Source of the DNA: Ohtaekwangia koreensis
GTDB taxonomy: Bacteria > Bacteroidota > Bacteroidia > Cytophagales > Cyclobacteriaceae
Length of the DNA stretch: 64,000 nucleotides
NCBI RefSeq assembly: GCF_900167975.1
Contig: NZ_FUZU01000002.1
Location: 441,501 to 505,500, forward strand
Direction of reading: 5' to 3'
This document shows positions 1-64,000 of the stretch, piece after piece. Positions within the stretch are counted from its first letter, which is position 1; every line of letters starts with the position of its first letter. The notes under the pieces were generated by a model. The model searched no databases, was not told where the DNA came from, and saw nothing but the letters and a program-made list of their open reading frames with translations. Position numbers and translations under genes: made by a program.

Positions 1-151
1 GCTTAGTCACCGCGCTATAGCGGTTCGAAAATTGGGTGCATATCTTTCGGGAATCACTGTTTAAGATTCTCAATCTATATCTTTAAAAAGAGCCTTCGAG
101 AAATAAAGATTCCGGAGGTTTTTTTCTTTCTGCACATTACCGGATGATTCG
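1..151. other. non-coding stretch at window start
   Basis: I see no gene here. It contains a short hairpin (ACCGC/GCGGT arms around 9-24) and a weak GAATC/GATTC inverted repeat near 51-74, neither followed by a T-run. The stretch may be the 3' flank of a gene outside the window plus the udk promoter region. Confidence 0.4.
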
Positions 152-159
152 TAATTTTG
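152..159 (+). promoter_or_regulatory. Bacteroidota -7 box for udk
   Basis: TAATTTTG matches the Bacteroidota -7 consensus TAnnTTTG exactly. It ends 10 nt before the udk ATG, implying a very short 5' leader. No clear -33 TTG element is visible, so the call rests on the box and its position. Confidence 0.5.
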
Positions 160-169
160 TGCGGATTTT

Positions 170-796
170 ATGAAACCTATCTATATCATCGGCATTACGG
201 GCGGGAGCGGCTCAGGAAAAACACATTTCCTTAAAAATCTTTCTTCCCGGTTTATGCCCGAAGAAATTTGCCTCATCTCACAGGATCATTACTACAAGCC
301 TCTCGACCTACAGGTTATTGATACGAAAGGCATACAAAATTTCGATCTTCCCGAAGCAATTGAGCGCGAGAAATTCCATCAGGACATTCTGAAATTAAAA
401 TATGGTGAAACAGTACACAAGGCTGAGTACACCTTTAATAATCAAAATATAAAAGCCGCCACGCTTGAGTTCAAACCAGCACCGTTGTTGATCATTGAAG
501 GTTTGTTCGTGCAGTATTTTCCGGAGATAGAAGAAGAACTCGATCTCAAAATTTTTATCGAAGCGAAAGATCACCTAAAGCTTAGCAGAAGAATCAGACG
601 CGACAACGAAGAGCGTGGTTATGATCTCGATGACGTGCTGTACCGCTATCAACATCACGTTATGCCGGTTTACGAAACATTAATCAAGCCTCTCCAGCAT
701 AATGCCGACCTGGTGATTCCCAACAATCATCATTTTGAACGTGCATTGGATCTGGTAACCTGGGCTCTGAAAGCGCGGCTAAAAGCGGAACATTAA
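170..796 (+). CDS. udk: uridine kinase
   Basis: Phosphorylates uridine and cytidine with ATP or GTP in the cytoplasmic pyrimidine salvage pathway. The protein is 208 residues, the normal length for the family. It opens with a P-loop (GGSGSGKT, residues 11-18), followed by the uridine-kinase type DHYY motif near residue 39 and the RRIRRD lid-type sequence near residue 141. The ATG follows a TAnnTTTG promoter box by 10 nt. The next gene is on the same strand after an 86-nt gap with its own promoter, so udk is probably transcribed separately. Nothing unusual; assignment by family motifs is firm. Confidence 0.94.
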   Translation: MKPIYIIGITGGSGSGKTHFLKNLSSRFMPEEICLISQDHYYKPLDLQVIDTKGIQNFDLPEAIEREKFHQDILKLKYGETVHKAEYTFNNQNIKAATLEFKPAPLLIIEGLFVQYFPEIEEELDLKIFIEAKDHLKLSRRIRRDNEERGYDLDDVLYRYQHHVMPVYETLIKPLQHNADLVIPNNHHFERALDLVTWALKARLKAEH

Positions 797-836
797 AATC
801 GATTTGAGTCAATAGCCATAGCCAAAAAGCAAGGCA

Positions 837-866
837 TTGTACATTGCCGGCAATTGTCTACTTTTG
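837..866 (+). promoter_or_regulatory. promoter of the small membrane protein gene
   Basis: TTG at 837-839, a 19-nt spacer and TACTTTTG at 859-866 fit the Bacteroidota sigma-ABfr pattern (TTG-N19..23-TAnnTTTG). The box ends 16 nt before the ATG at 883. This is one of the few boxes here with a plausible -33 partner. Confidence 0.6.
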
Positions 867-882
867 TACCCCCGGAAAAAAC

Positions 883-1233
883 ATGACAGGAAAAGCTCGC
901 ATACGGACAACAACATTAATCGCAGGGATTCTAACAGCCCTGGTGATTGTTGTGTCGCAGCTTTTCTATTTTGAAACGGCTCACGTTGCAAAAAAAGAAA
1001 TAAAGACCGAGCAGCAACAAGATGATCAGTCTGGTGACGAAGCTTACATTACGCTGCCTTCCAGCACACTTCCTTCCTCTACGCACGTAGAATTCGGTCA
1101 GGAAATCTTCTATCTTTTTGATATCCTCTTCGAGGAAGAAAAAATTGAAGAGCATGATTTTAATGTCTCGCTTCCTTTAAGTAAGTTTTTCCAAACACTT
1201 TTCGGGACCATCATTTCTCCGAACGCTCCTTAA
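883..1233 (+). CDS. small single-pass membrane protein, unknown function
   Basis: 116 residues from the ATG at 883. An in-frame TTG at 844 exists, but it lies upstream of the promoter box at 859-866, so it is unlikely to be the start. After a short basic N-terminus there is one hydrophobic segment (about residues 11-32). A polar, Glu/Gln-rich stretch follows, then a C-terminal segment that ends Ser-Pro-Asn-Ala-Pro. I do not recognise the family. It sits 90 nt upstream of secDF on the same strand, so it may be cotranscribed, but no function should be inferred from that alone. Confidence 0.6.
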   Translation: MTGKARIRTTTLIAGILTALVIVVSQLFYFETAHVAKKEIKTEQQQDDQSGDEAYITLPSSTLPSSTHVEFGQEIFYLFDILFEEEKIEEHDFNVSLPLSKFFQTLFGTIISPNAP

Positions 1234-1323
1234 GTAAGATATACTTCATCTTATATTCTACCGGATCTTTAATCGGTCCGGGTCTCTATTCTTTTCTATC
1301 ACGTTTTTTACTTAACCAACCAT

Positions 1324-4308
1324 ATGCAAAACAAAGGACTAGTAATTTTTCTTTCGGTAGTCGTTACACTATTGTGTTTCTTCTACCTGTCATTTACGGT
1401 CGTGTCGTACAACGTGCAGCAAGATGCTGTCGCTGTAGCCACAGACCCAAGCGGTAAAATTGATGTTAACAAGAAGCAAGCTTACCTCGATTCAATCTGG
1501 AATACACCGGTATATAATCTGTTTGGTGCAGAGTATACTTACAAAGAAGTAAAAGACTACGAGCTTAGTCTTGGTCTCGATCTTCAAGGTGGTATGCACG
1601 TTACTCTTGAGGTTTCTCCCGTGGATATTATCAAAGGTCTTGCTGCCAACAGCCAGGATTCATCTTTTGTAAAAGCATTGAGAACTGCTTCTATTGAACA
1701 AAAGAAAAGCCGCCAAAGCTTTAGCTCATTATTCTTTAAAGCATATCGCGATGCTAACCCCGACAAACGCTTAGCATCTTTATTTGCAAATGCTGCTACA
1801 CGTGGCAAGATTGCTACTAACGATGATGACAGCAAAGTTATCAGTGTTGTAAATGAAGAAATAGAAAGCGCTATAGATCGCTCTTTTACAATCCTTAGCA
1901 ATCGTCTCGATCAATTTGGTACATCACAGCCTAACATTCAGCGCTTACCAGGTACAGGAAGAATTCAGGTTGAAATACCCGGTGCCGATAACCCACAACG
2001 CGTTCGTAAATTATTGCAAGGTGTAGCACGTCTTGAATTCTGGGATGTGATCGAACCAAACACATTGAATAATTCATTACTGGCAATCAATGACATATTG
2101 GTTAAAGAACAAAAGGCAGCAAAAACAGGTGACCAAGCCAAGACTGGCGAACAAGCGAAGACCGGTGACGAAGATCTTTCATCACTGCTTGGTGACAGCA
2201 CAAAGACAGCAAGCGATACTACAGCAACTGCTGACGAATCAAAAGGATTGGATTCACTTCAGAATCTGAATATATCTCCGCTTTTCTCATTGAGCAATCC
2301 ACAAGGATCGTTCCGCTATAGCACAAAAGATACAGCGGTTATCAATGACATCTTCAGAAGACAAGATGTTCGTAACCTGTTGCCACGTACCGTTGGTGTA
2401 TTCTGGGGAAACAAACCTGAATTGATCGGCACAACGGAGTCGCTGGAGCTTTTCTTCCTGGATATAGGCCGTAATGGAAAATCAAAACTTACAGGTGAAG
2501 TAATTACGGATGCCCGTAATGATCTCGATGAGTACGCGCGTCCTGCAGTAAGCATGAACATGAACTCAGTAGGCACACGCATCTGGGCTAAGTGGACATC
2601 TGAAGCCTCCAGTAAGAGTCCTAAAGGAAGAATTGCCATCATGCTTGATAACACAGTATACTCAGCTCCTTCTGTAAACGGAGAAATTCCAAACGGTAAC
2701 TCACAGATCTCTGGTAACTTCACAGTTGAAGAAGCAAAAGATTTAGCAAACGTTCTGAAAGCTGGTTCACTTCCTGCTCCTACCAAGATCGTTGAAGAAT
2801 CATCGGTTGGCCCTACACTCGGACAAGAATCAATCCGTAACGGTATGATCTCGATTGTAGTAGGCTTCCTCATCATCATCTTCTTCATGCTGATTGTATA
2901 CAACGCATCAGGATGGGTAGCTGACTTAGCTGTTATTCTTAACTTGATTTTCCTGTTAGGTATACTTGCATCACTCAACGCAGCGCTTACACTTCCTGGT
3001 ATTGCCGGTATATTACTTTCACTCGCTATCGCGGTGGATGCAAACGTACTGATCAACGAACGTGTTAAAGAAGATATCAACGCAGGGAAGTCACTTGAAA
3101 CTTCGATCCGCGCAGGTTATAAGAACGCATTCACAGCCATCATCGACTCCAACGTTACTACGTTGATCAAAGGCTTTGTATTGCTGGCATTCGGTTCAGG
3201 TCTTATCTATGGTTTCGCCGTAACGCTGATTATCGGTATCCTTTGTTCATTCTTTACATCAGTGTTCTTCACACGCGTGATTTTTGAATACTATATCCGC
3301 AGAGGTACAAAAATTAAGTTCTCTATGGGATGGTCAAAAGATCTGTTCCGCAGTATCAATATCAATTTCATTGGCAACCGTAAGATATACTATACCATTT
3401 CATCTGCTATCATTATAGCGGGTATGGGATTTTTGGCCGTGAAAGGATTTAACTATGGTGTTGATTTCAAAGGTGGTCGTACCTACATCGTAGCGTTGGA
3501 CAAAGCCGTTACTGCGAAAGCTGTGCGTGAGAACCTGACGGAATCTTTTGGTGAAGCTCCTGAAGTAAAAACTTTTGGAAGTGAAACAAAATACAAGATC
3601 ACAACCAGCTACCTGATCGATGATGATTCAGATGAAGCAACAGCACAAGCTGAAAAGCATCTTCAAACCGGTCTTGGTAAATTCTCAGGCAACAATGCAT
3701 CTATATTAAGCTCGTATAAAGTAGGACCTACTATTGCAAATGATATTAAGATATCTGCGATATGGTCATTACTCGTAGCGGTTGTATTGATGTTCTTATA
3801 CATTCTGATCCGTTTCAGAAAGTGGCAGTTCGCGATGGGTACTGTAGTAAGTTTATTCCACACCGTATTGATGGTGCTCTCCCTGTTCGTGTTATTGGAA
3901 AATGTAATGCCGTTCAGCTTGGAGATTGATCAGGCTTTCGTAGCGGCAATCTTGACTGTGATTGGTTACTCGATCAACGATAGCGTGGTTGTGTTTGACC
4001 GCGTACGTGAATTCTTGTCTATGAAGAAAAGCACAGAAGATACCGCTTCTGTTGTAAACAATGCCTTGAATGATACATTAAGCCGTACGCTTATCACAGG
4101 TATGTCTACACTCTTCGTATTGTTTATCCTCTTTATTTTCGGTGGTGAGACGATCCGCGGATTTACATTCGCCATGTTGATCGGTGTAATTATCGGTACA
4201 TACTCATCTTTATGTATAGGTACACCTGTATTGGTTGACTTCTCTAAAGATGATAAACTACCAGACAGTACAAACAAAGTTGCACCTGGCAAAGCAGTTA
4301 CTGCTTAA
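1324..4308 (+). CDS. secDF: protein translocase subunit SecDF (fused)
   Basis: Inner-membrane partner of SecYEG that uses the proton gradient to help pull proteins across. The 994-residue protein fuses SecD and SecF, as usual in Bacteroidota. The N-terminal TM helix spans about residues 5-28. The conserved SecD motif DLQGGMHV lies near residue 89. A large periplasmic domain and five TM helices follow, then the SecF half starting near residue 680 with its GVDFKGG motif near 711. The SecF signature VIGYSINDSVVVFDR occurs near residue 880. A low-complexity periplasmic insertion (about 255-315) carries three 6-residue Ala-Lys-Thr-Gly repeats. A strong terminator follows the stop. No separate secD or secF is present in the window. 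Confidence 0.96.
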   Translation: MQNKGLVIFLSVVVTLLCFFYLSFTVVSYNVQQDAVAVATDPSGKIDVNKKQAYLDSIWNTPVYNLFGAEYTYKEVKDYELSLGLDLQGGMHVTLEVSPVDIIKGLAANSQDSSFVKALRTASIEQKKSRQSFSSLFFKAYRDANPDKRLASLFANAATRGKIATNDDDSKVISVVNEEIESAIDRSFTILSNRLDQFGTSQPNIQRLPGTGRIQVEIPGADNPQRVRKLLQGVARLEFWDVIEPNTLNNSLLAINDILVKEQKAAKTGDQAKTGEQAKTGDEDLSSLLGDSTKTASDTTATADESKGLDSLQNLNISPLFSLSNPQGSFRYSTKDTAVINDIFRRQDVRNLLPRTVGVFWGNKPELIGTTESLELFFLDIGRNGKSKLTGEVITDARNDLDEYARPAVSMNMNSVGTRIWAKWTSEASSKSPKGRIAIMLDNTVYSAPSVNGEIPNGNSQISGNFTVEEAKDLANVLKAGSLPAPTKIVEESSVGPTLGQESIRNGMISIVVGFLIIIFFMLIVYNASGWVADLAVILNLIFLLGILASLNAALTLPGIAGILLSLAIAVDANVLINERVKEDINAGKSLETSIRAGYKNAFTAIIDSNVTTLIKGFVLLAFGSGLIYGFAVTLIIGILCSFFTSVFFTRVIFEYYIRRGTKIKFSMGWSKDLFRSININFIGNRKIYYTISSAIIIAGMGFLAVKGFNYGVDFKGGRTYIVALDKAVTAKAVRENLTESFGEAPEVKTFGSETKYKITTSYLIDDDSDEATAQAEKHLQTGLGKFSGNNASILSSYKVGPTIANDIKISAIWSLLVAVVLMFLYILIRFRKWQFAMGTVVSLFHTVLMVLSLFVLLENVMPFSLEIDQAFVAAILTVIGYSINDSVVVFDRVREFLSMKKSTEDTASVVNNALNDTLSRTLITGMSTLFVLFILFIFGGETIRGFTFAMLIGVIIGTYSSLCIGTPVLVDFSKDDKLPDSTNKVAPGKAVTA
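2119..2172 (+). repeat. three 18-bp tandem repeats inside secDF
   Basis: Three in-frame 18-bp units encode A-K-T-G-(D/E)-(Q/E) three times (residues 266-283). The units differ mainly at synonymous third positions, so the amino-acid repeat is kept while the DNA has diverged. They lie in the periplasmic insertion of SecD. Confidence 0.8.
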
Positions 4309-4328
4309 GTCAGTCTGACAAATAACAG

Positions 4329-4357
4329 AAAAGGCGTTCCGATTGGGACGCCTTTTT
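4329..4357 (+). terminator. intrinsic terminator after secDF
   Basis: Perfect 12-bp stem (4329-4340 with 4345-4356, counting two G-T pairs or fewer at the top) closed by a GATT loop. The descending arm ends in a T-run at 4353-4357. It starts 20 nt after the secDF stop. Confidence 0.88.
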
Positions 4358-4459
4358 CTATTTTATACTATTCTATACTTGACTCCTTGTGAAAACAAGA
4401 ATCAAGTCTATCTCACCGTTATAGGCTGAACTATAACTATAGATGAGACACAAGCCAAT

Positions 4460-5461
4460 TTATAGTTCCTGTGATTGGATATTTCCCGGAGATTTTTGCT
4501 TTCTGTATTTTCTCGCATTCCACAACGCCTCTCTGCGTATAGCATGATGAATGGTTGCGTTGATCTCATAGCCGATCAGCAAGACAACTGTAACAAGCTG
4601 TATCCATACCATGAGCGCAATCAACACACCGATGGATCCGTATACTTTGTTATAGGTAGAAAAGTTCGTTACGTAAAATGAAAACCCATACGATACCGCC
4701 AATGTAAGAAACGTGGCCACCAGAGAGCCCAACGAAAAGAACCTCCAGTTATAGTGTATAGCAGGACCGAAATAATATAGCGTTGATATCGCCAGGAAGA
4801 ACACTATAAATATAACGAGGAAGCGAAGTGCGAAAATCAGGAATACGGTAAACTTATCAATGTTAAGCCAGTCAAATTGCATAATGTAGTCCAGCACAAA
4901 CTGGCCCACCACAAGAAGTGCAATGGCAAGCAATACAACAAATGCAAGATTGAGCGTAAGTCCTGTAGCGATCACTCTTGTTTTTAAGCCGCTACGTCTT
5001 TCAATCGTTCGGTAACAAGCGTTGAAAGCACGCATGAGTGCCAGCGTTCCATTGGTAGATAAGTATACGGAGAATAAAAAACCCAACGACAACAAGCCAC
5101 CCCGTTGGTTGCTGACTATATCTTTCACTGTGGGGGCAACTACATCAAACATAGACGGAGGTATCATCGCTCCTAAAAATTGCAGGATGCTATCGTCTGT
5201 AATGCCGGAGAAAAAAGGAGTGACGTATGGAATTAATGTGAAGAGGAAGATGATCGCAGGAAAAATGGCCAGGATAAAATTGTATGCTACACCATTCGCG
5301 CGATCCATGATCTCATCGTCCATCAGGTTTTCAATGAACAATTTTAAGATCTTGTATAAAGAAACGTTCTCGTATTTTTTAAATCGTACTTTCTTAAGCC
5401 ACGTTATGACGTGACGACCGGGACTCCATTGTAATAAGATGCGTTTATATTTATACTTCAT
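4460..5461 (-). CDS. YihY/BrkB-family inner membrane protein
   Basis: 333-residue multi-pass membrane protein of the YihY/virulence factor BrkB family, once misnamed ribonuclease BN. About six hydrophobic helices lie between residues 60 and 305. The family motif around residues 57-70 (RANGVAYNFILAIFPAI) is present, as is the late segment YGSIGVLIALMVWIQ. The biochemical role of the family is unsettled. It is the last gene of a three-gene operon: its ATG overlaps the stop of the upstream thioesterase as ATGA (5458-5461), which implies coupled translation. Confidence 0.88.
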   Translation of the reverse strand: MKYKYKRILLQWSPGRHVITWLKKVRFKKYENVSLYKILKLFIENLMDDEIMDRANGVAYNFILAIFPAIIFLFTLIPYVTPFFSGITDDSILQFLGAMIPPSMFDVVAPTVKDIVSNQRGGLLSLGFLFSVYLSTNGTLALMRAFNACYRTIERRSGLKTRVIATGLTLNLAFVVLLAIALLVVGQFVLDYIMQFDWLNIDKFTVFLIFALRFLVIFIVFFLAISTLYYFGPAIHYNWRFFSLGSLVATFLTLAVSYGFSFYVTNFSTYNKVYGSIGVLIALMVWIQLVTVVLLIGYEINATIHHAIRREALWNARKYRKQKSPGNIQSQEL

Positions 5462-5865
5462 TTAAAAAATGGCTCCAGTATAGTTTCCATTGCCTCGGGC
5501 GGACGACATGGTCGTTTCGTTATCTTATCAACAAATACCAAGAGTGTTTCTCCACGGTTGATGAGTTTATCTTCTTCATTAAAAATCTCATATTGAAAGC
5601 GGATTTTTATACTCGGCTTTTCAGGTATGGTAGTTACGATGCGCAATAATTCATCATATCTGCCAGGTGCGAGATACTTCGAGTGATTCTCCAACACAGG
5701 CATCATGATGCCCATCGCTTCAATTTCCTTATACGATAAACCTAACTGTCGCAAACTTTCCACGCGCGCCACTTCGTAGTACATCGCATAAAATCCGTAG
5801 TATACATATCCCATCTGATCGGTCTCGCCATATCGCACACGGATTTTAGTTTCAGATCTATACAT
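5458..5865 (-). CDS. acyl-CoA thioesterase, YbgC/4HBT hotdog family
   Basis: 135-residue single-hotdog thioesterase expected to hydrolyse acyl-CoA or acyl-ACP thioesters in the cytoplasm. The N-terminal YGETDQMGYVYYGFY motif contains the conserved catalytic Asp (residue 16) and the downstream Gly/Tyr pattern of the YbgC group. Length is normal. It is the middle gene of the mltG-thioesterase-yihY operon, starting 4 nt after the mltG stop and overlapping the next ATG by 4 nt. Exact substrate is not predictable from sequence. Confidence 0.9.
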   Translation of the reverse strand: MYRSETKIRVRYGETDQMGYVYYGFYAMYYEVARVESLRQLGLSYKEIEAMGIMMPVLENHSKYLAPGRYDELLRIVTTIPEKPSIKIRFQYEIFNEEDKLINRGETLLVFVDKITKRPCRPPEAMETILEPFFK

Positions 5866-5869
5866 CGAA

Positions 5870-6922
5870 TCAACGTTTATTTCTCAGCGCTTCTCCCTTT
5901 TGCTGTTCGAGGGTAAGTGCTCTTTGGTACCGTATAGCGTTGCTCATATGTTCCTCGTAACTGTTTGTGAAATTATGATTGCCCGAAAAATCCTCCTTGG
6001 CACACATATAGTAATAGTCACTCGGTGTATAATTTAACACAGCATCCAGCGAGCGGATCTCCGGCATATTGATTGGCCCCGGTGGTAAGCCTGGATATTT
6101 ATAGGTGTTGTAAGGCGAATCAATTTGCTTATGCACATTCAGCACACGCTTCAGTGAAAAATCACCTACAGCAAACACAAGTGTAGGATCTGCCTGTAAA
6201 GCAATGCCCTTCTTTAAACGATTCAAATATAGTCCAGCGATTACGGGTGCTTCTTTTGCATTTATACTTTCGGCCTGCACGATAGAAGCCAGCACCGATA
6301 TTTCAATAGGTGTTAATCCAACAACCTTCGCTTTTTCTTTTCGTTCATCGGTCCAGAATTTTTCATACTCACCATGCATTTTTTCTACCAGCGCTTCAGG
6401 TGCTATATTGAAATATACTTCGTATGTATTTGGTATAAACATCGTCATGATGTTGTCTTTATTAAAACCATACGAATTCGTCATGGCAAATTTTATTAAT
6501 GCCGCTTCAAATTCCTCAGGTTTCATTCCCAGGTTCCGCGTAATGCGCTCTGCCAATTCGGAAACGAGACGAACATTATTAAAAGTAATTTTAACAGGCT
6601 CTTGCTTTCCGGATTTTAAAATTTTCAACGCCTGCAGGTTCGTCATGTTTTTGCGCAAAATATACCGGCCAGGTTTTAACTGATCTGCATAGCCGCTGAG
6701 CTTGGCAAGAAAACTAAAAGACACGAGGTCGTTTACAACTCTGCCTTCATGAAGTTTTCTCTGGATGTCCTTAAAAGTAGAACCTTCTTCAACAATGAAT
6801 AAACGATCATCCATCCCTACCAGAATGTTGGGAGTGTATACAATTTGGTAAGCATAGTAACTGAACGATATGCCCAGAATTGCTACCAGGAGAAATAAAA
6901 TTAAACGCTTATTGGGTTTCAT
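5870..6922 (-). CDS. mltG: endolytic transglycosylase MltG
   Basis: Inner-membrane lytic transglycosylase that cleaves nascent peptidoglycan strands and so sets glycan length. The 350-residue protein has an N-terminal TM anchor (about 6-28), a LysM-like region with the VEEGSTFKDI sequence near 44-53, and the YceG catalytic domain. The proposed catalytic Glu is residue 218 in the ASIVQAES motif, and the PYNTYKYPGLPPGPI signature follows. Promoter box TATTTTTG lies 17 nt before the ATG. It is the first gene of a three-gene operon with a thioesterase and a YihY protein. Confidence 0.93.
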   Translation of the reverse strand: MKPNKRLILFLLVAILGISFSYYAYQIVYTPNILVGMDDRLFIVEEGSTFKDIQRKLHEGRVVNDLVSFSFLAKLSGYADQLKPGRYILRKNMTNLQALKILKSGKQEPVKITFNNVRLVSELAERITRNLGMKPEEFEAALIKFAMTNSYGFNKDNIMTMFIPNTYEVYFNIAPEALVEKMHGEYEKFWTDERKEKAKVVGLTPIEISVLASIVQAESINAKEAPVIAGLYLNRLKKGIALQADPTLVFAVGDFSLKRVLNVHKQIDSPYNTYKYPGLPPGPINMPEIRSLDAVLNYTPSDYYYMCAKEDFSGNHNFTNSYEEHMSNAIRYQRALTLEQQKGEALRNKR

Positions 6923-6939
6923 AATAAAATACGAGGTAT

Positions 6940-6947
6940 CAAAAATA
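6940..6947 (-). promoter_or_regulatory. -7 box for mltG operon
   Basis: On the minus strand this reads TATTTTTG, an exact TAnnTTTG match. It lies 17 nt upstream of the mltG ATG, the same spacing seen at several other genes here. No clear -33 element. Confidence 0.5.
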
Positions 6948-7000
6948 ATAAAACAGCCTTAACCTCCCGCAGGAACGACTTTTGATTTCTGCCGAATATC

Positions 7001-7008
7001 TATCTTTA
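7001..7008 (+). promoter_or_regulatory. probable -7 box for the YrdC-family gene
   Basis: TATCTTTA matches TAnnTTTG at 7 of 8 positions and has a TTTG 16 nt upstream (6981-6984). It ends 7 nt before the ATG at 7016, so the transcript would be nearly leaderless. Confidence 0.4.
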
Positions 7009-7015
7009 GAAAGAA

Positions 7016-7645
7016 ATGGCAGCGGAATTACTAAAAATACATCCTCAAAATCCTGAAATCAGAAAAATCAACCACGTTGTTGAGGTATTGAAAGATGGCG
7101 GAATTATCATCTATCCCACCGATACCATCTACGGCATTGGCTGCGATCTCATGAACCGAAAATCAATTGAACGTCTCTGTCAGATCATGAACATTAAACC
7201 ACAAAAGCTTGATCTTTCGTTCATTTGCAACGACCTCAGTCATATATCAGAATTCGCACACAGAATAGACACACCCGTTTTTAAAATATTAAAGAAAGCC
7301 TTACCAGGTCCGTTCACGTTTATTCTTGAATCAAGCAGTCGCGTTCCCAAAATTCTTAATGTGAATAAGAAGACAGTGGGTATTCGTATACCCGATCATT
7401 CGATCCCCCGTACTATTGTTGAGCATCTTCAAAATCCGCTCATCACAACATCCATTAAAGATGACGATGAGATAAAAGCATACACAACCGATCCGGAAGA
7501 AATCTATGAAGACTTTAAACATAAAGTAGATTTGGTTATTGATGGCGGAGTGGGAGGCAACGTACCGTCTACTGTTGTTGACTGTACAGGCGATGAGTTG
7601 ACGATTTTGCGCCAGGGGCTTGGAGACCTCGATCAATATTTATAA
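7016..7645 (+). CDS. Sua5/YciO/YrdC-family protein (threonylcarbamoyl-AMP synthase-like)
   Basis: 209 residues. The family condenses threonine, bicarbonate and ATP to threonylcarbamoyl-AMP for the t6A modification of ANN-decoding tRNAs. The N-terminal [12 protein letters not shown] motif (about 33-44), the Lys/Arg-rich KPQKLDLSF stretch and the central PGPFTFILE segment support this. The protein lacks the C-terminal Sua5 domain and looks closer to the YciO group, whose exact role is less certain than that of TsaC. It is monocistronic or cotranscribed with the SMP-30 gene 28 nt downstream. Confidence 0.88.
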
Positions 7646-7673
7646 TTATTTTTACTGCTAAATATACCTTTCT

Positions 7674-8558
7674 ATGATACGATTACTTGTACTTCTTCTA
7701 TTAACCGGCAGCATGGCAACACTGCATGCGCAGGATTTTCAACGACATTTTATAGCGGAAGATTTTACAGCAGAGAATTTATTCACGAATAATATAGAAG
7801 GCCCATGCTTTGACGAAGCCGGTAATCTTTATGTAGTAAACTATCAAAAAGACGGAACGATTGGACTGATTGCTCCGAATAGAAAGATCTCTTTATTCCT
7901 GACGCTTCCACAAGGAAGTACCGCCAACAGTATAAAGTTCGATAGCAAAGGCAACATGTACCTGGCGGATTTCAGCGCACACAATGTGCTGAAGGTAAAT
8001 ATGAAAAATAAAAAGGTGTCGGTATATGCTCACAACGATGGTTTCAATCAACCGAATGATATATGCATCAACAGTAAAAATCAGTTATTTGCTTCTGACC
8101 CTAACTGGAAAGAAAGCACTGGCAAAATCTGGCGCATCGACAAAGGTGGTAAAGCTGTATTGCTCGATGACAAGATGGGTACAACCAATGGTATAGAGTT
8201 GAGTCCGGATGAAAGAATACTATATGTAAATGAAAGTGTTCAGCGAAAAATCTGGGCATTCGATGTAGACTTTGATGGAAACATTTCCAACAAAAGACTC
8301 TTTGCAGAGTTTCCTGATTTTGGTTTCGATGGTATGAAGTGCGACAAGGAAGGCAACCTATATGTAACACGATATGGTAAAGGCACAATTGCAATACTGT
8401 CGCCAAAGGGCGAGCTGATTCGCGAAGTACAATTGAAAGGCAAGAACTGCAGCAACCTGGTGTTTGGTGGATTGAATGGCAAACTCGTTTTTGTTACGCT
8501 GCAAGACAGAAAGGGAATGGAGATGTTTAGAAATGATATAGCAGGGAAAGGGTATTAA
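7674..8558 (+). CDS. SMP-30/gluconolactonase-family beta-propeller protein, exported
   Basis: 294 residues with a signal peptide (about 1-19, ending LHAQ). The mature part is an SMP-30/LRE-like six-bladed propeller, with blades showing the repeated D-x-x-G-N-L/M-Y pattern (for example DEAGNLYV, DSKGNMYL, DKEGNLYV). The NGI-x-x-S-x-D sequence near residue 171 fits the metal-binding face of lactonases. Members hydrolyse sugar lactones or related esters; the substrate here is unknown. The gene ends 14 nt from the convergent recO stop. Confidence 0.82.
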   Translation: MIRLLVLLLLTGSMATLHAQDFQRHFIAEDFTAENLFTNNIEGPCFDEAGNLYVVNYQKDGTIGLIAPNRKISLFLTLPQGSTANSIKFDSKGNMYLADFSAHNVLKVNMKNKKVSVYAHNDGFNQPNDICINSKNQLFASDPNWKESTGKIWRIDKGGKAVLLDDKMGTTNGIELSPDERILYVNESVQRKIWAFDVDFDGNISNKRLFAEFPDFGFDGMKCDKEGNLYVTRYGKGTIAILSPKGELIREVQLKGKNCSNLVFGGLNGKLVFVTLQDRKGMEMFRNDIAGKGY

Positions 8559-8572
8559 TCGATGGCCCAGCA

Positions 8573-9238
8573 TCAACTCATTATTTCTCTTAACACCTGC
8601 ACTGACTTCATCTCTCCTAATGTATCAATGTGATCGGAATAAAAATTCATAAGTACTTCGAGTAGTTCTCTGCGCAATGTATTTGTAATCGGGAGTGTCG
8701 TATCATACTCTGCATTCACAACGTGTTCGAGCATCGCTTCTGCTTCCAACGATGCAAGGCGCCCTCCTACAACTTCATTTTTAGTCTGCGCTCCAAAACC
8801 CAGGTAGCGACTTAGCTTGATGAGAAATATCAAATGAAAATTTTCAACCTTGCTTTGTTTGTCAAGGGTTATCAACGATTGTATCAGGAACTCACACAAC
8901 TCCTGCGCATGACTTTCTTCCTTTACAGTTCTGTTGATCACTTCATTTATGAACATCGCCAATGCCGACTTTCGAATGTCTGTCGGAATGTTGTGATACG
9001 GGTATAAACACTTAATCTCCTTAATGCGCAAGATGTTTGCATTCTCGCGATGATATACCACAAGGTCCAGCAACGTGAGCGGTTGATACAATGCTATTCT
9101 ACTCCTTGCCGTTTGACTGCGCACACCATTCACAATATAGCTTTGCATGCCAAAGACTTCCGTAAATATATTTACGATGATGGAAGTATCTCCATATTTG
9201 GTATATCTGAAAACAATGCCGCGGGTTTTATGTAACAT
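8573..9238 (-). CDS. recO: DNA repair protein RecO
   Basis: 221 residues. RecO loads RecA onto SSB-coated single-stranded DNA with RecR in the RecF pathway. The N-terminal OB-fold begins with the typical LHKTRGIVFRYTKYGDTS sequence and the SYIVNGVR strand. The helical C-terminal domain includes FLIKLSRYLGFG. No zinc-finger cysteine cluster is present. It lies 49 nt downstream of porZ on the same strand and is probably the last gene of a tdk-porZ-recO operon. Confidence 0.92.
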   Translation of the reverse strand: MLHKTRGIVFRYTKYGDTSIIVNIFTEVFGMQSYIVNGVRSQTARSRIALYQPLTLLDLVVYHRENANILRIKEIKCLYPYHNIPTDIRKSALAMFINEVINRTVKEESHAQELCEFLIQSLITLDKQSKVENFHLIFLIKLSRYLGFGAQTKNEVVGGRLASLEAEAMLEHVVNAEYDTTLPITNTLRRELLEVLMNFYSDHIDTLGEMKSVQVLREIMS

Positions 9239-9287
9239 CTGTATAAGCAGCTATTGTGCTATGGGTATATTTGAAGGGCCGGTCAAT

Positions 9288-11525
9288 TTATTCAACAACA
9301 GCAATCTTCCCGACAACACTTTCTGTTCCATCGGAAGTCGCTGCAAAAACAAGGTATATACCCGTTGCTGCACGCTTGCCGTTGTAATCGCGCACATTCC
9401 AGGTGGCAGTGCCGCCACTGGCTTGCGTTTGCCAGATAAGCTTTCCACTTATATCGGTGATCTTGACTAAAGCATCGGTGGCAAGTCCATTTATACCAAC
9501 GCTTCCATTAAAACTATTTGTAATGGGGTTGGGGAAAATCTTAACGGATTGAAATGAAAAATCACTCTCTGTAGCATCACTTCGGAAAGAGATTATACCC
9601 TTATCCGTAGCAAAAAAAACTTCCCCGGTTTTGTCGTTGATCGCAATATCTTTAATCACATTTGAAAGCAATGGGCTGTTCGCGGTTGTAAAATTATAGA
9701 TCAGCTCTTCGCCTGTAGCATTAAACAGCCAAACACCGCGCTCTGTTCCCATCCACTTCCGGTTGCCACCATCTATAGCAATCGCAGTCACTTTATCATC
9801 GCGCAGCAAAAAGCGACTTTCGTAAATAGGCTTAACAGCTTCTCCCGAGGGTCCGAAAAAATAAGCTACTCCTATATCTGTTCCTACCCACACTAGACCA
9901 TCACGGTCGATAGCTATTGAGCGTACATTTTTACTTGGCAACGCTCCGCTTCCACTTTGGTCCGTTATATACTCGTATCCTTTGCTGGCTTTATCAAACA
10001 CATAAATGCCTCCTCCTTGCGCGGGGTTGGTAACCATCCATATATAGCCTGACAAATCTATAGCCAAATCTACGGGGTAACGTGCTGCAAATATAGGAGC
10101 AGCGAAAGATTCCCACGTATTATCCTCTTTTAGCAGGTGCAGTGAATTAAGTGTGCCATATTCCGTAACCCAAAGTCCTGTTGACGAATTTTCAATAGCA
10201 GTTACATTCGCTGCACCAAGCGTGCTATTGGTTTCATTATATACGATTGATGTTCCGTCTGAATTTATTTTCTCCACACCACGATCAAAAGAAGCATAGT
10301 ATACTGACTCCGATTGCTGACTACTGGCAACATCGGTTATATCTTTGAGCGATGTTTTTCGAGGTGACCAAACTCCATTTACAAATTCATCTACTATACC
10401 AACATTACCAAGTCTTATGAAACCTGAACTATATCCCCCGGGAATATTCCATACAACGCCATCGGCATACGCCAACCGAAAAATATCTGGTTGTGTAGGT
10501 CCATTCGGCAGATAACTTTGAAATGAACCACTATAGTTTGATAACAGTCCATTCACGTTATCACCAATCCAGAACTTGCCGTTCTCTTCCAAAGCGAAAA
10601 GAGGGGCTTCAATTTTTTCGTCTATCACCTCTGTCAAAACATTTGTAGCGTTGATCTTCCAAAGGTTGTCATCAGCCCCTACAAGTAGATCAGATCCCGA
10701 AGCATTTAAAAATGTAAAGATCTCTCCTGATAAATAACCTTCATTTGTCCAATTCCCTGCAGTATAACTGACGATACCTGTTGTATTTATTACAGCGTAA
10801 ACTTTGGAATTAAAACTTGCTATAGCCTGTATAGATCCGCTCAGCATTCCGGTATTGAAACGTTTATAGTTTGCAAAATCCAATAGGTTATCCTGAAGAT
10901 CTCCTGCCAGTATACCTTTTTCTGTAGCGAGAAATATACTGTCATCTTTAAAAGTAACGGCATTAATTTTTAGTGTCTCACCTGTTACACCCAGGTCACG
11001 CCAGGTTTCTTTAACCTCAGCCCGCGAAAGATCAAATACCACTACTCCAAAGTCTGCAGCAAAATATGCGAGCCCATTATTTATAGCGATGTGATTTATT
11101 TTCTTTGAACCGGTAATCGATGCATTCGCCAATGGATCAAGCGACTTGATCACATTATTCTTTATCACATCAATTTTTCCATCGTCATATGCGATCAGGA
11201 GTTGCTCAGTAAGAGCATCGTATTGAATATAGGTTACAGTCGTCCCACTAAGTCCACTCAACTTGGAGTAACTCGTGATGCTATTGTCTTCACGATCGAG
11301 CACCATGATACCATTGGTGGCTGCACCGAAAATATAGTCATCATCGATCGCTATACTTTTAATAGAGTTATAAGAAGTATGCACACGCCACGTGCCTATA
11401 GGAATTTCCTGTGCGTAAGAAGTAACAGTTAAAAGCAGAAGGCTGAAACTTAAAGCCTGAAACGAAAAGCTGAAAGGTTGACGTTGTATAGTGTGTTTGG
11501 AAAAATTTCTGCGGGCAGCAATCAT
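9288..11525 (-). CDS. porZ: PorZ-like type IX secretion protein with T9SS C-terminal domain
   Basis: 745 residues. PorZ is a surface component of the T9SS attachment complex that delivers anionic LPS to the sortase PorU. The N-terminus has an export signal ending near residue 39 (SYAQ). Two seven-bladed two-component-regulator-type propellers follow, with many short W-V/I-G-T blade motifs such as GLVWVGTDIGVAYF. The C-terminal 85 residues form the T9SS sorting-type domain, beginning VKIFPNPI and containing DISGKLI and GIYLV. The ATG overlaps the tdk stop as ATGA (11522-11525). An alternative label is a generic propeller-plus-CTD protein. Confidence 0.85.
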   Translation of the reverse strand: MIAARRNFSKHTIQRQPFSFSFQALSFSLLLLTVTSYAQEIPIGTWRVHTSYNSIKSIAIDDDYIFGAATNGIMVLDREDNSITSYSKLSGLSGTTVTYIQYDALTEQLLIAYDDGKIDVIKNNVIKSLDPLANASITGSKKINHIAINNGLAYFAADFGVVVFDLSRAEVKETWRDLGVTGETLKINAVTFKDDSIFLATEKGILAGDLQDNLLDFANYKRFNTGMLSGSIQAIASFNSKVYAVINTTGIVSYTAGNWTNEGYLSGEIFTFLNASGSDLLVGADDNLWKINATNVLTEVIDEKIEAPLFALEENGKFWIGDNVNGLLSNYSGSFQSYLPNGPTQPDIFRLAYADGVVWNIPGGYSSGFIRLGNVGIVDEFVNGVWSPRKTSLKDITDVASSQQSESVYYASFDRGVEKINSDGTSIVYNETNSTLGAANVTAIENSSTGLWVTEYGTLNSLHLLKEDNTWESFAAPIFAARYPVDLAIDLSGYIWMVTNPAQGGGIYVFDKASKGYEYITDQSGSGALPSKNVRSIAIDRDGLVWVGTDIGVAYFFGPSGEAVKPIYESRFLLRDDKVTAIAIDGGNRKWMGTERGVWLFNATGEELIYNFTTANSPLLSNVIKDIAINDKTGEVFFATDKGIISFRSDATESDFSFQSVKIFPNPITNSFNGSVGINGLATDALVKITDISGKLIWQTQASGGTATWNVRDYNGKRAATGIYLVFAATSDGTESVVGKIAVVE

Positions 11526-12127
11526 AAATCTGTCTTCTTCCTTTTTTTCATTCCTTCCATAAATGATTGACGATTACGTGCTTCATATTCCTTGCGCTCA
11601 CCTAGCATCACTTGTTGTTCACTTGCTGTAAGTCTGAATGAGAACGAAGCAAGCTCACCGGTTTGTGCGCAGATCGCATGAACTTTTGTAACAAACTCAG
11701 CAACAGCAAGCAGGTTCGGCATCGGTCCAAAAGGTTTACCTTCGTAGTCCATATCGAGGCCGGCTACAATCACGCGCTTTCCACCGTTGGCCAACGTATT
11801 GCATACTTCAATTATAGCGTCATCAAAGAATTGTGCTTCATCAATTCCCACTACTTCACAATCTCCGGCCAGCAGTAAAATATCGCTGGCAAAGTTTACC
11901 GGTGTAGACCGGATAGAGTTGGCGTTGTGCGATACAATTTGCTCGTGGTGATAACGTTTATCGATAACGGGTTTAAAGATCTCAACTTTCTGGCGCGCAA
12001 TAATGGCACGATTTAATCTGCGGATAAGCTCTTCCGTCTTCCCGGAAAACATACAGCCGGCAATAACTTCGATCCATCCAACACGTCCGTGTTCACGCCT
12101 GCTCCCTAAATGTGGTTCTATAAACAT
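11522..12127 (-). CDS. tdk: thymidine kinase, type II
   Basis: 201 residues; phosphorylates thymidine in nucleotide salvage. The P-loop GCMFSGKT is at residues 24-31, and the catalytic Glu97 sits in GIDEAQFFDD. The lasso and C-terminal RKEYEAR region are recognisable. The four-cysteine zinc site usual in the family is mostly lost: Cys153 remains, but the positions equivalent to the other ligands are Thr156, Asn185 and Ser188. Similar losses occur, to my recollection, in other Bacteroidota. First gene of a tdk-porZ-recO cluster, with a 4-nt ATGA overlap into porZ. Confidence 0.93.
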   Translation of the reverse strand: MFIEPHLGSRREHGRVGWIEVIAGCMFSGKTEELIRRLNRAIIARQKVEIFKPVIDKRYHHEQIVSHNANSIRSTPVNFASDILLLAGDCEVVGIDEAQFFDDAIIEVCNTLANGGKRVIVAGLDMDYEGKPFGPMPNLLAVAEFVTKVHAICAQTGELASFSFRLTASEQQVMLGERKEYEARNRQSFMEGMKKRKKTDL

Positions 12128-12202
12128 TCGTTAAAATTAAGCATAGACATGAAATAAAAATACGCGTTGCGGATGGAAGCACCATTCAGTTTTGTCTCGC
12201 CA

Positions 12203-12257
12203 AATGTCTATCCATCTCAAAACTAATGTCTAAAGTCTGTGGCCTGACTAAATGTCT
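12203..12257. repeat. three AATGTCT direct repeats in an intergenic region
   Basis: AATGTCT occurs at 12203-12209, 12225-12231 and 12251-12257, at steps of 22 and 26 nt. They lie between divergent tdk and the 356-residue gene, in the 182-nt gap that must contain both promoters. They could be operator sites or chance. Confidence 0.35.
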
Positions 12258-12309
12258 CGAAGCAAATTAATATCTTTAAGGCCGTTAATATCATAATCGT
12301 ATATAAAGC

Positions 12310-13380
12310 ATGGACGAAAAGATAAGTCTCGAAGCAATTGCCCTCTATGGAGATTCGTACGCGGAAAGTGTGTTGAGAGGATTTTTCTCTTCGAAAGATA
12401 AGATCAGTGGTCCCGAAATTCTCAGTCTTTGTAATGTACAACAGGTGAATCTTTTTGTGATCCGCGAGCTTTTTCGCGCGTGGAAAGAAGAAACCAAAAA
12501 GTTAAAGAGTCCATATTTCAATTATGACAATCCGGAAGTAAAAGAGTCGCTCGAAGACCTGATGGGTGTTCTCTCCAAAAATATTTCAATCGATCGGGCA
12601 CATTTTGCTCCCTTGCTCAAGAAAGCGTCCAGCCACGCATTAATGGTTATTTTTGATCCGTACGATTTCTTTTCGATGATCGTTACGGGAAAAAATAATA
12701 AGCTTGAAGTAGAACCCTTCCGGGAAGAAATAAAATATCTCAAGGTAAATAAAGCTCCATTGGACCGGATGCTTCAAAAACTGGAGGAGAAAGGAGTTAA
12801 AGAACTTTCGGGTAATGAAGCCTTTGCTATACTTGATCAAATTCTGGAAGAAGTAAACTTTACTCCGGAAGATGTTGAAGACTATATTGAAAAGTTTTCA
12901 GCAGTGGTACCGCTGGATCCGGCAAGGTTCTTCGTAACGAAATATGTTGAGCCTGAATACAAAGCGCCTGTACAAAGCAGCAGACCTGTGGAAGTGGAAA
13001 CTCCAAAGGTTGTAACATCGCCTCCTCCTCAACCTGTTCAACAACCAAGACAAGCACAGAATACTCCACGCGTTCAACAAAGCGGAGGCTCGAGCCTCAA
13101 CGATCGGTTAGGTCGTGAGTCCAAGCCTATGCTGGCGGGTAACTTTAATAAGATCATCAAGATCAAAGACAGCCTCACTATAAATCAAAAGTTTATGTTC
13201 ACCAAGGTGCTTTTCCATGGTGACTTTGAATTGTTCAGCAAGGCTATCGATCGACTCGATCAACTGAACAACCTGAACGCGGCATTAAACTATATAGATG
13301 AGGAGTACGCTTCGACCTGGGATCGTGACAGCGAAGAGTTTCATGAATTTATGGAACTGGTGGAGAAAAGATTCTCGTAG
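12310..13380 (+). CDS. conserved protein of unknown function
   Basis: 356 residues, no signal peptide or TM segment, so cytoplasmic. Residues 1-215 are predicted by eye to be mostly helical and charged. Residues about 218-262 form a Pro/Gln/Val-rich linker. The C-terminal 95 residues, with the INQKFMFTKVLFHGDFELF sequence and a Trp-Asp-Arg-containing tail, look like a separate domain. I recall this C-terminal pattern in other Bacteroidota hypothetical proteins but know no function. A weak promoter box (TATCTTTA, 12271-12278) precedes it. It is divergent from tdk. Confidence 0.75.
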   Translation: MDEKISLEAIALYGDSYAESVLRGFFSSKDKISGPEILSLCNVQQVNLFVIRELFRAWKEETKKLKSPYFNYDNPEVKESLEDLMGVLSKNISIDRAHFAPLLKKASSHALMVIFDPYDFFSMIVTGKNNKLEVEPFREEIKYLKVNKAPLDRMLQKLEEKGVKELSGNEAFAILDQILEEVNFTPEDVEDYIEKFSAVVPLDPARFFVTKYVEPEYKAPVQSSRPVEVETPKVVTSPPPQPVQQPRQAQNTPRVQQSGGSSLNDRLGRESKPMLAGNFNKIIKIKDSLTINQKFMFTKVLFHGDFELFSKAIDRLDQLNNLNAALNYIDEEYASTWDRDSEEFHEFMELVEKRFS

Positions 13381-13401
13381 TCCGAGTGTTTTATACCACG
13401 G

Positions 13402-13908
13402 TCAGGCTACACGTATTCGAACGATACCTTTCTGAGAATCAATCTTTAACTCGAAAAATTTTGTGATGAATGTGCTGAGGCGAAGGCCAGCCATTTGCGG
13501 CGTATAGTCTTCCGGATAGAACACCGTAAGCTCCAGTATAGCACGAATGAATTGTTCGTGACGGCAAAACTCCCGAACCCATTGGCGATAGGTAGCAGAC
13601 CAATCTTCGCTATACTTTTCCATCGGGTCGCGGCCATCGAAGATAAACTCCAATTGGTTATCGCTATAGTTCTTGTAGCGGTATACTCCCGCCAGGTTCT
13701 CGTAAAATTCGTGCAGATGAGAATGATCCGTTCCGGTATGTTGCTTGATACGCTCAGCAGCTTCGTCCATCAGGCCAAGAGCATTAAAACGGAGCAGGTA
13801 TTCTACTTTCACATAGTCCACCAGGTACTGCAACAGCGAATTTTCAAGAGAATGCTGTGCCTCTTTCAGAACATAGTTTTTATCGCGTGGGAAAAACTTA
13901 CGAAGCAC
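13402..13908 (-). CDS. cytoplasmic protein of unknown function
   Basis: 168 residues from a GTG start at 13908. An in-frame TAA lies just upstream, and a perfect TACCTTTG promoter box ends 26 nt before the GTG, so this start is well supported. The protein is rich in aromatic and charged residues, helical in appearance, with no signal or TM segment and no motif I can name. It converges with the 356-residue gene with a 21-nt gap. Confidence 0.7.
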   Translation of the reverse strand: MLRKFFPRDKNYVLKEAQHSLENSLLQYLVDYVKVEYLLRFNALGLMDEAAERIKQHTGTDHSHLHEFYENLAGVYRYKNYSDNQLEFIFDGRDPMEKYSEDWSATYRQWVREFCRHEQFIRAILELTVFYPEDYTPQMAGLRLSTFITKFFELKIDSQKGIVRIRVA

Positions 13909-13934
13909 CGAGTCTGTGTTTTAAGATTTATACT

Positions 13935-13942
13935 CAAAGGTA
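13935..13942 (-). promoter_or_regulatory. -7 box for the 168-residue protein gene
   Basis: Minus-strand TACCTTTG, an exact TAnnTTTG match, 26 nt before the GTG start it supports. No -33 partner is clear. Confidence 0.55.
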
Positions 13943-13997
13943 AGAAAAACAGATGAGCCCGCGATTGCAGGTTGATAGTTTTTCATCAACAAAAATT

Positions 13998-15578
13998 TTA
14001 AAACTGATCTGCACTGGCCGACTCACATGATTTTTTATACGGATCTGGTACACTGCAATCCAACATAGAACCTACAGGGATGGATGGGTATATTTCTTCC
14101 AGTGTTTTGATCTCATTCATGAAGATCCGTCTGCTGATCTGGTGACGGTTCAATTTGCGCGGACTATCCAAACCGGCCGCTGCCAACAACTCTACAAAGC
14201 TTTCTATAGTATACTTGTGAAAGTTTGCAACCCTTACTTTTTTATCATCGATGTCGAGACCTGCGGCAAGCTCAGGGTCTTGTGTTGCAACACCTGTAGG
14301 GCACGTGTTCTTATTACACTCCAACGCCTGAATACATCCAATCGCCATCATCATGGCACGTGCGCTGTTACACATATCTGCCCCCAATGCTACAGCACGA
14401 ATCATGTGAAAACCTGACAATATTTTTCCGGAGGCGATAATTTTAATGTGGTTCCGGATATTGAAGCCTTTCAACATGTTATCTACAAATGCAAGGCCTT
14501 CGAGTAAAGGCATTCCAACAAAGTTCGAGAACTCAGGAGGAGCTGCACCTGTACCGCCTTCACCTCCATCTACCGTAATAAAATCAGGGTATATATCTAA
14601 CTCTACCATGGCTTTGCAAACGGAAATGAATTCGCTTTTGCGACCAATGCAAAGTTTAAAGCCAACCGGTTTGCCATCGGACAGTTCGCGTAGTTGATTT
14701 ATGAAAAGGATCATTTCGCGCGGTGTCTTGAAGGCACTGTGAAAGGGTGGCGAGAAAACCGTAGTGCCCGCTTTTACAAGTCGAATTGCAGCAACTTCAG
14801 GTGTATTTTTTTTTGCGGGAAGTATACCACCGTGTCCGGGCTTAGCACCTTGCGAAAGTTTCAATTCAATCATTTTCACTTCGGGCCGTAATGCATTTTT
14901 TCTAAAACCATCCGGACTAAAGTTTCCGCCTTCATCGCGTGCTCCAAAATAACCTGTACCAATCTGCCAGATCAGATCACCACCATTATTAGTATGATGA
15001 TGACTGATACCACCTTCACCCGTGTTGTGTGCAAAGCCTCCGATTTTCGCACCAGCATTCAAAGCCTGCACGGCATTGCTGCTCAGAGAACCGAAACTCA
15101 TCGCAGATATATTTAATACACTTGCCGAGTAAGGTTGCTTGCAATCTTTATTTCCAACTACAACCCTGGGGCTATGCTCCATCTTATGAAAGTCAAGTGG
15201 AACAATGGAGTGACTCATCCATTCGTACCCTTCCGCATAGACGTTGAGTTGTGTACCAAATGGAGTGGTGTCTACTTGCTTTTTAGCACGCTGATAAATT
15301 ACAGAGCGATCGTTTCGATTTATCGGTGCCCCATCCGTATCGGATTCAACAAAGTATTGCTGAATCTTCGGACGCATGTCTTCAAAAACATAACGAAGTC
15401 TTCCTAACACTGGAAAATTTCGCTTGATGGATTGCTTCTTCTGAACCATATCATGAACGCCCATGCTGATGATGGGGGCAATCAGTAAAAATCCAAAAAG
15501 AGCTGGCCACCAGAACCATGCCCACAGCACAAGCAGCATCGTTACAACAACGCTGCTAACAATGAATATCTTTCTCAT
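13998..15578 (-). CDS. FMN-binding glutamate synthase family protein
   Basis: 526 residues. The N-terminus has one or two hydrophobic segments (about 5-45), and the rest is a GltS FMN-binding (GltB central-domain-like) TIM barrel. Visible landmarks are SAMSFGSLS, TGEGGISHHH, GAKPGHGGILPA, TVDGGEGGTGAAP, and the iron-sulfur cysteines in CIQALECNKNTC. It lacks the glutaminase domain, so it is not a complete glutamate synthase; stand-alone members have no agreed substrate. It has its own promoter box 17 nt before the ATG. Confidence 0.88.
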   Translation of the reverse strand: MRKIFIVSSVVVTMLLVLWAWFWWPALFGFLLIAPIISMGVHDMVQKKQSIKRNFPVLGRLRYVFEDMRPKIQQYFVESDTDGAPINRNDRSVIYQRAKKQVDTTPFGTQLNVYAEGYEWMSHSIVPLDFHKMEHSPRVVVGNKDCKQPYSASVLNISAMSFGSLSSNAVQALNAGAKIGGFAHNTGEGGISHHHTNNGGDLIWQIGTGYFGARDEGGNFSPDGFRKNALRPEVKMIELKLSQGAKPGHGGILPAKKNTPEVAAIRLVKAGTTVFSPPFHSAFKTPREMILFINQLRELSDGKPVGFKLCIGRKSEFISVCKAMVELDIYPDFITVDGGEGGTGAAPPEFSNFVGMPLLEGLAFVDNMLKGFNIRNHIKIIASGKILSGFHMIRAVALGADMCNSARAMMMAIGCIQALECNKNTCPTGVATQDPELAAGLDIDDKKVRVANFHKYTIESFVELLAAAGLDSPRKLNRHQISRRIFMNEIKTLEEIYPSIPVGSMLDCSVPDPYKKSCESASADQF

Positions 15579-15595
15579 ATAGTATGGATGAAAAT

Positions 15596-15603
15596 CAAAT
15601 ATA
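15596..15603 (-). promoter_or_regulatory. -7 box for the FMN glutamate synthase-like gene
   Basis: Minus-strand TATATTTG, an exact TAnnTTTG match, ending 17 nt before the ATG. No obvious -33 element. Confidence 0.52.
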
Positions 15604-15701
15604 GTAACTCTGTAAATTCAGTTTTAAACCTGATGATTTGCCATCGGTTTTTAATTCAAGAGGGGATTTTTTATTCTACATATATAGTGAAGAACAAAAC
15701 G

Positions 15702-16733
15702 CTAGTCAAATAACCCACCGCGTTTACTTAAGGGGGGCACAACCTTCAGATGCTTGTATGCAAGTTCGGTCGCTTCTCTTCCGCGGGATGTTCGTTTAAT
15801 ATAGCCTTCCTGTATCAGGAAAGGTTCGTATACTTCTTCAATGGTCTCGCTTTCCTCACCCACAGCGGTTGCAATGGTGGTAAGTCCGACAGGCCCGCCT
15901 TTGAATTTTTCAATGATAGTAAGGAGTATACGATTATCCATATCGTCTAAACCATTCTCATCTACATCCAACGCCTTGAGTGCCATTTGCGCTATAGCTT
16001 TTGTGATTGTTCCGTTGCCTTTGATCTGGGCAAAGTCGCGCGTTCTTCTCAGTAGGTTGTTGGAGATACGCGGTGTTCCTCTGCTTCTGCGAGCAATCTC
16101 AAAAGCTGCATCAGATTCAATCGGTGTATTTAATATAGCCGATGAGCGATTAACAATTTTTGTAAGCAACGTAGAATCATAATACTCTAACCGCGCATTT
16201 ATACCGAAGCGCGCACGAAGAGGCGATGTAAGTAAACCTGCACGCGTAGTGGCTCCGATCAGTGTAAACGGATTCAACCCTATTTGTACTGACCGCGCAT
16301 TAGGACCCGAGTCTAGCATGATATCAATGCGAAAATCTTCCATCGCAGAATACAGATACTCTTCTACGATAGGATTGAGGCGGTGGATCTCGTCAATAAA
16401 CAAAACATCGTGCGGCTCCAGGTTTGTAAGTAGTCCGGCAAGATCACTGGGTTTATCCAGCACCGGACCAGACGTTATCTTGATGCTTGTCTGAAGTTCA
16501 TTCGCGATAATACTAGATAGTGTAGTCTTCCCTAATCCCGGAGGGCCATGAAGCAACACGTGATCCAACGGCTCACTCCTTTGCTTTGCTGCCTGCACGA
16601 AAATTTTAATATTGTCTACTACTTTTTGTTGTCCCGTGAAATCTTCAAATGAAAGTGGACGAAGAGCCTTCTCTATTTCCTTCTCTACTGAATTCTGGCC
16701 TTCGTTATCACTTTTCAGGTAATCTTCTCGCAT
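15702..16733 (-). CDS. ruvB: Holliday junction branch migration helicase RuvB
   Basis: 343 residues. RuvB is the hexameric AAA+ motor that drives Holliday-junction branch migration with RuvA. The Walker A motif GPPGLGKTT, Walker B with DEIHRL, sensor and arginine-finger region (GATTRAGLL), and the winged-helix C-terminus ending in the [10 protein letters not shown] segment are all present. Length and domain order are normal. ruvA and ruvC are not in the window, so the genes are not clustered here. Confidence 0.96.
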
Positions 16734-16786
16734 GGTATATGAGTCGTTATCGGGCTGTTCTGTCCGTCAATCCTTGGAGGTGTAAA

Positions 16787-16822
16787 GGTCATAAAAAAAC
16801 TATTGAAATGACTAATATGACC
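16787..16822. repeat. 7-bp inverted repeat upstream of apbE
   Basis: GGTCATA (16787-16793) and TATGACC (16816-16822) are perfect inverted arms separated by 22 nt, between divergent ruvB and apbE. It might be an operator; no further support. Confidence 0.25.
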
Positions 16823-16921
16823 AGAAGACATTGAGCGTGTAACATGAAATATCCACATAAATCGGCGATGATGCATGAGCAACGTTGTTGCATTTACATT
16901 TTTACGATAACTTGCGCCTGA

Positions 16922-17926
16922 TTGAGCACGCCCCAACTATTATTGACTATCATTTTAAGCTTCTGGCAAACGCAGAAGCCTGTTGATGCTATTCATGTGG
17001 AAGGGTATACCATGGGCACAACGTATCACATCACCTACTTTGACGATCAAACCCGAAATTTTAAAACTTCCGTTGATTCACTTTTACAAAAAGTAAATCA
17101 TTCTATAAATACATATGATCCTGCCTCAGAGGTGTCGCGCTTCAATACCAGCAAGCGAGGAATTGCTTTTGAACTATCTCATCTTCGAATTATTATAAAA
17201 AAATCGCAGGAAGTATATAAAGCTTCAAATGGAGCGTTCGATCCAACCGTAATGCCTTTAGTAAATGCCTGGGGATTTGGACCTGGAAAAAACCTGACCA
17301 TGAATAAGGCGCGGATCGATTCTCTTAAATCTTTTATCGGTTTCGAAAAAATTCGTATTACTTCCGATAGCCTTATAAAACTCGATCCGCGGGTTCAACT
17401 TGACTTTGGGGGAATCGGACAAGGCTATGGAGCAGATGTGATCGCTTCATTCTTGCAATCAAAAGGAATTAAAAATCTATTGATTGAGTTAGGAGGAGAA
17501 GGTATAGCGATGGGCAAAAATATACAGAAAGATAAAAACTGGACGATCGGTATACTTGATCCTAACTCGACACGCGACAATCAATTCTTTAAAGCGTACG
17601 CTGAAGTAAAGGATCAGGCATATACTACAGCGGGAAATTATTTTAACTATCGTGAAATCAACGGAAAAAAATATTCACACACGATCGACCCGACCTCAGG
17701 TTATCCGTCAGATTTACCTTTATTAAGTGCCTCTGTATTTGCAAAAGATTGTACTGCCGCAGATGCATGGGACACTGCCTTTATGGTAATGGGACATACC
17801 AAAAGCATTAAATTTTTAAAGCAACATCGAGATCTGAATGCGATCCTGATGTATACTTCACACACTGGCCCTATAGAAATATTTAGTACACCGGGTATAA
17901 AAGACCAGGTTACATTAGAACGCTGA
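16922..17926 (+). CDS. apbE: FAD:protein FMN transferase (ApbE)
   Basis: Attaches FMN covalently to threonine of flavoproteins such as NqrB, NqrC or RnfG, acting outside the cytoplasmic membrane. 334 residues from a TTG at 16922: an in-frame stop lies directly before it and the next ATG (residue 31) would cut into the domain. The N-terminus is hydrophobic and fits an export signal. Motifs include the early GTTYHITYF strand, the LDFGGIGQGYGAD motif, LIELGGEG, TTAGNYF, and SHTIDPTSG with the metal-binding region near DAWDTAFMVMG. The next gene begins 13 nt downstream. Confidence 0.92.
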   Translation: MSTPQLLLTIILSFWQTQKPVDAIHVEGYTMGTTYHITYFDDQTRNFKTSVDSLLQKVNHSINTYDPASEVSRFNTSKRGIAFELSHLRIIIKKSQEVYKASNGAFDPTVMPLVNAWGFGPGKNLTMNKARIDSLKSFIGFEKIRITSDSLIKLDPRVQLDFGGIGQGYGADVIASFLQSKGIKNLLIELGGEGIAMGKNIQKDKNWTIGILDPNSTRDNQFFKAYAEVKDQAYTTAGNYFNYREINGKKYSHTIDPTSGYPSDLPLLSASVFAKDCTAADAWDTAFMVMGHTKSIKFLKQHRDLNAILMYTSHTGPIEIFSTPGIKDQVTLER

Positions 17927-17939
17927 ATCAATAACCTCC

Positions 17940-18716
17940 ATGACGCTTAAATTACTCGTACTGTTTTTCACACCACTTCTCTCTGGCTTGCTTATTTACC
18001 TTGTTCCCAAAAGCAGGTCAACAAACTTCAAATTACTACTGGTGTTTGCGGGTGCATATCTGTTTGCGATAACCGTTATACATATTCTCCCCGAATTATA
18101 CCATCAGCCCATAGGCAAAGAATGGATCGGCCTTTTTGTTTTAGCTGGATTCTTTTTGCAACAGCTGCTGGAGTATTTTACATCCGGTGTAGAGCACGGA
18201 CATATTCACACGCACGATCATCATCATGATCACTCTCATCATCATCACTCGCATGATCAAACACAAAAATCAGTTTCAGCGATTGTATTATTGGTAGCAT
18301 TATGTATTCATGCGTTCCTTGAAGGTGGTATGTTGGCAGAACCGTCTTACATGGGACAACACTATGATATCAATGCTATACTTCTCGGTATCGCTCTTCA
18401 TCGTGCACCAGCAGCGTTTGCGCTAATGACTGTATTAGCTTTTCAACTTGGTTCACGACAAAAAGCGCTGCCCTACTTAATTGGTTTTTCATTTGCAGCA
18501 CCGATTGGCTTGCTGATCAGCAGTTCTCTTGCCGATGCACATATACTGACAGAAGAAGGTCTCATTCTTTTATATGCCCTTGTATGCGGAAATTTTCTTC
18601 ATATTTCTACCACTATAGTTTTCGAAAGCAGCCCTGATCATCGCTTCAATGCTAAAAAAATGGCGGTCGCAGTTTTTGGAGCGCTCGTGGCGGTGGCCGT
18701 TGAGTATATAGTTTAG
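17940..18716 (+). CDS. ZIP-family metal transporter
   Basis: 258 residues with about eight TM segments, the ZIP topology for import of zinc, iron or similar cations. TM3-TM4 are separated by a cytoplasmic His-rich loop (residues about 85-106) holding 13 His in roughly 21 residues, a known metal-binding feature of ZIP proteins. The TM4/TM5 metal-binding motifs are visible as ALCIHAFLEGGM and ALHRAPAAFAL. Metal specificity is not predictable. It starts 13 nt after apbE, so the two are probably cotranscribed. Confidence 0.88.
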   Translation: MTLKLLVLFFTPLLSGLLIYLVPKSRSTNFKLLLVFAGAYLFAITVIHILPELYHQPIGKEWIGLFVLAGFFLQQLLEYFTSGVEHGHIHTHDHHHDHSHHHHSHDQTQKSVSAIVLLVALCIHAFLEGGMLAEPSYMGQHYDINAILLGIALHRAPAAFALMTVLAFQLGSRQKALPYLIGFSFAAPIGLLISSSLADAHILTEEGLILLYALVCGNFLHISTTIVFESSPDHRFNAKKMAVAVFGALVAVAVEYIV

Positions 18717-18741
18717 GTGTTTACTTCACTATATTTATTGC

Positions 18742-19767
18742 GTGAAAGCGATTGTACGAGTCAAGCCGTGGAAAGGCAAGAATCCTCCTAAAAGAATTCT
18801 TGTTATGCGTTTTCAAGCTTTGGGCGATACGATAATTACCTTGCCTTACTTGCAAAGTTTAAAGCGACAATATCCAGATACAACGCTACATCTGTTTACT
18901 CGAAAAGAGGTTGATCCTATACCTGGAAGTATAATCTTGTTTGATAGAATAATCTCGCTTGGAGGAAAAAGGAATGCCAAAGTCCAATTTCTTTTGTCCC
19001 TTGTTAAAATGCCGTGGTTGTGGAGTACTCGCTATGATGCAGTCATGGATTTACAAAACCATAAGTTTAGCAGAATAATACGCAAGTTGTTATGGACAAA
19101 AGCATGGGTCGAGTTTGATAGAACCTCGCCCATTTCGGCCGGAGAAAGAACAAGACAAACCATTGAAGCACTTTGGGATTGGAAGATACCATTGGATACT
19201 GCCTTTAAATTTAAATACAAAACAGATATAGCGCATCTGTTAAATTCACATGGATACAGATCAGGGAATGAACTTGTTGTTCTTAATCCTGCAGGTTACT
19301 GCGCATCCAGAAATTGGCCATTGCAATCTTATGTGGCGTTTGCTAAACTCTGGTTAAAGGAAAAACCAAATACACAATTTGTATTACTCTTACTTCAGAC
19401 GCATCATAAAAAAAGTGTATATATTCAAAGTGAATTAGCGGATCGGTGTATCAACCTTACAGGCCATGCAAATCAGACAGAAGCTTTTGAAGTCATTCAC
19501 ATGAGTAAATTTATGCTAACTGAAGACTCGGGGCTGATGCACATGGCATGGGTACAAGGTATACCAACGCTTGCTTTGTTCAGTTCTAGCAGAAAAGATT
19601 GGTCTGCTCCCCAGGGAAGTTGGTCGTATTGTCTTGATTCTTCCGATCTGGAATGTGGGCCCTGTGGTTTAGCAACATGCAAGTATGATGATAATCGATG
19701 CTTAACCCGATATTCTCCTGATTTTGTTTTTAATATAGCCATGCAATTAACTAAGTCATCAATCTAA
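18742..19767 (+). CDS. glycosyltransferase family 9 (heptosyltransferase-like)
   Basis: 341 residues from a GTG start. GT9 enzymes transfer heptose or related sugars from ADP-sugars in LPS-type core assembly. The N-terminal ILVMRFQALGDTIITLPYL motif and the C-terminal TEDSGLMHMAW acceptor/donor motif are characteristic. A Cys-containing segment (ECGPCGLATC) near the C-terminus is common in this family. It is the first gene of a five-gene plus-strand glycan operon; its TAA abuts the next ATG without a gap. Confidence 0.9.
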   Translation: MKAIVRVKPWKGKNPPKRILVMRFQALGDTIITLPYLQSLKRQYPDTTLHLFTRKEVDPIPGSIILFDRIISLGGKRNAKVQFLLSLVKMPWLWSTRYDAVMDLQNHKFSRIIRKLLWTKAWVEFDRTSPISAGERTRQTIEALWDWKIPLDTAFKFKYKTDIAHLLNSHGYRSGNELVVLNPAGYCASRNWPLQSYVAFAKLWLKEKPNTQFVLLLLQTHHKKSVYIQSELADRCINLTGHANQTEAFEVIHMSKFMLTEDSGLMHMAWVQGIPTLALFSSSRKDWSAPQGSWSYCLDSSDLECGPCGLATCKYDDNRCLTRYSPDFVFNIAMQLTKSSI

Positions 19768-20670
19768 ATGTTAGGAGTATATAAAAGATATCCGTTTCCT
19801 GTTTCCACAAGAACCAAGTTCTTCAACCTTTTTCGTTACTTCTTTACACATCCGGTCTTAGAGAGATTTCTTATAGCAAGGCTCTCAAAGGGTCAGAGCC
19901 GATGGTGGTCGAAATTTATTCCTCCGATATATTTTTACGAACGAGAAAGTGTCAGGAAAGCAGAACGGGATAATATACTATATGATCTCGACATCAGTAA
20001 ACTCATTGATCACTCACTTTACTTCTTTAGCATAAATGATCAAGTCTGGAAAAATCTGTTTAAAGAAATACAACCAGCATTTCATATAATCGATGCCGGT
20101 GCCAATATAGGTTTTCTGTCAATGAGTTTCGCCAGGCTTTGCCCGCTAGGCTTTATATATAGCTTTGAGCCCGATAGTGAAAACTTCGACTATCTCAAAA
20201 GAAACAGGGATAACAATAAGTTTTCAAATATTGCATTATTCAAAACGGCGTTAGGTGAACAACCTGGTAAAGGTGAACTATATAAATTATATAACAACAA
20301 TCCGGGGGCAAATCGTATTTTAACGAACAAGCCCAATCAGCATGTAATTTCCGAAACCATTGAAATATCCGTGCTTGATGATTTCAAGAAGACAGGTGCC
20401 ATACAGAAGGTTGATCTTTTAAAGATTGATGTTGAAGGGTTTGAACCCTTTGTACTGAAAGGTGCAAAAGAAATTATAAAAACCTGGCGCCCCATTCTTT
20501 TTGTTGAATTAGCAGAAGTAAACCTCCGTCAGCAGGGGTATACTGCAAAAAAATTAATTGAACTCATTGAAAGTTTTGACTACGATGTTAAGGATGCTCG
20601 TACAATGAGGCCAATCGACAGGGATTTTGAAAACCATCATACGGATGTGTTATGCTTTGCAAAAAACTAG
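19768..20670 (+). CDS. FkbM-family methyltransferase
   Basis: 300 residues. FkbM methyltransferases methylate hydroxyls of sugars or other small molecules with SAM. The domain runs from about residue 100: SAM-binding IIDAGANIGFLSMSF, the acidic FEPDSENFDYLKRN loop, and the late LLKIDVEGFEPFVLKGA motif. The N-terminal 90 residues are not assigned. It begins directly after the GT9 stop codon and is followed after 10 nt by a GT4 gene, so it probably methylates a sugar in the glycan built by this operon. Confidence 0.9.
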   Translation: MLGVYKRYPFPVSTRTKFFNLFRYFFTHPVLERFLIARLSKGQSRWWSKFIPPIYFYERESVRKAERDNILYDLDISKLIDHSLYFFSINDQVWKNLFKEIQPAFHIIDAGANIGFLSMSFARLCPLGFIYSFEPDSENFDYLKRNRDNNKFSNIALFKTALGEQPGKGELYKLYNNNPGANRILTNKPNQHVISETIEISVLDDFKKTGAIQKVDLLKIDVEGFEPFVLKGAKEIIKTWRPILFVELAEVNLRQQGYTAKKLIELIESFDYDVKDARTMRPIDRDFENHHTDVLCFAKN

Positions 20671-20680
20671 ATACTGATAT

Positions 20681-21790
20681 TTGAAAAAGAAAGTTTCCAT
20701 CTGGATACAAGGAGGGATTGGTGGAGGTATGTTTTCTCAAGGATACCCCGCCATTAATCAACTTATAGCCGGGCTCGCCACGCAATATGATATTGATATA
20801 TACTCGCAGCTTCCTGCTAACCCCGATTATATACCACAAGGTTTTAAATTTTATTCTCTCAACCGGAAGATAAAATCAGGGACGCTTCGGTGGATATATC
20901 TATTCTCTATCTTTTTCGTTAAGCACATCAAAAAACCATACAAGGTTTTGTTTAGTTTTTGGGGGTACCCTGCCGGAGCTATATCTGTTATACTGGGCTT
21001 GGTTATCAGGCGTCCTTCTGTTGTTTACTTGCATGGTGGCGACTCTGTTTGTATTCCATCTATACCCTATGGCGTATTTTGTGATTCTAAACGCGCCCGA
21101 ATCTGTCGTTGGGCCTATTCACGCTCATCGCGTTTATTAACCATAAGCCAATACCAGGCTTCGCGTTTAATAACCTACGGTATAGCAAAAGAAACTGATG
21201 TAGTTCCCTACGGTATAGATTCTTCTGTATTTACTTTTAAGGAAGACCGATTCGATACACCTTGCATACGGTTCATTCACGTTGGCAATCAAACTCCCAT
21301 CAAAGATCAACACACCATGTTGGAAGCGTTTTCGTTAATTGTTCAATATATACCCGCTACGTTAACAATTGTAGGTCCCGATTTTTTTGAAGGCCAATTG
21401 AAAACCTGGTGTATATCATTGGGCATCGAGAATCATGTCAAATTTATAGAGCCGCAGCCGAACGCAAGCTTGTCTGCCTATTATCACTGCGCAGAGATTA
21501 TGCTTCATACTTCTCTATATGAAGCTCAAGGATTTGTCTTTGCAGAAGCTGCTGCCTGCGGAACGCTTATAGCTGGTACGCGAGTGGGTATGTTAGCTGA
21601 TATGGGAGAAACCTGTGGAATTATTGTGGAACCTGGCCAATCAAAACTACTGGCAGAAAAAATTCTGGACATACTCAAGAAGCCAGAAGAAATAAAGGCA
21701 AAACGACTCGCTGCACTGCGATGGACTCAAAAAATAAATTCAGATTACACCATAAAAGAAATTTCTGCCATATTCGAACAGGTGATGTAA
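20681..21790 (+). CDS. glycosyltransferase family 4
   Basis: 369 residues from a TTG start, 10 nt after the FkbM gene. GT-B fold: N-terminal acceptor domain with a Gly-rich loop (GGIGGGMFSQG) and C-terminal GT1/GT4 domain with RFIHVGNQTPIKDQHTM and the E-x7-E motif in EAQGFVFAEAAACG. The donor sugar is unknown. It resembles the next gene closely enough (both end in a VGMLADMGE/VGLMADLSE-type motif) to suggest a duplicated pair. Confidence 0.9.
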   Translation: MKKKVSIWIQGGIGGGMFSQGYPAINQLIAGLATQYDIDIYSQLPANPDYIPQGFKFYSLNRKIKSGTLRWIYLFSIFFVKHIKKPYKVLFSFWGYPAGAISVILGLVIRRPSVVYLHGGDSVCIPSIPYGVFCDSKRARICRWAYSRSSRLLTISQYQASRLITYGIAKETDVVPYGIDSSVFTFKEDRFDTPCIRFIHVGNQTPIKDQHTMLEAFSLIVQYIPATLTIVGPDFFEGQLKTWCISLGIENHVKFIEPQPNASLSAYYHCAEIMLHTSLYEAQGFVFAEAAACGTLIAGTRVGMLADMGETCGIIVEPGQSKLLAEKILDILKKPEEIKAKRLAALRWTQKINSDYTIKEISAIFEQVM

Positions 21791-21851
21791 TTTTAGGCTA
21801 ACAATGTAATTCTATACTCATAAGCCAGGCATATATATTAACATTATACCC

Positions 21852-22958
21852 GTGAAACGAATTGCTATTCTGGGCAGAGGGGCGCACACTTTACCAACGT
21901 ACCGGGTATTGTTGAATGATCTGGCCGCACATTATTCCATCACACTTTACTCTGAAGTAGCAATGACTCCTGAATGGCTGCTTCTTGAACATAATTATGC
22001 TATAAAGTCTATTCCTAAAGGAAAATATCCGAGAAGGTTAAGAGATTTACTTTTACTCCTTTTGATTCTGCGTGATCATCTTAAAAATCCATTTGTATTG
22101 CTTCACGCGCACTCTACATATCCTACTGGGTTTATAGCTATACTTTTAAAGAAAATTTTCAAAATTCCTGTAGTGGTTGCATTGGATGCCGCCGAGGGAA
22201 GTGCTTTCCCTGAGATTGATTTCGGAGACCTATTAAGCAAGCGAAGAGCTAAATTGAACCAATGGGTAATAAACCAGGCATCGTTTGTAACAGCGTTAAC
22301 AAACTTCCACCGAGATCAGGTATATACCAATCTAAAGATAACCAAAAATATCAACGTTATACCCAGAGGTGTTGATCCTGCTAAATTTTCCATTGTAAAC
22401 ACACAAAAAGAAAATGATAGCATAACAATCCTGAGCGTTTCTTATCTAAGCCCGGTAAAAGATCCTGAAACACTTATAAGAACGTTCTTCCTCATTCAAC
22501 AAAGTATAAATTGTAAATTGATACACATCGGTCACGATTATATGAACCATGCGATTCAGCAACTGGTTAAGGAGATGGGTATTGAAGATAAAGTATTCTT
22601 TATGGGACACCTCGCCTATGAAGAAATTCCAGAGTACTACAAAAAAGCAGATCTCTTTCTTTTAACATCTGTTTATGAAAGCCAGGCCCTTGTCGTAGCA
22701 GAGGCACTCGCAGCAGGTATACCGGTAGCCGGAACTCATGTGGGACTGATGGCGGATCTTTCAGAAAAATGTTGCATTACAGTTCCACCAGGAAATTATA
22801 AAGCTTTAGCAGAAAGCGTTCTTGCGCTACTCAGTGATAAAGAAAGAATGAGTGCACTTCAGGAAAACGGCTATAACTGGTCCCGGCAAAATAATCTCGA
22901 TACCTGCGTTGCCACGTTACGTAATATATATGATCATCTCATCGTAATAAAACAATGA
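21852..22958 (+). CDS. glycosyltransferase family 4
   Basis: 368 residues from a GTG start. N-terminal acceptor domain, then a GT1/GT4 domain with VSYLSPVKDPETLIR, the FFMGHLAYEEIPEYYKKAD segment and the ESQALVVAEALAAG E-x7-E motif. It is a paralogue of the preceding gene by layout and motifs. The stop overlaps the next ATG as ATGA (22955-22958), so translation is probably coupled to the GT2 gene. Confidence 0.9.
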   Translation: MKRIAILGRGAHTLPTYRVLLNDLAAHYSITLYSEVAMTPEWLLLEHNYAIKSIPKGKYPRRLRDLLLLLLILRDHLKNPFVLLHAHSTYPTGFIAILLKKIFKIPVVVALDAAEGSAFPEIDFGDLLSKRRAKLNQWVINQASFVTALTNFHRDQVYTNLKITKNINVIPRGVDPAKFSIVNTQKENDSITILSVSYLSPVKDPETLIRTFFLIQQSINCKLIHIGHDYMNHAIQQLVKEMGIEDKVFFMGHLAYEEIPEYYKKADLFLLTSVYESQALVVAEALAAGIPVAGTHVGLMADLSEKCCITVPPGNYKALAESVLALLSDKERMSALQENGYNWSRQNNLDTCVATLRNIYDHLIVIKQ

Positions 22959-23983
22959 AGATAACTACAGTTATACCTACCAGAAATCGCCCGATGCACA
23001 TCAACCGGGTTTTACAAACCCTTCAGTCACAAACCAGACAAGCAGATGAAATTATTATAGTAGATTCAAGTGACGAGAAGAGTTACATCGATGAAGTCTT
23101 GAAACATTTTTCTCACTTGCCTTTAAAATGCATTCAATCATCAGCCTCAGTATGTATACAAAGAAATCGAGGTATTGCAGTTGCCCAAGGGGATTGGATT
23201 TTTTTATGTGATGATGATATAGAGTTAAATTCCGATTATTTGGAAAAATTAGAGCTATATACTAAATGTAATATTGAATGTGGAGCCGTGGCCGGACGTC
23301 TGCTTCAACAAGAAGATAATAGTTGGGTTGATCAATATCCAGTGAAGGGAGCAAAAGACTTAATCTGGCGATTTATATTTCAACTCTCAGTGTGGGGTGA
23401 TTTGCAAACAATAAAATCATCGTTCCCCATAAATATACCTCTTCTATATATAAAGAGATTTTATTCCCGAAGAGGTAATGACCTTACCCTTGCTGGTTGG
23501 CCGTTGATAACATCATGGAAAAAGGGTTCATTTCAAACTACAGTTTATTCACTTGGCGCAAATCTTATCAAACGTGATTGGTTGTTAGTATCGCCCTATG
23601 ACGAAGTGTTGGACCCGAGTGGTATAGGAGATAATTATGGAGTAGCTATTGGATTTCCTCAAAGCTTAGGCATTCATGTACTTGATACAACCTTTGCTTA
23701 CCATCACCGTGCACACGAGAATCGTCTTGATCGTACTCTGGCATATTACCGAAGAGTTTTAGCCCTGCATTACTTCATCAAGAAAAACAAAAAACATGGT
23801 ATCCTTACCACACCGTTCTTTATTTGGTCACTGACCGGGAATACGTTACTCTATATATTCAAGAGAAATAAAAAATTGGTTAGGGCAAATCTAAAAATCA
23901 TTGTCCTTATCCTGACGTCAAAGAATCCTTACTGGCTTGCATTCAAAAGAAAAGAAAAAGTAATTCGTCCGGATTTTACTTAA
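22955..23983 (+). CDS. glycosyltransferase family 2
   Basis: 342 residues, GT-A fold. The N-terminal VIPTRNRPMHINRVLQTL strand and helix, a DSSDE motif and the metal-binding CDDDIELN (about residues 88-95) are typical. A cysteine-containing EC-GAVAGRL segment follows. The C-terminal part is basic and hydrophobic and may sit on the membrane. It is the last gene of the plus-strand operon; its TAA overlaps the TAA of the opposing ABC transporter gene. Confidence 0.9.
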   Translation: MKITTVIPTRNRPMHINRVLQTLQSQTRQADEIIIVDSSDEKSYIDEVLKHFSHLPLKCIQSSASVCIQRNRGIAVAQGDWIFLCDDDIELNSDYLEKLELYTKCNIECGAVAGRLLQQEDNSWVDQYPVKGAKDLIWRFIFQLSVWGDLQTIKSSFPINIPLLYIKRFYSRRGNDLTLAGWPLITSWKKGSFQTTVYSLGANLIKRDWLLVSPYDEVLDPSGIGDNYGVAIGFPQSLGIHVLDTTFAYHHRAHENRLDRTLAYYRRVLALHYFIKKNKKHGILTTPFFIWSLTGNTLLYIFKRNKKLVRANLKIIVLILTSKNPYWLAFKRKEKVIRPDFT

Positions 23984-25740
23984 GACCTTGTCAACGTTTT
24001 ACTATCCAGGATTAAAATATGAGAAGCATACTGCTTAACAACGGGATCATGTGAAGCCAAAATGATAGTCTTACCCTGCCTGCATAAAGATTGCAGTTGC
24101 TCCAGTATATATACTTTATTTTTCGTGTCTAGCTGATTCGTTACCTCGTCCAAGAGCAATACATCAGGATCACGGTATAGAGCCCGCGCTAAACAAAGTC
24201 TTTGACGCTGGCCGCCTGAAAGCGTTATACCATTTTCCCCTATAGGTGTATCAAGTCCTGCCGTTAGCAGGTCAATAAAATCATTTATACCAGCTAAAGC
24301 TATAGCTGCTTTTACTTTGTTTCTGTCAATAGCAACGTGCTGTTCTCCGAAGGCAATGTTATGAAGAATTGTATCCTGAAGAATGACCGGAGATTGCGAC
24401 ACCACACCGAGCCTGGATTGCCATGCCTGAATTGATTGTTTATCGAGACAAACATTATTATCAATAATAATTTCACCCGCATAATCCTGTATAATTCCGG
24501 CCAAAATATTCAGCAATGTTGTTTTACCTGTTCCTGAGGGGCCTTGCAACATTACAAAATCACCTTTTGAAATTTTAATATTTATATTGTTTAACAGCAA
24601 TGATCTTGTTTTATCCGCATATTGAAATGAGAGAGCCTTTAACTCTATGCTTGTCTTAAAGTCAACCGAATCACTATTTTCATTCAGGAAATTTTCCGGG
24701 AAGTCATCAAGATTTTCTTTCAAAGTTGATACTGTATATGCATAAGACTGAATTTGAGACAAGCTTTGCAAAATTCGATTGAGCGAGGGCATAATGCGAT
24801 ACAAAGCCAATGAAATTAGTCCGATGAAAACCATTATATACTTGGCGTCAGCATTTGATGTACGCGCATATATAATCATACCAGCGAACAAAACTATTCC
24901 GATGGTCTCCAGTATACGTGTTGGAAGACTTGCGAAAGTTTTAAGCTTAGCTAGTTGTGTTGTTGTTATTTTACTTATATGTATAAATTGATTGATAAAA
25001 TAATCTTCCTTTTGGTATATTCTCGCTTCAGCATAACTACTTATACCTTGTGTTAAAATTATATTCGTAACAGGAGTAAGGTCACGAAATGATTTATCTG
25101 TTTTAAGGATTACATTTTTCCTAAAGAAAAAATAAAAAATAATCACCGGCATACATAAAATGATGAAGATAAAGAGAATGCGATAGTCAAACCAGGTTAT
25201 AATACTAATCATCATCACACAAATCACCACATCGGTTATAAGCAGGAAATAGCTATTTACTACGTAATTAATAAATTCGAAAGGAGTGTCTTTAATTTTC
25301 CGAAATGTTTCAGCCGAATTTGTTTGCGCATAGTCCGTCCACTTCAAGCGGTAAAAGCGATGATAAATACGTTTTGAAAAATCCAGATAAAGCTGATTCA
25401 AAAAATCCAGCTGTTTATGCATTTGCCATACTGAAAATATATTTTTCAAAGCAAACGTTAAAATTATACCTACTACTAAAACAATCCAGGAAATTGATTC
25501 CATCAAAAGGATTACACTTCTCAATACTTCCGGTGCCTGCTGAGATTTATCAGGGTCAATGAGATAGTAAAATAATGGAAGAATAATTGTTAGTGAAAAG
25601 ACCTCTAACAATGCCACACCAACAGAGATCGCTATATTTTCTATAGCCTTCAACCTCTGCTTGCGAGAAAGCAATCGTAAGATTTGAAAAACTCCAGGAA
25701 AAAATGAAGCATTCAAAATTGACTTCCCAGTATGAGGCAT
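23980..25740 (-). CDS. ABC exporter, fused permease and ATPase
   Basis: 586 residues, half-transporter of the MsbA/lipid-linked or glycan exporter type. Six TM segments lie between about residues 35 and 330. The C-terminal ATPase has Walker A GPSGTGKTTLLN, signature LSGGQRQRLCLARAL and Walker B DVLLLDE followed by VTNQLD in place of the common ATSALD. It is the last gene of the six-gene minus operon, 12 nt after the first radical SAM gene, and would be expected to export the product of that operon or of the opposing one. Substrate unknown. Confidence 0.9.
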   Translation of the reverse strand: MPHTGKSILNASFFPGVFQILRLLSRKQRLKAIENIAISVGVALLEVFSLTIILPLFYYLIDPDKSQQAPEVLRSVILLMESISWIVLVVGIILTFALKNIFSVWQMHKQLDFLNQLYLDFSKRIYHRFYRLKWTDYAQTNSAETFRKIKDTPFEFINYVVNSYFLLITDVVICVMMISIITWFDYRILFIFIILCMPVIIFYFFFRKNVILKTDKSFRDLTPVTNIILTQGISSYAEARIYQKEDYFINQFIHISKITTTQLAKLKTFASLPTRILETIGIVLFAGMIIYARTSNADAKYIMVFIGLISLALYRIMPSLNRILQSLSQIQSYAYTVSTLKENLDDFPENFLNENSDSVDFKTSIELKALSFQYADKTRSLLLNNINIKISKGDFVMLQGPSGTGKTTLLNILAGIIQDYAGEIIIDNNVCLDKQSIQAWQSRLGVVSQSPVILQDTILHNIAFGEQHVAIDRNKVKAAIALAGINDFIDLLTAGLDTPIGENGITLSGGQRQRLCLARALYRDPDVLLLDEVTNQLDTKNKVYILEQLQSLCRQGKTIILASHDPVVKQYASHILILDSKTLTRS

Positions 25741-25752
25741 CCGAGCTGACGG

Positions 25753-27162
25753 TTAAAAACTATTAGTAGAAAACTTCTGCAATTGCATTCCCAACTTAGC
25801 TACAACGGATTTTACTTTCATTTTAATTGCGGATGTATTTCTGTTTATATTTCTGGCTTTGAAATAATTTACTTCGCTTACAACTCGGGTCACCGCATAG
25901 TCATAATACTTCCGCGAATACATTCGCTCGAAATCTATTTGACGGTCGGTGGTGGTAGTCCAGTCAAGGTCTGGTGTTTGAGATGCCTCGACTTCCTGGT
26001 ATAGCTCTGTTCCTTTGATGGGATACGCTACTGTGATGGTAAAATGATCCGGGTTAGATTCTTTTAAGTGCTTTATAGTTTCTTCAATGTCTGCTTCTGT
26101 TTCACCGGGATAACCAAGCATGATGAAGGTTCCGGTCTGAATACCAAATTGCTTGGTAAGCTTGATCATGTCTCGCACTTGATTTACATCTACTCTCCGA
26201 TCCATAAGATCTATCACCCGTTGCGACCCGCTCTCTGCACCAATCCATACACGAAAGCAACCTGTTTCCTTCAACATTTTTATGACGTCTTCATTCATGC
26301 GGTCAGCACGGGTAATGCATTCGTATGGAATTATGACATCTCTCTTTTTTAATTCATCCCTGAAAGCCGTTAGCCATTTATGACTGATTGTAAATACATC
26401 GTCCACAAACCATAGTGTATCCGGATTGTATTCTTTTTTGATCATCTCTAACTCCTGGGCGACTTTCTCAGGTGATCTTCTTCTATAGCTTAACCCATAC
26501 ACTGCACGACTGCACCACTTACAGGTATAGGGACATCCGCGCATCGTACTCACAGAAATTGCATTTGTGCCATGAAATTTTTTCCATGCATCAAGGTATA
26601 AATGAAGGTCTATCTTTTTCCGATTCGGAACAGGAAGCTCATCAAGGTCTTTGATCTTATCACGTTCGAGTGTTTCGATCCGTTTACCTTCATACAAAAA
26701 AGATATACCGCGTATTTTATCCAATGCATCTTTTGGTATAGATACGCCAACCGTATTATTTATTGTATGGATAAGCTCCAACATTGTTTCCTCGCCTTCG
26801 CCCAGCACAACAAAGTCAGCACCACTATTTAAATAGTTCTCAGCATTGTAACGAACATCAGGCCCGCCAAGAATAATTTTACTATTCGGTAAACTTTCAT
26901 TTATATACTGGACGATCTCTAACACATTTAGCTTCGTCATTAGGTTGGCATATATACCAATGATTTTGGGTTGATGCTCGAGCAGGTATTGACGGAATTT
27001 ATGCTTTGTTGAGAATGTAGTATCAAAAACATCATTATCGATACCATGTTGCTCCAGGTAAGCCGATATATAGAGTATACCTAATGGGGCGTAAGGTCGC
27101 ATGATCTGCTGCTCCTTTACATCATCCGCCAGAAAATAACCATGCGTTAGAAGAACACTCAT
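25753..27162 (-). CDS. B12-binding-domain radical SAM protein (BchE-like)
   Basis: 469 residues. An N-terminal cobalamin-binding-type Rossmann domain (about 1-135: PYAPLGILYISAYLE, ILGGPDV, GEGEETMLEL) precedes a radical SAM core. The 4Fe-4S cysteines are Cys210, Cys214 and Cys217 in RGCPYTCKWCSR. A second SAM-core landmark is IGAESGSQ. The N-domain has no D-x-H-x-x-G base-off motif, as in BchE-type proteins. The ATG overlaps the preceding methyltransferase stop as ATGA. It is a paralogue of the radical SAM protein two genes upstream. Reaction unknown; methylation or ring formation are both possible for the class. Confidence 0.9.
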   Translation of the reverse strand: MSVLLTHGYFLADDVKEQQIMRPYAPLGILYISAYLEQHGIDNDVFDTTFSTKHKFRQYLLEHQPKIIGIYANLMTKLNVLEIVQYINESLPNSKIILGGPDVRYNAENYLNSGADFVVLGEGEETMLELIHTINNTVGVSIPKDALDKIRGISFLYEGKRIETLERDKIKDLDELPVPNRKKIDLHLYLDAWKKFHGTNAISVSTMRGCPYTCKWCSRAVYGLSYRRRSPEKVAQELEMIKKEYNPDTLWFVDDVFTISHKWLTAFRDELKKRDVIIPYECITRADRMNEDVIKMLKETGCFRVWIGAESGSQRVIDLMDRRVDVNQVRDMIKLTKQFGIQTGTFIMLGYPGETEADIEETIKHLKESNPDHFTITVAYPIKGTELYQEVEASQTPDLDWTTTTDRQIDFERMYSRKYYDYAVTRVVSEVNYFKARNINRNTSAIKMKVKSVVAKLGMQLQKFSTNSF

Positions 27163-27956
27163 CTTAGTCGCAGGTCGATGATAAAATGATCAGCCATGCC
27201 TGAGAGAAATGAAAAGCCAGAAACTTTTTTCTCCATTACATTCAATCCAAACAACAAGCGCTTTCTACTTGAAAAGAAATTTTCGAGATAGGAAGGTGGC
27301 AGTGCGAACCCAACGGGCTTACGGCTTATCACTTTAAAATTTTCTGACGACCACATCTTTATTTGTGAGGGTTTGAAATACCAGGTTTTAACAGCCGTAC
27401 CATGAAGATCGGCAACTACTTCAGTGCTGGTCCACCTGCGGAAAATATTCTTAAACTGAAAGCGGGTGAGGAAGTATATAGATTCCCACAAACAAAATTT
27501 AGGCATGACCACCGCTATAAATCTTCCTTTCGGAGATAAGATAAGCGGTAATTTTTGAAGTAATTTTTTAAACGATTCAGGATTAATGCAATTCAATCCT
27601 CCGAAGTTTGAGAAGACGAGATCAAATTTTTTATCAAACAATGTTTCATCGAAACTATCAAGGTCAAGGTAATGGGAGCTTATTTTACTTTGCATCGAAA
27701 ACTGATGAGCTTTCTGTTGCGTCACCTTCAACATCTCTTCTGATACATCAGTGGCCACTATATTAAAACCCTTTTCACTAAACAAAACAGCGTCCTCACC
27801 GGTGCCACAATTCAATTCCAGAATTTCAAGTCCACTTAACTGTGGTGTAATCTCTTCAAGGTAGCGCCATACTTGTTTACGCTGTAACTGTCCAATAGCG
27901 CTCTGTGTAAAAACAGAGTCGTAGGCAGAGGCGATGTGATCGAATGGAGCAGCCAT
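27159..27956 (-). CDS. class I SAM-dependent methyltransferase
   Basis: 265 residues from the ATG at 27956, where the sequence begins AAPFDHIASAYDSVF, the usual opening of this methyltransferase type. A TTG at 28013 overlapping the upstream stop would give 284 residues and is the alternative start. SAM motif I is LEILELNCGTGED, with the acidic ATDVSEEML following. It is sandwiched between two paralogous B12 radical SAM genes in one operon and overlaps the next ATG by 4 nt. It may act on the same substrate as those enzymes; substrate unknown. Confidence 0.85.
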   Translation of the reverse strand: MAAPFDHIASAYDSVFTQSAIGQLQRKQVWRYLEEITPQLSGLEILELNCGTGEDAVLFSEKGFNIVATDVSEEMLKVTQQKAHQFSMQSKISSHYLDLDSFDETLFDKKFDLVFSNFGGLNCINPESFKKLLQKLPLILSPKGRFIAVVMPKFCLWESIYFLTRFQFKNIFRRWTSTEVVADLHGTAVKTWYFKPSQIKMWSSENFKVISRKPVGFALPPSYLENFFSSRKRLLFGLNVMEKKVSGFSFLSGMADHFIIDLRLR

Positions 27957-28009
27957 GCGAGTATAGGTTATGAAGTAAGCATTACAAATCTGAACTGTAT
28001 TCTCATGTG

Positions 28010-29485
28010 TCAATTTAAATCAGGTCGTGTAACTCCGAGTTCCTTTAGTTTCTGACGTTGCGCAAATGAAGTAGGAATATAATAAAAAGTTGCCAGCCCT
28101 GCTCGTAAATCCTTATAGTTTAGACGTAATGGATTGCGAAAGAGTTTCTTCAAACTTATATATCCTTTCCGTTTGCGATACATGCTGTGAACATAACGAT
28201 GCAGCTCTCTATAGTATTCACTGGAAAAAGTGCTTTGGAACATCATCGCCAAGTCATTCGAATCGCTCCAGTTCTGTTTTTCGCGAAGCTGGGCTTTTAC
28301 TTTATCGTAAAATTTCGTTCCCGGTAAAGGGTAGGAAACGGAGATACCAACTTCGTCTGGCATCAACTGTAATACCATTGCCAGTGTGGCGTCAATATCT
28401 TCTTGTGTTTCTCCGGTATACCCAAACTGTAAAAAGAAAGCTACTTTAATTCCCTTCTGCTTCATCAAGTGGGTAGCATCGCGAATCTGCTGAACGGTTG
28501 TGCCTTTATCCATGGCATCCAGAATTTTTTGTGAGCCTGATTCTGCGCCTACCCATATAGTTTCTGCGCCCGAACGTGCCAACGCCTCTACCGTATCTTC
28601 TTCCAGAAGTAAATCTGCCCGCGACTGAATCTTGTATTTAAACTGCAATTGCTTCGACAACACCAGGTCTCTGAATTGTTGCACCCAACCTGGTTTTAAT
28701 CCGAATATATCATCGCACATCCAGAAGTGATCAGGTCTATAGTTTTGTAACAGGAATTCAATTTCATTGATCACATGCTTTGGACTGCGCGAATTATAGC
28801 GGTTGCCATAAATTGGCTTAGCACACCAGTTACATTTATAGGGGCAACCTCGGGTGGTTGCTATATTGAGTGAAAAATATCCATGATGCTTAAGCCAAAT
28901 CCGTCTGTATGATTCTATATCGATAAGGTCCCAAGCGGGTAACGGCAAAGTATCCAACTCCCGAATTACAGGACGTGTAGCTGTAACAATTGCCTCGTTA
29001 TTTTTTCGATACGCTATACCTGAAAGTTGCGTAACATTTTGTTTTGCATCGAGCGCTACCAATAGTTCACGTAGTGTTTCTTCTCCTTCGCCTCGAACTA
29101 CGTAATCAACACCATGATCAAAATATTTATCATAGTGATCAGCAGCATCGGAGCTAGATACGATTACAGTACATCCGGATTCCTTTCCAAGTCGCGCCAT
29201 CATAAAAGCCGCCTCGCGCATGTTGGTAAGACACATCTTTGTGAGGTAATTAAAACCATCATCATAGATCACGAGGTACTCGGGCTTGTGCAGCTCTATA
29301 GCAGAAATGATTTCTGAGGCTGAATCACGTAGCGCAGTATCAAAGAGTGCAACGGGAAAATTTGATTCCCGCATTACGGCTGCGGCTAATATAGTTGCCA
29401 ACGGAGGATACGGCTGTTTAAATTGCCATTGCTTCCGGTCAAACTTATAAAAGTATGAATGTGTAAAAAGTATTTTTCCGTTCAT
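28010..29485 (-). CDS. B12-binding-domain radical SAM protein (BchE-like), paralogue
   Basis: 491 residues from the ATG at 29485. That codon overlaps the upstream stop as ATGA, matching the other junctions; an ATG 9 nt further upstream also exists. N-terminal cobalamin-binding-like domain (QPYPPLATILAAAV, RGEGEETLREL), then a radical SAM core with Cys214, Cys218 and Cys221 in RGCPYKCNWCAK, and VGAESGSQK. It aligns by eye along its length with the other radical SAM protein of the operon, including the PxH/RSP spacing after the cysteines and the FGYTGETQEDI segment. Reaction unknown. Confidence 0.9.
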   Translation of the reverse strand: MNGKILFTHSYFYKFDRKQWQFKQPYPPLATILAAAVMRESNFPVALFDTALRDSASEIISAIELHKPEYLVIYDDGFNYLTKMCLTNMREAAFMMARLGKESGCTVIVSSSDAADHYDKYFDHGVDYVVRGEGEETLRELLVALDAKQNVTQLSGIAYRKNNEAIVTATRPVIRELDTLPLPAWDLIDIESYRRIWLKHHGYFSLNIATTRGCPYKCNWCAKPIYGNRYNSRSPKHVINEIEFLLQNYRPDHFWMCDDIFGLKPGWVQQFRDLVLSKQLQFKYKIQSRADLLLEEDTVEALARSGAETIWVGAESGSQKILDAMDKGTTVQQIRDATHLMKQKGIKVAFFLQFGYTGETQEDIDATLAMVLQLMPDEVGISVSYPLPGTKFYDKVKAQLREKQNWSDSNDLAMMFQSTFSSEYYRELHRYVHSMYRKRKGYISLKKLFRNPLRLNYKDLRAGLATFYYIPTSFAQRQKLKELGVTRPDLN

Positions 29486-30429
29486 GACTTCCACGCAATG
29501 TTAAACTTCTTACCAAACGAGTCAATTTTTTCCTGATAGAGCTCTATTACTTTTTTCTGAAAATGACGCGGATGATTTTTTGACGCATGCTTTTTACTCT
29601 TAAAAGCTACTTGGAAATCATCCTTTTCATAATGCTCCCTATATATATGCTCCCATCGTTTCAACGACAGTTTCATAAAATAATTTTCCCACCAGTTGCC
29701 TCCGGCTGTGTCAATTATACCTTCCAAAATTTTTTTTATAAATCCGTTGGAGGTGTGTTGTACTGTATCGACAGGGCGTTGTGTAAAGTTTGGGAAAAAC
29801 TGCAGAAGCCACGCGTTATTCCGAAGTAATTTGATATACAGATCTGGGCTGCACAAAGGAATAACGGTAGCGAGCTCTGTTGCCGTAAATAAATTTTTCT
29901 CTTCGATCTCCAGGTGATCTGTATCTACAAAATAGTTAACACAAAAATATTTGTGTGAGTTAAAAAGGAAAACTCTTTTATATAGTACCAATATCATGCG
30001 CGCAATCCATAATCTTCCAGGCTTGGTGATGATAAAGAAATCAAGATCAGAATTCTCGTCCATATAGCCTTTCGATAACGAACCCGATGCGAGCACTCCA
30101 CGCACAAACGGAAAAGATGAAATGAATTTACCTTTTCGTTTAGCAACTTCAAGAAGCTTCATTGCTTCTTCATTCCCTGCAATTCTACGTTGGGCTAATT
30201 CATTTTTATTTTGAACAGAGAATAAGTCGCCAAATTGAAAAATATAGCCTTTAGCAGAAAGCTCTTTCAATTCAATCTCGATTGTACTTTTGGGGAGATG
30301 TTTCGTGGGAAGGAATCTATACACCTCATCAGCCTTTAATGGATAATTGAAAATATCATAATACAGTATAGTACGAAGGATGCTTTCAGCTACAGGTGCC
30401 AAAATAATATTTTCAATTTCGCTGATCAT
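29482..30429 (-). CDS. nucleotidyltransferase-domain protein with N-terminal winged-helix-like region
   Basis: 315 residues. Residues about 15-75 look like a winged helix (LYYDIFNYPLKADEVYRFL and following). Residues 112-135 carry the polymerase-beta-type nucleotidyltransferase motif: Gly116-Ser117 and the metal-binding Asp128 and Asp130 in a G-S-x(10)-D-L-D arrangement. The C-terminal half is basic with no motif I recognise. Its ATG overlaps the GT2 stop as ATGA, and its stop overlaps the next ATG likewise. The target might be a sugar, lipid or protein; not predictable. Confidence 0.8.
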   Translation of the reverse strand: MISEIENIILAPVAESILRTILYYDIFNYPLKADEVYRFLPTKHLPKSTIEIELKELSAKGYIFQFGDLFSVQNKNELAQRRIAGNEEAMKLLEVAKRKGKFISSFPFVRGVLASGSLSKGYMDENSDLDFFIITKPGRLWIARMILVLYKRVFLFNSHKYFCVNYFVDTDHLEIEEKNLFTATELATVIPLCSPDLYIKLLRNNAWLLQFFPNFTQRPVDTVQHTSNGFIKKILEGIIDTAGGNWWENYFMKLSLKRWEHIYREHYEKDDFQVAFKSKKHASKNHPRHFQKKVIELYQEKIDSFGKKFNIAWKS

Positions 30430-31250
30430 GAGATGTCTTTTAATTGAAGAAGTGTTCTCTCATTAAATAATTTTCTCTCGTTATCTTTTGTCCATCCCCA
30501 CTTATTAAAATATCTAATCGCACTTTGGATATTACAAAAAAGCAATTTAGCATCTTTATAAGAGCCCCTGGCATGATGATGATAAATCGCGGTGTCGGGG
30601 AAATACAAGGTTTGATAATGTTTATGTATCCGCCTTGTCAAATCTGTGTCTTCAGTGTAAAGAAAGAAGCGTTCATCAAATAGGCCTACTTTCCTCAAGG
30701 CTTCAGTTCTAAGAAACATAAAGCAGCCAGAAAGAAAAGGGACATTCATAATCTTATCGTAGCCGGAAAGATGTAGCTCATATTGGAGATTCTCTTTCTC
30801 AAGTTGACTTTTAAAAAAACCTAAAAATCTGCGCATAATTAAAACCTTAGGGCTCGGTAATAATTTGCATAACGGTTGAAGCTTTCCATCCGGATAAAGC
30901 ACCTTCGGCATTACTTGTCCTGCTTCATGATGTTGCTCCATGAACTTGTAAAGTGTGGGTATCACACTTTGATCAAAATAAACATCAGGGTTGAGTATTA
31001 CATGATATTTCGACTCATTCAGAATCTTATTAAGTATAATATTATGTCCGGCTCCAAAGCCAACGTTTCTATTATTAAATATATAATGAATGCGGCTGTT
31101 GTACGCTAGATATTTTAGATCATCCGTTGGAGAGTTATCCAGGATGAACAATTTAGAATGTACAGTGCTTTTTAAAAAACTATGAATAGTCTGCGTAAGC
31201 ATACTTGCTGAATTCTTATATGCAACTATGGAAGCACTTAAATCCCGCAT
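30426..31250 (-). CDS. glycosyltransferase family 2, rhamnosyltransferase-like
   Basis: 274 residues, GT-A fold of the type that adds rhamnose or similar sugars. Motifs: SIVAYKNSASML, the FILDNSP strand, NVGFGAGHN, the ILNPDVYFD metal site, SGCFMFLRTEAL and FFLYTEDTDLTRR. It is the first gene of the six-gene minus operon, with a 199-nt divergent promoter region shared with acs, and overlaps the next ATG by 4 nt. Donor and acceptor unknown. Confidence 0.9.
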   Translation of the reverse strand: MRDLSASIVAYKNSASMLTQTIHSFLKSTVHSKLFILDNSPTDDLKYLAYNSRIHYIFNNRNVGFGAGHNIILNKILNESKYHVILNPDVYFDQSVIPTLYKFMEQHHEAGQVMPKVLYPDGKLQPLCKLLPSPKVLIMRRFLGFFKSQLEKENLQYELHLSGYDKIMNVPFLSGCFMFLRTEALRKVGLFDERFFLYTEDTDLTRRIHKHYQTLYFPDTAIYHHHARGSYKDAKLLFCNIQSAIRYFNKWGWTKDNERKLFNERTLLQLKDIS

Positions 31251-31285
31251 AAACTTTAAAATAAAAAAACCGCAAAATTTTTACA

Positions 31286-31303
31286 GGTGTGTCCCAACAC
31301 ACC
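31286..31303 (-). promoter_or_regulatory. hairpin in the leader of the minus glycan operon
   Basis: Perfect 7-bp inverted repeat GGTGTGT/ACACACC with a 4-nt loop. It lies 36 nt upstream of the GT2 ATG. Read on the minus strand it is followed by a U-rich tract (seven Ts about 20 nt later). It could be an attenuator, a regulator site or the end of an upstream transcript. Confidence 0.4.
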
Positions 31304-31350
31304 ACAAACAAAATTTGAATTTCCGGAAAAAGGATAGAATTTTATCACAC

Positions 31351-31382
31351 TTGTTTATTTCCTGACTCAGGACGCTACTTTG
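31351..31382 (+). promoter_or_regulatory. probable promoter of acs
   Basis: TTG at 31351-31353, 22-nt spacer, TACTTTG at 31376-31382. The -7 box is one base shorter than TAnnTTTG. The leader to the ATG at 31450 would be about 60 nt. Confidence 0.42.
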
Positions 31383-31449
31383 TGAATTTAGGTTGCCCAG
31401 AAATTTATAACAGTAAAACTTTAAACCCAAAAACCTTTCAACTACAACC

Positions 31450-33342
31450 ATGAACGTGATTAGAACTTTTGAAGACTACCACAAACAATATAAAAAAAGT
31501 GTAGAGCATCCGGAAAACTTCTGGAGCGAAATAGCCAGCAGCTTTTATTGGAGAAAAAAATGGGATAAGGTTCTTGAGTGGGACTTCCATAAACCGGAGG
31601 TAAAATGGTTTATAGGTGGCAAGCTTAACATTACTGAAAACTGTCTCGACAGACATTTAATAAAACGTGCTAATCAAACGGCTATCATCTGGGAACCCAA
31701 CAATCCGAATGATGATGCTAAACATATAACCTATCAACAGCTGTACGATGAAGTTTGCAAAACAGCAAACATGCTGAAGGCAAATGGTGTAAAGAAAGGT
31801 GATCGAGTATGTATTTATCTTCCCATGATACCAGAGCTGGCTTATGCCATACTGGCCTGTGCACGCATCGGTGCTGTACACTCTGTAGTGTTTGCAGGTT
31901 TCTCTGCCAAGTCAATGACAGACCGCATTACTGATGCAGGATGCAAAATTGTTATAACATCCGATGGTGCATACCGCGGTGATAAAACTATAAATCTTAA
32001 AGGTATTGTTGATCAGGCGTTGGAACATTGCCCGGATGTAACCCGGGTTATTGTGAAAGAACATGTTCATACAAGTGCGCCTATGAAAGCAGAACGCGAT
32101 GTATGGTGGCATGATGAAATCAAGAAAGTAGATTCAAATTGTGTAGCCGAAGAAATGGACTCTGAAGATATGCTCTTCATACTCTATACTTCAGGCTCTA
32201 CCGGAAAGCCCAAGGGTATGGTTCACACCTGTGGCGGTTACATGGTAAATATCAACTATACTTTCCAAACAGCTTTTCAATATCATGATGGCCAGATATA
32301 TTGGTGTACAGCAGATATAGGCTGGGTTACAGGTCACTCCTATATTCTTTATGGACCATTATCTGCCGGGGCTACTACGGTAATGTTCGAAGGTGTACCA
32401 TCCTGGCCGGATTGGGGAAGGTTCTGGCAGGCAATAGAACGTCATAAGGTAAATATATTTTATACTGCACCAACCGCTATACGTTCGCTTCAACAAGCAC
32501 CAATCAGCTTCGTAGAAAAATATGACCTGTCATCTTTAAAAGTTTTAGGAAGTGTTGGCGAGCCTATCAATGAAGAGGCATGGCATTGGTATAATAAAAA
32601 TATCGGTAAGGGTAAATGTCCGATCGTTGATACCTGGTGGCAGACTGAAACCGGTGGTTTTATGATCTCTCCTATAGCACATGTAACGCCTCTTAAGCCT
32701 GCTCATGCAACCTTACCGCTACCAGGTGTACAACCTGCCGTAATGAATGAAAGCGGACTTGAAATAGAGGGGAATAATATTGAAGGAAGATTGACGATCA
32801 AATATCCATGGCCTTCTATGGCACGAACGATTTATGGTGATCATCAACGATTTAAAGAGACTTACTTCTCCAGCTTTCCCGGAAAATATTTCACGGGAGA
32901 TGGATGCAAGCGCGATGAGGACGGATACTATCGTATAACAGGAAGGGTAGACGATATCATTATTGTATCGGGCCACAATCTTGGAACTGCTGAGATAGAA
33001 AGTGCTATCGATGAGCACTCGTCCGTATGCGAAACCGCAGTGGTAGGGTTCCCGCACGATATAAAGGGTCAAGGTATATATGCTTTTGTGATCTGTTATG
33101 AGAAACCCGCTGAAGAAGAAAAGCTTCGCGCTGAAATAAAGGAAACTGTCTCAAAGATCATCGGCCCTATTGCCAAACCCGATAAAATTCAGTTTGTAAG
33201 TGGTCTTCCCAAGACACGATCGGGTAAAATCATGCGCAGAATTTTAAGAAAGGTAGCGGAGGGTGACACAAACAATTTAGGTGATGTCACTACATTACTC
33301 GATCCAGGGGTTGTAGAAGAAATTAAAGCGGGCGCGCTATAA
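31450..33342 (+). CDS. acs: acetyl-CoA synthetase (AMP-forming)
   Basis: 630 residues, full length for the family. Converts acetate, ATP and CoA to acetyl-CoA via acetyl-AMP. Motifs include YTSGSTGKPKGMVHT for ATP binding, DTWWQTETGG, the hinge region GRVDDIIIVSGHNLGTAEIE, and the conserved acetylatable Lys in KTRSGKIMRR near residue 600. The sequence lies next to the glycan locus but is unrelated in function. A probable promoter (31351-31382) precedes it and a bidirectional terminator follows. Confidence 0.96.
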   Translation: MNVIRTFEDYHKQYKKSVEHPENFWSEIASSFYWRKKWDKVLEWDFHKPEVKWFIGGKLNITENCLDRHLIKRANQTAIIWEPNNPNDDAKHITYQQLYDEVCKTANMLKANGVKKGDRVCIYLPMIPELAYAILACARIGAVHSVVFAGFSAKSMTDRITDAGCKIVITSDGAYRGDKTINLKGIVDQALEHCPDVTRVIVKEHVHTSAPMKAERDVWWHDEIKKVDSNCVAEEMDSEDMLFILYTSGSTGKPKGMVHTCGGYMVNINYTFQTAFQYHDGQIYWCTADIGWVTGHSYILYGPLSAGATTVMFEGVPSWPDWGRFWQAIERHKVNIFYTAPTAIRSLQQAPISFVEKYDLSSLKVLGSVGEPINEEAWHWYNKNIGKGKCPIVDTWWQTETGGFMISPIAHVTPLKPAHATLPLPGVQPAVMNESGLEIEGNNIEGRLTIKYPWPSMARTIYGDHQRFKETYFSSFPGKYFTGDGCKRDEDGYYRITGRVDDIIIVSGHNLGTAEIESAIDEHSSVCETAVVGFPHDIKGQGIYAFVICYEKPAEEEKLRAEIKETVSKIIGPIAKPDKIQFVSGLPKTRSGKIMRRILRKVAEGDTNNLGDVTTLLDPGVVEEIKAGAL

Positions 33343-33355
33343 GAATACTTTTAAG

Positions 33356-33400
33356 GAGTTCACGTGAAGATATATATTCATTCTTCACGTGAATTCTCTT
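33356..33400. terminator. bidirectional terminator between acs and the DUF1905 gene
   Basis: Near-perfect 15-bp stem (GAGTTCACGTGAAGA paired with TCTTCACGTGAATTC-type arm, one G-T pair) around an 11-nt loop, followed by a T-rich stretch. It lies between convergent stops at 33342 and 33415, so it can serve both genes. Confidence 0.75.
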
Positions 33401-33414
33401 TCTTTATATAGTTA

Positions 33415-33918
33415 TCACAAATTCTTATTCTCACGAATCATCTCAGAGAACCCTTGTTTTTTGCTAAAGGCGGTTAATGCCATCACAATTCGTTTTGATT
33501 TAGTAGCAGTCGTCTTTGCACTGTCAATCCACTTGCTATAGTAATTCTGATGCGACATAGGCAACGACTTAAAGTATGCCAATGAATCCGGCTCTTCCTT
33601 TAAACATTTCATCAAGTCTGCCGATAGCGCAAGCTTTCGCTCGTCTATCTCCATTACTACTTTTATTTTATCGCCTTCTTTCTTGCCAAGAGATTTACGC
33701 ATAGCGGCATTCACCGGCATTATAAACGTGCCATCACCCATCGGCAAAAGTGCAACCTTCTCAAAAACAAATTGGTCGAGTGTCCCCTTCACCCGGAAAG
33801 ATATTTTTGTATTAGGTTTGAGTTTTTGTGCCTGGCTCTCGCTTATCTCAATATAGGTCCAGCCCGATTTTTCGCCTTTCTTATTAAACTTTAATATAGT
33901 GGTGGTATAGCGGATCAT
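33415..33918 (-). CDS. DUF1905/YdeI-type protein
   Basis: 167 residues. The N-terminal 90 residues match the DUF1905 beta-barrel pattern (GKKEGDKIKVVMEIDERK, FIMPVNAAMRKSLG). The C-terminal part resembles the YdeI/OmpD-associated domain (SLPMSHQNYYSKWIDSAKTTATKSKRI). No signal or TM segment. Function of the family is unknown. It is convergent with acs. A weak box, TATATTTG-like at 7 of 8 positions, lies about 25 nt before the ATG (33944-33951). Confidence 0.85.
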   Translation of the reverse strand: MIRYTTTILKFNKKGEKSGWTYIEISESQAQKLKPNTKISFRVKGTLDQFVFEKVALLPMGDGTFIMPVNAAMRKSLGKKEGDKIKVVMEIDERKLALSADLMKCLKEEPDSLAYFKSLPMSHQNYYSKWIDSAKTTATKSKRIVMALTAFSKKQGFSEMIRENKNL

Positions 33919-33975
33919 GGTGCCGTTTGCTTTAACGAGTTTACAAATATTTTATAAATGACGGAATGTTTGTAT

Positions 33976-33990
33976 CAACAATAATTGTTG
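33976..33990. promoter_or_regulatory. perfect palindrome in a divergent promoter region
   Basis: CAACAAT-A-ATTGTTG, 7-bp arms around one base. It lies between the divergent DUF1905 and nitroreductase genes, about 25 nt beyond the weak -7 box of the former, where a repressor or activator could bind. No regulator gene is adjacent. Confidence 0.3.
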
Positions 33991-34170
33991 TAAATCTGGC
34001 TTTGTCGAGTGTAATAATTGCTAGAAGTTTTATGACAGCGGATAGGAATCTTGAATGAATCTGTAGTTTATTATGTCCCCTTTTGTATGAATACACCAGC
34101 ATGAACCTAACGCATCTCCGCCCCATTGTTTCTTGTAATCAAGAATGCGTACTTTGAAAAAATAATATCA

Positions 34171-34755
34171 ATGTTGACGATGGAAAAATCATCCAGTATC
34201 GAACATCCGATTTTAGATTTGATTAAAAACAGAAGAAGTGTAAGAGCGTTCTCAAGCGAACCTATAACAGCGGACAAAATAAATTCGTTGTTCGAAGCCA
34301 CACGCTGGGCACCATCAAGCAGCAACGAGCAGCCTTGGGTATATCTATATGCTACGCACGATCAAGAGCTCTGGCATAAAATGTTTGAGTGTCTTAATGA
34401 AAGTAACAGGATCTGGGTAAAGGATGCACCGCTTCTTATTTTAAGTCTGGCGCGAAAGACATTTACACACTATGGCAGCGCGAACGCACATGCCATGTAC
34501 GACTTAGGAGGAGCAAACTCATTCCTGTCACTGCAGGCCGTTGAGATGGGTTTACAAGTACGACAGATGGCCGGCTTCAGTCACATAAAAGCAATTGAAA
34601 ATCTCAAGATCCCGGATATATATGAGATCGGTGTATTTATAGGGGTTGGATATCCGGGAGACCCTACAAATCTTCCGGAAAAATTAAAACAGAGAGAGCT
34701 TGCTCCACGCGAGCGGTTCTTACAGCAGGAGTTTGTTATGAATAAAACATTTTGA
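34171..34755 (+). CDS. nitroreductase family protein
   Basis: 194 residues from the ATG at 34171 (ATG at 34180 is also possible; the TTG further upstream would add a poorly conserved extension). FMN-dependent oxidoreductase fold using NAD(P)H. The N-terminal KNRRSVRAFSSEPI motif, the ATRWAPSSSNEQPW FMN-binding stretch and VGYPGDP near the C-terminus support the family. Natural substrate unknown. The stop overlaps the OsmC gene start as TGATG, so the two are probably translated together, consistent with a stress-related pair. Confidence 0.9.
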   Translation: MLTMEKSSSIEHPILDLIKNRRSVRAFSSEPITADKINSLFEATRWAPSSSNEQPWVYLYATHDQELWHKMFECLNESNRIWVKDAPLLILSLARKTFTHYGSANAHAMYDLGGANSFLSLQAVEMGLQVRQMAGFSHIKAIENLKIPDIYEIGVFIGVGYPGDPTNLPEKLKQRELAPRERFLQQEFVMNKTF

Positions 34756-35150
34756 TGGTTCCGGAAAAGACAGTAGTAGCTACGATCGGCAGGGATGCGT
34801 ATGCTACCAGGCTTGAGACACCTTCGCATATAGTGATGGCGGATGAGCCTGTGAAAGATGGAGGTAAAGATATAGGCCCTCAGCCTTTTGATTTTCTCAG
34901 GATGTCGCTCGCATCATGCACAGCTATAACATTGCGTATGTATGCTGACCGAAAGGGGTGGGGTGTCGAGCAAATACAGGTTACGATATCAACCGAACAG
35001 GTCGGAGGAAAAACAATATTTCATCGTGTCTTAGAAATATCAGGGAGTATAGATGAACATCAGCGCAAACGCCTACTACAAATTGCCAATGCATGCCCTA
35101 TACATAAAGTATTGACGAACCCGATCGAAGTACAAACCCTGATCACATGA
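34755..35150 (+). CDS. OsmC family protein
   Basis: 131 residues from the ATG at 34755, which shares its A with the nitroreductase TGA. OsmC/Ohr proteins reduce organic hydroperoxides through two cysteines. The family cysteines are in SLASCTAITLRMYADRKGW and in NACPIHKVL. Length is normal. It probably forms an operon with the nitroreductase. Peroxidase activity is expected but not certain for the OsmC branch. Confidence 0.9.
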   Translation: MVPEKTVVATIGRDAYATRLETPSHIVMADEPVKDGGKDIGPQPFDFLRMSLASCTAITLRMYADRKGWGVEQIQVTISTEQVGGKTIFHRVLEISGSIDEHQRKRLLQIANACPIHKVLTNPIEVQTLIT

Positions 35151-35179
35151 AGTATATATGTATAATTAAGTATATATAA

Positions 35180-36091
35180 TTACTTTTTGAGTAAATCTGC
35201 GAGTGCACTCTCCAGTTTTTCATATTGAAATTTGAATCCTGCATCTTCAATTTTCTGTGACGAAACGTTACTACCTTTCAATACAAGGTCAGCCATTTCA
35301 CCCAATAATGTTTTCAAAACAAAGCTCGGAACTGCCGGCAAGACTACGGGTCTATTGATTTGCTTGGCTATAGCTTTTGTCAGGTCACGGTTTGTGACAG
35401 CGTATGGTCCTGTGCCGTTGTAAGCACCTTGCATCTTTTCATCCTCCACAGCTTTTAGAAACATTGCAGCAAGATCGTCAAGGTGAATCCAGCTTATATA
35501 CTGATCTCCCGTACCCAGTGGTGCACCAACCCAAAACTTGATCGGCTTAACCATCTCTTTTAAAGCTCCTCCCTTCTCACTCAATACTATACCTATCCTG
35601 ATCTTCACGACACGAATTCCAAGCTCACTGATCCGATCAACCTCTGCTTCCCATTGACGCACTACATTCGCCAGGAAATCTGTTCCCGGCTCATCGTTCT
35701 CCTTAAATTTCTTTTCGTTATCATCAAAGCCATAGTATCCAATCGCAGAAGCGGATATAAAACTTGTTACGGTATGTTTTCTCTTTCTCAATTCTTCATA
35801 TAGCAATTGTGTGGATTGTGTACGACTCTTCAGGATCTCCCACTTACGCTCTTCGGTCCACGGCTTGTCAGCTATACCAGCACCTGCCAAATGCACGATG
35901 GTGTTTGTGCCTTCGAAAGCATGTGGGTCAATTTGCTTTTTATTTATATCCCACAAAAAAGTCTTCGCTTTACCCTGCCGGTGATTACGACTCAGGTGAG
36001 CAACATGATTGCCCTGTTGGTATAGCAACTCTGTAAGTCGGGTTCCGATCAAACCGGAAGCACCTGTGATCAATATATTTTTCGAACTCAA
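35180..36091 (-). CDS. TIGR01777 family (SDR/epimerase-type) oxidoreductase
   Basis: 303 residues from a TTG start at 36091; no better in-frame ATG is near. Extended SDR Rossmann fold with NAD(P)-binding ITGASGLIGTRLTELL, the AGAGIADKPWTEERK segment, and YYGF in the active-site region. The C-terminal DUF1731-type part ends with LEKLESALADLLKK-like sequence. Often annotated as a putative cell-division inhibitor SulA homologue, for which there is no good evidence. It is convergent with OsmC; an AT-only inverted repeat lies between the stops. Confidence 0.9.
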   Translation of the reverse strand: MSSKNILITGASGLIGTRLTELLYQQGNHVAHLSRNHRQGKAKTFLWDINKKQIDPHAFEGTNTIVHLAGAGIADKPWTEERKWEILKSRTQSTQLLYEELRKRKHTVTSFISASAIGYYGFDDNEKKFKENDEPGTDFLANVVRQWEAEVDRISELGIRVVKIRIGIVLSEKGGALKEMVKPIKFWVGAPLGTGDQYISWIHLDDLAAMFLKAVEDEKMQGAYNGTGPYAVTNRDLTKAIAKQINRPVVLPAVPSFVLKTLLGEMADLVLKGSNVSSQKIEDAGFKFQYEKLESALADLLKK

Positions 36092-36129
36092 TTTTATTTA
36101 GTTTTGATGCCCTATATTAAACCAGTAAC

Positions 36130-36894
36130 ATGCATTTTATAAAAAAGTTTACATGGATAGTACTGTTCACTTCGAGTGTGCTAACAATGTCAGCGCAAAC
36201 TGTAAAAGTAAAAAAAGAAAATACGCGAATTACAGGCGACAGTGCAGAAGGATATGAGGTTGAGCTTGAAGGAACGGTGAACGAAGTACACAGTGCCTTC
36301 ACCAAATTTCTAAAACTTTATGGAAAAGTAAAACAAAGTGAAGGTATTCTAACAATTAACGAACTCGCTATCAATGGCAGTACGTATACTTTCAGTATAT
36401 ACGCAACTGTAAAAGAGACTGGCAAAAATGCCACGGCGTGGATTGGATCGAAGTCCTCCGGCCAAGGGACGACAGATGCCAGCAATGTACATGCAGCCTT
36501 AGAGAAGTTGATAGCTGATTTTGGCATAAAGTACTATCGTGATAAAATTCAAGTTCAGATCGATGAAACCAATCGCGCCTACCAGGCGGTGGAGAAACAA
36601 AAGCAGCGACTAGCGAATGAAAACAAAACGTTGCTCACCAAGGTAGAAGATAATAAGCGGGAGAAAATTCAACTTGAAAAAGCACTCGAGAATAACAAAC
36701 TCGAAAACGAGACGCTTCTCAAGCGAATAGAAAAAAACAAACTCGATCAGGACTCTGTCGCACTGGCCGGTGAACAATCCTTATATAGAAATTCAATTTG
36801 TTTCTTATTTGAAGGAATAGCTTCATCTGATGACTTAATCTCAATTTTATCCAGCCTACGCTTAACGGCCTTTACATTAGTTGCAGATGTGTAA
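36130..36894 (+). CDS. exported coiled-coil protein with a foreign 3' end (broken gene)
   Basis: 254 residues as it reads now. Signal peptide about 1-23 (LTMSAQ). Residues 24-135 form a conserved-looking domain with a Trp-Ile-Gly segment. Residues 136-216 are a coiled coil rich in Lys, Glu and Asn. From residue 217 on, about 38 residues are the antisense reading of the RHS-like gene on the other strand. So the true C-terminus, probably only a short stretch, has been replaced. Family function unknown. The start looks normal (ATG 36130). Confidence 0.7.
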   Translation: MHFIKKFTWIVLFTSSVLTMSAQTVKVKKENTRITGDSAEGYEVELEGTVNEVHSAFTKFLKLYGKVKQSEGILTINELAINGSTYTFSIYATVKETGKNATAWIGSKSSGQGTTDASNVHAALEKLIADFGIKYYRDKIQVQIDETNRAYQAVEKQKQRLANENKTLLTKVEDNKREKIQLEKALENNKLENETLLKRIEKNKLDQDSVALAGEQSLYRNSICFLFEGIASSDDLISILSSLRLTAFTLVADV

Positions 36895-37883
36895 AAGGAT
36901 ACAGTAAGTTCTGATGTCTTTATCTTACTCAGAAAAATAGATTCTGCATATAGGTCCGCATAAACAGCTTGGTAAGATCGTTCCTCCTCACCGCAATTAG
37001 AAATAATCTGATAGTACTCATTCTTAGAATTACGGATTGACTTATTTCCTTTGTAAGTTAAATCATACTCAAACTCTATTCTATTCTTCCCATCAGCAGA
37101 GATTATTTTTGTCAAGTACCAAGCTGTATTAATCAGGGCAGAGTTTCCTCCACGACATCTCCATGTGTTACCACCATAAACACTTGATGATTTTTCCGGT
37201 TGTTCGAAAAGATATATTGTTCCATCTTTTCCTATAGCTTCCCAACTTGTAATATCAGTATAAACACTTTCCTCAGTTCTTCTAGTCTCAGTATATTTGA
37301 TCTTAAACTTATCGGATACAGGAAATCCATCTTTGTTTATAAAGAAATAACCCTGATAACCACTGAAATTAAATATAAACTTGTCCGGGCTAGTGTCTGT
37401 TCCACAGGCCCAGTTTTTCTCATCTTCATCATACACCGCTTTATCAAGTCGAAAAGTATTGGTTACATTGCTCCATGTAGAAGGGTTAAAATCAAACTTA
37501 GGAAAGGATTTAGATTTAATATTTCCATAGATATACCTCTCATCTTCAGTTCCTCTGGTTTCACGGATAATCACACCTCCCGCGTTCAAAAACCAAGATG
37601 ATCCTACCCAAGAAGGCGCGTCTTCAACTTTTATCCCATTCTGATTATACATAAGGCTAACGGTATGCTTGAGAGGCCCCTCACTTAAAGATAGTAATTC
37701 GATTTTTTGCTGAACTATACCCCGAGAGTAATCGACTGTTGTATTTCCATATCGCGGAAAATTCGCTGCGTTCGCCGAAGGCTTGATAATGTCCTGAAAA
37801 GCAAAACCGGTTGTAGGTTGTGCATCAACACTATAGGAAACAACTATGATAACTAAAAAGATACTTACAACCTTCTTTATCAT
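36747..37883 (-). CDS. RHS-like exported protein, N-terminal fragment (truncated)
   Basis: 378 residues. Signal peptide about 1-21 (SVDAQ). The mature part resembles the N-terminus of large Bacteroidota RHS/YD-repeat proteins: GNTTVDYSRGIVQQKIEL, LKHTVSLMYNQNGIKVED, ASWVGSSWFLNAGGVIIRE-type strands. Full-length relatives run to over a thousand residues with repeats and a variable C-terminus; here the frame ends soon after IEFLYKD, with 9 odd residues antisense to the neighbour. The promoter box TAACTTTG is intact. The region is visibly more AT-rich than its flanks. Confidence 0.7.
   Translation of the reverse strand: MIKKVVSIFLVIIVVSYSVDAQPTTGFAFQDIIKPSANAANFPRYGNTTVDYSRGIVQQKIELLSLSEGPLKHTVSLMYNQNGIKVEDAPSWVGSSWFLNAGGVIIRETRGTEDERYIYGNIKSKSFPKFDFNPSTWSNVTNTFRLDKAVYDEDEKNWACGTDTSPDKFIFNFSGYQGYFFINKDGFPVSDKFKIKYTETRRTEESVYTDITSWEAIGKDGTIYLFEQPEKSSSVYGGNTWRCRGGNSALINTAWYLTKIISADGKNRIEFEYDLTYKGNKSIRNSKNEYYQIISNCGEEERSYQAVYADLYAESIFLSKIKTSELTVSFYTSATNVKAVKRRLDKIEIKSSDEAIPSNKKQIEFLYKDCSPASATES
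36775..36790. other. tail-to-tail junction of two broken genes
   Basis: Plus-strand coiled-coil coding sense ends about 36777 (Gly-Glu-Gln) and minus-strand RHS-like sense ends about 36777-36785 (Leu-Tyr-Lys-Asp). Both frames read on into the other gene's antisense, giving a 148-nt opposing overlap. This is best explained by a deletion or rearrangement end-point, or by an assembly join. Confidence 0.6.
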
Positions 37884-37914
37884 AACAGGTGGGTAGTTTA
37901 AGGTAATTGAACAA

Positions 37915-37922
37915 CAAAGTTA
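37915..37922 (-). promoter_or_regulatory. -7 box for the RHS-like fragment
   Basis: Minus-strand TAACTTTG, exact TAnnTTTG, 31 nt upstream of the ATG. It suggests the 5' end of the broken gene is intact. Confidence 0.48.
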
Positions 37923-38102
37923 TGTAATTAGAAGAAGTATTCTACTCTACATCTGGTATTTTATGAATCAATCATTTGAATAATAAATATTCCCTGACCT
38001 AGATCTATAACTAGTATATATATAGTCTATTTTCAATAAATTATATACCTAAATATACATTACCCTTTAAATCAAATAAACATCAGAGCATTTATTGATA
38101 AC

Positions 38103-38137
38103 AAAAAAGCCACTTCCTATAGTGTAGGAAGTGGCTT
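38103..38137 (-). terminator. intrinsic terminator after the lipoprotein gene
   Basis: 12-bp perfect stem (38108-38119 with 38125-38136) and 5-nt loop TAGTG. On the minus strand it is followed by the U-run from A6 at 38103-38108. It lies 23 nt past the lipoprotein stop. Confidence 0.88.
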
Positions 38138-38159
38138 GCTCTGAGAGCTTAAGGGTTTA

Positions 38160-39362
38160 TTAAAACGCTGTATATCCAGTCCAAGAGAATAAAGTACCTG
38201 GATTAGCTACACCTGTATTTGCATTTGCAGGAATCGTAATTGTTCCATTGTTAGCACCTGGTTTATTATCGCCTGTATTAAGGTTAGCACCTGTACCAGA
38301 AATGTTAACTGAAGTTGTACCAGCTGCATCGCCAGCAGAATCTGTAAGGTCTACGAAATCGCCAGGAGCAGGAGTGTTAGCAGAGAATATTATATTAGCA
38401 TTTGTAACAGTCGCTGAACTTCCTCTTCTGATTTTAACAACATCAACCATACCATCAGCAGCTGTAGAGTTATTTACAATTGTAAGGTTAGTTATAGTCG
38501 GATTTGACTGTGGAGTCAATGAAGGAGTCAATCCATCAAGGTTACCGTCACCTTCAAGACCGCGTGGATCCGCTGTTACTGCATCAAAACCAAGTTCACG
38601 TTTTCCATAAAGGTTAGTAGCAGTACCTTTCCAGCCTTGCGTCCAATCAAACATATCGTCCTTTGCATTAATAGCAAGCGCGTTGGATATGTTTACAGTT
38701 CCACCAAACCATTCGAAGGCATCATCATCACCATAGAATACAGCAACGTTGCTGATTGAAGTTCCTGAGCCTACTCCGTAAAGAGTAAGACCATTAAATT
38801 CTTTTTCACCATTGATACGCGCACCGGTGTATTCCAAAATCAGGTAATCTATATTTCCAGAATCATCTGCATCATCACTACCACCATAAATAAAGTCAAC
38901 AACTTCTGTTACTGCAGATTGACCGCCAGTGATTGTCGCATTACCCATTAATAGCAAACCACCCCAGTCTCCAGCTTCAGGAGAAGAAGCACTTGACGTA
39001 ATTTTTATCGGAGCTGATGCTGTACCTACAGCCTGAATTTCTGCATCCTTTTCAACGGCAATATAAACGTTTGTTCCACCTGCAGTAGCTTTGATAGTTG
39101 TTCCTGCTTCAATGGTTAATTTACCTCCGGCACTTACTACAAGCGGACCTGTTAAGATCCAGCTTTTGCTCGCGGCAAGAGTGATATCACCTGTGATTTC
39201 GCCTTGGAGTTTATCAACTACTAAATCTACATCATCTTGACTTGCAATTATACCATCAGCGGTTTGTGTCGTGTCATCATCGTCATCATCAGAGCAGCTA
39301 GAGAAAGCTAAAACTGCTGAGATCATCAAGAGGTAGCTCAGAAAATTCTTAAGCATTTTCAT
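38160..39362 (-). CDS. surface-type lipoprotein, beta-helix-like, partner of the TonB receptor
   Basis: 400 residues. Lipoprotein signal with Cys23 in the FSSC lipobox. The run of six Asp shortly after the Cys resembles the Bacteroidota lipoprotein export signal for surface display. The mature part is Gly/Asn/Thr-rich with repeated strands (LTIEAGTTIKA, AGDWGGLLLMGNA, WFGGTVNISNA) typical of a right-handed beta-helix. It lies 144 nt downstream of a TonB-dependent receptor on the same strand. Such proteins are often mislabelled multidrug transporters; ligand unknown. Confidence 0.75.
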   Translation of the reverse strand: MKMLKNFLSYLLMISAVLAFSSCSDDDDDDTTQTADGIIASQDDVDLVVDKLQGEITGDITLAASKSWILTGPLVVSAGGKLTIEAGTTIKATAGGTNVYIAVEKDAEIQAVGTASAPIKITSSASSPEAGDWGGLLLMGNATITGGQSAVTEVVDFIYGGSDDADDSGNIDYLILEYTGARINGEKEFNGLTLYGVGSGTSISNVAVFYGDDDAFEWFGGTVNISNALAINAKDDMFDWTQGWKGTATNLYGKRELGFDAVTADPRGLEGDGNLDGLTPSLTPQSNPTITNLTIVNNSTAADGMVDVVKIRRGSSATVTNANIIFSANTPAPGDFVDLTDSAGDAAGTTSVNISGTGANLNTGDNKPGANNGTITIPANANTGVANPGTLFSWTGYTAF

Positions 39363-39506
39363 TTTTAAAAGAGTTTAGTTTAAAGTTTTTTATAGTACTA
39401 ATGTTCACTTGAAATTGGCCTCAAAGATCAGACTCAGATATTAACTATGCCGTAAAGCATTGTTATCAAATTATTAAGAGAGCGATCTCTGCTAGAATAG
39501 CTATCT

Positions 39507-42263
39507 TTAAAACTTATAAGTAAAACCGAGAGAGGTTGTTATTCCCTTTCTATAATCACTGATTATTTCATTAGCGCCTGAATCAATTTTCTTTGTCAGA
39601 CGATAATTCGGGTTCAGTATATTTCGAACATTCAAGCTCAAGGAAAGTTTCTCACTCAGTCCTAGTTTTGATATAAAATCTAGTCTTGGTATACCGTTTT
39701 CATAGATGTGTTGATTGCCAACAGGTGCTCCTATAGAGTATATTCTGTCACTGAAAAAATTAAATACAAGAGCCGTTGTCAAACTTCTACCTTTTTGGCC
39801 TTGAGTATTGAATGTAACATCAGAGTTTACGAGCCATGGGCTAGCCCCTTCTAATGCAGATGTTTTATTTGTAGGCTGGAATGCTAAATCATCTGTAGAC
39901 ACATCCTTTAAATCTTGTTTAGAGTAGAGATACGAAACATTTAGTCCCACATCTAAAGAAGTATTCTTATCGTTTTTATTAATAGTACTATACAGTCCTT
40001 TTCTAACTTCTAGCTCAACCCCCGCAGCATCTGCGTTCCCTGTATTAACATAAGATAATTCGTTTGCCGCAGAAGCAACTTGAACTCTATTGATTGCATT
40101 TTCAATTTTCTTATAGAAGACTGTAACAGCGATCAACTCTTTGTTTGCAAAGTAGTGCTCATAGCGCAAGTCCACATTAAAATTCTCTGCTGGCAACAAT
40201 TTTGGATTACCGAAACTTGAGACGTTAACATCTTCATAATAGAATGGAGCCACCTCTTTAAATTGAGGCATCGTGTAGCTTTTGCTTGAGGCCAGCCTAA
40301 CAATGTTATCATCAGATATACTATACTTTATATTTAAGCTGGGGAGAAAATAAGATGGCTCTCTGACTTCCGTATTATCATTACGGATATTCGGATTTCT
40401 TTCATCGAGATTAGTATCCCAACCTACTTCTTGACGAATTTTTTCATACCGAGCACCAACATTTACAGTTAATCGCGAAGTAACATCAAACACAACATTC
40501 GCTATCGCTGCGTGAATCGTTCTGTCACCTGTATATGTAAAGGGGTTAAGTGCTTTTGAGCCAGTGCCACGTCCTGTTTCCATTTCAAAAGTCCCATTAT
40601 CAATTGACTGTTGATTAAATAAAGCATCTGGATCATTTACAGATACTGATACCGCTGTCGGGAAATCAAAGTTAAATTGAGTTGCTTCAAAATCGCGGCT
40701 AGTATTGCGGAGGTTATAACCGATGGTAATTTTGTTATTAGATTCCTCATCAAATTTATAGGTAAGGCTTGCATTGGCAGCTATATCATTTTCCTTCAAT
40801 GAAGAATAAAATCTGTGATTAAATGCCGGAGAGTTCGTGTTGACGCGATATCCATCACCATCGAATACATAAAAACTTGATCTTCTATCGGGTTCATCGC
40901 CATGAGCAACATTAAATGAGCCACCTACATCCAGCTTGAGATTTTGAGATAAATTGATTGCAGAGATAAGCTGATTCACCAGCAAGCTGTTATTATTCTG
41001 CTGTTGTCTTCTTACAAAACTCTTATAGGCGTTCGGATCAGTTATGTCATCATTACCATTAACAGTGAAACCTTCATAATTACCCACAGACTGCTTGTTA
41101 TCGTGTATATATATAGCGTTATAGTAGATGCTGTTTCCCTCACCGAATTCATACGCCACACTTGCAAGTGCAATCTGTGATGCATTATAGTCCGACTTGC
41201 TATAATTAAAATCCTGACGTATACCTCCTGTTGGCGATACCTGACGAACCTGTCCTTTTTTAAAGAGGTAGTCGTTACCCATTGCCGCCACCAAAAATGT
41301 TCTTATAGTGTTTTGCCCAACAGAGAAAGTTTTACCTCCTGATAAAGATAGATTCAAATTAGTCAACGGACCTGATACTTTACTCGGCTGAAAAGAGTGA
41401 TCAAATGAATAGTCTCTGAGGTTGGAGATTGGCACATTCCGATTGGTTGTACCCAAAAAGTTAGTTCCATCAGCTCTATAAAAATCTTGTGAAACGGTTT
41501 GTGAGTTTACCCCAAGAGAAGCACTAACTTTAAACTCTTTATCCTCAAATAGCTTTTTGGAAATGATGTTGACGTTGGCTCCAGTTACGTCACCAAAAAT
41601 ATTAGCACCAAATGTCTTATTAACATCGATGCTATTGATAATGTCAGACGAAAAGAAATCCAGCGTTATGTTTTTATACTCAGGATCTTCTGAAGGTAAT
41701 GGAAGGTTATTTAACGACGTAGAGTTATACCGATCACCCAAACCACGAACAAATACGTTCTTCACGCCTTCCTGCTTACTTACTCCTGTTACTTGCGTAA
41801 CCGCAGCTTCTGCGTTTGAAACACCTTTCCTTGAGAGCTCAATTGCACCTATATTTTGAATAAACTCAACTGCATTTTTTCTCTCTACTAATAAAAAGGA
41901 TTCTGATGTTTTGTCTGCCGTTCCTGTAATTACTACCTCCTGAAGTTGTTTATCTTCAGAATCAAGTTGCAATTCAATTTTAACTTCTTCACCGGCTTTT
42001 ACAATCAAACTGTCTACAGTTAATTTCTGAAAGCCTATGTAGGTTGTGGTCAATCGATACGTACCGGCATCAACGGTGAAAGAAAAGTTACCACTAATAT
42101 CTGTAGTTGAACCGATAGATGTTCCATCAATCACAACATTAGCACCGATTGCATCTTCACCAGAAAGCTTTTCTTTAACATGACCAGAAATAATACCTTT
42201 CTGACCAAAAGAGAAATAAGCCATCGAAGCAAATAATACTGTCAAGATAAATTTAGAATGCAT
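39507..42263 (-). CDS. TonB-dependent outer-membrane receptor
   Basis: 918 residues from the ATG at 42263, chosen because it opens directly on a signal peptide (FILTVLFASMAYFSFGQ) and lies 17 nt after a GACCTTTG box. The ATG at 42290 would add 9 residues and overlap that box. Domains: carboxypeptidase-like beta domain (about 20-105), plug (about 115-230, VFVRGLGDRYNST), and a 22-strand barrel ending in a Phe (TTSLGFTYKF). No SusD partner is adjacent; the lipoprotein gene downstream is the likely partner. Ligand unknown. Confidence 0.9.
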   Translation of the reverse strand: MHSKFILTVLFASMAYFSFGQKGIISGHVKEKLSGEDAIGANVVIDGTSIGSTTDISGNFSFTVDAGTYRLTTTYIGFQKLTVDSLIVKAGEEVKIELQLDSEDKQLQEVVITGTADKTSESFLLVERKNAVEFIQNIGAIELSRKGVSNAEAAVTQVTGVSKQEGVKNVFVRGLGDRYNSTSLNNLPLPSEDPEYKNITLDFFSSDIINSIDVNKTFGANIFGDVTGANVNIISKKLFEDKEFKVSASLGVNSQTVSQDFYRADGTNFLGTTNRNVPISNLRDYSFDHSFQPSKVSGPLTNLNLSLSGGKTFSVGQNTIRTFLVAAMGNDYLFKKGQVRQVSPTGGIRQDFNYSKSDYNASQIALASVAYEFGEGNSIYYNAIYIHDNKQSVGNYEGFTVNGNDDITDPNAYKSFVRRQQQNNNSLLVNQLISAINLSQNLKLDVGGSFNVAHGDEPDRRSSFYVFDGDGYRVNTNSPAFNHRFYSSLKENDIAANASLTYKFDEESNNKITIGYNLRNTSRDFEATQFNFDFPTAVSVSVNDPDALFNQQSIDNGTFEMETGRGTGSKALNPFTYTGDRTIHAAIANVVFDVTSRLTVNVGARYEKIRQEVGWDTNLDERNPNIRNDNTEVREPSYFLPSLNIKYSISDDNIVRLASSKSYTMPQFKEVAPFYYEDVNVSSFGNPKLLPAENFNVDLRYEHYFANKELIAVTVFYKKIENAINRVQVASAANELSYVNTGNADAAGVELEVRKGLYSTINKNDKNTSLDVGLNVSYLYSKQDLKDVSTDDLAFQPTNKTSALEGASPWLVNSDVTFNTQGQKGRSLTTALVFNFFSDRIYSIGAPVGNQHIYENGIPRLDFISKLGLSEKLSLSLNVRNILNPNYRLTKKIDSGANEIISDYRKGITTSLGFTYKF

Positions 42264-42280
42264 GAGTAAATTATTTGCTA

Positions 42281-42288
42281 CAAAGGTC
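42281..42288 (-). promoter_or_regulatory. probable -7 box for the TonB receptor
   Basis: Minus-strand GACCTTTG, 7 of 8 to TAnnTTTG, 17 nt before the ATG at 42263. A similar GATCTTTG lies 59 nt before the lipoprotein ATG (39422-39429). Confidence 0.38.
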
Positions 42289-42290
42289 AT

Positions 42291-42580
42291 TCTCTAATAT
42301 TACCTCACTCGCACGTCTGTGTTACGAAATTGTTAAGTAGATCATGGAAAGCTAACGGCTGTTTAAATAATACTGCAACAGCAATAGCTATATACTATGA
42401 CTATCAACGCTTTCGATTATTCTGACTTAACAATTATTACAAGATTTTTTAAAGCAGATAACGCGGGGGTAATAAAAGATTATTAAAGTTTATTCGAAGT
42501 AAACAAAATAATATAGGCTAAAGCTTAAGACCGAAGAGTTGGAAGCAGAATGCCAGAGTGAAAATGCGTGCCCGGCTTAA
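42291..42580. other. intergenic region without a gene
   Basis: I see no gene or RNA. It lies between the TonB receptor and the moxR terminator and is AT-rich, with runs such as ATTACAAGATTTTTT. It presumably carries the upstream control region of the receptor. Confidence 0.5.
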
Positions 42581-42617
42581 AAATGAAAACGGTACAAGAA
42601 AGATCTTGTACCGTTTT
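42581..42617 (-). terminator. intrinsic terminator after the MoxR gene
   Basis: 14-bp perfect stem (42586-42599 with 42604-42617), loop AAGA. On the minus strand it is followed by a U-rich stretch (TTTTCATTTTT). About 44 nt beyond the moxR stop. Confidence 0.75.
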
Positions 42618-42660
42618 AAGAATTTGTGGGATAGCTCACTACAGAAGAGCTACATCTATA

Positions 42661-43647
42661 TTATTTATTGATTGGCACTTTGTTGAGAATTACCTTAATG
42701 ATGTCGGAAGGTTTAACATTGTCTGCTTCGGCTTCATAGTTTAATAGTATACGGTGACTCATTACATCCAACGCTACTTCTTTTATATCTTCTGGTAATA
42801 CATAGTCGCGGCCTTCCAGATACGCTACAGCTTTAGCAGCCAGGTTCAGATTTATACTGGCACGTGGCGATGCACCAAACTGTATATATTGAGCTTGTTC
42901 GTTTAATTTATAGTCTAGTGGCTTGCGTGTAGCATATACCAGTTCTATAATATAGCGCTCAAGCGACTCAGAAATCTTAACACGGTTTACCTGATCACGA
43001 ATGGAGAATATCTCTTCCTTCGTAAGCATAGTCGTTACTTTATAGTTGAATTGCATGTTTGAAATCCTCCGCATGATCTCTATCTCCTGATCTTTGGTTG
43101 GATAATCAACATATACCTTCATCATAAAACGATCGACCTGCGCTTCCGGTAGTGGATAAGTACCTTCCTGGTCAACGGGGTTTTGAGTAGCCAATACCAG
43201 AAAAGGTCTGTCAAGCTTGAAGGTTGTTTCGCCGATCGTTACTTGCTTCTCTTGCATCGCTTCCAATAAAGCCGATTGAACTTTAGCTGGAGAACGGTTG
43301 ATCTCGTCAGCAAGGATTATGTTCGCGAAGATAGGACCTTGCTTTACTTCAAACTTTCCTTCCTTCTGATTATAGATCATTGTACCGACAAGATCTGCAG
43401 GAAGAAGATCGGGAGTAAACTGAATACGTTGGAAGTCGAGATGGAGAACCTGGGCGAGCGTACTTACGGTTAATGTTTTGGCAAGACCGGGTACACCCTC
43501 CAACAATATATGTCCATTGGTGAAGAGACCAATCATCAATCGGTTCACCATATATTGTTGACCAACGACTACCTTGCCTACTTCGGCATAGACTTCTTTA
43601 ATTTTTTCCTTGTGTTCTTCGTGCTTTTCAACGGCTACGGATTCCAT
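42661..43647 (-). CDS. MoxR-family AAA+ ATPase
   Basis: 328 residues. MoxR ATPases help assemble or activate partner proteins, usually with DUF58 and VWA-domain proteins. Walker A GVPGLAKT (about 57-64), Walker B ILADEINRS, sensor ATQNPVDQEGTYPLPEAQVDRF, and the C-terminal lid RAEVALDVMSHR-type helices are present. It has its own promoter box and is closed by a terminator, so the usual downstream DUF58/BatA-like genes are absent here. Confidence 0.9.
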   Translation of the reverse strand: MESVAVEKHEEHKEKIKEVYAEVGKVVVGQQYMVNRLMIGLFTNGHILLEGVPGLAKTLTVSTLAQVLHLDFQRIQFTPDLLPADLVGTMIYNQKEGKFEVKQGPIFANIILADEINRSPAKVQSALLEAMQEKQVTIGETTFKLDRPFLVLATQNPVDQEGTYPLPEAQVDRFMMKVYVDYPTKDQEIEIMRRISNMQFNYKVTTMLTKEEIFSIRDQVNRVKISESLERYIIELVYATRKPLDYKLNEQAQYIQFGASPRASINLNLAAKAVAYLEGRDYVLPEDIKEVALDVMSHRILLNYEAEADNVKPSDIIKVILNKVPINK

Positions 43648-43672
43648 ACACAGTATTTAATTTTAAACCTGT

Positions 43673-43680
43673 CAAAAATA
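43673..43680 (-). promoter_or_regulatory. -7 box for the MoxR gene
   Basis: Minus-strand TATTTTTG, exact TAnnTTTG, 25 nt before the ATG. No -33 partner seen. Confidence 0.45.
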
Positions 43681-43743
43681 GCGTAATTATTGAAAAAGTA
43701 AGGCCGAAAACTTGATGGATTACTTAATTAAGATTTAAAGGGA

Positions 43744-44430
43744 ATGTCAAGAACTTTTGTCATTGGAGACATTCATGGAGCGTACCGCGCGTTACGTCAG
43801 TGTTTGGATAGAGCCAACTTCGATTTTGAGAGCGATCATCTCATCAGTCTGGGAGACGTGTGTGATGGCTGGCCGGAAACCAAATCTTGTATTGACGAGC
43901 TACTGCGGATTAAAAACCTGACCTACATTTTCGGTAATCATGACTACTGGACTCAGCAATGGATGGAGACGGGTTATGTTGAGAAAGTGTGGTTCAGGCA
44001 GGGAGGAGAAGCTACTATACAATCCTATCAGGATAAAATACCTGCAGCTCATTTACAGTTTCTAAACCGGGCGCTACCTTATTTTTTATCTGACAATAAA
44101 TTATTCGTGCATGCGGGCATTGATATACAACGACCTCTTGAGCAGCAAGGTCCTGATATTTTTCTATGGGACAGAACCCTTGCACGCACGGCCATGGAGA
44201 TATACCTGAAAGAAATGGATGGAAAGCTCACGACCTTTGATGAAATCTATATAGGTCATACACCGATTCCGTTTTCAAAGCCTATTCATTCGTGCGAGGT
44301 GTGGATGATGGATACTGGTGCGGGTTGGTCTGGTGTATTATCGATGATGAATATAGAAACGAAAGAAGTATTCACCAGCGATCCGGTACTATCCTTATAT
44401 CCGGGAGTACAAGGCAGAAGTAAAAGTTAA
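43744..44430 (+). CDS. metallophosphoesterase (Ser/Thr phosphatase-like)
   Basis: 228 residues, PPP-type calcineurin-like fold. Metal ligands are in GDIHGAYRAL (Asp8, His10), GDVCDGWPE and GNHDYW, with later His in FVHAGI and GHTPIPFS. Bacterial members hydrolyse phosphoproteins or dinucleoside polyphosphates; the substrate cannot be chosen from sequence. It is convergent with the exonuclease gene (12-nt gap). Confidence 0.9.
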   Translation: MSRTFVIGDIHGAYRALRQCLDRANFDFESDHLISLGDVCDGWPETKSCIDELLRIKNLTYIFGNHDYWTQQWMETGYVEKVWFRQGGEATIQSYQDKIPAAHLQFLNRALPYFLSDNKLFVHAGIDIQRPLEQQGPDIFLWDRTLARTAMEIYLKEMDGKLTTFDEIYIGHTPIPFSKPIHSCEVWMMDTGAGWSGVLSMMNIETKEVFTSDPVLSLYPGVQGRSKS

Positions 44431-44441
44431 TTGTGTTACGT

Positions 44442-45158
44442 TCAAGAAGATTGTATAATGAGCGCTTCTTCCAATGAAATGCCACGAAGCTTCAAAAATA
44501 GTTGGGCAAGCACTTCCACATCACGAAGACAGTAGTCTTTGATTTTAGCAAGATCCTTCTCTACATAGTATACATGGTTGACTTTACTTCCATCAATTCC
44601 ATTTTTACTGGAAGGGATATCGAAGATCGCTGCTAACAAATCCAGTGAAGTGAAGTGTTTATAGTCACCAAACTTCCATAGCTCCATAGTATCATAGTGC
44701 TGAACTTCCCAAGGTTTCCTTCCAGAGATGTTTAGTATAGCGGGCAACTGAATTCCATTCACCAGCATTCTGCGGCACAAGTATGGAAAGTCGAATTCCT
44801 TTCCATTGTGAGCGCAAAGTTTTTCTGTAGATGCATTTAGTTTCTCAAGCATGCACTTGAATTCTGTCAGCAACGCTTTTTCATCGTCACCATAGTATGC
44901 CTTTGTGCGGAGTGTAAGCGCTCCGTTTTCTCCTTCATAGAACTTACCGACACAGATGCATATAATCTTACCGAACTCAGCAAATATAGCAGCGCGATCA
45001 TGGTATATCTGTTCGTCTGTCTGCGTTGTGTCTCTTCTCAGATGACTCGCCTTACGTGCCCATAACGATTTCAGTCGTTCATCCAGAGAATTAAAATCAT
45101 CCGTATGTGAAACGGTTTCAATGTCCAAAAATAAAATGTCGCGCAACTCTGAATTCAT
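44442..45158 (-). CDS. predicted 3'-5' exonuclease of PolB-exonuclease type
   Basis: 238 residues, RNase H-like DEDD exonuclease similar to the exonuclease domain of family B DNA polymerases. Exo I is FLDIETVS (Asp12, Glu14); Exo II region is CAHNGKEFDFPYL; Exo III is YCLRDVEVLAQLF. Stand-alone members are common in Bacteroidota and are likely DNA-repair nucleases. It is the last gene of a long minus-strand operon, 10 nt after the DUF4349 gene. Confidence 0.85.
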   Translation of the reverse strand: MNSELRDILFLDIETVSHTDDFNSLDERLKSLWARKASHLRRDTTQTDEQIYHDRAAIFAEFGKIICICVGKFYEGENGALTLRTKAYYGDDEKALLTEFKCMLEKLNASTEKLCAHNGKEFDFPYLCRRMLVNGIQLPAILNISGRKPWEVQHYDTMELWKFGDYKHFTSLDLLAAIFDIPSSKNGIDGSKVNHVYYVEKDLAKIKDYCLRDVEVLAQLFLKLRGISLEEALIIQSS

Positions 45159-45168
45159 ACAACGGGTA

Positions 45169-46059
45169 TTACTGATTGATCTTGGTTATTATTCCCGGGA
45201 TCAGCTTATCGATAATCAACAGGAAAAAGAAAGCAAATATACTTGCTGTAGCAGCAATCGCCACAAACAAAAGATAGTATTGTACACTCCACTCAAAGGC
45301 TACCTTTATCCGATGTAGTGTACTTACTTTTATATCCCTTCCTTCGTGCAACGAAAACCGGATCGTACAGAATTCATTCTCTGCATCGAAGTCTCCAAGC
45401 AAAACTCCCAGGCCTTGAAGCTCTTGTTCAATTTCAAGAATACGATTCTGAAGATTAATATACTCTTCAATCCTTCCGCTTTGTTTCTTTATCTCTAACA
45501 ATGATTGACGCGTAATCTCAAGCGAAGCTTTCTTCGCATTCAGATTTTTGAATTCATTTGTCTTATCGATTTTTGTAATCTCCTTGGAGCGTATAGTGCC
45601 AATCTTTAAAAGATCTGCATACGATGAATCAAACTTTGCAGGAGGTATACCAATCAACAAATGAAGCGATCTGCTGCCGCGTTGGCCGGAGTTCTCTTCA
45701 TATTGAATTATACCATTTTCGCTTTTTATATGATCGCGCAATTTTTTCTCGTCATCATCAAACTTTGACGACTTCGATTTTATAGTCGCAGTCTTCTCGT
45801 ATTTCTGGTTAACATCAAATTCCTGTGCCTGGCCCTGATTGGACTGTCCACTTGATTCAACCTTAAATCTGTATTTATCGCTGGCGTAGTTTCGCTTTAC
45901 CTCCTCCAGACTCGAGAAAAAATCGGAAAAATTTTCCTCTCGTACTTCCGACAGGCCCGTGGAATATCCATATATAAAACGAAACAGGAATAGTACTACG
46001 AAGCCGATCAGTAAAACTGAAATTGTACGAAGCACGCGCTTCTTGAAAATGATTTTCAT
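45169..46059 (-). CDS. DUF4349 membrane protein
   Basis: 296 residues. N-terminal signal-anchor (about 8-27), an extracytoplasmic domain with a coiled coil near 185-220 (typical DUF4349 helix pair: LNAKKASLEITRQSLLEIKK and following), and a C-terminal TM helix (about 258-285). Function unknown. It sits in the lipB-exonuclease operon, 24 nt after the preceding gene. Confidence 0.8.
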   Translation of the reverse strand: MKIIFKKRVLRTISVLLIGFVVLFLFRFIYGYSTGLSEVREENFSDFFSSLEEVKRNYASDKYRFKVESSGQSNQGQAQEFDVNQKYEKTATIKSKSSKFDDDEKKLRDHIKSENGIIQYEENSGQRGSRSLHLLIGIPPAKFDSSYADLLKIGTIRSKEITKIDKTNEFKNLNAKKASLEITRQSLLEIKKQSGRIEEYINLQNRILEIEQELQGLGVLLGDFDAENEFCTIRFSLHEGRDIKVSTLHRIKVAFEWSVQYYLLFVAIAATASIFAFFFLLIIDKLIPGIITKINQ

Positions 46060-46083
46060 GTATAGAGATGTTGATACTTCAGC

Positions 46084-46488
46084 TTAAGAATGCAATACGC
46101 CCTCCATCTCCAGTTCCTTTATAAACGTTATGTTCTCTTCACGGATCGTGTCGGGTACAAATACAAAACGCTTATCAAAAATCTGCCTGCCTATATAGTA
46201 GCTCACCCAGTACTCGTTGTTGAGATGAAAAACAGACGGGTCGATCGGTTCAATTAATACTGCACTGTTCTCGGCAATCGTATCGAGGTAATGGCGAAGA
46301 ATAGATGTACGTTGTTGCTCTCCGTCTTTCTCGCCATATCCTTTACTTGCTACCAATGTATTCTCGATCGGAAAATCATTATTGTTGATGAGATATACTT
46401 TCCATTCATCCTGTAGCCCTATATCTCTCTTACGTGCAACCGCAAGGGTCACATTCTTTACTTCTGGTTTTTCAATGTCCTTCATCAT
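46084..46488 (-). CDS. small cytoplasmic protein, unknown function
   Basis: 134 residues from the ATG at 46488, which overlaps the lipB stop as ATGA; an ATG 6 nt upstream gives 136 residues. Beta-rich with an N-terminal charged strand and Trp/Tyr-containing segment (WVSYYIGRQIFDKRF). I do not recognise it. It is coupled to lipB and to the DUF4349 gene by spacing only, which is weak evidence of function. Confidence 0.65.
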   Translation of the reverse strand: MMKDIEKPEVKNVTLAVARKRDIGLQDEWKVYLINNNDFPIENTLVASKGYGEKDGEQQRTSILRHYLDTIAENSAVLIEPIDPSVFHLNNEYWVSYYIGRQIFDKRFVFVPDTIREENITFIKELEMEGVLHS

Positions 46489-47201
46489 AGCCACTCCATA
46501 TCAAACTGTTCGCGAAACTTTTCCTTCAGGATTTCCTCTGCTTCACGGATATCGACTTTTCTACCAAGCTCCTTTTCCAGCGAAGTCACCGCTTTATCCT
46601 GAATACCACACGGTACGATGTAAGCGAAATATCGTAAGTCTGGATTAATGTTAAAAGCAAAACCGTGCATCGTTACCCAGCGACTGGTTTTCACACCAAG
46701 CGCGCAGATTTTGCGTGCCTTCTTTTCATTTTCAAAATCGATCCATACACCGGTAAGTCCTGAAATTCTTCCGGCTTCTATTTTATATTCCTTCAGCGTT
46801 TGAATAACAGATTCCTCCATCAAGCGCATGTACTTATGAATGTCTGTGAAGAAATTTTCAAGATCGAGTATAGGATATCCAACAATTTGTCCCGGCCCGT
46901 GATACGTTATATCGCCTCCACGATTTATATGATGATACGTGGCATGCACGGCATTCAATTCTTCTTTCGAGATGATGAGATTTTTTTCATCTCCACTTTT
47001 CCCCAACGTAAACACGTGAGGATGCTCACAGAAGAGTAGATAATTGTCGGTGATTTTTTGCTGATCTGCCGGGAGGTTTCTGTTTCCGGTTTTTATGGCA
47101 ATGGTCTTTTCGAACAATGAAACCTGGTAGTCCCATGCTTCCTGATAATCCTTTAGATCAAGATCTATAAACTTTACTTTTCTATTCGGCAGACTGTTCA
47201 T
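46485..47201 (-). CDS. lipB: lipoyl(octanoyl) transferase LipB
   Basis: 238 residues. Transfers octanoate from ACP to E2 and GcvH lipoyl domains. Motif R-G-G-D-I-T-Y-H-G-P-G-Q spans residues 94-105; the catalytic Cys198 (VPCGI) and Lys171 (GVKTSRW) are present. It overlaps the upstream membrane gene by 20 nt and the downstream gene by 4 nt in a minus-strand operon. lipA is not in the window. Confidence 0.94.
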   Translation of the reverse strand: MNSLPNRKVKFIDLDLKDYQEAWDYQVSLFEKTIAIKTGNRNLPADQQKITDNYLLFCEHPHVFTLGKSGDEKNLIISKEELNAVHATYHHINRGGDITYHGPGQIVGYPILDLENFFTDIHKYMRLMEESVIQTLKEYKIEAGRISGLTGVWIDFENEKKARKICALGVKTSRWVTMHGFAFNINPDLRYFAYIVPCGIQDKAVTSLEKELGRKVDIREAEEILKEKFREQFDMEWL

Positions 47202-47979
47202 TCGTGTTCACTTCATCTTCAAGTATATTCGACCATACGTGATAGGTAATATTCAGATTCAGAATCTCGCTATACATAATCACAAACAGATCGCCCGGCA
47301 TGGAATAATAACGTTCGTCCATGTAACGCTCAAGGTAGCCTACGTTTCTTTCGTTTCGTGTAAGGTCATCCTGCATTTTTCTTCGGTACACTTGCGACAG
47401 ATATATTCTGTCAAGGCCGTTGTCTTTTGAAAGAAAATAATCTTCAAGTGTTCCGCTATATACCAACGGGCCTTCGCCTGTTTGCATTAAAACATCTACT
47501 TGAATAAGATCAATATTTTTGGATTCGCCCGGTTTTTCCAAATCCAATATCTCGCCACTGAATAAATAGTACCATTCATTGTTGAGTCGGAGAAAGGGAT
47601 ACTTCAAATCGAATCTGAACAGACGTACTATATATCGCGTCAACAATCCTAACGCGACCGATGTGGCGATCATGCTGATCAGATATAGCAAGAAAGAAAA
47701 AATGCTTTTACGAATAATCTCGAAGTCGATAGCACCACTAGACTCTGTGATGATCTGATAGATCAATTCTAACTTGATCTGATAAGCCGTAAGGTGTTCG
47801 ATGATGACAATGCCAGCGAGCTGAAAGAAAAGTGCCGGAAGAATGGCCCAGAAAATTTCATCGACAGCGGAGATCTTAAAAGACTGTTTGCTATAGGTTC
47901 CGTGTAAATACGAGTATCGGAAAGCAAGGCCTGGAATGATGAGGATAAAAAGAAAAATTGAACCAAGAATCAGATTCAT
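47182..47979 (-). CDS. membrane protein, unknown function
   Basis: 265 residues. The N-terminal 120 residues contain three hydrophobic segments (about 1-20, 42-65, 92-118); the C-terminal half is a soluble domain with Tyr/Asp-rich stretches. No family I can name with confidence. The 3' end overlaps lipB by 20 nt, and it is 24 nt after the small 63-residue gene. Confidence 0.65.
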   Translation of the reverse strand: MNLILGSIFLFILIIPGLAFRYSYLHGTYSKQSFKISAVDEIFWAILPALFFQLAGIVIIEHLTAYQIKLELIYQIITESSGAIDFEIIRKSIFSFLLYLISMIATSVALGLLTRYIVRLFRFDLKYPFLRLNNEWYYLFSGEILDLEKPGESKNIDLIQVDVLMQTGEGPLVYSGTLEDYFLSKDNGLDRIYLSQVYRRKMQDDLTRNERNVGYLERYMDERYYSMPGDLFVIMYSEILNLNITYHVWSNILEDEVNTNEQSAE

Positions 47980-48003
47980 GCATAATCCTCCGAAAGAGTT
48001 TTC

Positions 48004-48195
48004 CTATTTTTTATCAAACGCTTTAAGCCTGACGAGTTTTAATTCTTCCCCGTCAACTTTAATAGTGGGCCGTTCATCTTCTGAAATCATGGAACGCTCC
48101 ACGAGACGATCCGCAATGATGGCTAACATAAGCTGTTTTGCTAACTGCGGATTATCGAGGATCTTCCGTGTTCGCTTACTGATTGGTGCTTTCAT
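48004..48195 (-). CDS. small basic protein, unknown function
   Basis: 63 residues from the ATG at 48195; an 80-residue reading from 48246 begins with a poorly coding stretch and is less likely. Mixed Lys/Arg-rich sequence with a helix around KRTRKILDNPQLAKQL. No motif. It lies between the sugar isomerase gene (54 nt) and the membrane gene (24 nt) in the same direction. Confidence 0.55.
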   Translation of the reverse strand: MKAPISKRTRKILDNPQLAKQLMLAIIADRLVERSMISEDERPTIKVDGEELKLVRLKAFDKK

Positions 48196-48249
48196 AGCGT
48201 TACCATATTGGTTTGTTAAAGTTACAACGAAACAACCTGAAAACAAGTT

Positions 48250-49257
48250 CTACTTTTGTTTATCTAATTCAGTACGAAGGTATAGTATAGAATCATTTGC
48301 TTCTGGTTCCACACCGTTCTCCTTCGCCAGGTAATAGGAGATCCAGTCGGTAAGGTGTATAAGATAATAGTATTGCTCCAGGAGTGATGCGCCTTCGCCT
48401 ATAATGTCAATCACAGGTTTCGAGTTCTTCTCAAACAGATCGCGGCTGATTTCCATCCGCTTTTCTACACGTTCATGATCATGGTCGGAATATAGGTATA
48501 CCGCCTGCAACATTGGCATCAGCGCCTCAGGGTAGCACCACCCTGCAATTTCGTTATGGTTTATTTCAGGAAAGGTATTGGTGTGTGCCAGTTGCTTGGC
48601 GTTTTCGTTCAGCTGTTGCTGAAATCTCAGTGCCATGGCGTAAAGCCGGTTATCGCAATAGATGACAGGAAGTTTTCCCTTCAGCTTTTTAGCGATCAGC
48701 TCAGCCTCGGATTGAATTCCTTTTTCCCCGCGATCCAAAAACTCAATGGCATTTTCTGTTTCTTTTATGAAAGCCGCACCAATCAGATTGGTATGATATA
48801 GCACATATAGCAGTGCGATCATGGTATAGGAAAGCATCGCTCGTGGACTTTCGGAACCAGAAGGAAGCTGTATATATTGAAGATTGTATTCACGACAGAT
48901 ATCCAGCAACTTGCCGCCTGACGCAATGGCTATAACCTGTGCACGCTTCAGCAGAGCTTTATGCAGGGCTGAAACAGTTTCTTCTGCGTTGCCGCTATAG
49001 GAGCAGGCTATAAATAATGTATGCGGACTAACAAACTGTGGAATGTTATAGGTTTTGCAAACTGTGATCGGAATAGGGATGCGGCCGAAAGTAAGCGACT
49101 CTACGAGGTTTGCTCCTATACCGGATGAACCCATACCTGCAATAACGACATTGCGTATATCACTGCCGGGGCGATCGAGGTCAAGGGACTGGCCGATCTT
49201 CAAAGCATCTGACAACTGGCGGGTGAAGCCATCAATGTATTTTTTTGTAGTAGACAT
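48250..49257 (-). CDS. bifunctional phosphoglucose/phosphomannose isomerase (SIS domain)
   Basis: 335 residues from the ATG at 49257. An in-frame TTG at 49278 lies inside the TATCTTTG promoter box, so it cannot be the start. Interconverts glucose- and fructose-6-phosphate, and mannose-6-phosphate, like the archaeal-type enzyme. SIS motif AGMGSSGIGANL, the ACSYSGNAEET sugar-phosphate loop, the QLPSGSESPRAM motif and the late NHNEIAGW motif support this. It is the first gene of the minus-strand lipB operon. Confidence 0.88.
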   Translation of the reverse strand: MSTTKKYIDGFTRQLSDALKIGQSLDLDRPGSDIRNVVIAGMGSSGIGANLVESLTFGRIPIPITVCKTYNIPQFVSPHTLFIACSYSGNAEETVSALHKALLKRAQVIAIASGGKLLDICREYNLQYIQLPSGSESPRAMLSYTMIALLYVLYHTNLIGAAFIKETENAIEFLDRGEKGIQSEAELIAKKLKGKLPVIYCDNRLYAMALRFQQQLNENAKQLAHTNTFPEINHNEIAGWCYPEALMPMLQAVYLYSDHDHERVEKRMEISRDLFEKNSKPVIDIIGEGASLLEQYYYLIHLTDWISYYLAKENGVEPEANDSILYLRTELDKQK

Positions 49258-49275
49258 AGTTCGTAATTTCGTTTT

Positions 49276-49283
49276 CAAAGATA
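49276..49283 (-). promoter_or_regulatory. -7 box for the sugar isomerase operon
   Basis: Minus-strand TATCTTTG, an exact match, 18 nt before the ATG at 49257. It overlaps the alternative TTG start and so rules it out. Confidence 0.6.
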
Positions 49284-49337
49284 CGATATATCTAAAGTTA
49301 CTGCGATAGGGGCTTCATAAAAAGTGCTTCGCTGATA

Positions 49338-49721
49338 ATGGGCGAAAGGATGTTAACGAAATACGATCACGTTGTGGACAAAATTACTATTGGGAAAAAA
49401 GGTGAGCAGCTCGCGGCCAATTTTCTAATGAAGAAGGGTTTTGAAATTGTTATGCGCAATTACCGGTTCAAGCATGCTGAGATCGATTTGATTATCCGGC
49501 GTGATGATTGGTTAATCTTCGTTGAAGTGAAGGCCAGAAGCTCTACAGATTTTGGCGAGCCCGAAGAATTTGTTGATGCCCGGAAAGTAAACAAGATGTA
49601 TGAGGCTGCCGAAGAGTATATCTACGCCACAGACTGGCAAGGGCATATTCGGTTTGATATAGTGTCTGTGAAGCTGGGGGGAGAACCTGTTATCGAAATT
49701 TTTGAGGATGCTATTAATTGA
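49338..49721 (+). CDS. YraN family endonuclease-like protein
   Basis: 127 residues from 49338; an in-frame ATG at 49350 would give 123. YraN/UPF0102 proteins have a restriction-endonuclease-like fold. Motifs: GKKGEQLAANFLMKKGFEIVMRNYR, then HAEIDLI and FVEVKAR, which hold the D-E-x-K active-site pattern. Cellular role not established. Divergent from the sugar isomerase operon. Confidence 0.9.
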   Translation: MGERMLTKYDHVVDKITIGKKGEQLAANFLMKKGFEIVMRNYRFKHAEIDLIIRRDDWLIFVEVKARSSTDFGEPEEFVDARKVNKMYEAAEEYIYATDWQGHIRFDIVSVKLGGEPVIEIFEDAIN

Positions 49722-49789
49722 CTATATTCTTAAGGGCTCATCGGCAGCACCAAATGCTTACTTGAATGAATTTTTATCCCGCAGAACTG

Positions 49790-49883
49790 CACAGATTAAC
49801 GCAGATAATAAATGCATTTAAATCTGCGCCTATCTGTGAGAATCTGCGGGAGTAAAATTTAAGATTAATGAAATCTGCGGGAG
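49790..49883. repeat. intergenic repeat cluster with inverted and direct copies
   Basis: An imperfect 17-bp inverted repeat (49790-49806 and 49822-49838; 14 of 17 positions pair) is followed by two direct copies of AATCTGCGGGAG (49841-49852 and 49872-49883, 31 nt apart). The CAGATTAACGCAGAT / ATCTGCG vocabulary resembles interspersed non-coding repeats I recall in other Bacteroidota genomes. Confidence 0.65.
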
Positions 49884-49892
49884 CATTGGACT

Positions 49893-51992
49893 TTAATAAA
49901 GCTCTTTAAATTTCTTTTTGCCCTCATCCAAAAATTTGAGGAAGCCTTCTACACTTTTGTCGTAACCATAAGGAGAAACAAGTACGCGCTCATCTTTTCC
50001 AACCAATACATAGAATGGTTGCGCATTATTGTTGAGGTTGGCGATTTGAAGATCTGCATTTTGTTTACCGATCGTTTTCTTCACCTTACTATCGTACTTG
50101 GAAGTATACCATTCTGATTCGGGTAGCTCTGTTTTATCATCTACATATAGGGCTACCACTATAAATTCGTTTTTCAGTTTATCGAGCACTTGCGGATCAG
50201 ACCATACCACGGCTTCCATCTCACGACAGTTTGTACAGCCATGGCCGGTGAAGTCGATGAACACAGGCTTGTTCTGCTGACGTGCGCAAAGCAATGCTTG
50301 TTCATAATCAAAGTATCCGTTTATACCATGTGGTAAATGCAGGAAGTCTCCATACTTCGGTTCGTCACAAATTTGATTAGGCTTCGCGTTGCGCGTTGCT
50401 GCTATCAAATCAAAATCATGTGTAGACATGGGCGGCAGATAGCCGGCAAGTGCTTTTAATGGTGCACCCCACATACCTGGCGTGATATATACCACAAACG
50501 TAAATGCGATGACAGCAAACGTCAATCGAATAATGCTTACGCGTTTATCTTCTGCATCCTTACCGGTATCGCCTGGCAAACGGAATCCCTTCATCAGATA
50601 TACTCCAATGAGCAATACTATCACAATCCAAATGGCAATGTTAATCTCACGATCCAGAATTCCCCAATGAAACGCCTGATCAGCGATACTCAGGAATTTG
50701 AATGCCAGTGCGATCTCTATAAATCCAAGCACTACTTTCACAGCATTCAGCCATCCACCCGATTTCGGCATAGAGCTCAACCATCCCGGAAAAAAAGCGA
50801 ACAACGTAAAGGGTATAGCAAATGCTAAGGAGAAGGCAAACATCCCAACAATCGGTTTTAAAAATTCGCCACCGGCAGAGGAAACAAGAATGCTCCCCAC
50901 CAATGGGCCAGTGCATGAAAATGAAACGAGCACCAATGTAAAGGCCATGAAGAACACACCTATCAATCCACCTTTCTCTGATTGTTGATCCACTTTATTA
51001 ATGAATGTTCCCGGCAGTGTAATTTCAAACAAGCCAAGGAAGGAAAGTCCGAAGACTATAAATACAATAAAGAAGATCAGGTTTGGAAGCCATTCCGTTG
51101 AAAGATGGTTTGCTGTTTCCGGGCCCATGAGCGGAGCTATAGCAGCACCGATCAATGTATAGATGATGATAATTGAAAGTCCGTAGATCAACGCCAGGAA
51201 TTTTGAGCGCCCCTGCGTAAAGAAACTGACGGTCATCGGTATCATTGGGAAAACACAAGGCGTTAACAACGCGGCAAGGCCGGCAACAAATGCTAACAGA
51301 AAAAATCCGAGGAAAGAATTTTTGGCGGGATCTTCCTTCACCAACGTGGTGTCTAGTGTAGGGCCTTTCGTGGCTCCGTATACTTTATCCTCTGTTTTTA
51401 TAGTCGCTATTTCCTTCGTTGTATCAACAGCAGATATAGCTGGAGTTACTGTTTCATCTTTCTGTTTTTCGATTTCAACATCTGGTTTTGCATCTTCCGT
51501 TTTCTTTGCAACGATCGCTTTACCTTCAACTTTTATAGTACCAAACAGAAGATCGCCATCGAACAATACACATTTACCTTCTACTTCCGAGCAAACTTGT
51601 CCCTCATAGGTTCCTTTTATTACTAATGTGGGTGATAGTATTTTTATCTTCTGTCTGAATTCACCACTTCCTTCAAATATCCTTACGTCACAGTCAAATA
51701 TTTTATCATGTTTCGTTTTATCTTGAATCGCTACCAGTGGACCAACCAATTCAAAGCTTGGATCTTTTTCGAGTGTAACAGACATAGGGACTGGGCCACA
51801 ATCCGGATCAAAGTCAACCGAATAGATATACCAGTTTTTATTAATAGACGCGTTAAAGATCAGCTCGACAACATCGCCTACATTATAAGTCTTGGTAGGA
51901 GTCTCTGCGGTAAGTTTTGCAGGTTGAAGAACTTGAGCGTAACCAGCAACCGTTGTTACCAGGAGGAGACTGAAAAGGATTCGTTTTAGCAT
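49893..51992 (-). CDS. dsbD: protein-disulfide reductase DsbD-like
   Basis: 699 residues. Moves electrons from cytoplasmic thioredoxin to periplasmic partners for disulfide isomerisation and cytochrome c maturation. Signal peptide about 1-19; DsbD-alpha-like domain (about 22-155) with Cys in the QVCSEVEGKC loop. An Ala/Thr/Lys-rich linker follows, then an eight-helix CcdA-type core with TPCVFPMIP and VSFSCTGPL. The C-terminal thioredoxin domain has CTNC at 586-589. Domain order is that of full DsbD. No partner gene adjacent. Confidence 0.9.
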   Translation of the reverse strand: MLKRILFSLLLVTTVAGYAQVLQPAKLTAETPTKTYNVGDVVELIFNASINKNWYIYSVDFDPDCGPVPMSVTLEKDPSFELVGPLVAIQDKTKHDKIFDCDVRIFEGSGEFRQKIKILSPTLVIKGTYEGQVCSEVEGKCVLFDGDLLFGTIKVEGKAIVAKKTEDAKPDVEIEKQKDETVTPAISAVDTTKEIATIKTEDKVYGATKGPTLDTTLVKEDPAKNSFLGFFLLAFVAGLAALLTPCVFPMIPMTVSFFTQGRSKFLALIYGLSIIIIYTLIGAAIAPLMGPETANHLSTEWLPNLIFFIVFIVFGLSFLGLFEITLPGTFINKVDQQSEKGGLIGVFFMAFTLVLVSFSCTGPLVGSILVSSAGGEFLKPIVGMFAFSLAFAIPFTLFAFFPGWLSSMPKSGGWLNAVKVVLGFIEIALAFKFLSIADQAFHWGILDREINIAIWIVIVLLIGVYLMKGFRLPGDTGKDAEDKRVSIIRLTFAVIAFTFVVYITPGMWGAPLKALAGYLPPMSTHDFDLIAATRNAKPNQICDEPKYGDFLHLPHGINGYFDYEQALLCARQQNKPVFIDFTGHGCTNCREMEAVVWSDPQVLDKLKNEFIVVALYVDDKTELPESEWYTSKYDSKVKKTIGKQNADLQIANLNNNAQPFYVLVGKDERVLVSPYGYDKSVEGFLKFLDEGKKKFKELY

Positions 51993-52106
51993 GTATCAAA
52001 AATTCAAGCGCTAAAATAACGAACTCCCTTTCAAAAAAGTTGACGCATCACATGAAAGGTATTACAAGCGACAAAAATCGACAGGCTTTAACATAAATTA
52101 ACAGAT

Positions 52107-53339
52107 TCAGAAATCAACTTCTACCTGGCCCTTCAGCAGGTCTTCGAATGTTTCACGCTCACGAATCAATTTTGCTTCGCCATTTATAATCAGCACTTCT
52201 GCAGGTTTGGGGCGCGAGTTATAGTTTGAGGCCATAGAAAATCCATAGGCACCTGCGTTTTTGAATGCCAGGATGTCGCCTTCGCGGACTTCATTCAATT
52301 CACGATCACTTCCAAATGTATCGGTCTCACAGATATACCCTACCACAGTATATTTATCCACTGGCGCAGTAGAGTTTGATATATTTACTATATGATGATA
52401 AGCATCGTACATCATCGGGCGAATCAAATGATTCAAACCGGAGTTTACGCTTACAAAAGTTACAGTAGGAGTAGGCTTTACAACGGTTGACTGCACAAGC
52501 AATGTACCGGATTCACTCACCAGAAACTTTCCGGGTTCAAGCCAAAGTTCAAGTTGGCGACCATAGCTCTCGCAGAACTCGTTGAACGCTTTTGTAAGTT
52601 TATCACCAAGCTCCTGAATATCCGTTTCGATATCGCCTTCTTTATACGCTACTTTAAAGCCGCTGCCAAAATCTAAAAACTTCAAGTCCGGAAAACTCTT
52701 TGCAGTTTTAAATAGAACTTCCGCTGTCTTCAAAAAGGCTTCTGTCTCTTTTATATCCGAACCGGTATGAATATGTAGTCCGCTAATTCTGACATTGAAT
52801 TTCTTAATCAGATCAAGAATCTCTGACAACTGTAAAACCGAAATTCCAAATTTTGAATTACTATGGCCTGTCGATATTTTAATATTTCCACCGGCCATAA
52901 TATTTGGATTCAACCGAAGGCCACAAGGGTAAGTGTCTTTGAATTTTGCCCCAAACTTTTGCAAGGTTGACAGGTTATCAAGGTTGATAGCGATTCCTAT
53001 TTTCACAGCTTCTTCTATCTCATTGAAATCAACACCACTAGGAGTAAAGGTGATCTCCGCAGGAAGGTATCCGGCACGCAACGCAAGTTGAACTTCACCC
53101 AGCGACACTGCCTCCATGCCTACACCGTTCTTTCGCATTAGTTTTAGAATGGAAATATTCGTGAGTGCTTTGGCCGCGTATTTTATTTTTACATCGGATG
53201 CTGCATACGCAGATTTCAGTTTTGAAACTTGTGATGCGATCTTTGCACCGTCATATACATATAACGGTGTACCAAACTGGCTTGCAAGTTTAAGAACATC
53301 AATACCTTGAATCGTGTACATTCCCTGTGTAGACTCCAT
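52107..53339 (-). CDS. lysA: diaminopimelate decarboxylase
   Basis: 410 residues from the ATG at 53339. The frame is open for a further 59 codons upstream, but a TATATTTG promoter box at 53358-53365 and the normal LysA length favour the internal start. Last step of lysine synthesis: meso-diaminopimelate to lysine with PLP. The PLP-binding Lys region is IKYAAKALT; HTGSDI, EPGKFLV, CETDTFG and NAGAYGF are further family signatures. Monocistronic; divergent from the hydrolase gene. Confidence 0.93.
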   Translation of the reverse strand: MESTQGMYTIQGIDVLKLASQFGTPLYVYDGAKIASQVSKLKSAYAASDVKIKYAAKALTNISILKLMRKNGVGMEAVSLGEVQLALRAGYLPAEITFTPSGVDFNEIEEAVKIGIAINLDNLSTLQKFGAKFKDTYPCGLRLNPNIMAGGNIKISTGHSNSKFGISVLQLSEILDLIKKFNVRISGLHIHTGSDIKETEAFLKTAEVLFKTAKSFPDLKFLDFGSGFKVAYKEGDIETDIQELGDKLTKAFNEFCESYGRQLELWLEPGKFLVSESGTLLVQSTVVKPTPTVTFVSVNSGLNHLIRPMMYDAYHHIVNISNSTAPVDKYTVVGYICETDTFGSDRELNEVREGDILAFKNAGAYGFSMASNYNSRPKPAEVLIINGEAKLIRERETFEDLLKGQVEVDF

Positions 53340-53357
53340 GTTAAATTTTAAAGGCCT

Positions 53358-53365
53358 CAAATATA
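53358..53365 (-). promoter_or_regulatory. -7 box for lysA
   Basis: Minus-strand TATATTTG, an exact match, ending 18 nt before the ATG at 53339. It places the transcription start within the longer open frame and so decides the start. Confidence 0.5.
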
Positions 53366-53533
53366 TATCAGGATTCATTGTATTTCCGGATAAACCGGAT
53401 CGATTTGCAGGATTTTTACGTTGCTCTTTATACATTGAAAAAAAATCCATTGCCTGATTCGATTTTAACCTTGAAACGATAAGCTTTTCATTTTTACTTA
53501 CTTTATTTAATCCCATACTAACGTCTACTTCAG

Positions 53534-54313
53534 ATGAAATTATTTTTCAGAGAGTACCTTCCTTCAGATGTCGCGAACGCAAAACAGACCATTGTTATTC
53601 TTCACGGACTTTTCGGTTCATCCGACAACTGGCTTACACAGGCACGACTTCTATCGAACAATAACTATAAGATTTATACTGTAGACCTCGCCAATCACGG
53701 ACAATCATATCACAACAATACCTTTGATTATCCAACCATGGTGAGTGATCTGAAAGAATTACTGGATGAGTTAAAACTTCAGGAGCCTGTTATTCTCGGA
53801 CATTCCATGGGCGGTAAAACGGCTATGAATTTTGCGCTGGCACATCCCGATGCATTATCGAAATTAATTGTAGTAGACATCGCTCCCCGGTATTACGATC
53901 TGGAACATTATACGATCGTAAAAGGATTGAATGCTATACCTGTGGATACCATTACATCGCGCAATGAAGCAGATGCCGTTTTAGCAGAGTTTGTTCCCGA
54001 AGTAGATGTGCGCCAATTCCTGTTGAAAAATCTACAACGCAAAACAGAAGGTGGTTTTTCGTGGAAGATCAATCTGCCATTGATAACACAACAGCTTGGC
54101 AACATCGGTGTTGATCTTCAGTTCAATGGAAAATTTGATAAGCCAACATTATTCATTCGCGGAAGACGATCGAAGTATATATTGGATAGCGATCTCAACA
54201 GAATTAAAGAAGTGTTTCCACAGGCCACACTGGAAACTATGGAAACCGGTCATTGGGTGCAAGCCGAAAACCCTCAGGAATTCGTTGACCTTGTTATGAA
54301 GTGGGTTCAATAA
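53534..54313 (+). CDS. alpha/beta hydrolase (YbfF-like esterase)
   Basis: 259 residues. Oxyanion-hole region LHGLFGSSDNWLTQ; nucleophile Ser in GHSMGGKT (about residue 95); acid and His near the C-terminus, the His in ETGHWVQAENP. Similar to short acyl-ester hydrolases such as YbfF. The actual ester is unknown. It is 39 nt upstream of the DUF3445 gene on the same strand and may be cotranscribed. Confidence 0.88.
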   Translation: MKLFFREYLPSDVANAKQTIVILHGLFGSSDNWLTQARLLSNNNYKIYTVDLANHGQSYHNNTFDYPTMVSDLKELLDELKLQEPVILGHSMGGKTAMNFALAHPDALSKLIVVDIAPRYYDLEHYTIVKGLNAIPVDTITSRNEADAVLAEFVPEVDVRQFLLKNLQRKTEGGFSWKINLPLITQQLGNIGVDLQFNGKFDKPTLFIRGRRSKYILDSDLNRIKEVFPQATLETMETGHWVQAENPQEFVDLVMKWVQ

Positions 54314-54352
54314 CGATGGTATAATCTTCTGTATAACAATGCGGATCTGGTT

Positions 54353-55276
54353 ATGAAATATTTACCTTTCCTTTCCGGTATATATTCTACTGCTCCCGGT
54401 CTTGCCTCCACAACAAAGGCAACGGGTAGAGATGCGCTGATTTTTCAGATTGATGAATCGTACAAGCAATATCTGAATAATAAGAAAGATTGTCGTAACG
54501 AAAACATCTCTAAATATTATTGTGAGGAGAGATTAAACCCTGAAACGATCCAGTGTGTTAATCAATATTTGATCAATCAATTTATAAAAGAATATCCTGA
54601 TCAATTCGAAGTTAACAATTATGACCTTTCATTCCTGAACAAACTTACGGGTGAACGATTCACGTGGAATAAAGATTGGCAGACCGTAAACACCAATCGC
54701 TATCAGTCGTTGTACGATGCACTTTGTTGCCAGGTACAGGAAGATATAGCAGTCTTCCAACTAAGCAACGAAGAAGATTGGCTGGCTGCAATTCATTTGT
54801 GTTCCCCCAATCACTGGGCTCCTGAAGAAAAGATTGGAAAGCCATTTCAGGCTATACATGCACCGGTTCCCGGCATGGAGAAAACATTACTGCACTATCG
54901 CAAAATGTTGGAGTCTATAGTCCATGCAAGTTCTCCATTTACGCGCTTTGCCTGGGGAGTGGCTACCGATACGAGATTGAATCATCACCCTATACCTCCA
55001 CCGGCTATAGATGCGAAAGAATGGAAGGGAAGAGAACACGATAGCACCAGCACTTGGTATATACGAACCGAGCGACAGAATCTTATCGGACTCGGTAGCG
55101 CCAACACATTCCTTTTTACTATTCGCACTTATTTTTATAGTATGAATGAGCTGACCGCCGATGAAAAGAAAATGTTATTGATTGCTTTACGAAGCATGTC
55201 TGCGGAAGCACTTCAATACAAAGGGCTTTCAGAATCCATTAAATTGCTGGAAGAATTTTTAGCGAAGCAAGCATAG
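54353..55276 (+). CDS. DUF3445 / heme-dependent oxidative N-demethylase-like protein
   Basis: 307 residues. The DUF3445 family includes the alpha subunit of heme-dependent oxidative N-demethylases that oxidise dimethylamine-type substrates. Family landmarks: LCSPNHWAPEEKIGKPFQAIHAPVPG (in two parts), the FTRFAWGVATDTRLN segment, and the C-terminal Y-x-R-T-E-R-Q-N-L-I-G-L with TIRTYF. The usual electron-transfer subunits are not adjacent, so a bona fide demethylase role here is not shown. Confidence 0.8.
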   Translation: MKYLPFLSGIYSTAPGLASTTKATGRDALIFQIDESYKQYLNNKKDCRNENISKYYCEERLNPETIQCVNQYLINQFIKEYPDQFEVNNYDLSFLNKLTGERFTWNKDWQTVNTNRYQSLYDALCCQVQEDIAVFQLSNEEDWLAAIHLCSPNHWAPEEKIGKPFQAIHAPVPGMEKTLLHYRKMLESIVHASSPFTRFAWGVATDTRLNHHPIPPPAIDAKEWKGREHDSTSTWYIRTERQNLIGLGSANTFLFTIRTYFYSMNELTADEKKMLLIALRSMSAEALQYKGLSESIKLLEEFLAKQA

Positions 55277-55358
55277 TGGTTTTGAAAGCTTACGATTAAA
55301 GAACAGTAGCCTGACCGTTGCTTTCGTTTAAAGAATTTACAGGAGAGATTATTGTATT

Positions 55359-56024
55359 CTATATATCCAGGTAGCGCAGCAACATATCGATGCGGTCCTT
55401 CTCACCCACTACTGGTTTAGTTTCCTGGTAACGTCCTATGACTTTGTAACCAAAGCGTTCCAGTGTGGCAACAACCCTTGAAAGATCTTGTTGATTTATT
55501 TTTAGCGTCAGGCGAATCTTACCGGGATCGAGTGGATCTTCTTTTAAAATACTGCTTAATATCTTCGCGTGGTTCTCCTCAATCAAGCGGCTGATCTCTG
55601 CAAGCGAGTAATCAATATGATTCATGGACAACACCAGAACGCTGCCTGGCATTTGTACCGCTGCTGTCTGTGCAAAAGATGTTAGCGTATCCTGAACTGT
55701 AATCACACCGTGATACGTCATGTCAGCATTTAACACAGATACCATTTGCAATTTATATTCAGCGGCCACCTTCAGGATGTCGTAGAAGTGAGTATCCAGA
55801 TGAACAAAACATTGTTGCCCTATGAGATTAAAATCACGAACGTTACGATCAATGTCGTTTGTTTCGAGAATGATCTCTTCAGAAATAAAGCCCAGCAGCT
55901 TGCTGTCTTCTACCACAGGCATATAGTTGCAGCGGAATTCTTCCATCCACACGATCGCCTTGTGTGCATCATCCGATCCTTTAAGGGGCGGAATCATGTG
56001 GTTTATAAGATCTTCTGCAATCAC
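55359..56024 (-). CDS. CBS-domain protein
   Basis: 221 residues. Two CBS motifs (about 1-60 and 70-125), ligand-binding modules for adenosine compounds, followed by an ACT-like or uncharacterised C-terminal half. No enzymatic domain. The N-terminus begins IAEDLINHMIPPLKGSDDAHKAI. It lies 20 nt after the alpha/beta hydrolase on the same strand, so the two are likely cotranscribed. Confidence 0.88.
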   Translation of the reverse strand: MIAEDLINHMIPPLKGSDDAHKAIVWMEEFRCNYMPVVEDSKLLGFISEEIILETNDIDRNVRDFNLIGQQCFVHLDTHFYDILKVAAEYKLQMVSVLNADMTYHGVITVQDTLTSFAQTAAVQMPGSVLVLSMNHIDYSLAEISRLIEENHAKILSSILKEDPLDPGKIRLTLKINQQDLSRVVATLERFGYKVIGRYQETKPVVGEKDRIDMLLRYLDI

Positions 56025-56044
56025 GCTGTTTAATTTAGTTAACT

Positions 56045-56797
56045 CTATTGAAGTAGAAATTCCTCAACCAGTTCATTGAATTTTTCCGGATGCTCCATCA
56101 TGGGAGCATGACAGCATTGGTCAATAAACTTTAATGTAGAGTTGGGTATAAGTTTATTAAATTCATAGGCCACCATCGGTGGTGTTATCGTATCATTCAA
56201 ACCCCATACCAATAAAGTTGGTGTCTTTATGTTCGGAATCTCTTCGGCCATGTTGTGCCGTTGTGCCGATTTTGCAATGGCCACAATACGCATACACTTG
56301 GGAATACTCTTCGTTATATCAAACACTTCGTCTACCAATTCTTTAGAAGCAACTTCCGGATTATAAAAGGTATAGGAAACGCGTTCTTTAATATACTCAT
56401 AATTTCCACGTTTGGGATAGGAACCTCCCATGGAATCTTCAAATAAACCAGAACTACCGGTGAGGATAAGCTTTTTAACTTTCTCGCCATTCTTTAAAGT
56501 ATAGATCAAAGCGATATGCCCTCCGAGACTATTACCCATGATGATCATATCCTTCAGGCCTTTAAATGCCACAAAGTCTTCCAGAAATTTACGTAAACCT
56601 TCAAGTCCGGCTTCTTTTATAGGCATTTCATAAATCGGAAGCATCGGAATTATAACGCGAAAGTTTTTCGAGAACCGAGCGACTACGCCTTCCCAATTGC
56701 TAAGTGCGCCAAACAGGCCATGGAGTAATAATAATGTATCTCCTTGTCCTTCGTCTACAAACTTAAACCCGTTCTCTTCTTTAACCAATATGGCCAT
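56045..56797 (-). CDS. alpha/beta hydrolase
   Basis: 250 residues. Oxyanion loop LLHGLFGALSNW, nucleophile Ser in GNSLGGHI (about residue 93), acid in WGLNDTITPP and His in CCHAPMMEHPE. Family-level assignment only; substrate unknown. It is upstream of the CBS gene on the same strand. It shares the LHGLFG start-motif with the other hydrolase at 53534 but is otherwise distinct. Confidence 0.9.
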   Translation of the reverse strand: MAILVKEENGFKFVDEGQGDTLLLLHGLFGALSNWEGVVARFSKNFRVIIPMLPIYEMPIKEAGLEGLRKFLEDFVAFKGLKDMIIMGNSLGGHIALIYTLKNGEKVKKLILTGSSGLFEDSMGGSYPKRGNYEYIKERVSYTFYNPEVASKELVDEVFDITKSIPKCMRIVAIAKSAQRHNMAEEIPNIKTPTLLVWGLNDTITPPMVAYEFNKLIPNSTLKFIDQCCHAPMMEHPEKFNELVEEFLLQ

Positions 56798-56965
56798 GTC
56801 GAATGAATTAATGTCGATAAGTAAGGAAAAAAAACTATCAGTATGAAAAATTTATTTTCAATGCAGTTTTAAAACACATTCAGGGGCTACTAACGAAAAT
56901 TAGTTAATCTTATATATGATCAATATACCTATACCTGGTGATGGGTGTAAATTGATTTTGGGGAA

Positions 56966-57418
56966 TCAGCCTGCCAATATTTTTTTTACCAATTCAGAAA
57001 TAACTTTTCCATCGGCCTGGCCAGCAAGTTTCTTGGTAGCGATACCCATTACCTTGCCCATATCCTGTGGACCTTTGGCGCCTACTTCTTCCTTGATTTT
57101 TATAAGCTCGGCTTCCACTTCTTCTGTCGATAATTGTTTCGGCAGATAGCGGCTTATTATTTCAAGTTGAAACACTTCCTTATCTGCCAGATCTTTACGG
57201 CCTTGCTGTGAAAATATATCAGCAGATTCTTTGCGTTGTTTGGCAGCCTTCATCAACAATTTATTCTCTGTATCCGCAGAGATATCGCCACTTCCACCTT
57301 TTTCAGTTTCTGCCAACAGGATCAACGACTTAACACTCCGCAGTGCCTCTAACTCTTCTTTGTTTTTGGCAAGCATTGCTTTTTTTATGTCGCTATCTAT
57401 TTGTTGCTTAAGGCTCAT
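56966..57418 (-). CDS. GatB/YqeY-domain protein
   Basis: 150 residues from the ATG at 57418; a TTG at 57451 would add 11 residues and sits in a TAATTTG-like box. YqeY proteins are homologous to the C-terminal domain of GatB and may bind tRNA. The body has the helical repeat with LEALRSVKSLILLAET and ISRYLPKQLSTEEVE. No amidotransferase active site. Divergent from pdxJ. Confidence 0.88.
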   Translation of the reverse strand: MSLKQQIDSDIKKAMLAKNKEELEALRSVKSLILLAETEKGGSGDISADTENKLLMKAAKQRKESADIFSQQGRKDLADKEVFQLEIISRYLPKQLSTEEVEAELIKIKEEVGAKGPQDMGKVMGIATKKLAGQADGKVISELVKKILAG

Positions 57419-57493
57419 ATTTTTGTCTTTAATATTATTTTGCGAAATCAAATTAGCTGATCGTTCGTTTTTTTACTTGAAGCATTATATACC

Positions 57494-58207
57494 ATGACCA
57501 AACTAAGCGTCAATATTAACAAAATTGCTACACTCCGAAATGCCAGAGGAGGAAATAATCCTGATGTGATCAAAACAACAATTGATTGTGAGCGATTTGG
57601 AGCACAAGGTATAACAGTTCACCCTCGTCCCGATGAACGACACATTCGGTATAGCGATGTTGTGCAGCTAAAAGGTGTAGTAACGACTGAGTTCAACATT
57701 GAGGGATATCCCGATCAACGCTATCTTAAAATTATAGCAGAGGCCAAACCTGATCAGGCAACGCTGGTGCCAGACGCCCCGGATGCTATTACATCAAACG
57801 CAGGATGGGATACTATAAAAAATGCTTCGCTACTACGTGATCTTTGCCAGGAAATTAAATCGCACGGTGCACGTGTTTCTATTTTTGTTGATCCATCGCC
57901 CCGTATGGTAGAAGGTGCTATAGCCATTGGTGCTGATCGTATCGAACTATATACGGAGCCGTATGCAAGTGAATTTCTGGTGAGTAAAGAAGTTGCTGTC
58001 AAGCCTTATATAGAAAGTGCAAGGATTGCGAAAGAAGGTGGGATTGGTATAAATGCTGGCCACGATCTTGACTTGCACAATCTTAAATTCCTCAAGCAAA
58101 ACATTCCATATCTTGACGAAGTATCCATTGGACATGCACTGATATGTGATGCGCTTTATTTCGGATTGGAGAATACAATTCAACTATACCTGAAGCAGTT
58201 GAAGTGA
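57494..58207 (+). CDS. pdxJ: pyridoxine 5'-phosphate synthase
   Basis: 237 residues, complete. Condenses 1-deoxyxylulose-5-phosphate with 3-amino-2-oxopropyl phosphate to make vitamin B6. The N-terminal [17 protein letters not shown], the [14 protein letters not shown] loop, the [12 protein letters not shown] segment and the C-terminal [13 protein letters not shown] and ISIGHALI-type motifs are intact. Monocistronic; convergent with the lamin-tail gene across a hairpin. Confidence 0.94.
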
Positions 58208-58214
58208 GCTTGTT

Positions 58215-58233
58215 TAAGTATATGCTATACTTA
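58215..58233. other. AT-rich hairpin between convergent genes
   Basis: TAAGTATA and TATACTTA (58215-58222, 58226-58233) form a perfect 8-bp stem with a 3-nt loop, between pdxJ and the lamin-tail gene. No T-run follows, so termination function is doubtful. Confidence 0.35.
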
Positions 58234-58235
58234 CG

Positions 58236-60575
58236 CTAGAACTTTGCCGCTACTGCGAGCTTCTTTGTAAAAGTTTTAACGGATCCGGTAGCATCGAATA
58301 CCTGGAACCAAACCATATAGTATCCAACGCGTGCCTTCGAGCCATCGTCACGATCACCATCCCAACGCAGGAATCCTTCTGTGCCTAACAGCTCATTGTT
58401 GGCGAGTTGTTTTGTGAGACGTCCATTCGCATCAAATACTTTTACGTTGGCCACGTAGCCACCCTGATCAAATTTATACTGTATCTCGGTAAAATCCGGC
58501 TGACCAATAATCGGTGTAAAGATCTCTGGAGATATAGTTATATTCTCAGCTATAGCAGTTTCATTTCGCGCGTTGGAATTTATAAATCCTGGTGTCGCAT
58601 AGCCACTTTGTGTGCTGGCCGACTTCCAGTTATCGGGATCATTCGTTGTTTCTTCAAAGGAAATTCGTTCCAACGAAACACCCTCTTCATCTTTAATGAA
58701 AACAGAATGATAGTCTTTAGTGTACGCAAAATGATCGATCACCACTCCTTGTTCTGATACAACTGCGATAGAACCTGTGTCGTCATTCAATGAGGGAAGT
58801 GCTTTTACTTCAAGAACATTTTCAGTTTTTGTTTGAGGATATTCTCCCGCCAAAACATCTGTATTTTCTGTAAGCACAAGATATGCTCCGGGTCGAAGCA
58901 GGAAATCTTCATTTGTAACTGTATATAATTTCCCAAGAGAGTCATTTTCGAAGGTGGCAAGCGACCAACCTTTTAGATTTAAATATTTATTTGAAGTATT
59001 AACAACTTCCAAAAAATCGACACCGGTTGGTCGGGGATTAAATAATACCTCATTGACTTTAACATCAAGATCGTTTGCTTGCTCAGGCAATGCAAATTCC
59101 AATGTAGAAAAGGATGCTTGTATTTCATTTCCACTGCAATCAAACACCTGCTGTACATCTATAGTATAAAGTATATTTCTTTGAAGTGGATTGCTGAAGG
59201 ATACCGTTAGCACACGCAAGGATTGATCTTCAAAATCTATATGATCAATATCAACGGCAGGCTGAAAATTAAAATGTTCAGCGATTGGAATCTCATTCAG
59301 TAACTTTTCATCAAATACCAGGCGAAGTTGGTTATCCCCTATAGGAATTGCTGCCATGAGTTTGGGTGCAGTGAGATCCGGCTTATTAGCGAAGACTGAG
59401 TTTTGTTCTCCAGGCGTTCCTCCATTTTCAGCTTCAGAGGCGGTCCAGTTATTTTCTTCTCCGCAAGGGTTATTCGGATCAATCAGCTCCAACGACCATC
59501 CGCCTTGTTTCTTTTCATCGTCTCTATACCAATCATCACTATACTTTACTGAGTCTATTGTTATACCATTCGTGTGTTTCAGTACAATTATATCTCCGGT
59601 ATTATTCAAAGAAGGAAAAGAGCTGAGCCCGACTACATTTTCAAATGTAATATAGGATGCCACTGAAGACGATGCCACCAAAAGAACATACTCGCCAGGA
59701 TTTAATTTATATGAGGGTAACGTTGCCGTTGAAGAACCATCCGACAATTTCCATCCTGATAAATTATAAGCATTGTTGCTGCGGTTAAAAAGTTCGAGGT
59801 ATTCAGTTTCGGGTAATTCAACGCGCGGAGAGGGATCTGCAAAAATTTCAGTGAACACTATATCCTTGAATGAGGGCGGCACTGGTGGAACATATGGATT
59901 GCCCGTGACAACAAAATCATCAAAGTAAAATTTATCAGAACGTGTCGCAGTATAACTACAATACACTCCAAAGTAGCTTGAGGAAAAATGCTCGGCATCA
60001 GTTACACTCCCCTCAGATATATAGTTTCCTGTAGTACCGACATCAGAATATAACTGCCAGTTTCCGGAGGCATCACGAGTTACTCTCACTTTCACTTCAG
60101 CGGTAGCGAGATTTAGTTTACCATCAACACCATCAATAATTTTTGATTTCGAGGAGCCGGTTTGTTTATACAAACTGATTTCATCTGCAGTATTGCCAAC
60201 CATTACAAAATACCCGTTCAATGTGTCAGCGAGATTTTGTTGACTGGACACCAGGTAAACGCGAGCGTAGTTTGTGCTGGAGGAGTTAAAGCCGAGGCGT
60301 ATATAAAATTCCCAACTCGCATCATTAATCGATTTGCTTGGCGTAGAAAGATACGCGTCATCCGAAACGGCCGGAGCCTGCAATTTTAGTTGATTTGCTA
60401 AAACAGTAAATTTTGTGTTCTGTCCAGACCAGCTTGGGTCGTTTAAAAAATCGCTATCCTGAAAGCTATCAGTGAGTTGAGCGAACATTTGTTGGGAAAA
60501 GAACAAGAAGGAAAACGTTATGAAACTCTTTTTCGTAAACGTTTTCAGAATAGAAAATGTGAATATTTGTAGCAT
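58236..60575 (-). CDS. lamin-tail-domain secreted protein
   Basis: 779 residues from the ATG at 60575. Signal peptide about 1-30 (MFAQ). Residues about 30-225 form a beta-sandwich of unknown type. Two lamin-tail domains follow (about 232-375 and 500-640), with VFTEIFADPSPRVELPETEYLELFN and EVLFNPRPTGVDFLEVVN type openings. A putative T9SS- or FlgD-like beta domain (KVFDANGRL, VGYYMVWFQVFD) ends the protein. It does not carry a clear type A sorting motif, but secretion by the T9SS is plausible. Function unknown. Confidence 0.8.
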   Translation of the reverse strand: MLQIFTFSILKTFTKKSFITFSFLFFSQQMFAQLTDSFQDSDFLNDPSWSGQNTKFTVLANQLKLQAPAVSDDAYLSTPSKSINDASWEFYIRLGFNSSSTNYARVYLVSSQQNLADTLNGYFVMVGNTADEISLYKQTGSSKSKIIDGVDGKLNLATAEVKVRVTRDASGNWQLYSDVGTTGNYISEGSVTDAEHFSSSYFGVYCSYTATRSDKFYFDDFVVTGNPYVPPVPPSFKDIVFTEIFADPSPRVELPETEYLELFNRSNNAYNLSGWKLSDGSSTATLPSYKLNPGEYVLLVASSSVASYITFENVVGLSSFPSLNNTGDIIVLKHTNGITIDSVKYSDDWYRDDEKKQGGWSLELIDPNNPCGEENNWTASEAENGGTPGEQNSVFANKPDLTAPKLMAAIPIGDNQLRLVFDEKLLNEIPIAEHFNFQPAVDIDHIDFEDQSLRVLTVSFSNPLQRNILYTIDVQQVFDCSGNEIQASFSTLEFALPEQANDLDVKVNEVLFNPRPTGVDFLEVVNTSNKYLNLKGWSLATFENDSLGKLYTVTNEDFLLRPGAYLVLTENTDVLAGEYPQTKTENVLEVKALPSLNDDTGSIAVVSEQGVVIDHFAYTKDYHSVFIKDEEGVSLERISFEETTNDPDNWKSASTQSGYATPGFINSNARNETAIAENITISPEIFTPIIGQPDFTEIQYKFDQGGYVANVKVFDANGRLTKQLANNELLGTEGFLRWDGDRDDGSKARVGYYMVWFQVFDATGSVKTFTKKLAVAAKF

Positions 60576-60602
60576 GTTTCTAATAGGCACAACGGAATAC
60601 AT

Positions 60603-60610
60603 TACTTTTG
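60603..60610 (+). promoter_or_regulatory. -7 box for asd
   Basis: TACTTTTG, an exact TAnnTTTG match, ends 31 nt before the asd ATG. No firm -33 element. Confidence 0.5.
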
Positions 60611-60641
60611 CTAACCTTAAAATTTAAAAGTACAAAATAAA

Positions 60642-61634
60642 ATGAAAATCGCAGTTGTAGGCGCCACTGGTTTAGTGGGCGCGGAGATCCTCAAAGTATT
60701 AGAGGAAAGAGATTTTAGATTTGATGAATTGTATTTAGTGGCTTCCGCGAAATCGGTTGGCCAGATCATAAAGTTTAAGGGTAAGGAATATACTATAAAG
60801 AGTATGGAGGAAGCTATCAAGCTTGCTCCGGACGTTGCTATATTCTCTGCTGGTGGCGGAACTTCACTGGAGTGGGCTCCAAAGTTTGCTGAAGTAGGTA
60901 CGATCGTGATCGACAATTCTTCTGCATGGAGAATGGATCCTACTAAAAAACTTATCGTTCCGGAAATCAACGGTCATGTCATTACAATTGACGATCGCAT
61001 TATCGCAAATCCAAATTGCTCTACCATACAAATGGTAATGGCGTTGGCTCCGCTGCATGCGAAATATAAAATCAAGAGAATCGTAGTAGCAACTTATCAG
61101 TCGGTTACCGGTACTGGTAAAGATGCTGTTCTTCAAATGATGAATGAGCGTAAAGGCATTGATGGCCCGAAAGTATATCCACATCCGATCGACATGAACG
61201 CGCTGCCTCATATCGATTCATTCCTTGACAATGGTTATACCAAAGAGGAAATGAAGATGGTGAATGAAACACGCAAGATTCTTAACGACAATACGATTGG
61301 CGTTACTTCAACGACCGTACGAATTCCATCTGTAGGTGGTCACTCTGAAGCGGTGAATGTTGAGTTTCATGAAGACTTCAAGTTAAGTGAAGTGCGCTCT
61401 ATATTAGCAGATACTCCCGGTGTAATCGTTCAGGATGATCCAAAGAATAACATTTACCCGATGCCGATCAACTCGCATGGTCGTGATGAAGTATTTGTAG
61501 GTCGCTTGCGCAGAGATGAATCACAGCCTAACACATTAAACATGTGGATCGTTGCTGACAATCTTCGTAAAGGTGCTGCAACCAATGCTGTTCAGATCGC
61601 TGAGTTCATGACAGAGAAAAGCCTGGTAGAATAG
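60642..61634 (+). CDS. asd: aspartate-semialdehyde dehydrogenase
   Basis: 330 residues, full length. Reduces aspartyl-phosphate to the semialdehyde in the lysine, threonine and methionine pathway. NADP-binding GATGLVGAEILKVL (7-20), catalytic Cys126 in NPNCSTIQ, and the GHSEAVNVEFHED segment with the active-site His are present. The TACTTTTG box lies upstream and a strong terminator follows the stop, so it is monocistronic. Confidence 0.95.
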   Translation: MKIAVVGATGLVGAEILKVLEERDFRFDELYLVASAKSVGQIIKFKGKEYTIKSMEEAIKLAPDVAIFSAGGGTSLEWAPKFAEVGTIVIDNSSAWRMDPTKKLIVPEINGHVITIDDRIIANPNCSTIQMVMALAPLHAKYKIKRIVVATYQSVTGTGKDAVLQMMNERKGIDGPKVYPHPIDMNALPHIDSFLDNGYTKEEMKMVNETRKILNDNTIGVTSTTVRIPSVGGHSEAVNVEFHEDFKLSEVRSILADTPGVIVQDDPKNNIYPMPINSHGRDEVFVGRLRRDESQPNTLNMWIVADNLRKGAATNAVQIAEFMTEKSLVE

Positions 61635-61657
61635 TTCTATACTATATCATATAAATT

Positions 61658-61694
61658 AAAGAAGGTCATCCAAAAGATGACCTTCTTTGTTTTT
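61658..61694 (+). terminator. intrinsic terminator after asd
   Basis: 13-bp perfect stem (61658-61670 with 61676-61688), loop CAAAA, then a T-rich tail. It starts 24 nt past the asd stop. Confidence 0.9.
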
Positions 61695-61750
61695 GTTTAT
61701 TAACGACAGACGTAAATTATAATCGTATAGGTGTATATACTATACATCCA

Positions 61751-61784
61751 TAAAAAATAAAGCCTGGCCACCATGGCCAGGCTT
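61751..61784 (-). terminator. intrinsic terminator after lemA
   Basis: 10-bp perfect GC-rich stem (61761-61770 with 61774-61783), 3-nt loop, plus an extra A-T pair. On the minus strand the U-run comes from the A-rich 61751-61760. 34 nt past the lemA stop. Confidence 0.86.
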
Positions 61785-61817
61785 CTCTCTATTTGCAAGC
61801 AGAGAGTTTAGAAGATC

Positions 61818-62414
61818 TTATTTTCCAAAATCAACAGTGGGAGCATTTTCAGAGCCTGCTGCTGCTTCGAAATATCCTTTGGATGTAAATCCATACATGC
61901 CTGCAAGCATGTTATTCGGAAAACGCTTTATATATACGTTATACGGTTGTACAACTTCATTGAAACGATTTCTTGCTACAGCAATTCTATTTTCTGTTCC
62001 TTCAAGCTGTGCCTGAAGATCCAGGAAATTCTGATTTGCTTTCAGCTCCGGATAATTTTCCGCCACTACGAGCAAGCGGCTCAAGGCAGAGCCTACACCA
62101 TTCTGGGCCTGTTGAAATTTTTGAAGTTGTTCTGGTGTAATGTTACTCGGATCAACTTTAACCTGTGTTGCACTTGCACGTGCTTCAATTACTTTGGTTA
62201 ATGTCTCCTGTTCAAAGTTTGCATAACCCTTCACTGTATTTACCAGGTTAGGGATCAGGTCTGCTCTGCGTTGATATTGACTTTCAACCTGAGCCCATTC
62301 TTTCGGAATGTTTTCTTGTAGCTCAACCATTGTATTATAACGACCTGCGAAAAAACCGTACAGAATCAGTACCGCAAGAATAATGACTCCAATAATAATT
62401 AGTCCTTTTTTCAT
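61818..62414 (-). CDS. lemA: LemA-family membrane protein
   Basis: 198 residues. N-terminal TM segment (about 4-24), then a long alpha-helical extracytoplasmic or cytoplasmic part with the conserved YQRRADLIPNLV and NRFNEVVQPYNVYIKRFPN motifs. Function of the family is unknown. It is followed by a terminator with no HtpX or TPM-domain partner, which often accompany LemA elsewhere. Confidence 0.92.
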   Translation of the reverse strand: MKKGLIIIGVIILAVLILYGFFAGRYNTMVELQENIPKEWAQVESQYQRRADLIPNLVNTVKGYANFEQETLTKVIEARASATQVKVDPSNITPEQLQKFQQAQNGVGSALSRLLVVAENYPELKANQNFLDLQAQLEGTENRIAVARNRFNEVVQPYNVYIKRFPNNMLAGMYGFTSKGYFEAAAGSENAPTVDFGK

Positions 62415-62596
62415 ATTGTTGATTAACTCAATTTAAAATTAGTAAAAAAACTGCGTTGAACGCTATATAACAGTCACCGTTTCCTTATTACGAGAAGACG
62501 CACTACTATACATTTTATTTTAAGTCTCAGCTACGCGAGAAAGAAAACGCAATCACCGATTTTTAGTTTGCCTATTATCGCGATTTATATTTTGGT

Positions 62597-63673
62597 TTAG
62601 TTAGAAGAACCCTCAGTCATCTTTTCCGCACTGTCTGCTATGCGAAGTTGCTCAATGAAATCATCGAGATCACCATTCATAACGGAAGGTAAATTATAAA
62701 CCGTATAGCCTATACGATGATCCGTCACGCGACTCTGAGGGTAATTATAGGTCCTGATTTTCTCTGAACGATCTCCGCTTCTTACCAACGACCTTCGCGC
62801 AGTACCAAGTTCACTTTGCTGCTTCTCGACTTCTATTTCGTATAGCTTTGTTTTCAACATCTGCAACGCACGTTCGCGGTTACCGTGTTGTGAGCGCTCT
62901 ACCTGGCAGGTAATAACAATCCCGGAAGGTTTATGCGTCAATTGTACTTTCGTTTCAACCTTGTTTACGTTCTGTCCACCGGCACCACTTGAACGTGCCG
63001 TCTGAACTTCTATATCGGCAGGGTTGATCACAACCTCCTCCACATCTTCAACTTCAGGAAGTGCCACCACAGATGCTGCAGACGTATGAACGCGGCCTTG
63101 TTGCTCTGTAGCCGGAACACGCTGTACGCGATGCACACCGGATTCAAACTTGAACAATCCATACGCACCTTCACCGCTTACACTGCTGATCACTTCTTTA
63201 TAGCCACCGGCTGTACCTTCCGTTACATCCAGCACAGACATTTTCAATCCGCGTTTGTCGCAGAAGCGTTGGTACATTCTCCAAAGGTCTCCGGCAAAAA
63301 TTGCAGCTTCATCTCCTCCCGTACCTGCGCGGATCTCTAACAACACATTCTTGTCGTCATTCGGATCTTTCGGAATCAGGAGTTCTTTCAGCTGTCCATC
63401 CAAAACTTCAATCTTTGGAGTAAGCTCATCGATTTCCATTTTCGCGAGTTCACGTAACTCCGGATCTTTTTCTTTTTCCAGTACTTCTTTGGCTTGCTGC
63501 AGATGTCCTCTGGCGTCCATGTACTGATTATACTTCACTACAATTTTTTCAAGATCTCTGTATTCTTTGCTGAGCTGCGAGAATTTTTTCATATCGCTAA
63601 CGGTATCCGGCTGTGCCAGCAGCTGGCCTACTTCTTCGAATCGCAGCTTAATTTCTTCCAGTTTTTCAATCAT
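62597..63673 (-). CDS. prfA: peptide chain release factor 1
   Basis: 358 residues. Recognises UAA and UAG stop codons: the tripeptide in the recognition loop is Pro-Ala-Thr at residues 187-189 ([10 protein letters not shown]), an RF1 type. The hydrolysis motif Gly-Gly-Gln is at 232-234 ([11 protein letters not shown]). Promoter box TACCTTTG lies 17 nt before the ATG. The only release factor in the window; no prmC is adjacent. Confidence 0.95.
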
Positions 63674-63690
63674 ACGCTAAAATCAGTCGG

Positions 63691-63698
63691 CAAAGGTA
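63691..63698 (-). promoter_or_regulatory. -7 box for prfA
   Basis: Minus-strand TACCTTTG, an exact match, 17 nt before the prfA ATG. The same sequence and a like spacing occur at other minus-strand genes here. Confidence 0.55.
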
Positions 63699-63795
63699 GC
63701 TAATAGATACGATACATCAGATGGAGAAAACAAAGACAATAAGGCTCTTATAGCAGGATTTGGAATTTGATGTTTGTCGCCTGAAATTTACCCGC

Positions 63796-64000
63796 ATGAA
63801 CAGAATTATAGTTTTTGGATTCCTGGTGTTAACGGCTTGTGGTGGCAAACTATCGGACGAGCAGCGGAAAAGATTACGCGAAGGAATGGATGATCAGAAG
63901 ATTGTAAAACTGAGTGACTCTGATATTGTAAACGCGGCTCTTGAACAAGGACAATCTGTATTCGCAGCATTGGAGAAAGTAAAATTCGATGCAACTAAAG
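63796..64000 (+). CDS. lipoprotein, 5' part only (cut by window end)
   Basis: First 68 codons from the ATG at 63796, running off the window. Lipoprotein signal with Cys15 (VLTACGGK). The visible mature part is charged and helical (DEQRKRLREGMDD, then ALEQGQSVFAALEKVKF). I do not recognise the family from this much sequence. The start is the first ATG in a clear coding frame. Confidence 0.6.
   Translation, partial: MNRIIVFGFLVLTACGGKLSDEQRKRLREGMDDQKIVKLSDSDIVNAALEQGQSVFAALEKVKFDATK

What the first reader, a model, noticed from the sequence alone, without database searches (positions are those of the whole stretch)
36747..36894. Two truncated genes joined tail to tail
A plus-strand coiled-coil gene and a minus-strand RHS-like gene both lose their natural 3' ends at about 36777-36785. 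Each frame then runs on in antisense of the other for 9-38 residues. Real convergent genes do not normally overlap by 148 nt with both ends non-homologous. This suggests a deletion end-point, possibly with loss of the RHS core and its variable tail, or an assembly mis-join.
Basis: partly seen in the sequence, partly recalled or inferred. Interest (0 to 1): 0.7.

Follow-up and report, generated by a model that had tools for sequence, protein, structure and literature searches.

The report
Two clipped genes at a swapped cassette
Two unrelated genes in a Bacteroidota genome have each lost their ends where a stretch of DNA that differs from the closest relative was joined on without matching sequence; this looks like a real but ordinary genome scar.

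Summary
The plus-strand coiled-coil gene (CC) is normal up to base 36777 (residue 216). Its 16-17 residue tail, present in 14 of 14 distinct relatives aligning that far, is missing. From 36778 the sequence is the first 368 codons of a minus-strand RHS-associated gene; ten aligned homologues run on for 222-862 residues. The 148-nt antisense overlap is just two frames running to their next stops. The junction is also the left edge of a 5.5-kb block (36778-42270) that differs from the closest relative held, G005 (95-96% identical outside; 92% in the last 450 bp of CC). G005 has 5.2 kb there, with another TonB receptor, another lipoprotein and an intact CC tail. No second copy of the junction, no copy of the G005 spacer and no recognised RHS remainder was found in the genome. 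Most likely an illegitimate join at the edge of a receptor-cassette replacement cut both genes; RHS insertion followed by deletion is almost as likely, and without reads a mis-assembly is not excluded. Where tested, the RHS core lies in the next gene. Explainable, low interest.

The parts
36130..36777 (+). Genuine part of CC, an unnamed coiled-coil gene with a signal-peptide-like start (judged by eye); 216 codons
   Evidence: Aligned with relatives to residue 216; no Pfam or NCBIfam family above its cut-off
36777..36778 (.). Junction: last base alignable with CC relatives / first base of the RHS fragment
   Evidence: blastn to G005 ends at 36777; per 30-bp bin identity is 24-30 of 30 before it (one bin 19) and 10-13 of 30 after it; the first base after it already differs from G005
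36778..36894 (+). Run-on of the CC frame: 38 unrelated codons and a stop, antisense to the RHS fragment
   Evidence: Unlike the conserved CC tail; run-on length within chance
36778..37883 (-). 5' fragment (368 codons, signal-peptide-like start judged by eye) of an RHS-associated gene
   Evidence: 25-46% identity and 26-41% to frames mostly 900-1,700 aa long; alignment
36747..36777 (-). Run-on of the RHS frame: 10 codons and a stop antisense to CC
   Evidence: last 10 residues unrelated
37884..38100 (.). AT-rich spacer upstream of the RHS fragment (28.5% GC over 37884-38160), without a match in G004's spacer
38107..38137 (-). Terminator-like hairpin behind the lipoprotein gene
38160..39362 (-). 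Lipoprotein partner gene of the TonB cassette, allele A
   Evidence: 96% aa identity to G004; 36-41% to the gene at this place in G005 and G001
39507..42290 (-). TonB-dependent receptor, allele A
   Evidence: Pfam plug and barrel; 91% aa identity to G004, 28-32% to G005 and G001
36778..42270 (.). Whole block (5,493 bp) that differs from the closest relative G005, which has 5,229 bp here (L070 448-5676)

Best explanation
The junction is a real, non-homologous (illegitimate) recombination scar at the left edge of a swapped cassette. Shown: CC lost its last 16-17 codons, the RHS-associated gene kept only its first 368 codons, and the block 36778-42270 differs wholly from the closest relative held while the flanks stay alike. 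Inferred: a DNA piece carrying TonB receptor, lipoprotein partner and the start of an RHS locus entered this lineage. It paired by homology on its right side, in the shared leader and ATPase region beyond 42271, and was joined by illegitimate recombination inside CC on its left side, deleting the resident 5.2 kb including the CC tail. That is homology-facilitated illegitimate recombination (HFIR). The RHS fragment would then mark where the incoming DNA was cut.
For: Sharp boundaries at 36777/36778 and near 42271-42281 against G005. Insert 5,493 bp against loss of 5,229 bp; PMC3240628 (passages) says HFIR generally gives a deletion of similar size to the insert. Left side non-homologous, right side homologous. 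G005's CC tail and spacer are absent from this genome (25 matches, best E 0.86), and no RHS remainder lacking its N-terminus was recognised. One event would explain both truncations and the allele difference. ComEC and DprA families are present, but they also ring in 10 and 11 of 14 control genomes, E. coli included, so this is weak.
Against: The direction of the swap is not resolved. Synonymous divergence of allele A between window and G004 (pS 0.42 partner, 0.63 receptor) equals that of allele B between G005 and G001 (0.42, 0.66), so neither allele looks newer. Allele-A-like cassettes also sit at this place in other genera of the family, so A could be ancestral and G005 the one that changed. 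No donor was found: 0 of 8 neighbourhoods with allele-A-like partners had an RHS match, and G004 has none there. The left flank is not quite like the rest: CC differs from G005 more than its neighbours do (pS 0.27 against 0.13-0.22). Micro-homology of 3-10 bp cannot be tested without the donor. The segment is about five times the average (1 kb) given in PMC3240628, which also reports HFIR as 100 to a million times rarer than homologous recombination and, in its own E. coli test, mostly duplications instead of the expected deletions (passages).
Confidence: 0.48

Rival explanations
1. Insertion then deletion: cassette A is ancestral in this lineage, an RHS locus lay between its lipoprotein gene and CC, and a later deletion fused RHS codon 368 to CC codon 216. 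G005 separately acquired cassette B.
For: G004 has cassette A next to an intact CC with only about 370 bp between (L069 9219-9588) and no RHS. Allele-A-like cassettes occur at the same place in other genera. RHS loci of this kind are common in the genome: seven other matches at E <= 0.001.
Against: Needs at least two more events, one in each of two close lineages. G005's crossover would have to lie at or beyond about 36777, because window and G005 are alike up to that base. The one stretch scanned for repeats, 36500-38300, shows no direct repeat at the ends of the RHS fragment.
Confidence: 0.38
2. Assembly mis-join or a chimeric contig.
For: Reads were not available. G005's own assembly breaks within this same CC gene, with a 127-bp contig overlap, so the locus can trouble assemblers.
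Against: The junction lies deep inside a 1.41-Mb contig of a 6-contig genome. The stretch 36600-38200 matches only itself apart from a local hairpin and short weak matches, so no repeat is visible that could cause a mis-join. Gene order on both sides is colinear with G005, and cassette plus CC with G004.
Confidence: 0.08
3. Inversion with one break in CC and one in an RHS gene elsewhere, the reciprocal product being kept.
For: The opposed orientation of the two 5' parts is what such an inversion would give.
Against: No copy of the CC tail and spacer of G005 in the genome. Of 15 RHS C-terminal matches, 12 lie in seven frames that have an N-terminal match and 3 lie in two frames without one, of 2005 and 848 aa; I looked at these two only as open frames. 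Gene order continues colinear with G005 beyond 42271.
Confidence: 0.03
4. A natural pair of convergent genes that end here in this clade.
For: Both frames are open and free of internal stops.
Against: 14 of 14 distinct relatives that align through CC residue 216 carry the 16-17 residue tail; 10 of 10 aligned RHS homologues continue well beyond residue 368.
Confidence: 0.03

Closest known systems
Homology-facilitated illegitimate recombination (Streptococcus pneumoniae, Acinetobacter baylyi, Pseudomonas stutzeri; PMC3240628, passages seen)
   Same: Insertion coupled with a deletion of similar size, one flank homologous, the other not
   Different: Block is 5.2-5.5 kb instead of about 1 kb on average; donor unknown, micro-homology untestable; a natural event whose direction is unresolved
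T6SS effector displacement in Vibrio cholerae (PMC5361080, passages seen)
   Same: The authors propose, as a putative mechanism, an HFIR-like exchange with one conserved anchor side and an illegitimate other end
   Different: There effector-immunity modules are exchanged; here a TonB receptor cassette, with an RHS-associated fragment at its edge. The paper also calls HFIR quite rare in other organisms
RHS-associated two-gene loci of Cyclobacteriaceae (a gene of about 940-1,220 aa, followed by a DUF6443 gene in the three cases tested)
   Same: The fragment's 368 codons align with the N-terminal part of the upstream gene
   Different: The remaining 590-860 residues of the longer members and any downstream RHS gene are absent at this locus

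Membership tests
Homology-facilitated illegitimate recombination product | Insertion coupled with deletion of resident DNA | tested here: met
   5,493 bp in the window against 5,229 bp in G005; which genome is the changed one is unknown
Homology-facilitated illegitimate recombination product | One side joined within homologous sequence | tested here: met
   Right side: leader and ATPase region beyond 42271 shared with G005, G001, G003 and G004
Homology-facilitated illegitimate recombination product | Other side non-homologous | tested here: met
   Left side 36777/36778
Homology-facilitated illegitimate recombination product | 3-10 bp micro-homology at the illegitimate join | not testable with these tools
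   Needs the donor RHS sequence; the closest RHS relative found is about 40% identical in protein
RHS-associated upstream gene | N-terminal region similar in order and spacing | tested here: met
   Residues 1-368 align with ten homologues, two of them from this genome
RHS-associated upstream gene | C-terminal region ending in a YD-type repeat | tested here: not met
   Absent; the gene is truncated
RHS-associated upstream gene | Followed by a DUF6443 gene | tested here: not met
   CC follows instead; DUF6443 follows in 3 of 3 loci tested, out of 13 loci listed
Mobile element or transposase insertion | Direct or inverted repeats at the two ends of the insert | tested here: inconclusive
   None at the ends of the RHS fragment in 36500-38300; the far end of the block near 42270 was not scanned, and transposases were not searched for

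The most novel reading that the evidence does not exclude
The place between the ATPase gene and CC is a standing exchange site for surface-receptor cassettes in Cyclobacteriaceae. TonB receptor and lipoprotein alleles are swapped through a conserved leader on one side and by illegitimate joining on the other, at times dragging in or clipping RHS-type genes.
Probability: 0.3. Interest if true: 0.4.

Novelty: new member of a known kind. Interest (0 to 1): 0.2.

Why it matters
It is a clean natural example of an illegitimate junction that cut two unrelated genes, with the left boundary placed to the base and the right one to about ten bases by a 95%-identical relative. If the one-event reading holds, it records HFIR-scale DNA exchange outside the species in which the process was measured. 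It also warns annotators that both proteins are truncated and should not be read as natural overlapping genes.

Tried and rejected
Retained inversion: searched the genome for the missing CC tail and the G005 spacer and for RHS C-terminal parts; recognised no reciprocal product. Recent import of cassette A from a G004-like donor: the lower synonymous divergence of the partner gene looked like a sign, but the same values for the other allele between G005 and G001 show it is a property of these genes, so I dropped it. Finding the RHS donor: a genome-contig scan with the fragment found no relative (38 stretches matched a pattern, none confirmed); among 390 genomes of the family, the own one included, 62 had a match at E <= 1e-20, the best about 40% identical. 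RHS next to allele-A-like cassettes: none in 8 neighbourhoods, the 8 best places after the window and G004; the same 8 gave no CC match either. Repeat-mediated mechanism: no repeats at the ends of the RHS fragment (only 36500-38300 scanned). Named families for CC and the RHS fragment: none above cut-off. Papers: one search listed 10 of 49 papers on HFIR, of which I saw passages of two; one search listed 10 of 28, titles and abstract beginnings only; one search listed one paper, not on this subject.

Full report
Setting. The window lies at C5:441501-505500 of a 7.24-Mb genome in 6 contigs. Named records found with the CC alignment include Dawidia soli, Parachryseolinea silvisoli, Pseudochryseolinea flava and several metagenome-assembled Cyclobacteriaceae or Flammeovirgaceae, so this is probably a Chryseolinea-like bacterium; the genome itself is unnamed here. 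G005, a metagenome assembly titled 'uncultured Bacteroides sp.', is the closest relative held: 95-96% nucleotide identity over the flanks, 92% over the last 450 bp of CC.

Observation. CC (36130-36894, +) and the RHS-like frame (36747-37883, -) overlap by 148 nt. In one search, 28 of 59 genomes have a CC match, the own genome included. The six other genomes of the genus all match, to residue 216 or 217. In one search I examined 41 loci: 7 gave no tblastn match, 14 aligned to an earlier residue (166-212) and ended in other short tails, and 20 aligned to residue 216. Those 20 are 14 distinct contigs, six having been fetched twice, and 14 of 14 continue with a 16-17 residue tail ending in VN or VND. 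The window has 38 unrelated codons instead. In one search I aligned the RHS frame with ten homologues chosen from the hits, two of them from this genome. The match runs to residue 368; the homologues continue for 586-862 residues, except two that continue for 222 and 267, the latter running to the edge of its contig. In one search, 24 of 59 genomes, the own one included, have a match. Most frames are 900-1,700 aa, but short or interrupted ones exist (for example G028 218 aa, G053 159 aa with a stop, G015 183 aa), so broken copies of this family are not unique.

The overlap itself is within chance. After the junction CC runs 38 codons and RHS 10. In antisense of the RHS fragment 14% of starts run at least 38 codons, and in antisense of CC 70% run at least 10.

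What lies around it. blastn of window 24001-52000 against G005 gives 26956-36452 and 36328-36777 (two contigs of G005 that overlap by 127 bp), then nothing until 42271, then up to 52000, with a gap of about 170 bases at 49722-49892. The 30-bp identity bins fall at 36778 and recover by 42281. In place of window 36778-42270, G005 has the CC tail, a small lipoprotein gene, a lipoprotein partner and a TonB receptor (L070 448-5676); its partner and receptor are 38% and 28% identical to the window's. G001 has the same set as G005, and G002 a more distant version. G004 has the window's alleles (96% and 91%), an intact CC and no RHS: about 370 bp lie between its cassette and its CC homology, where the window has about 1.3 kb. 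Of 8 neighbourhoods of allele-A-like partners in other genera, four have ATPase, receptor, partner and epimerase in that order. A fifth has the first three, at a contig edge. One has all four in another arrangement, and two have no ATPase match in the stretch. None has a CC or RHS match.

What the fragment is. Its full-length homologues are genes of about 940-1,220 aa that end in one YD-type repeat. Three downstream neighbours that I tested, of 13 loci listed, all carry DUF6443, and one of them also an RHS repeat. Of three upstream genes tested, one showed an RHS repeat of its own. So the RHS core and variable tail would probably have been in a second gene; nothing of it was seen at this locus.

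Is it an artefact? The stretch 36600-38200 matches only itself in the genome, apart from its own terminator hairpin and short weak matches. The neighbours are colinear with G005, and the cassette and CC with G004. A mis-join usually needs a repeat (general knowledge), and none is visible. Reads would settle it and were not available.

How it arose. The genome lacks G005's CC tail and spacer. Of 15 matches to the RHS C-terminal profile, 12 fall in seven frames that also have an N-terminal match; 3 fall in two frames (2005 and 848 aa) without one, which I saw only as open frames. So no reciprocal product was recognised. A one-event account is HFIR: homology on the right, illegitimate joining on the left, resident DNA lost. 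PMC3240628 (passages) gives these traits and 3-10 bp micro-homology, but also a mean size near 1 kb, low frequency and, in E. coli, mostly duplications. PMC5361080 (passages) offers the same idea as a putative mechanism for Vibrio effector genes and calls it quite rare elsewhere. Against certainty: window-G004 synonymous differences in cassette A (pS 0.42 and 0.63) equal those of cassette B between G005 and G001 (0.42 and 0.66), so neither cassette looks newly arrived. CC itself differs more from G005 (pS 0.27) than its neighbours do (0.13-0.22), which I cannot explain. If A is ancestral, the RHS fragment and the CC truncation are a separate insertion and deletion. I rate the one-event account slightly higher, because G005's crossover would otherwise have to fall at or beyond about the same base, 36777.

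Verdict. Very probably a real illegitimate junction that truncated two unrelated genes, at the edge of a variable TonB cassette.

Noticed in passing
window 38160-42290; L070 1329-5696; L072; L074; L075: The receptor/lipoprotein cassette between the ATPase gene (42661) and CC differs between species of one genus (two well-separated allele types plus others; in G006 the order of the two genes is reversed), with a conserved leader at the receptor start.
   Followed up: partly
L070 1-127 and L071 1-127 (G005 contigs C67 and C84): The G005 metagenome assembly breaks inside the CC gene with a 127-bp overlap, as an assembler may do at a fork; strains in that sample may differ at this locus.
   Followed up: no
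window 36130-36777 and relatives: CC belongs to a coiled-coil family with matches in 28 of 59 genomes, the own included, without a Pfam or NCBIfam name above cut-off.
   Followed up: no
window 36130-36777: CC differs more from G005 (pS 0.27) than the neighbouring genes do (0.13-0.22).
   Followed up: no
window 37828-37839 and 38114-38125: A perfect 12-nt inverted repeat links the start of the RHS fragment and the terminator hairpin behind the lipoprotein gene; possibly chance.
   Followed up: no
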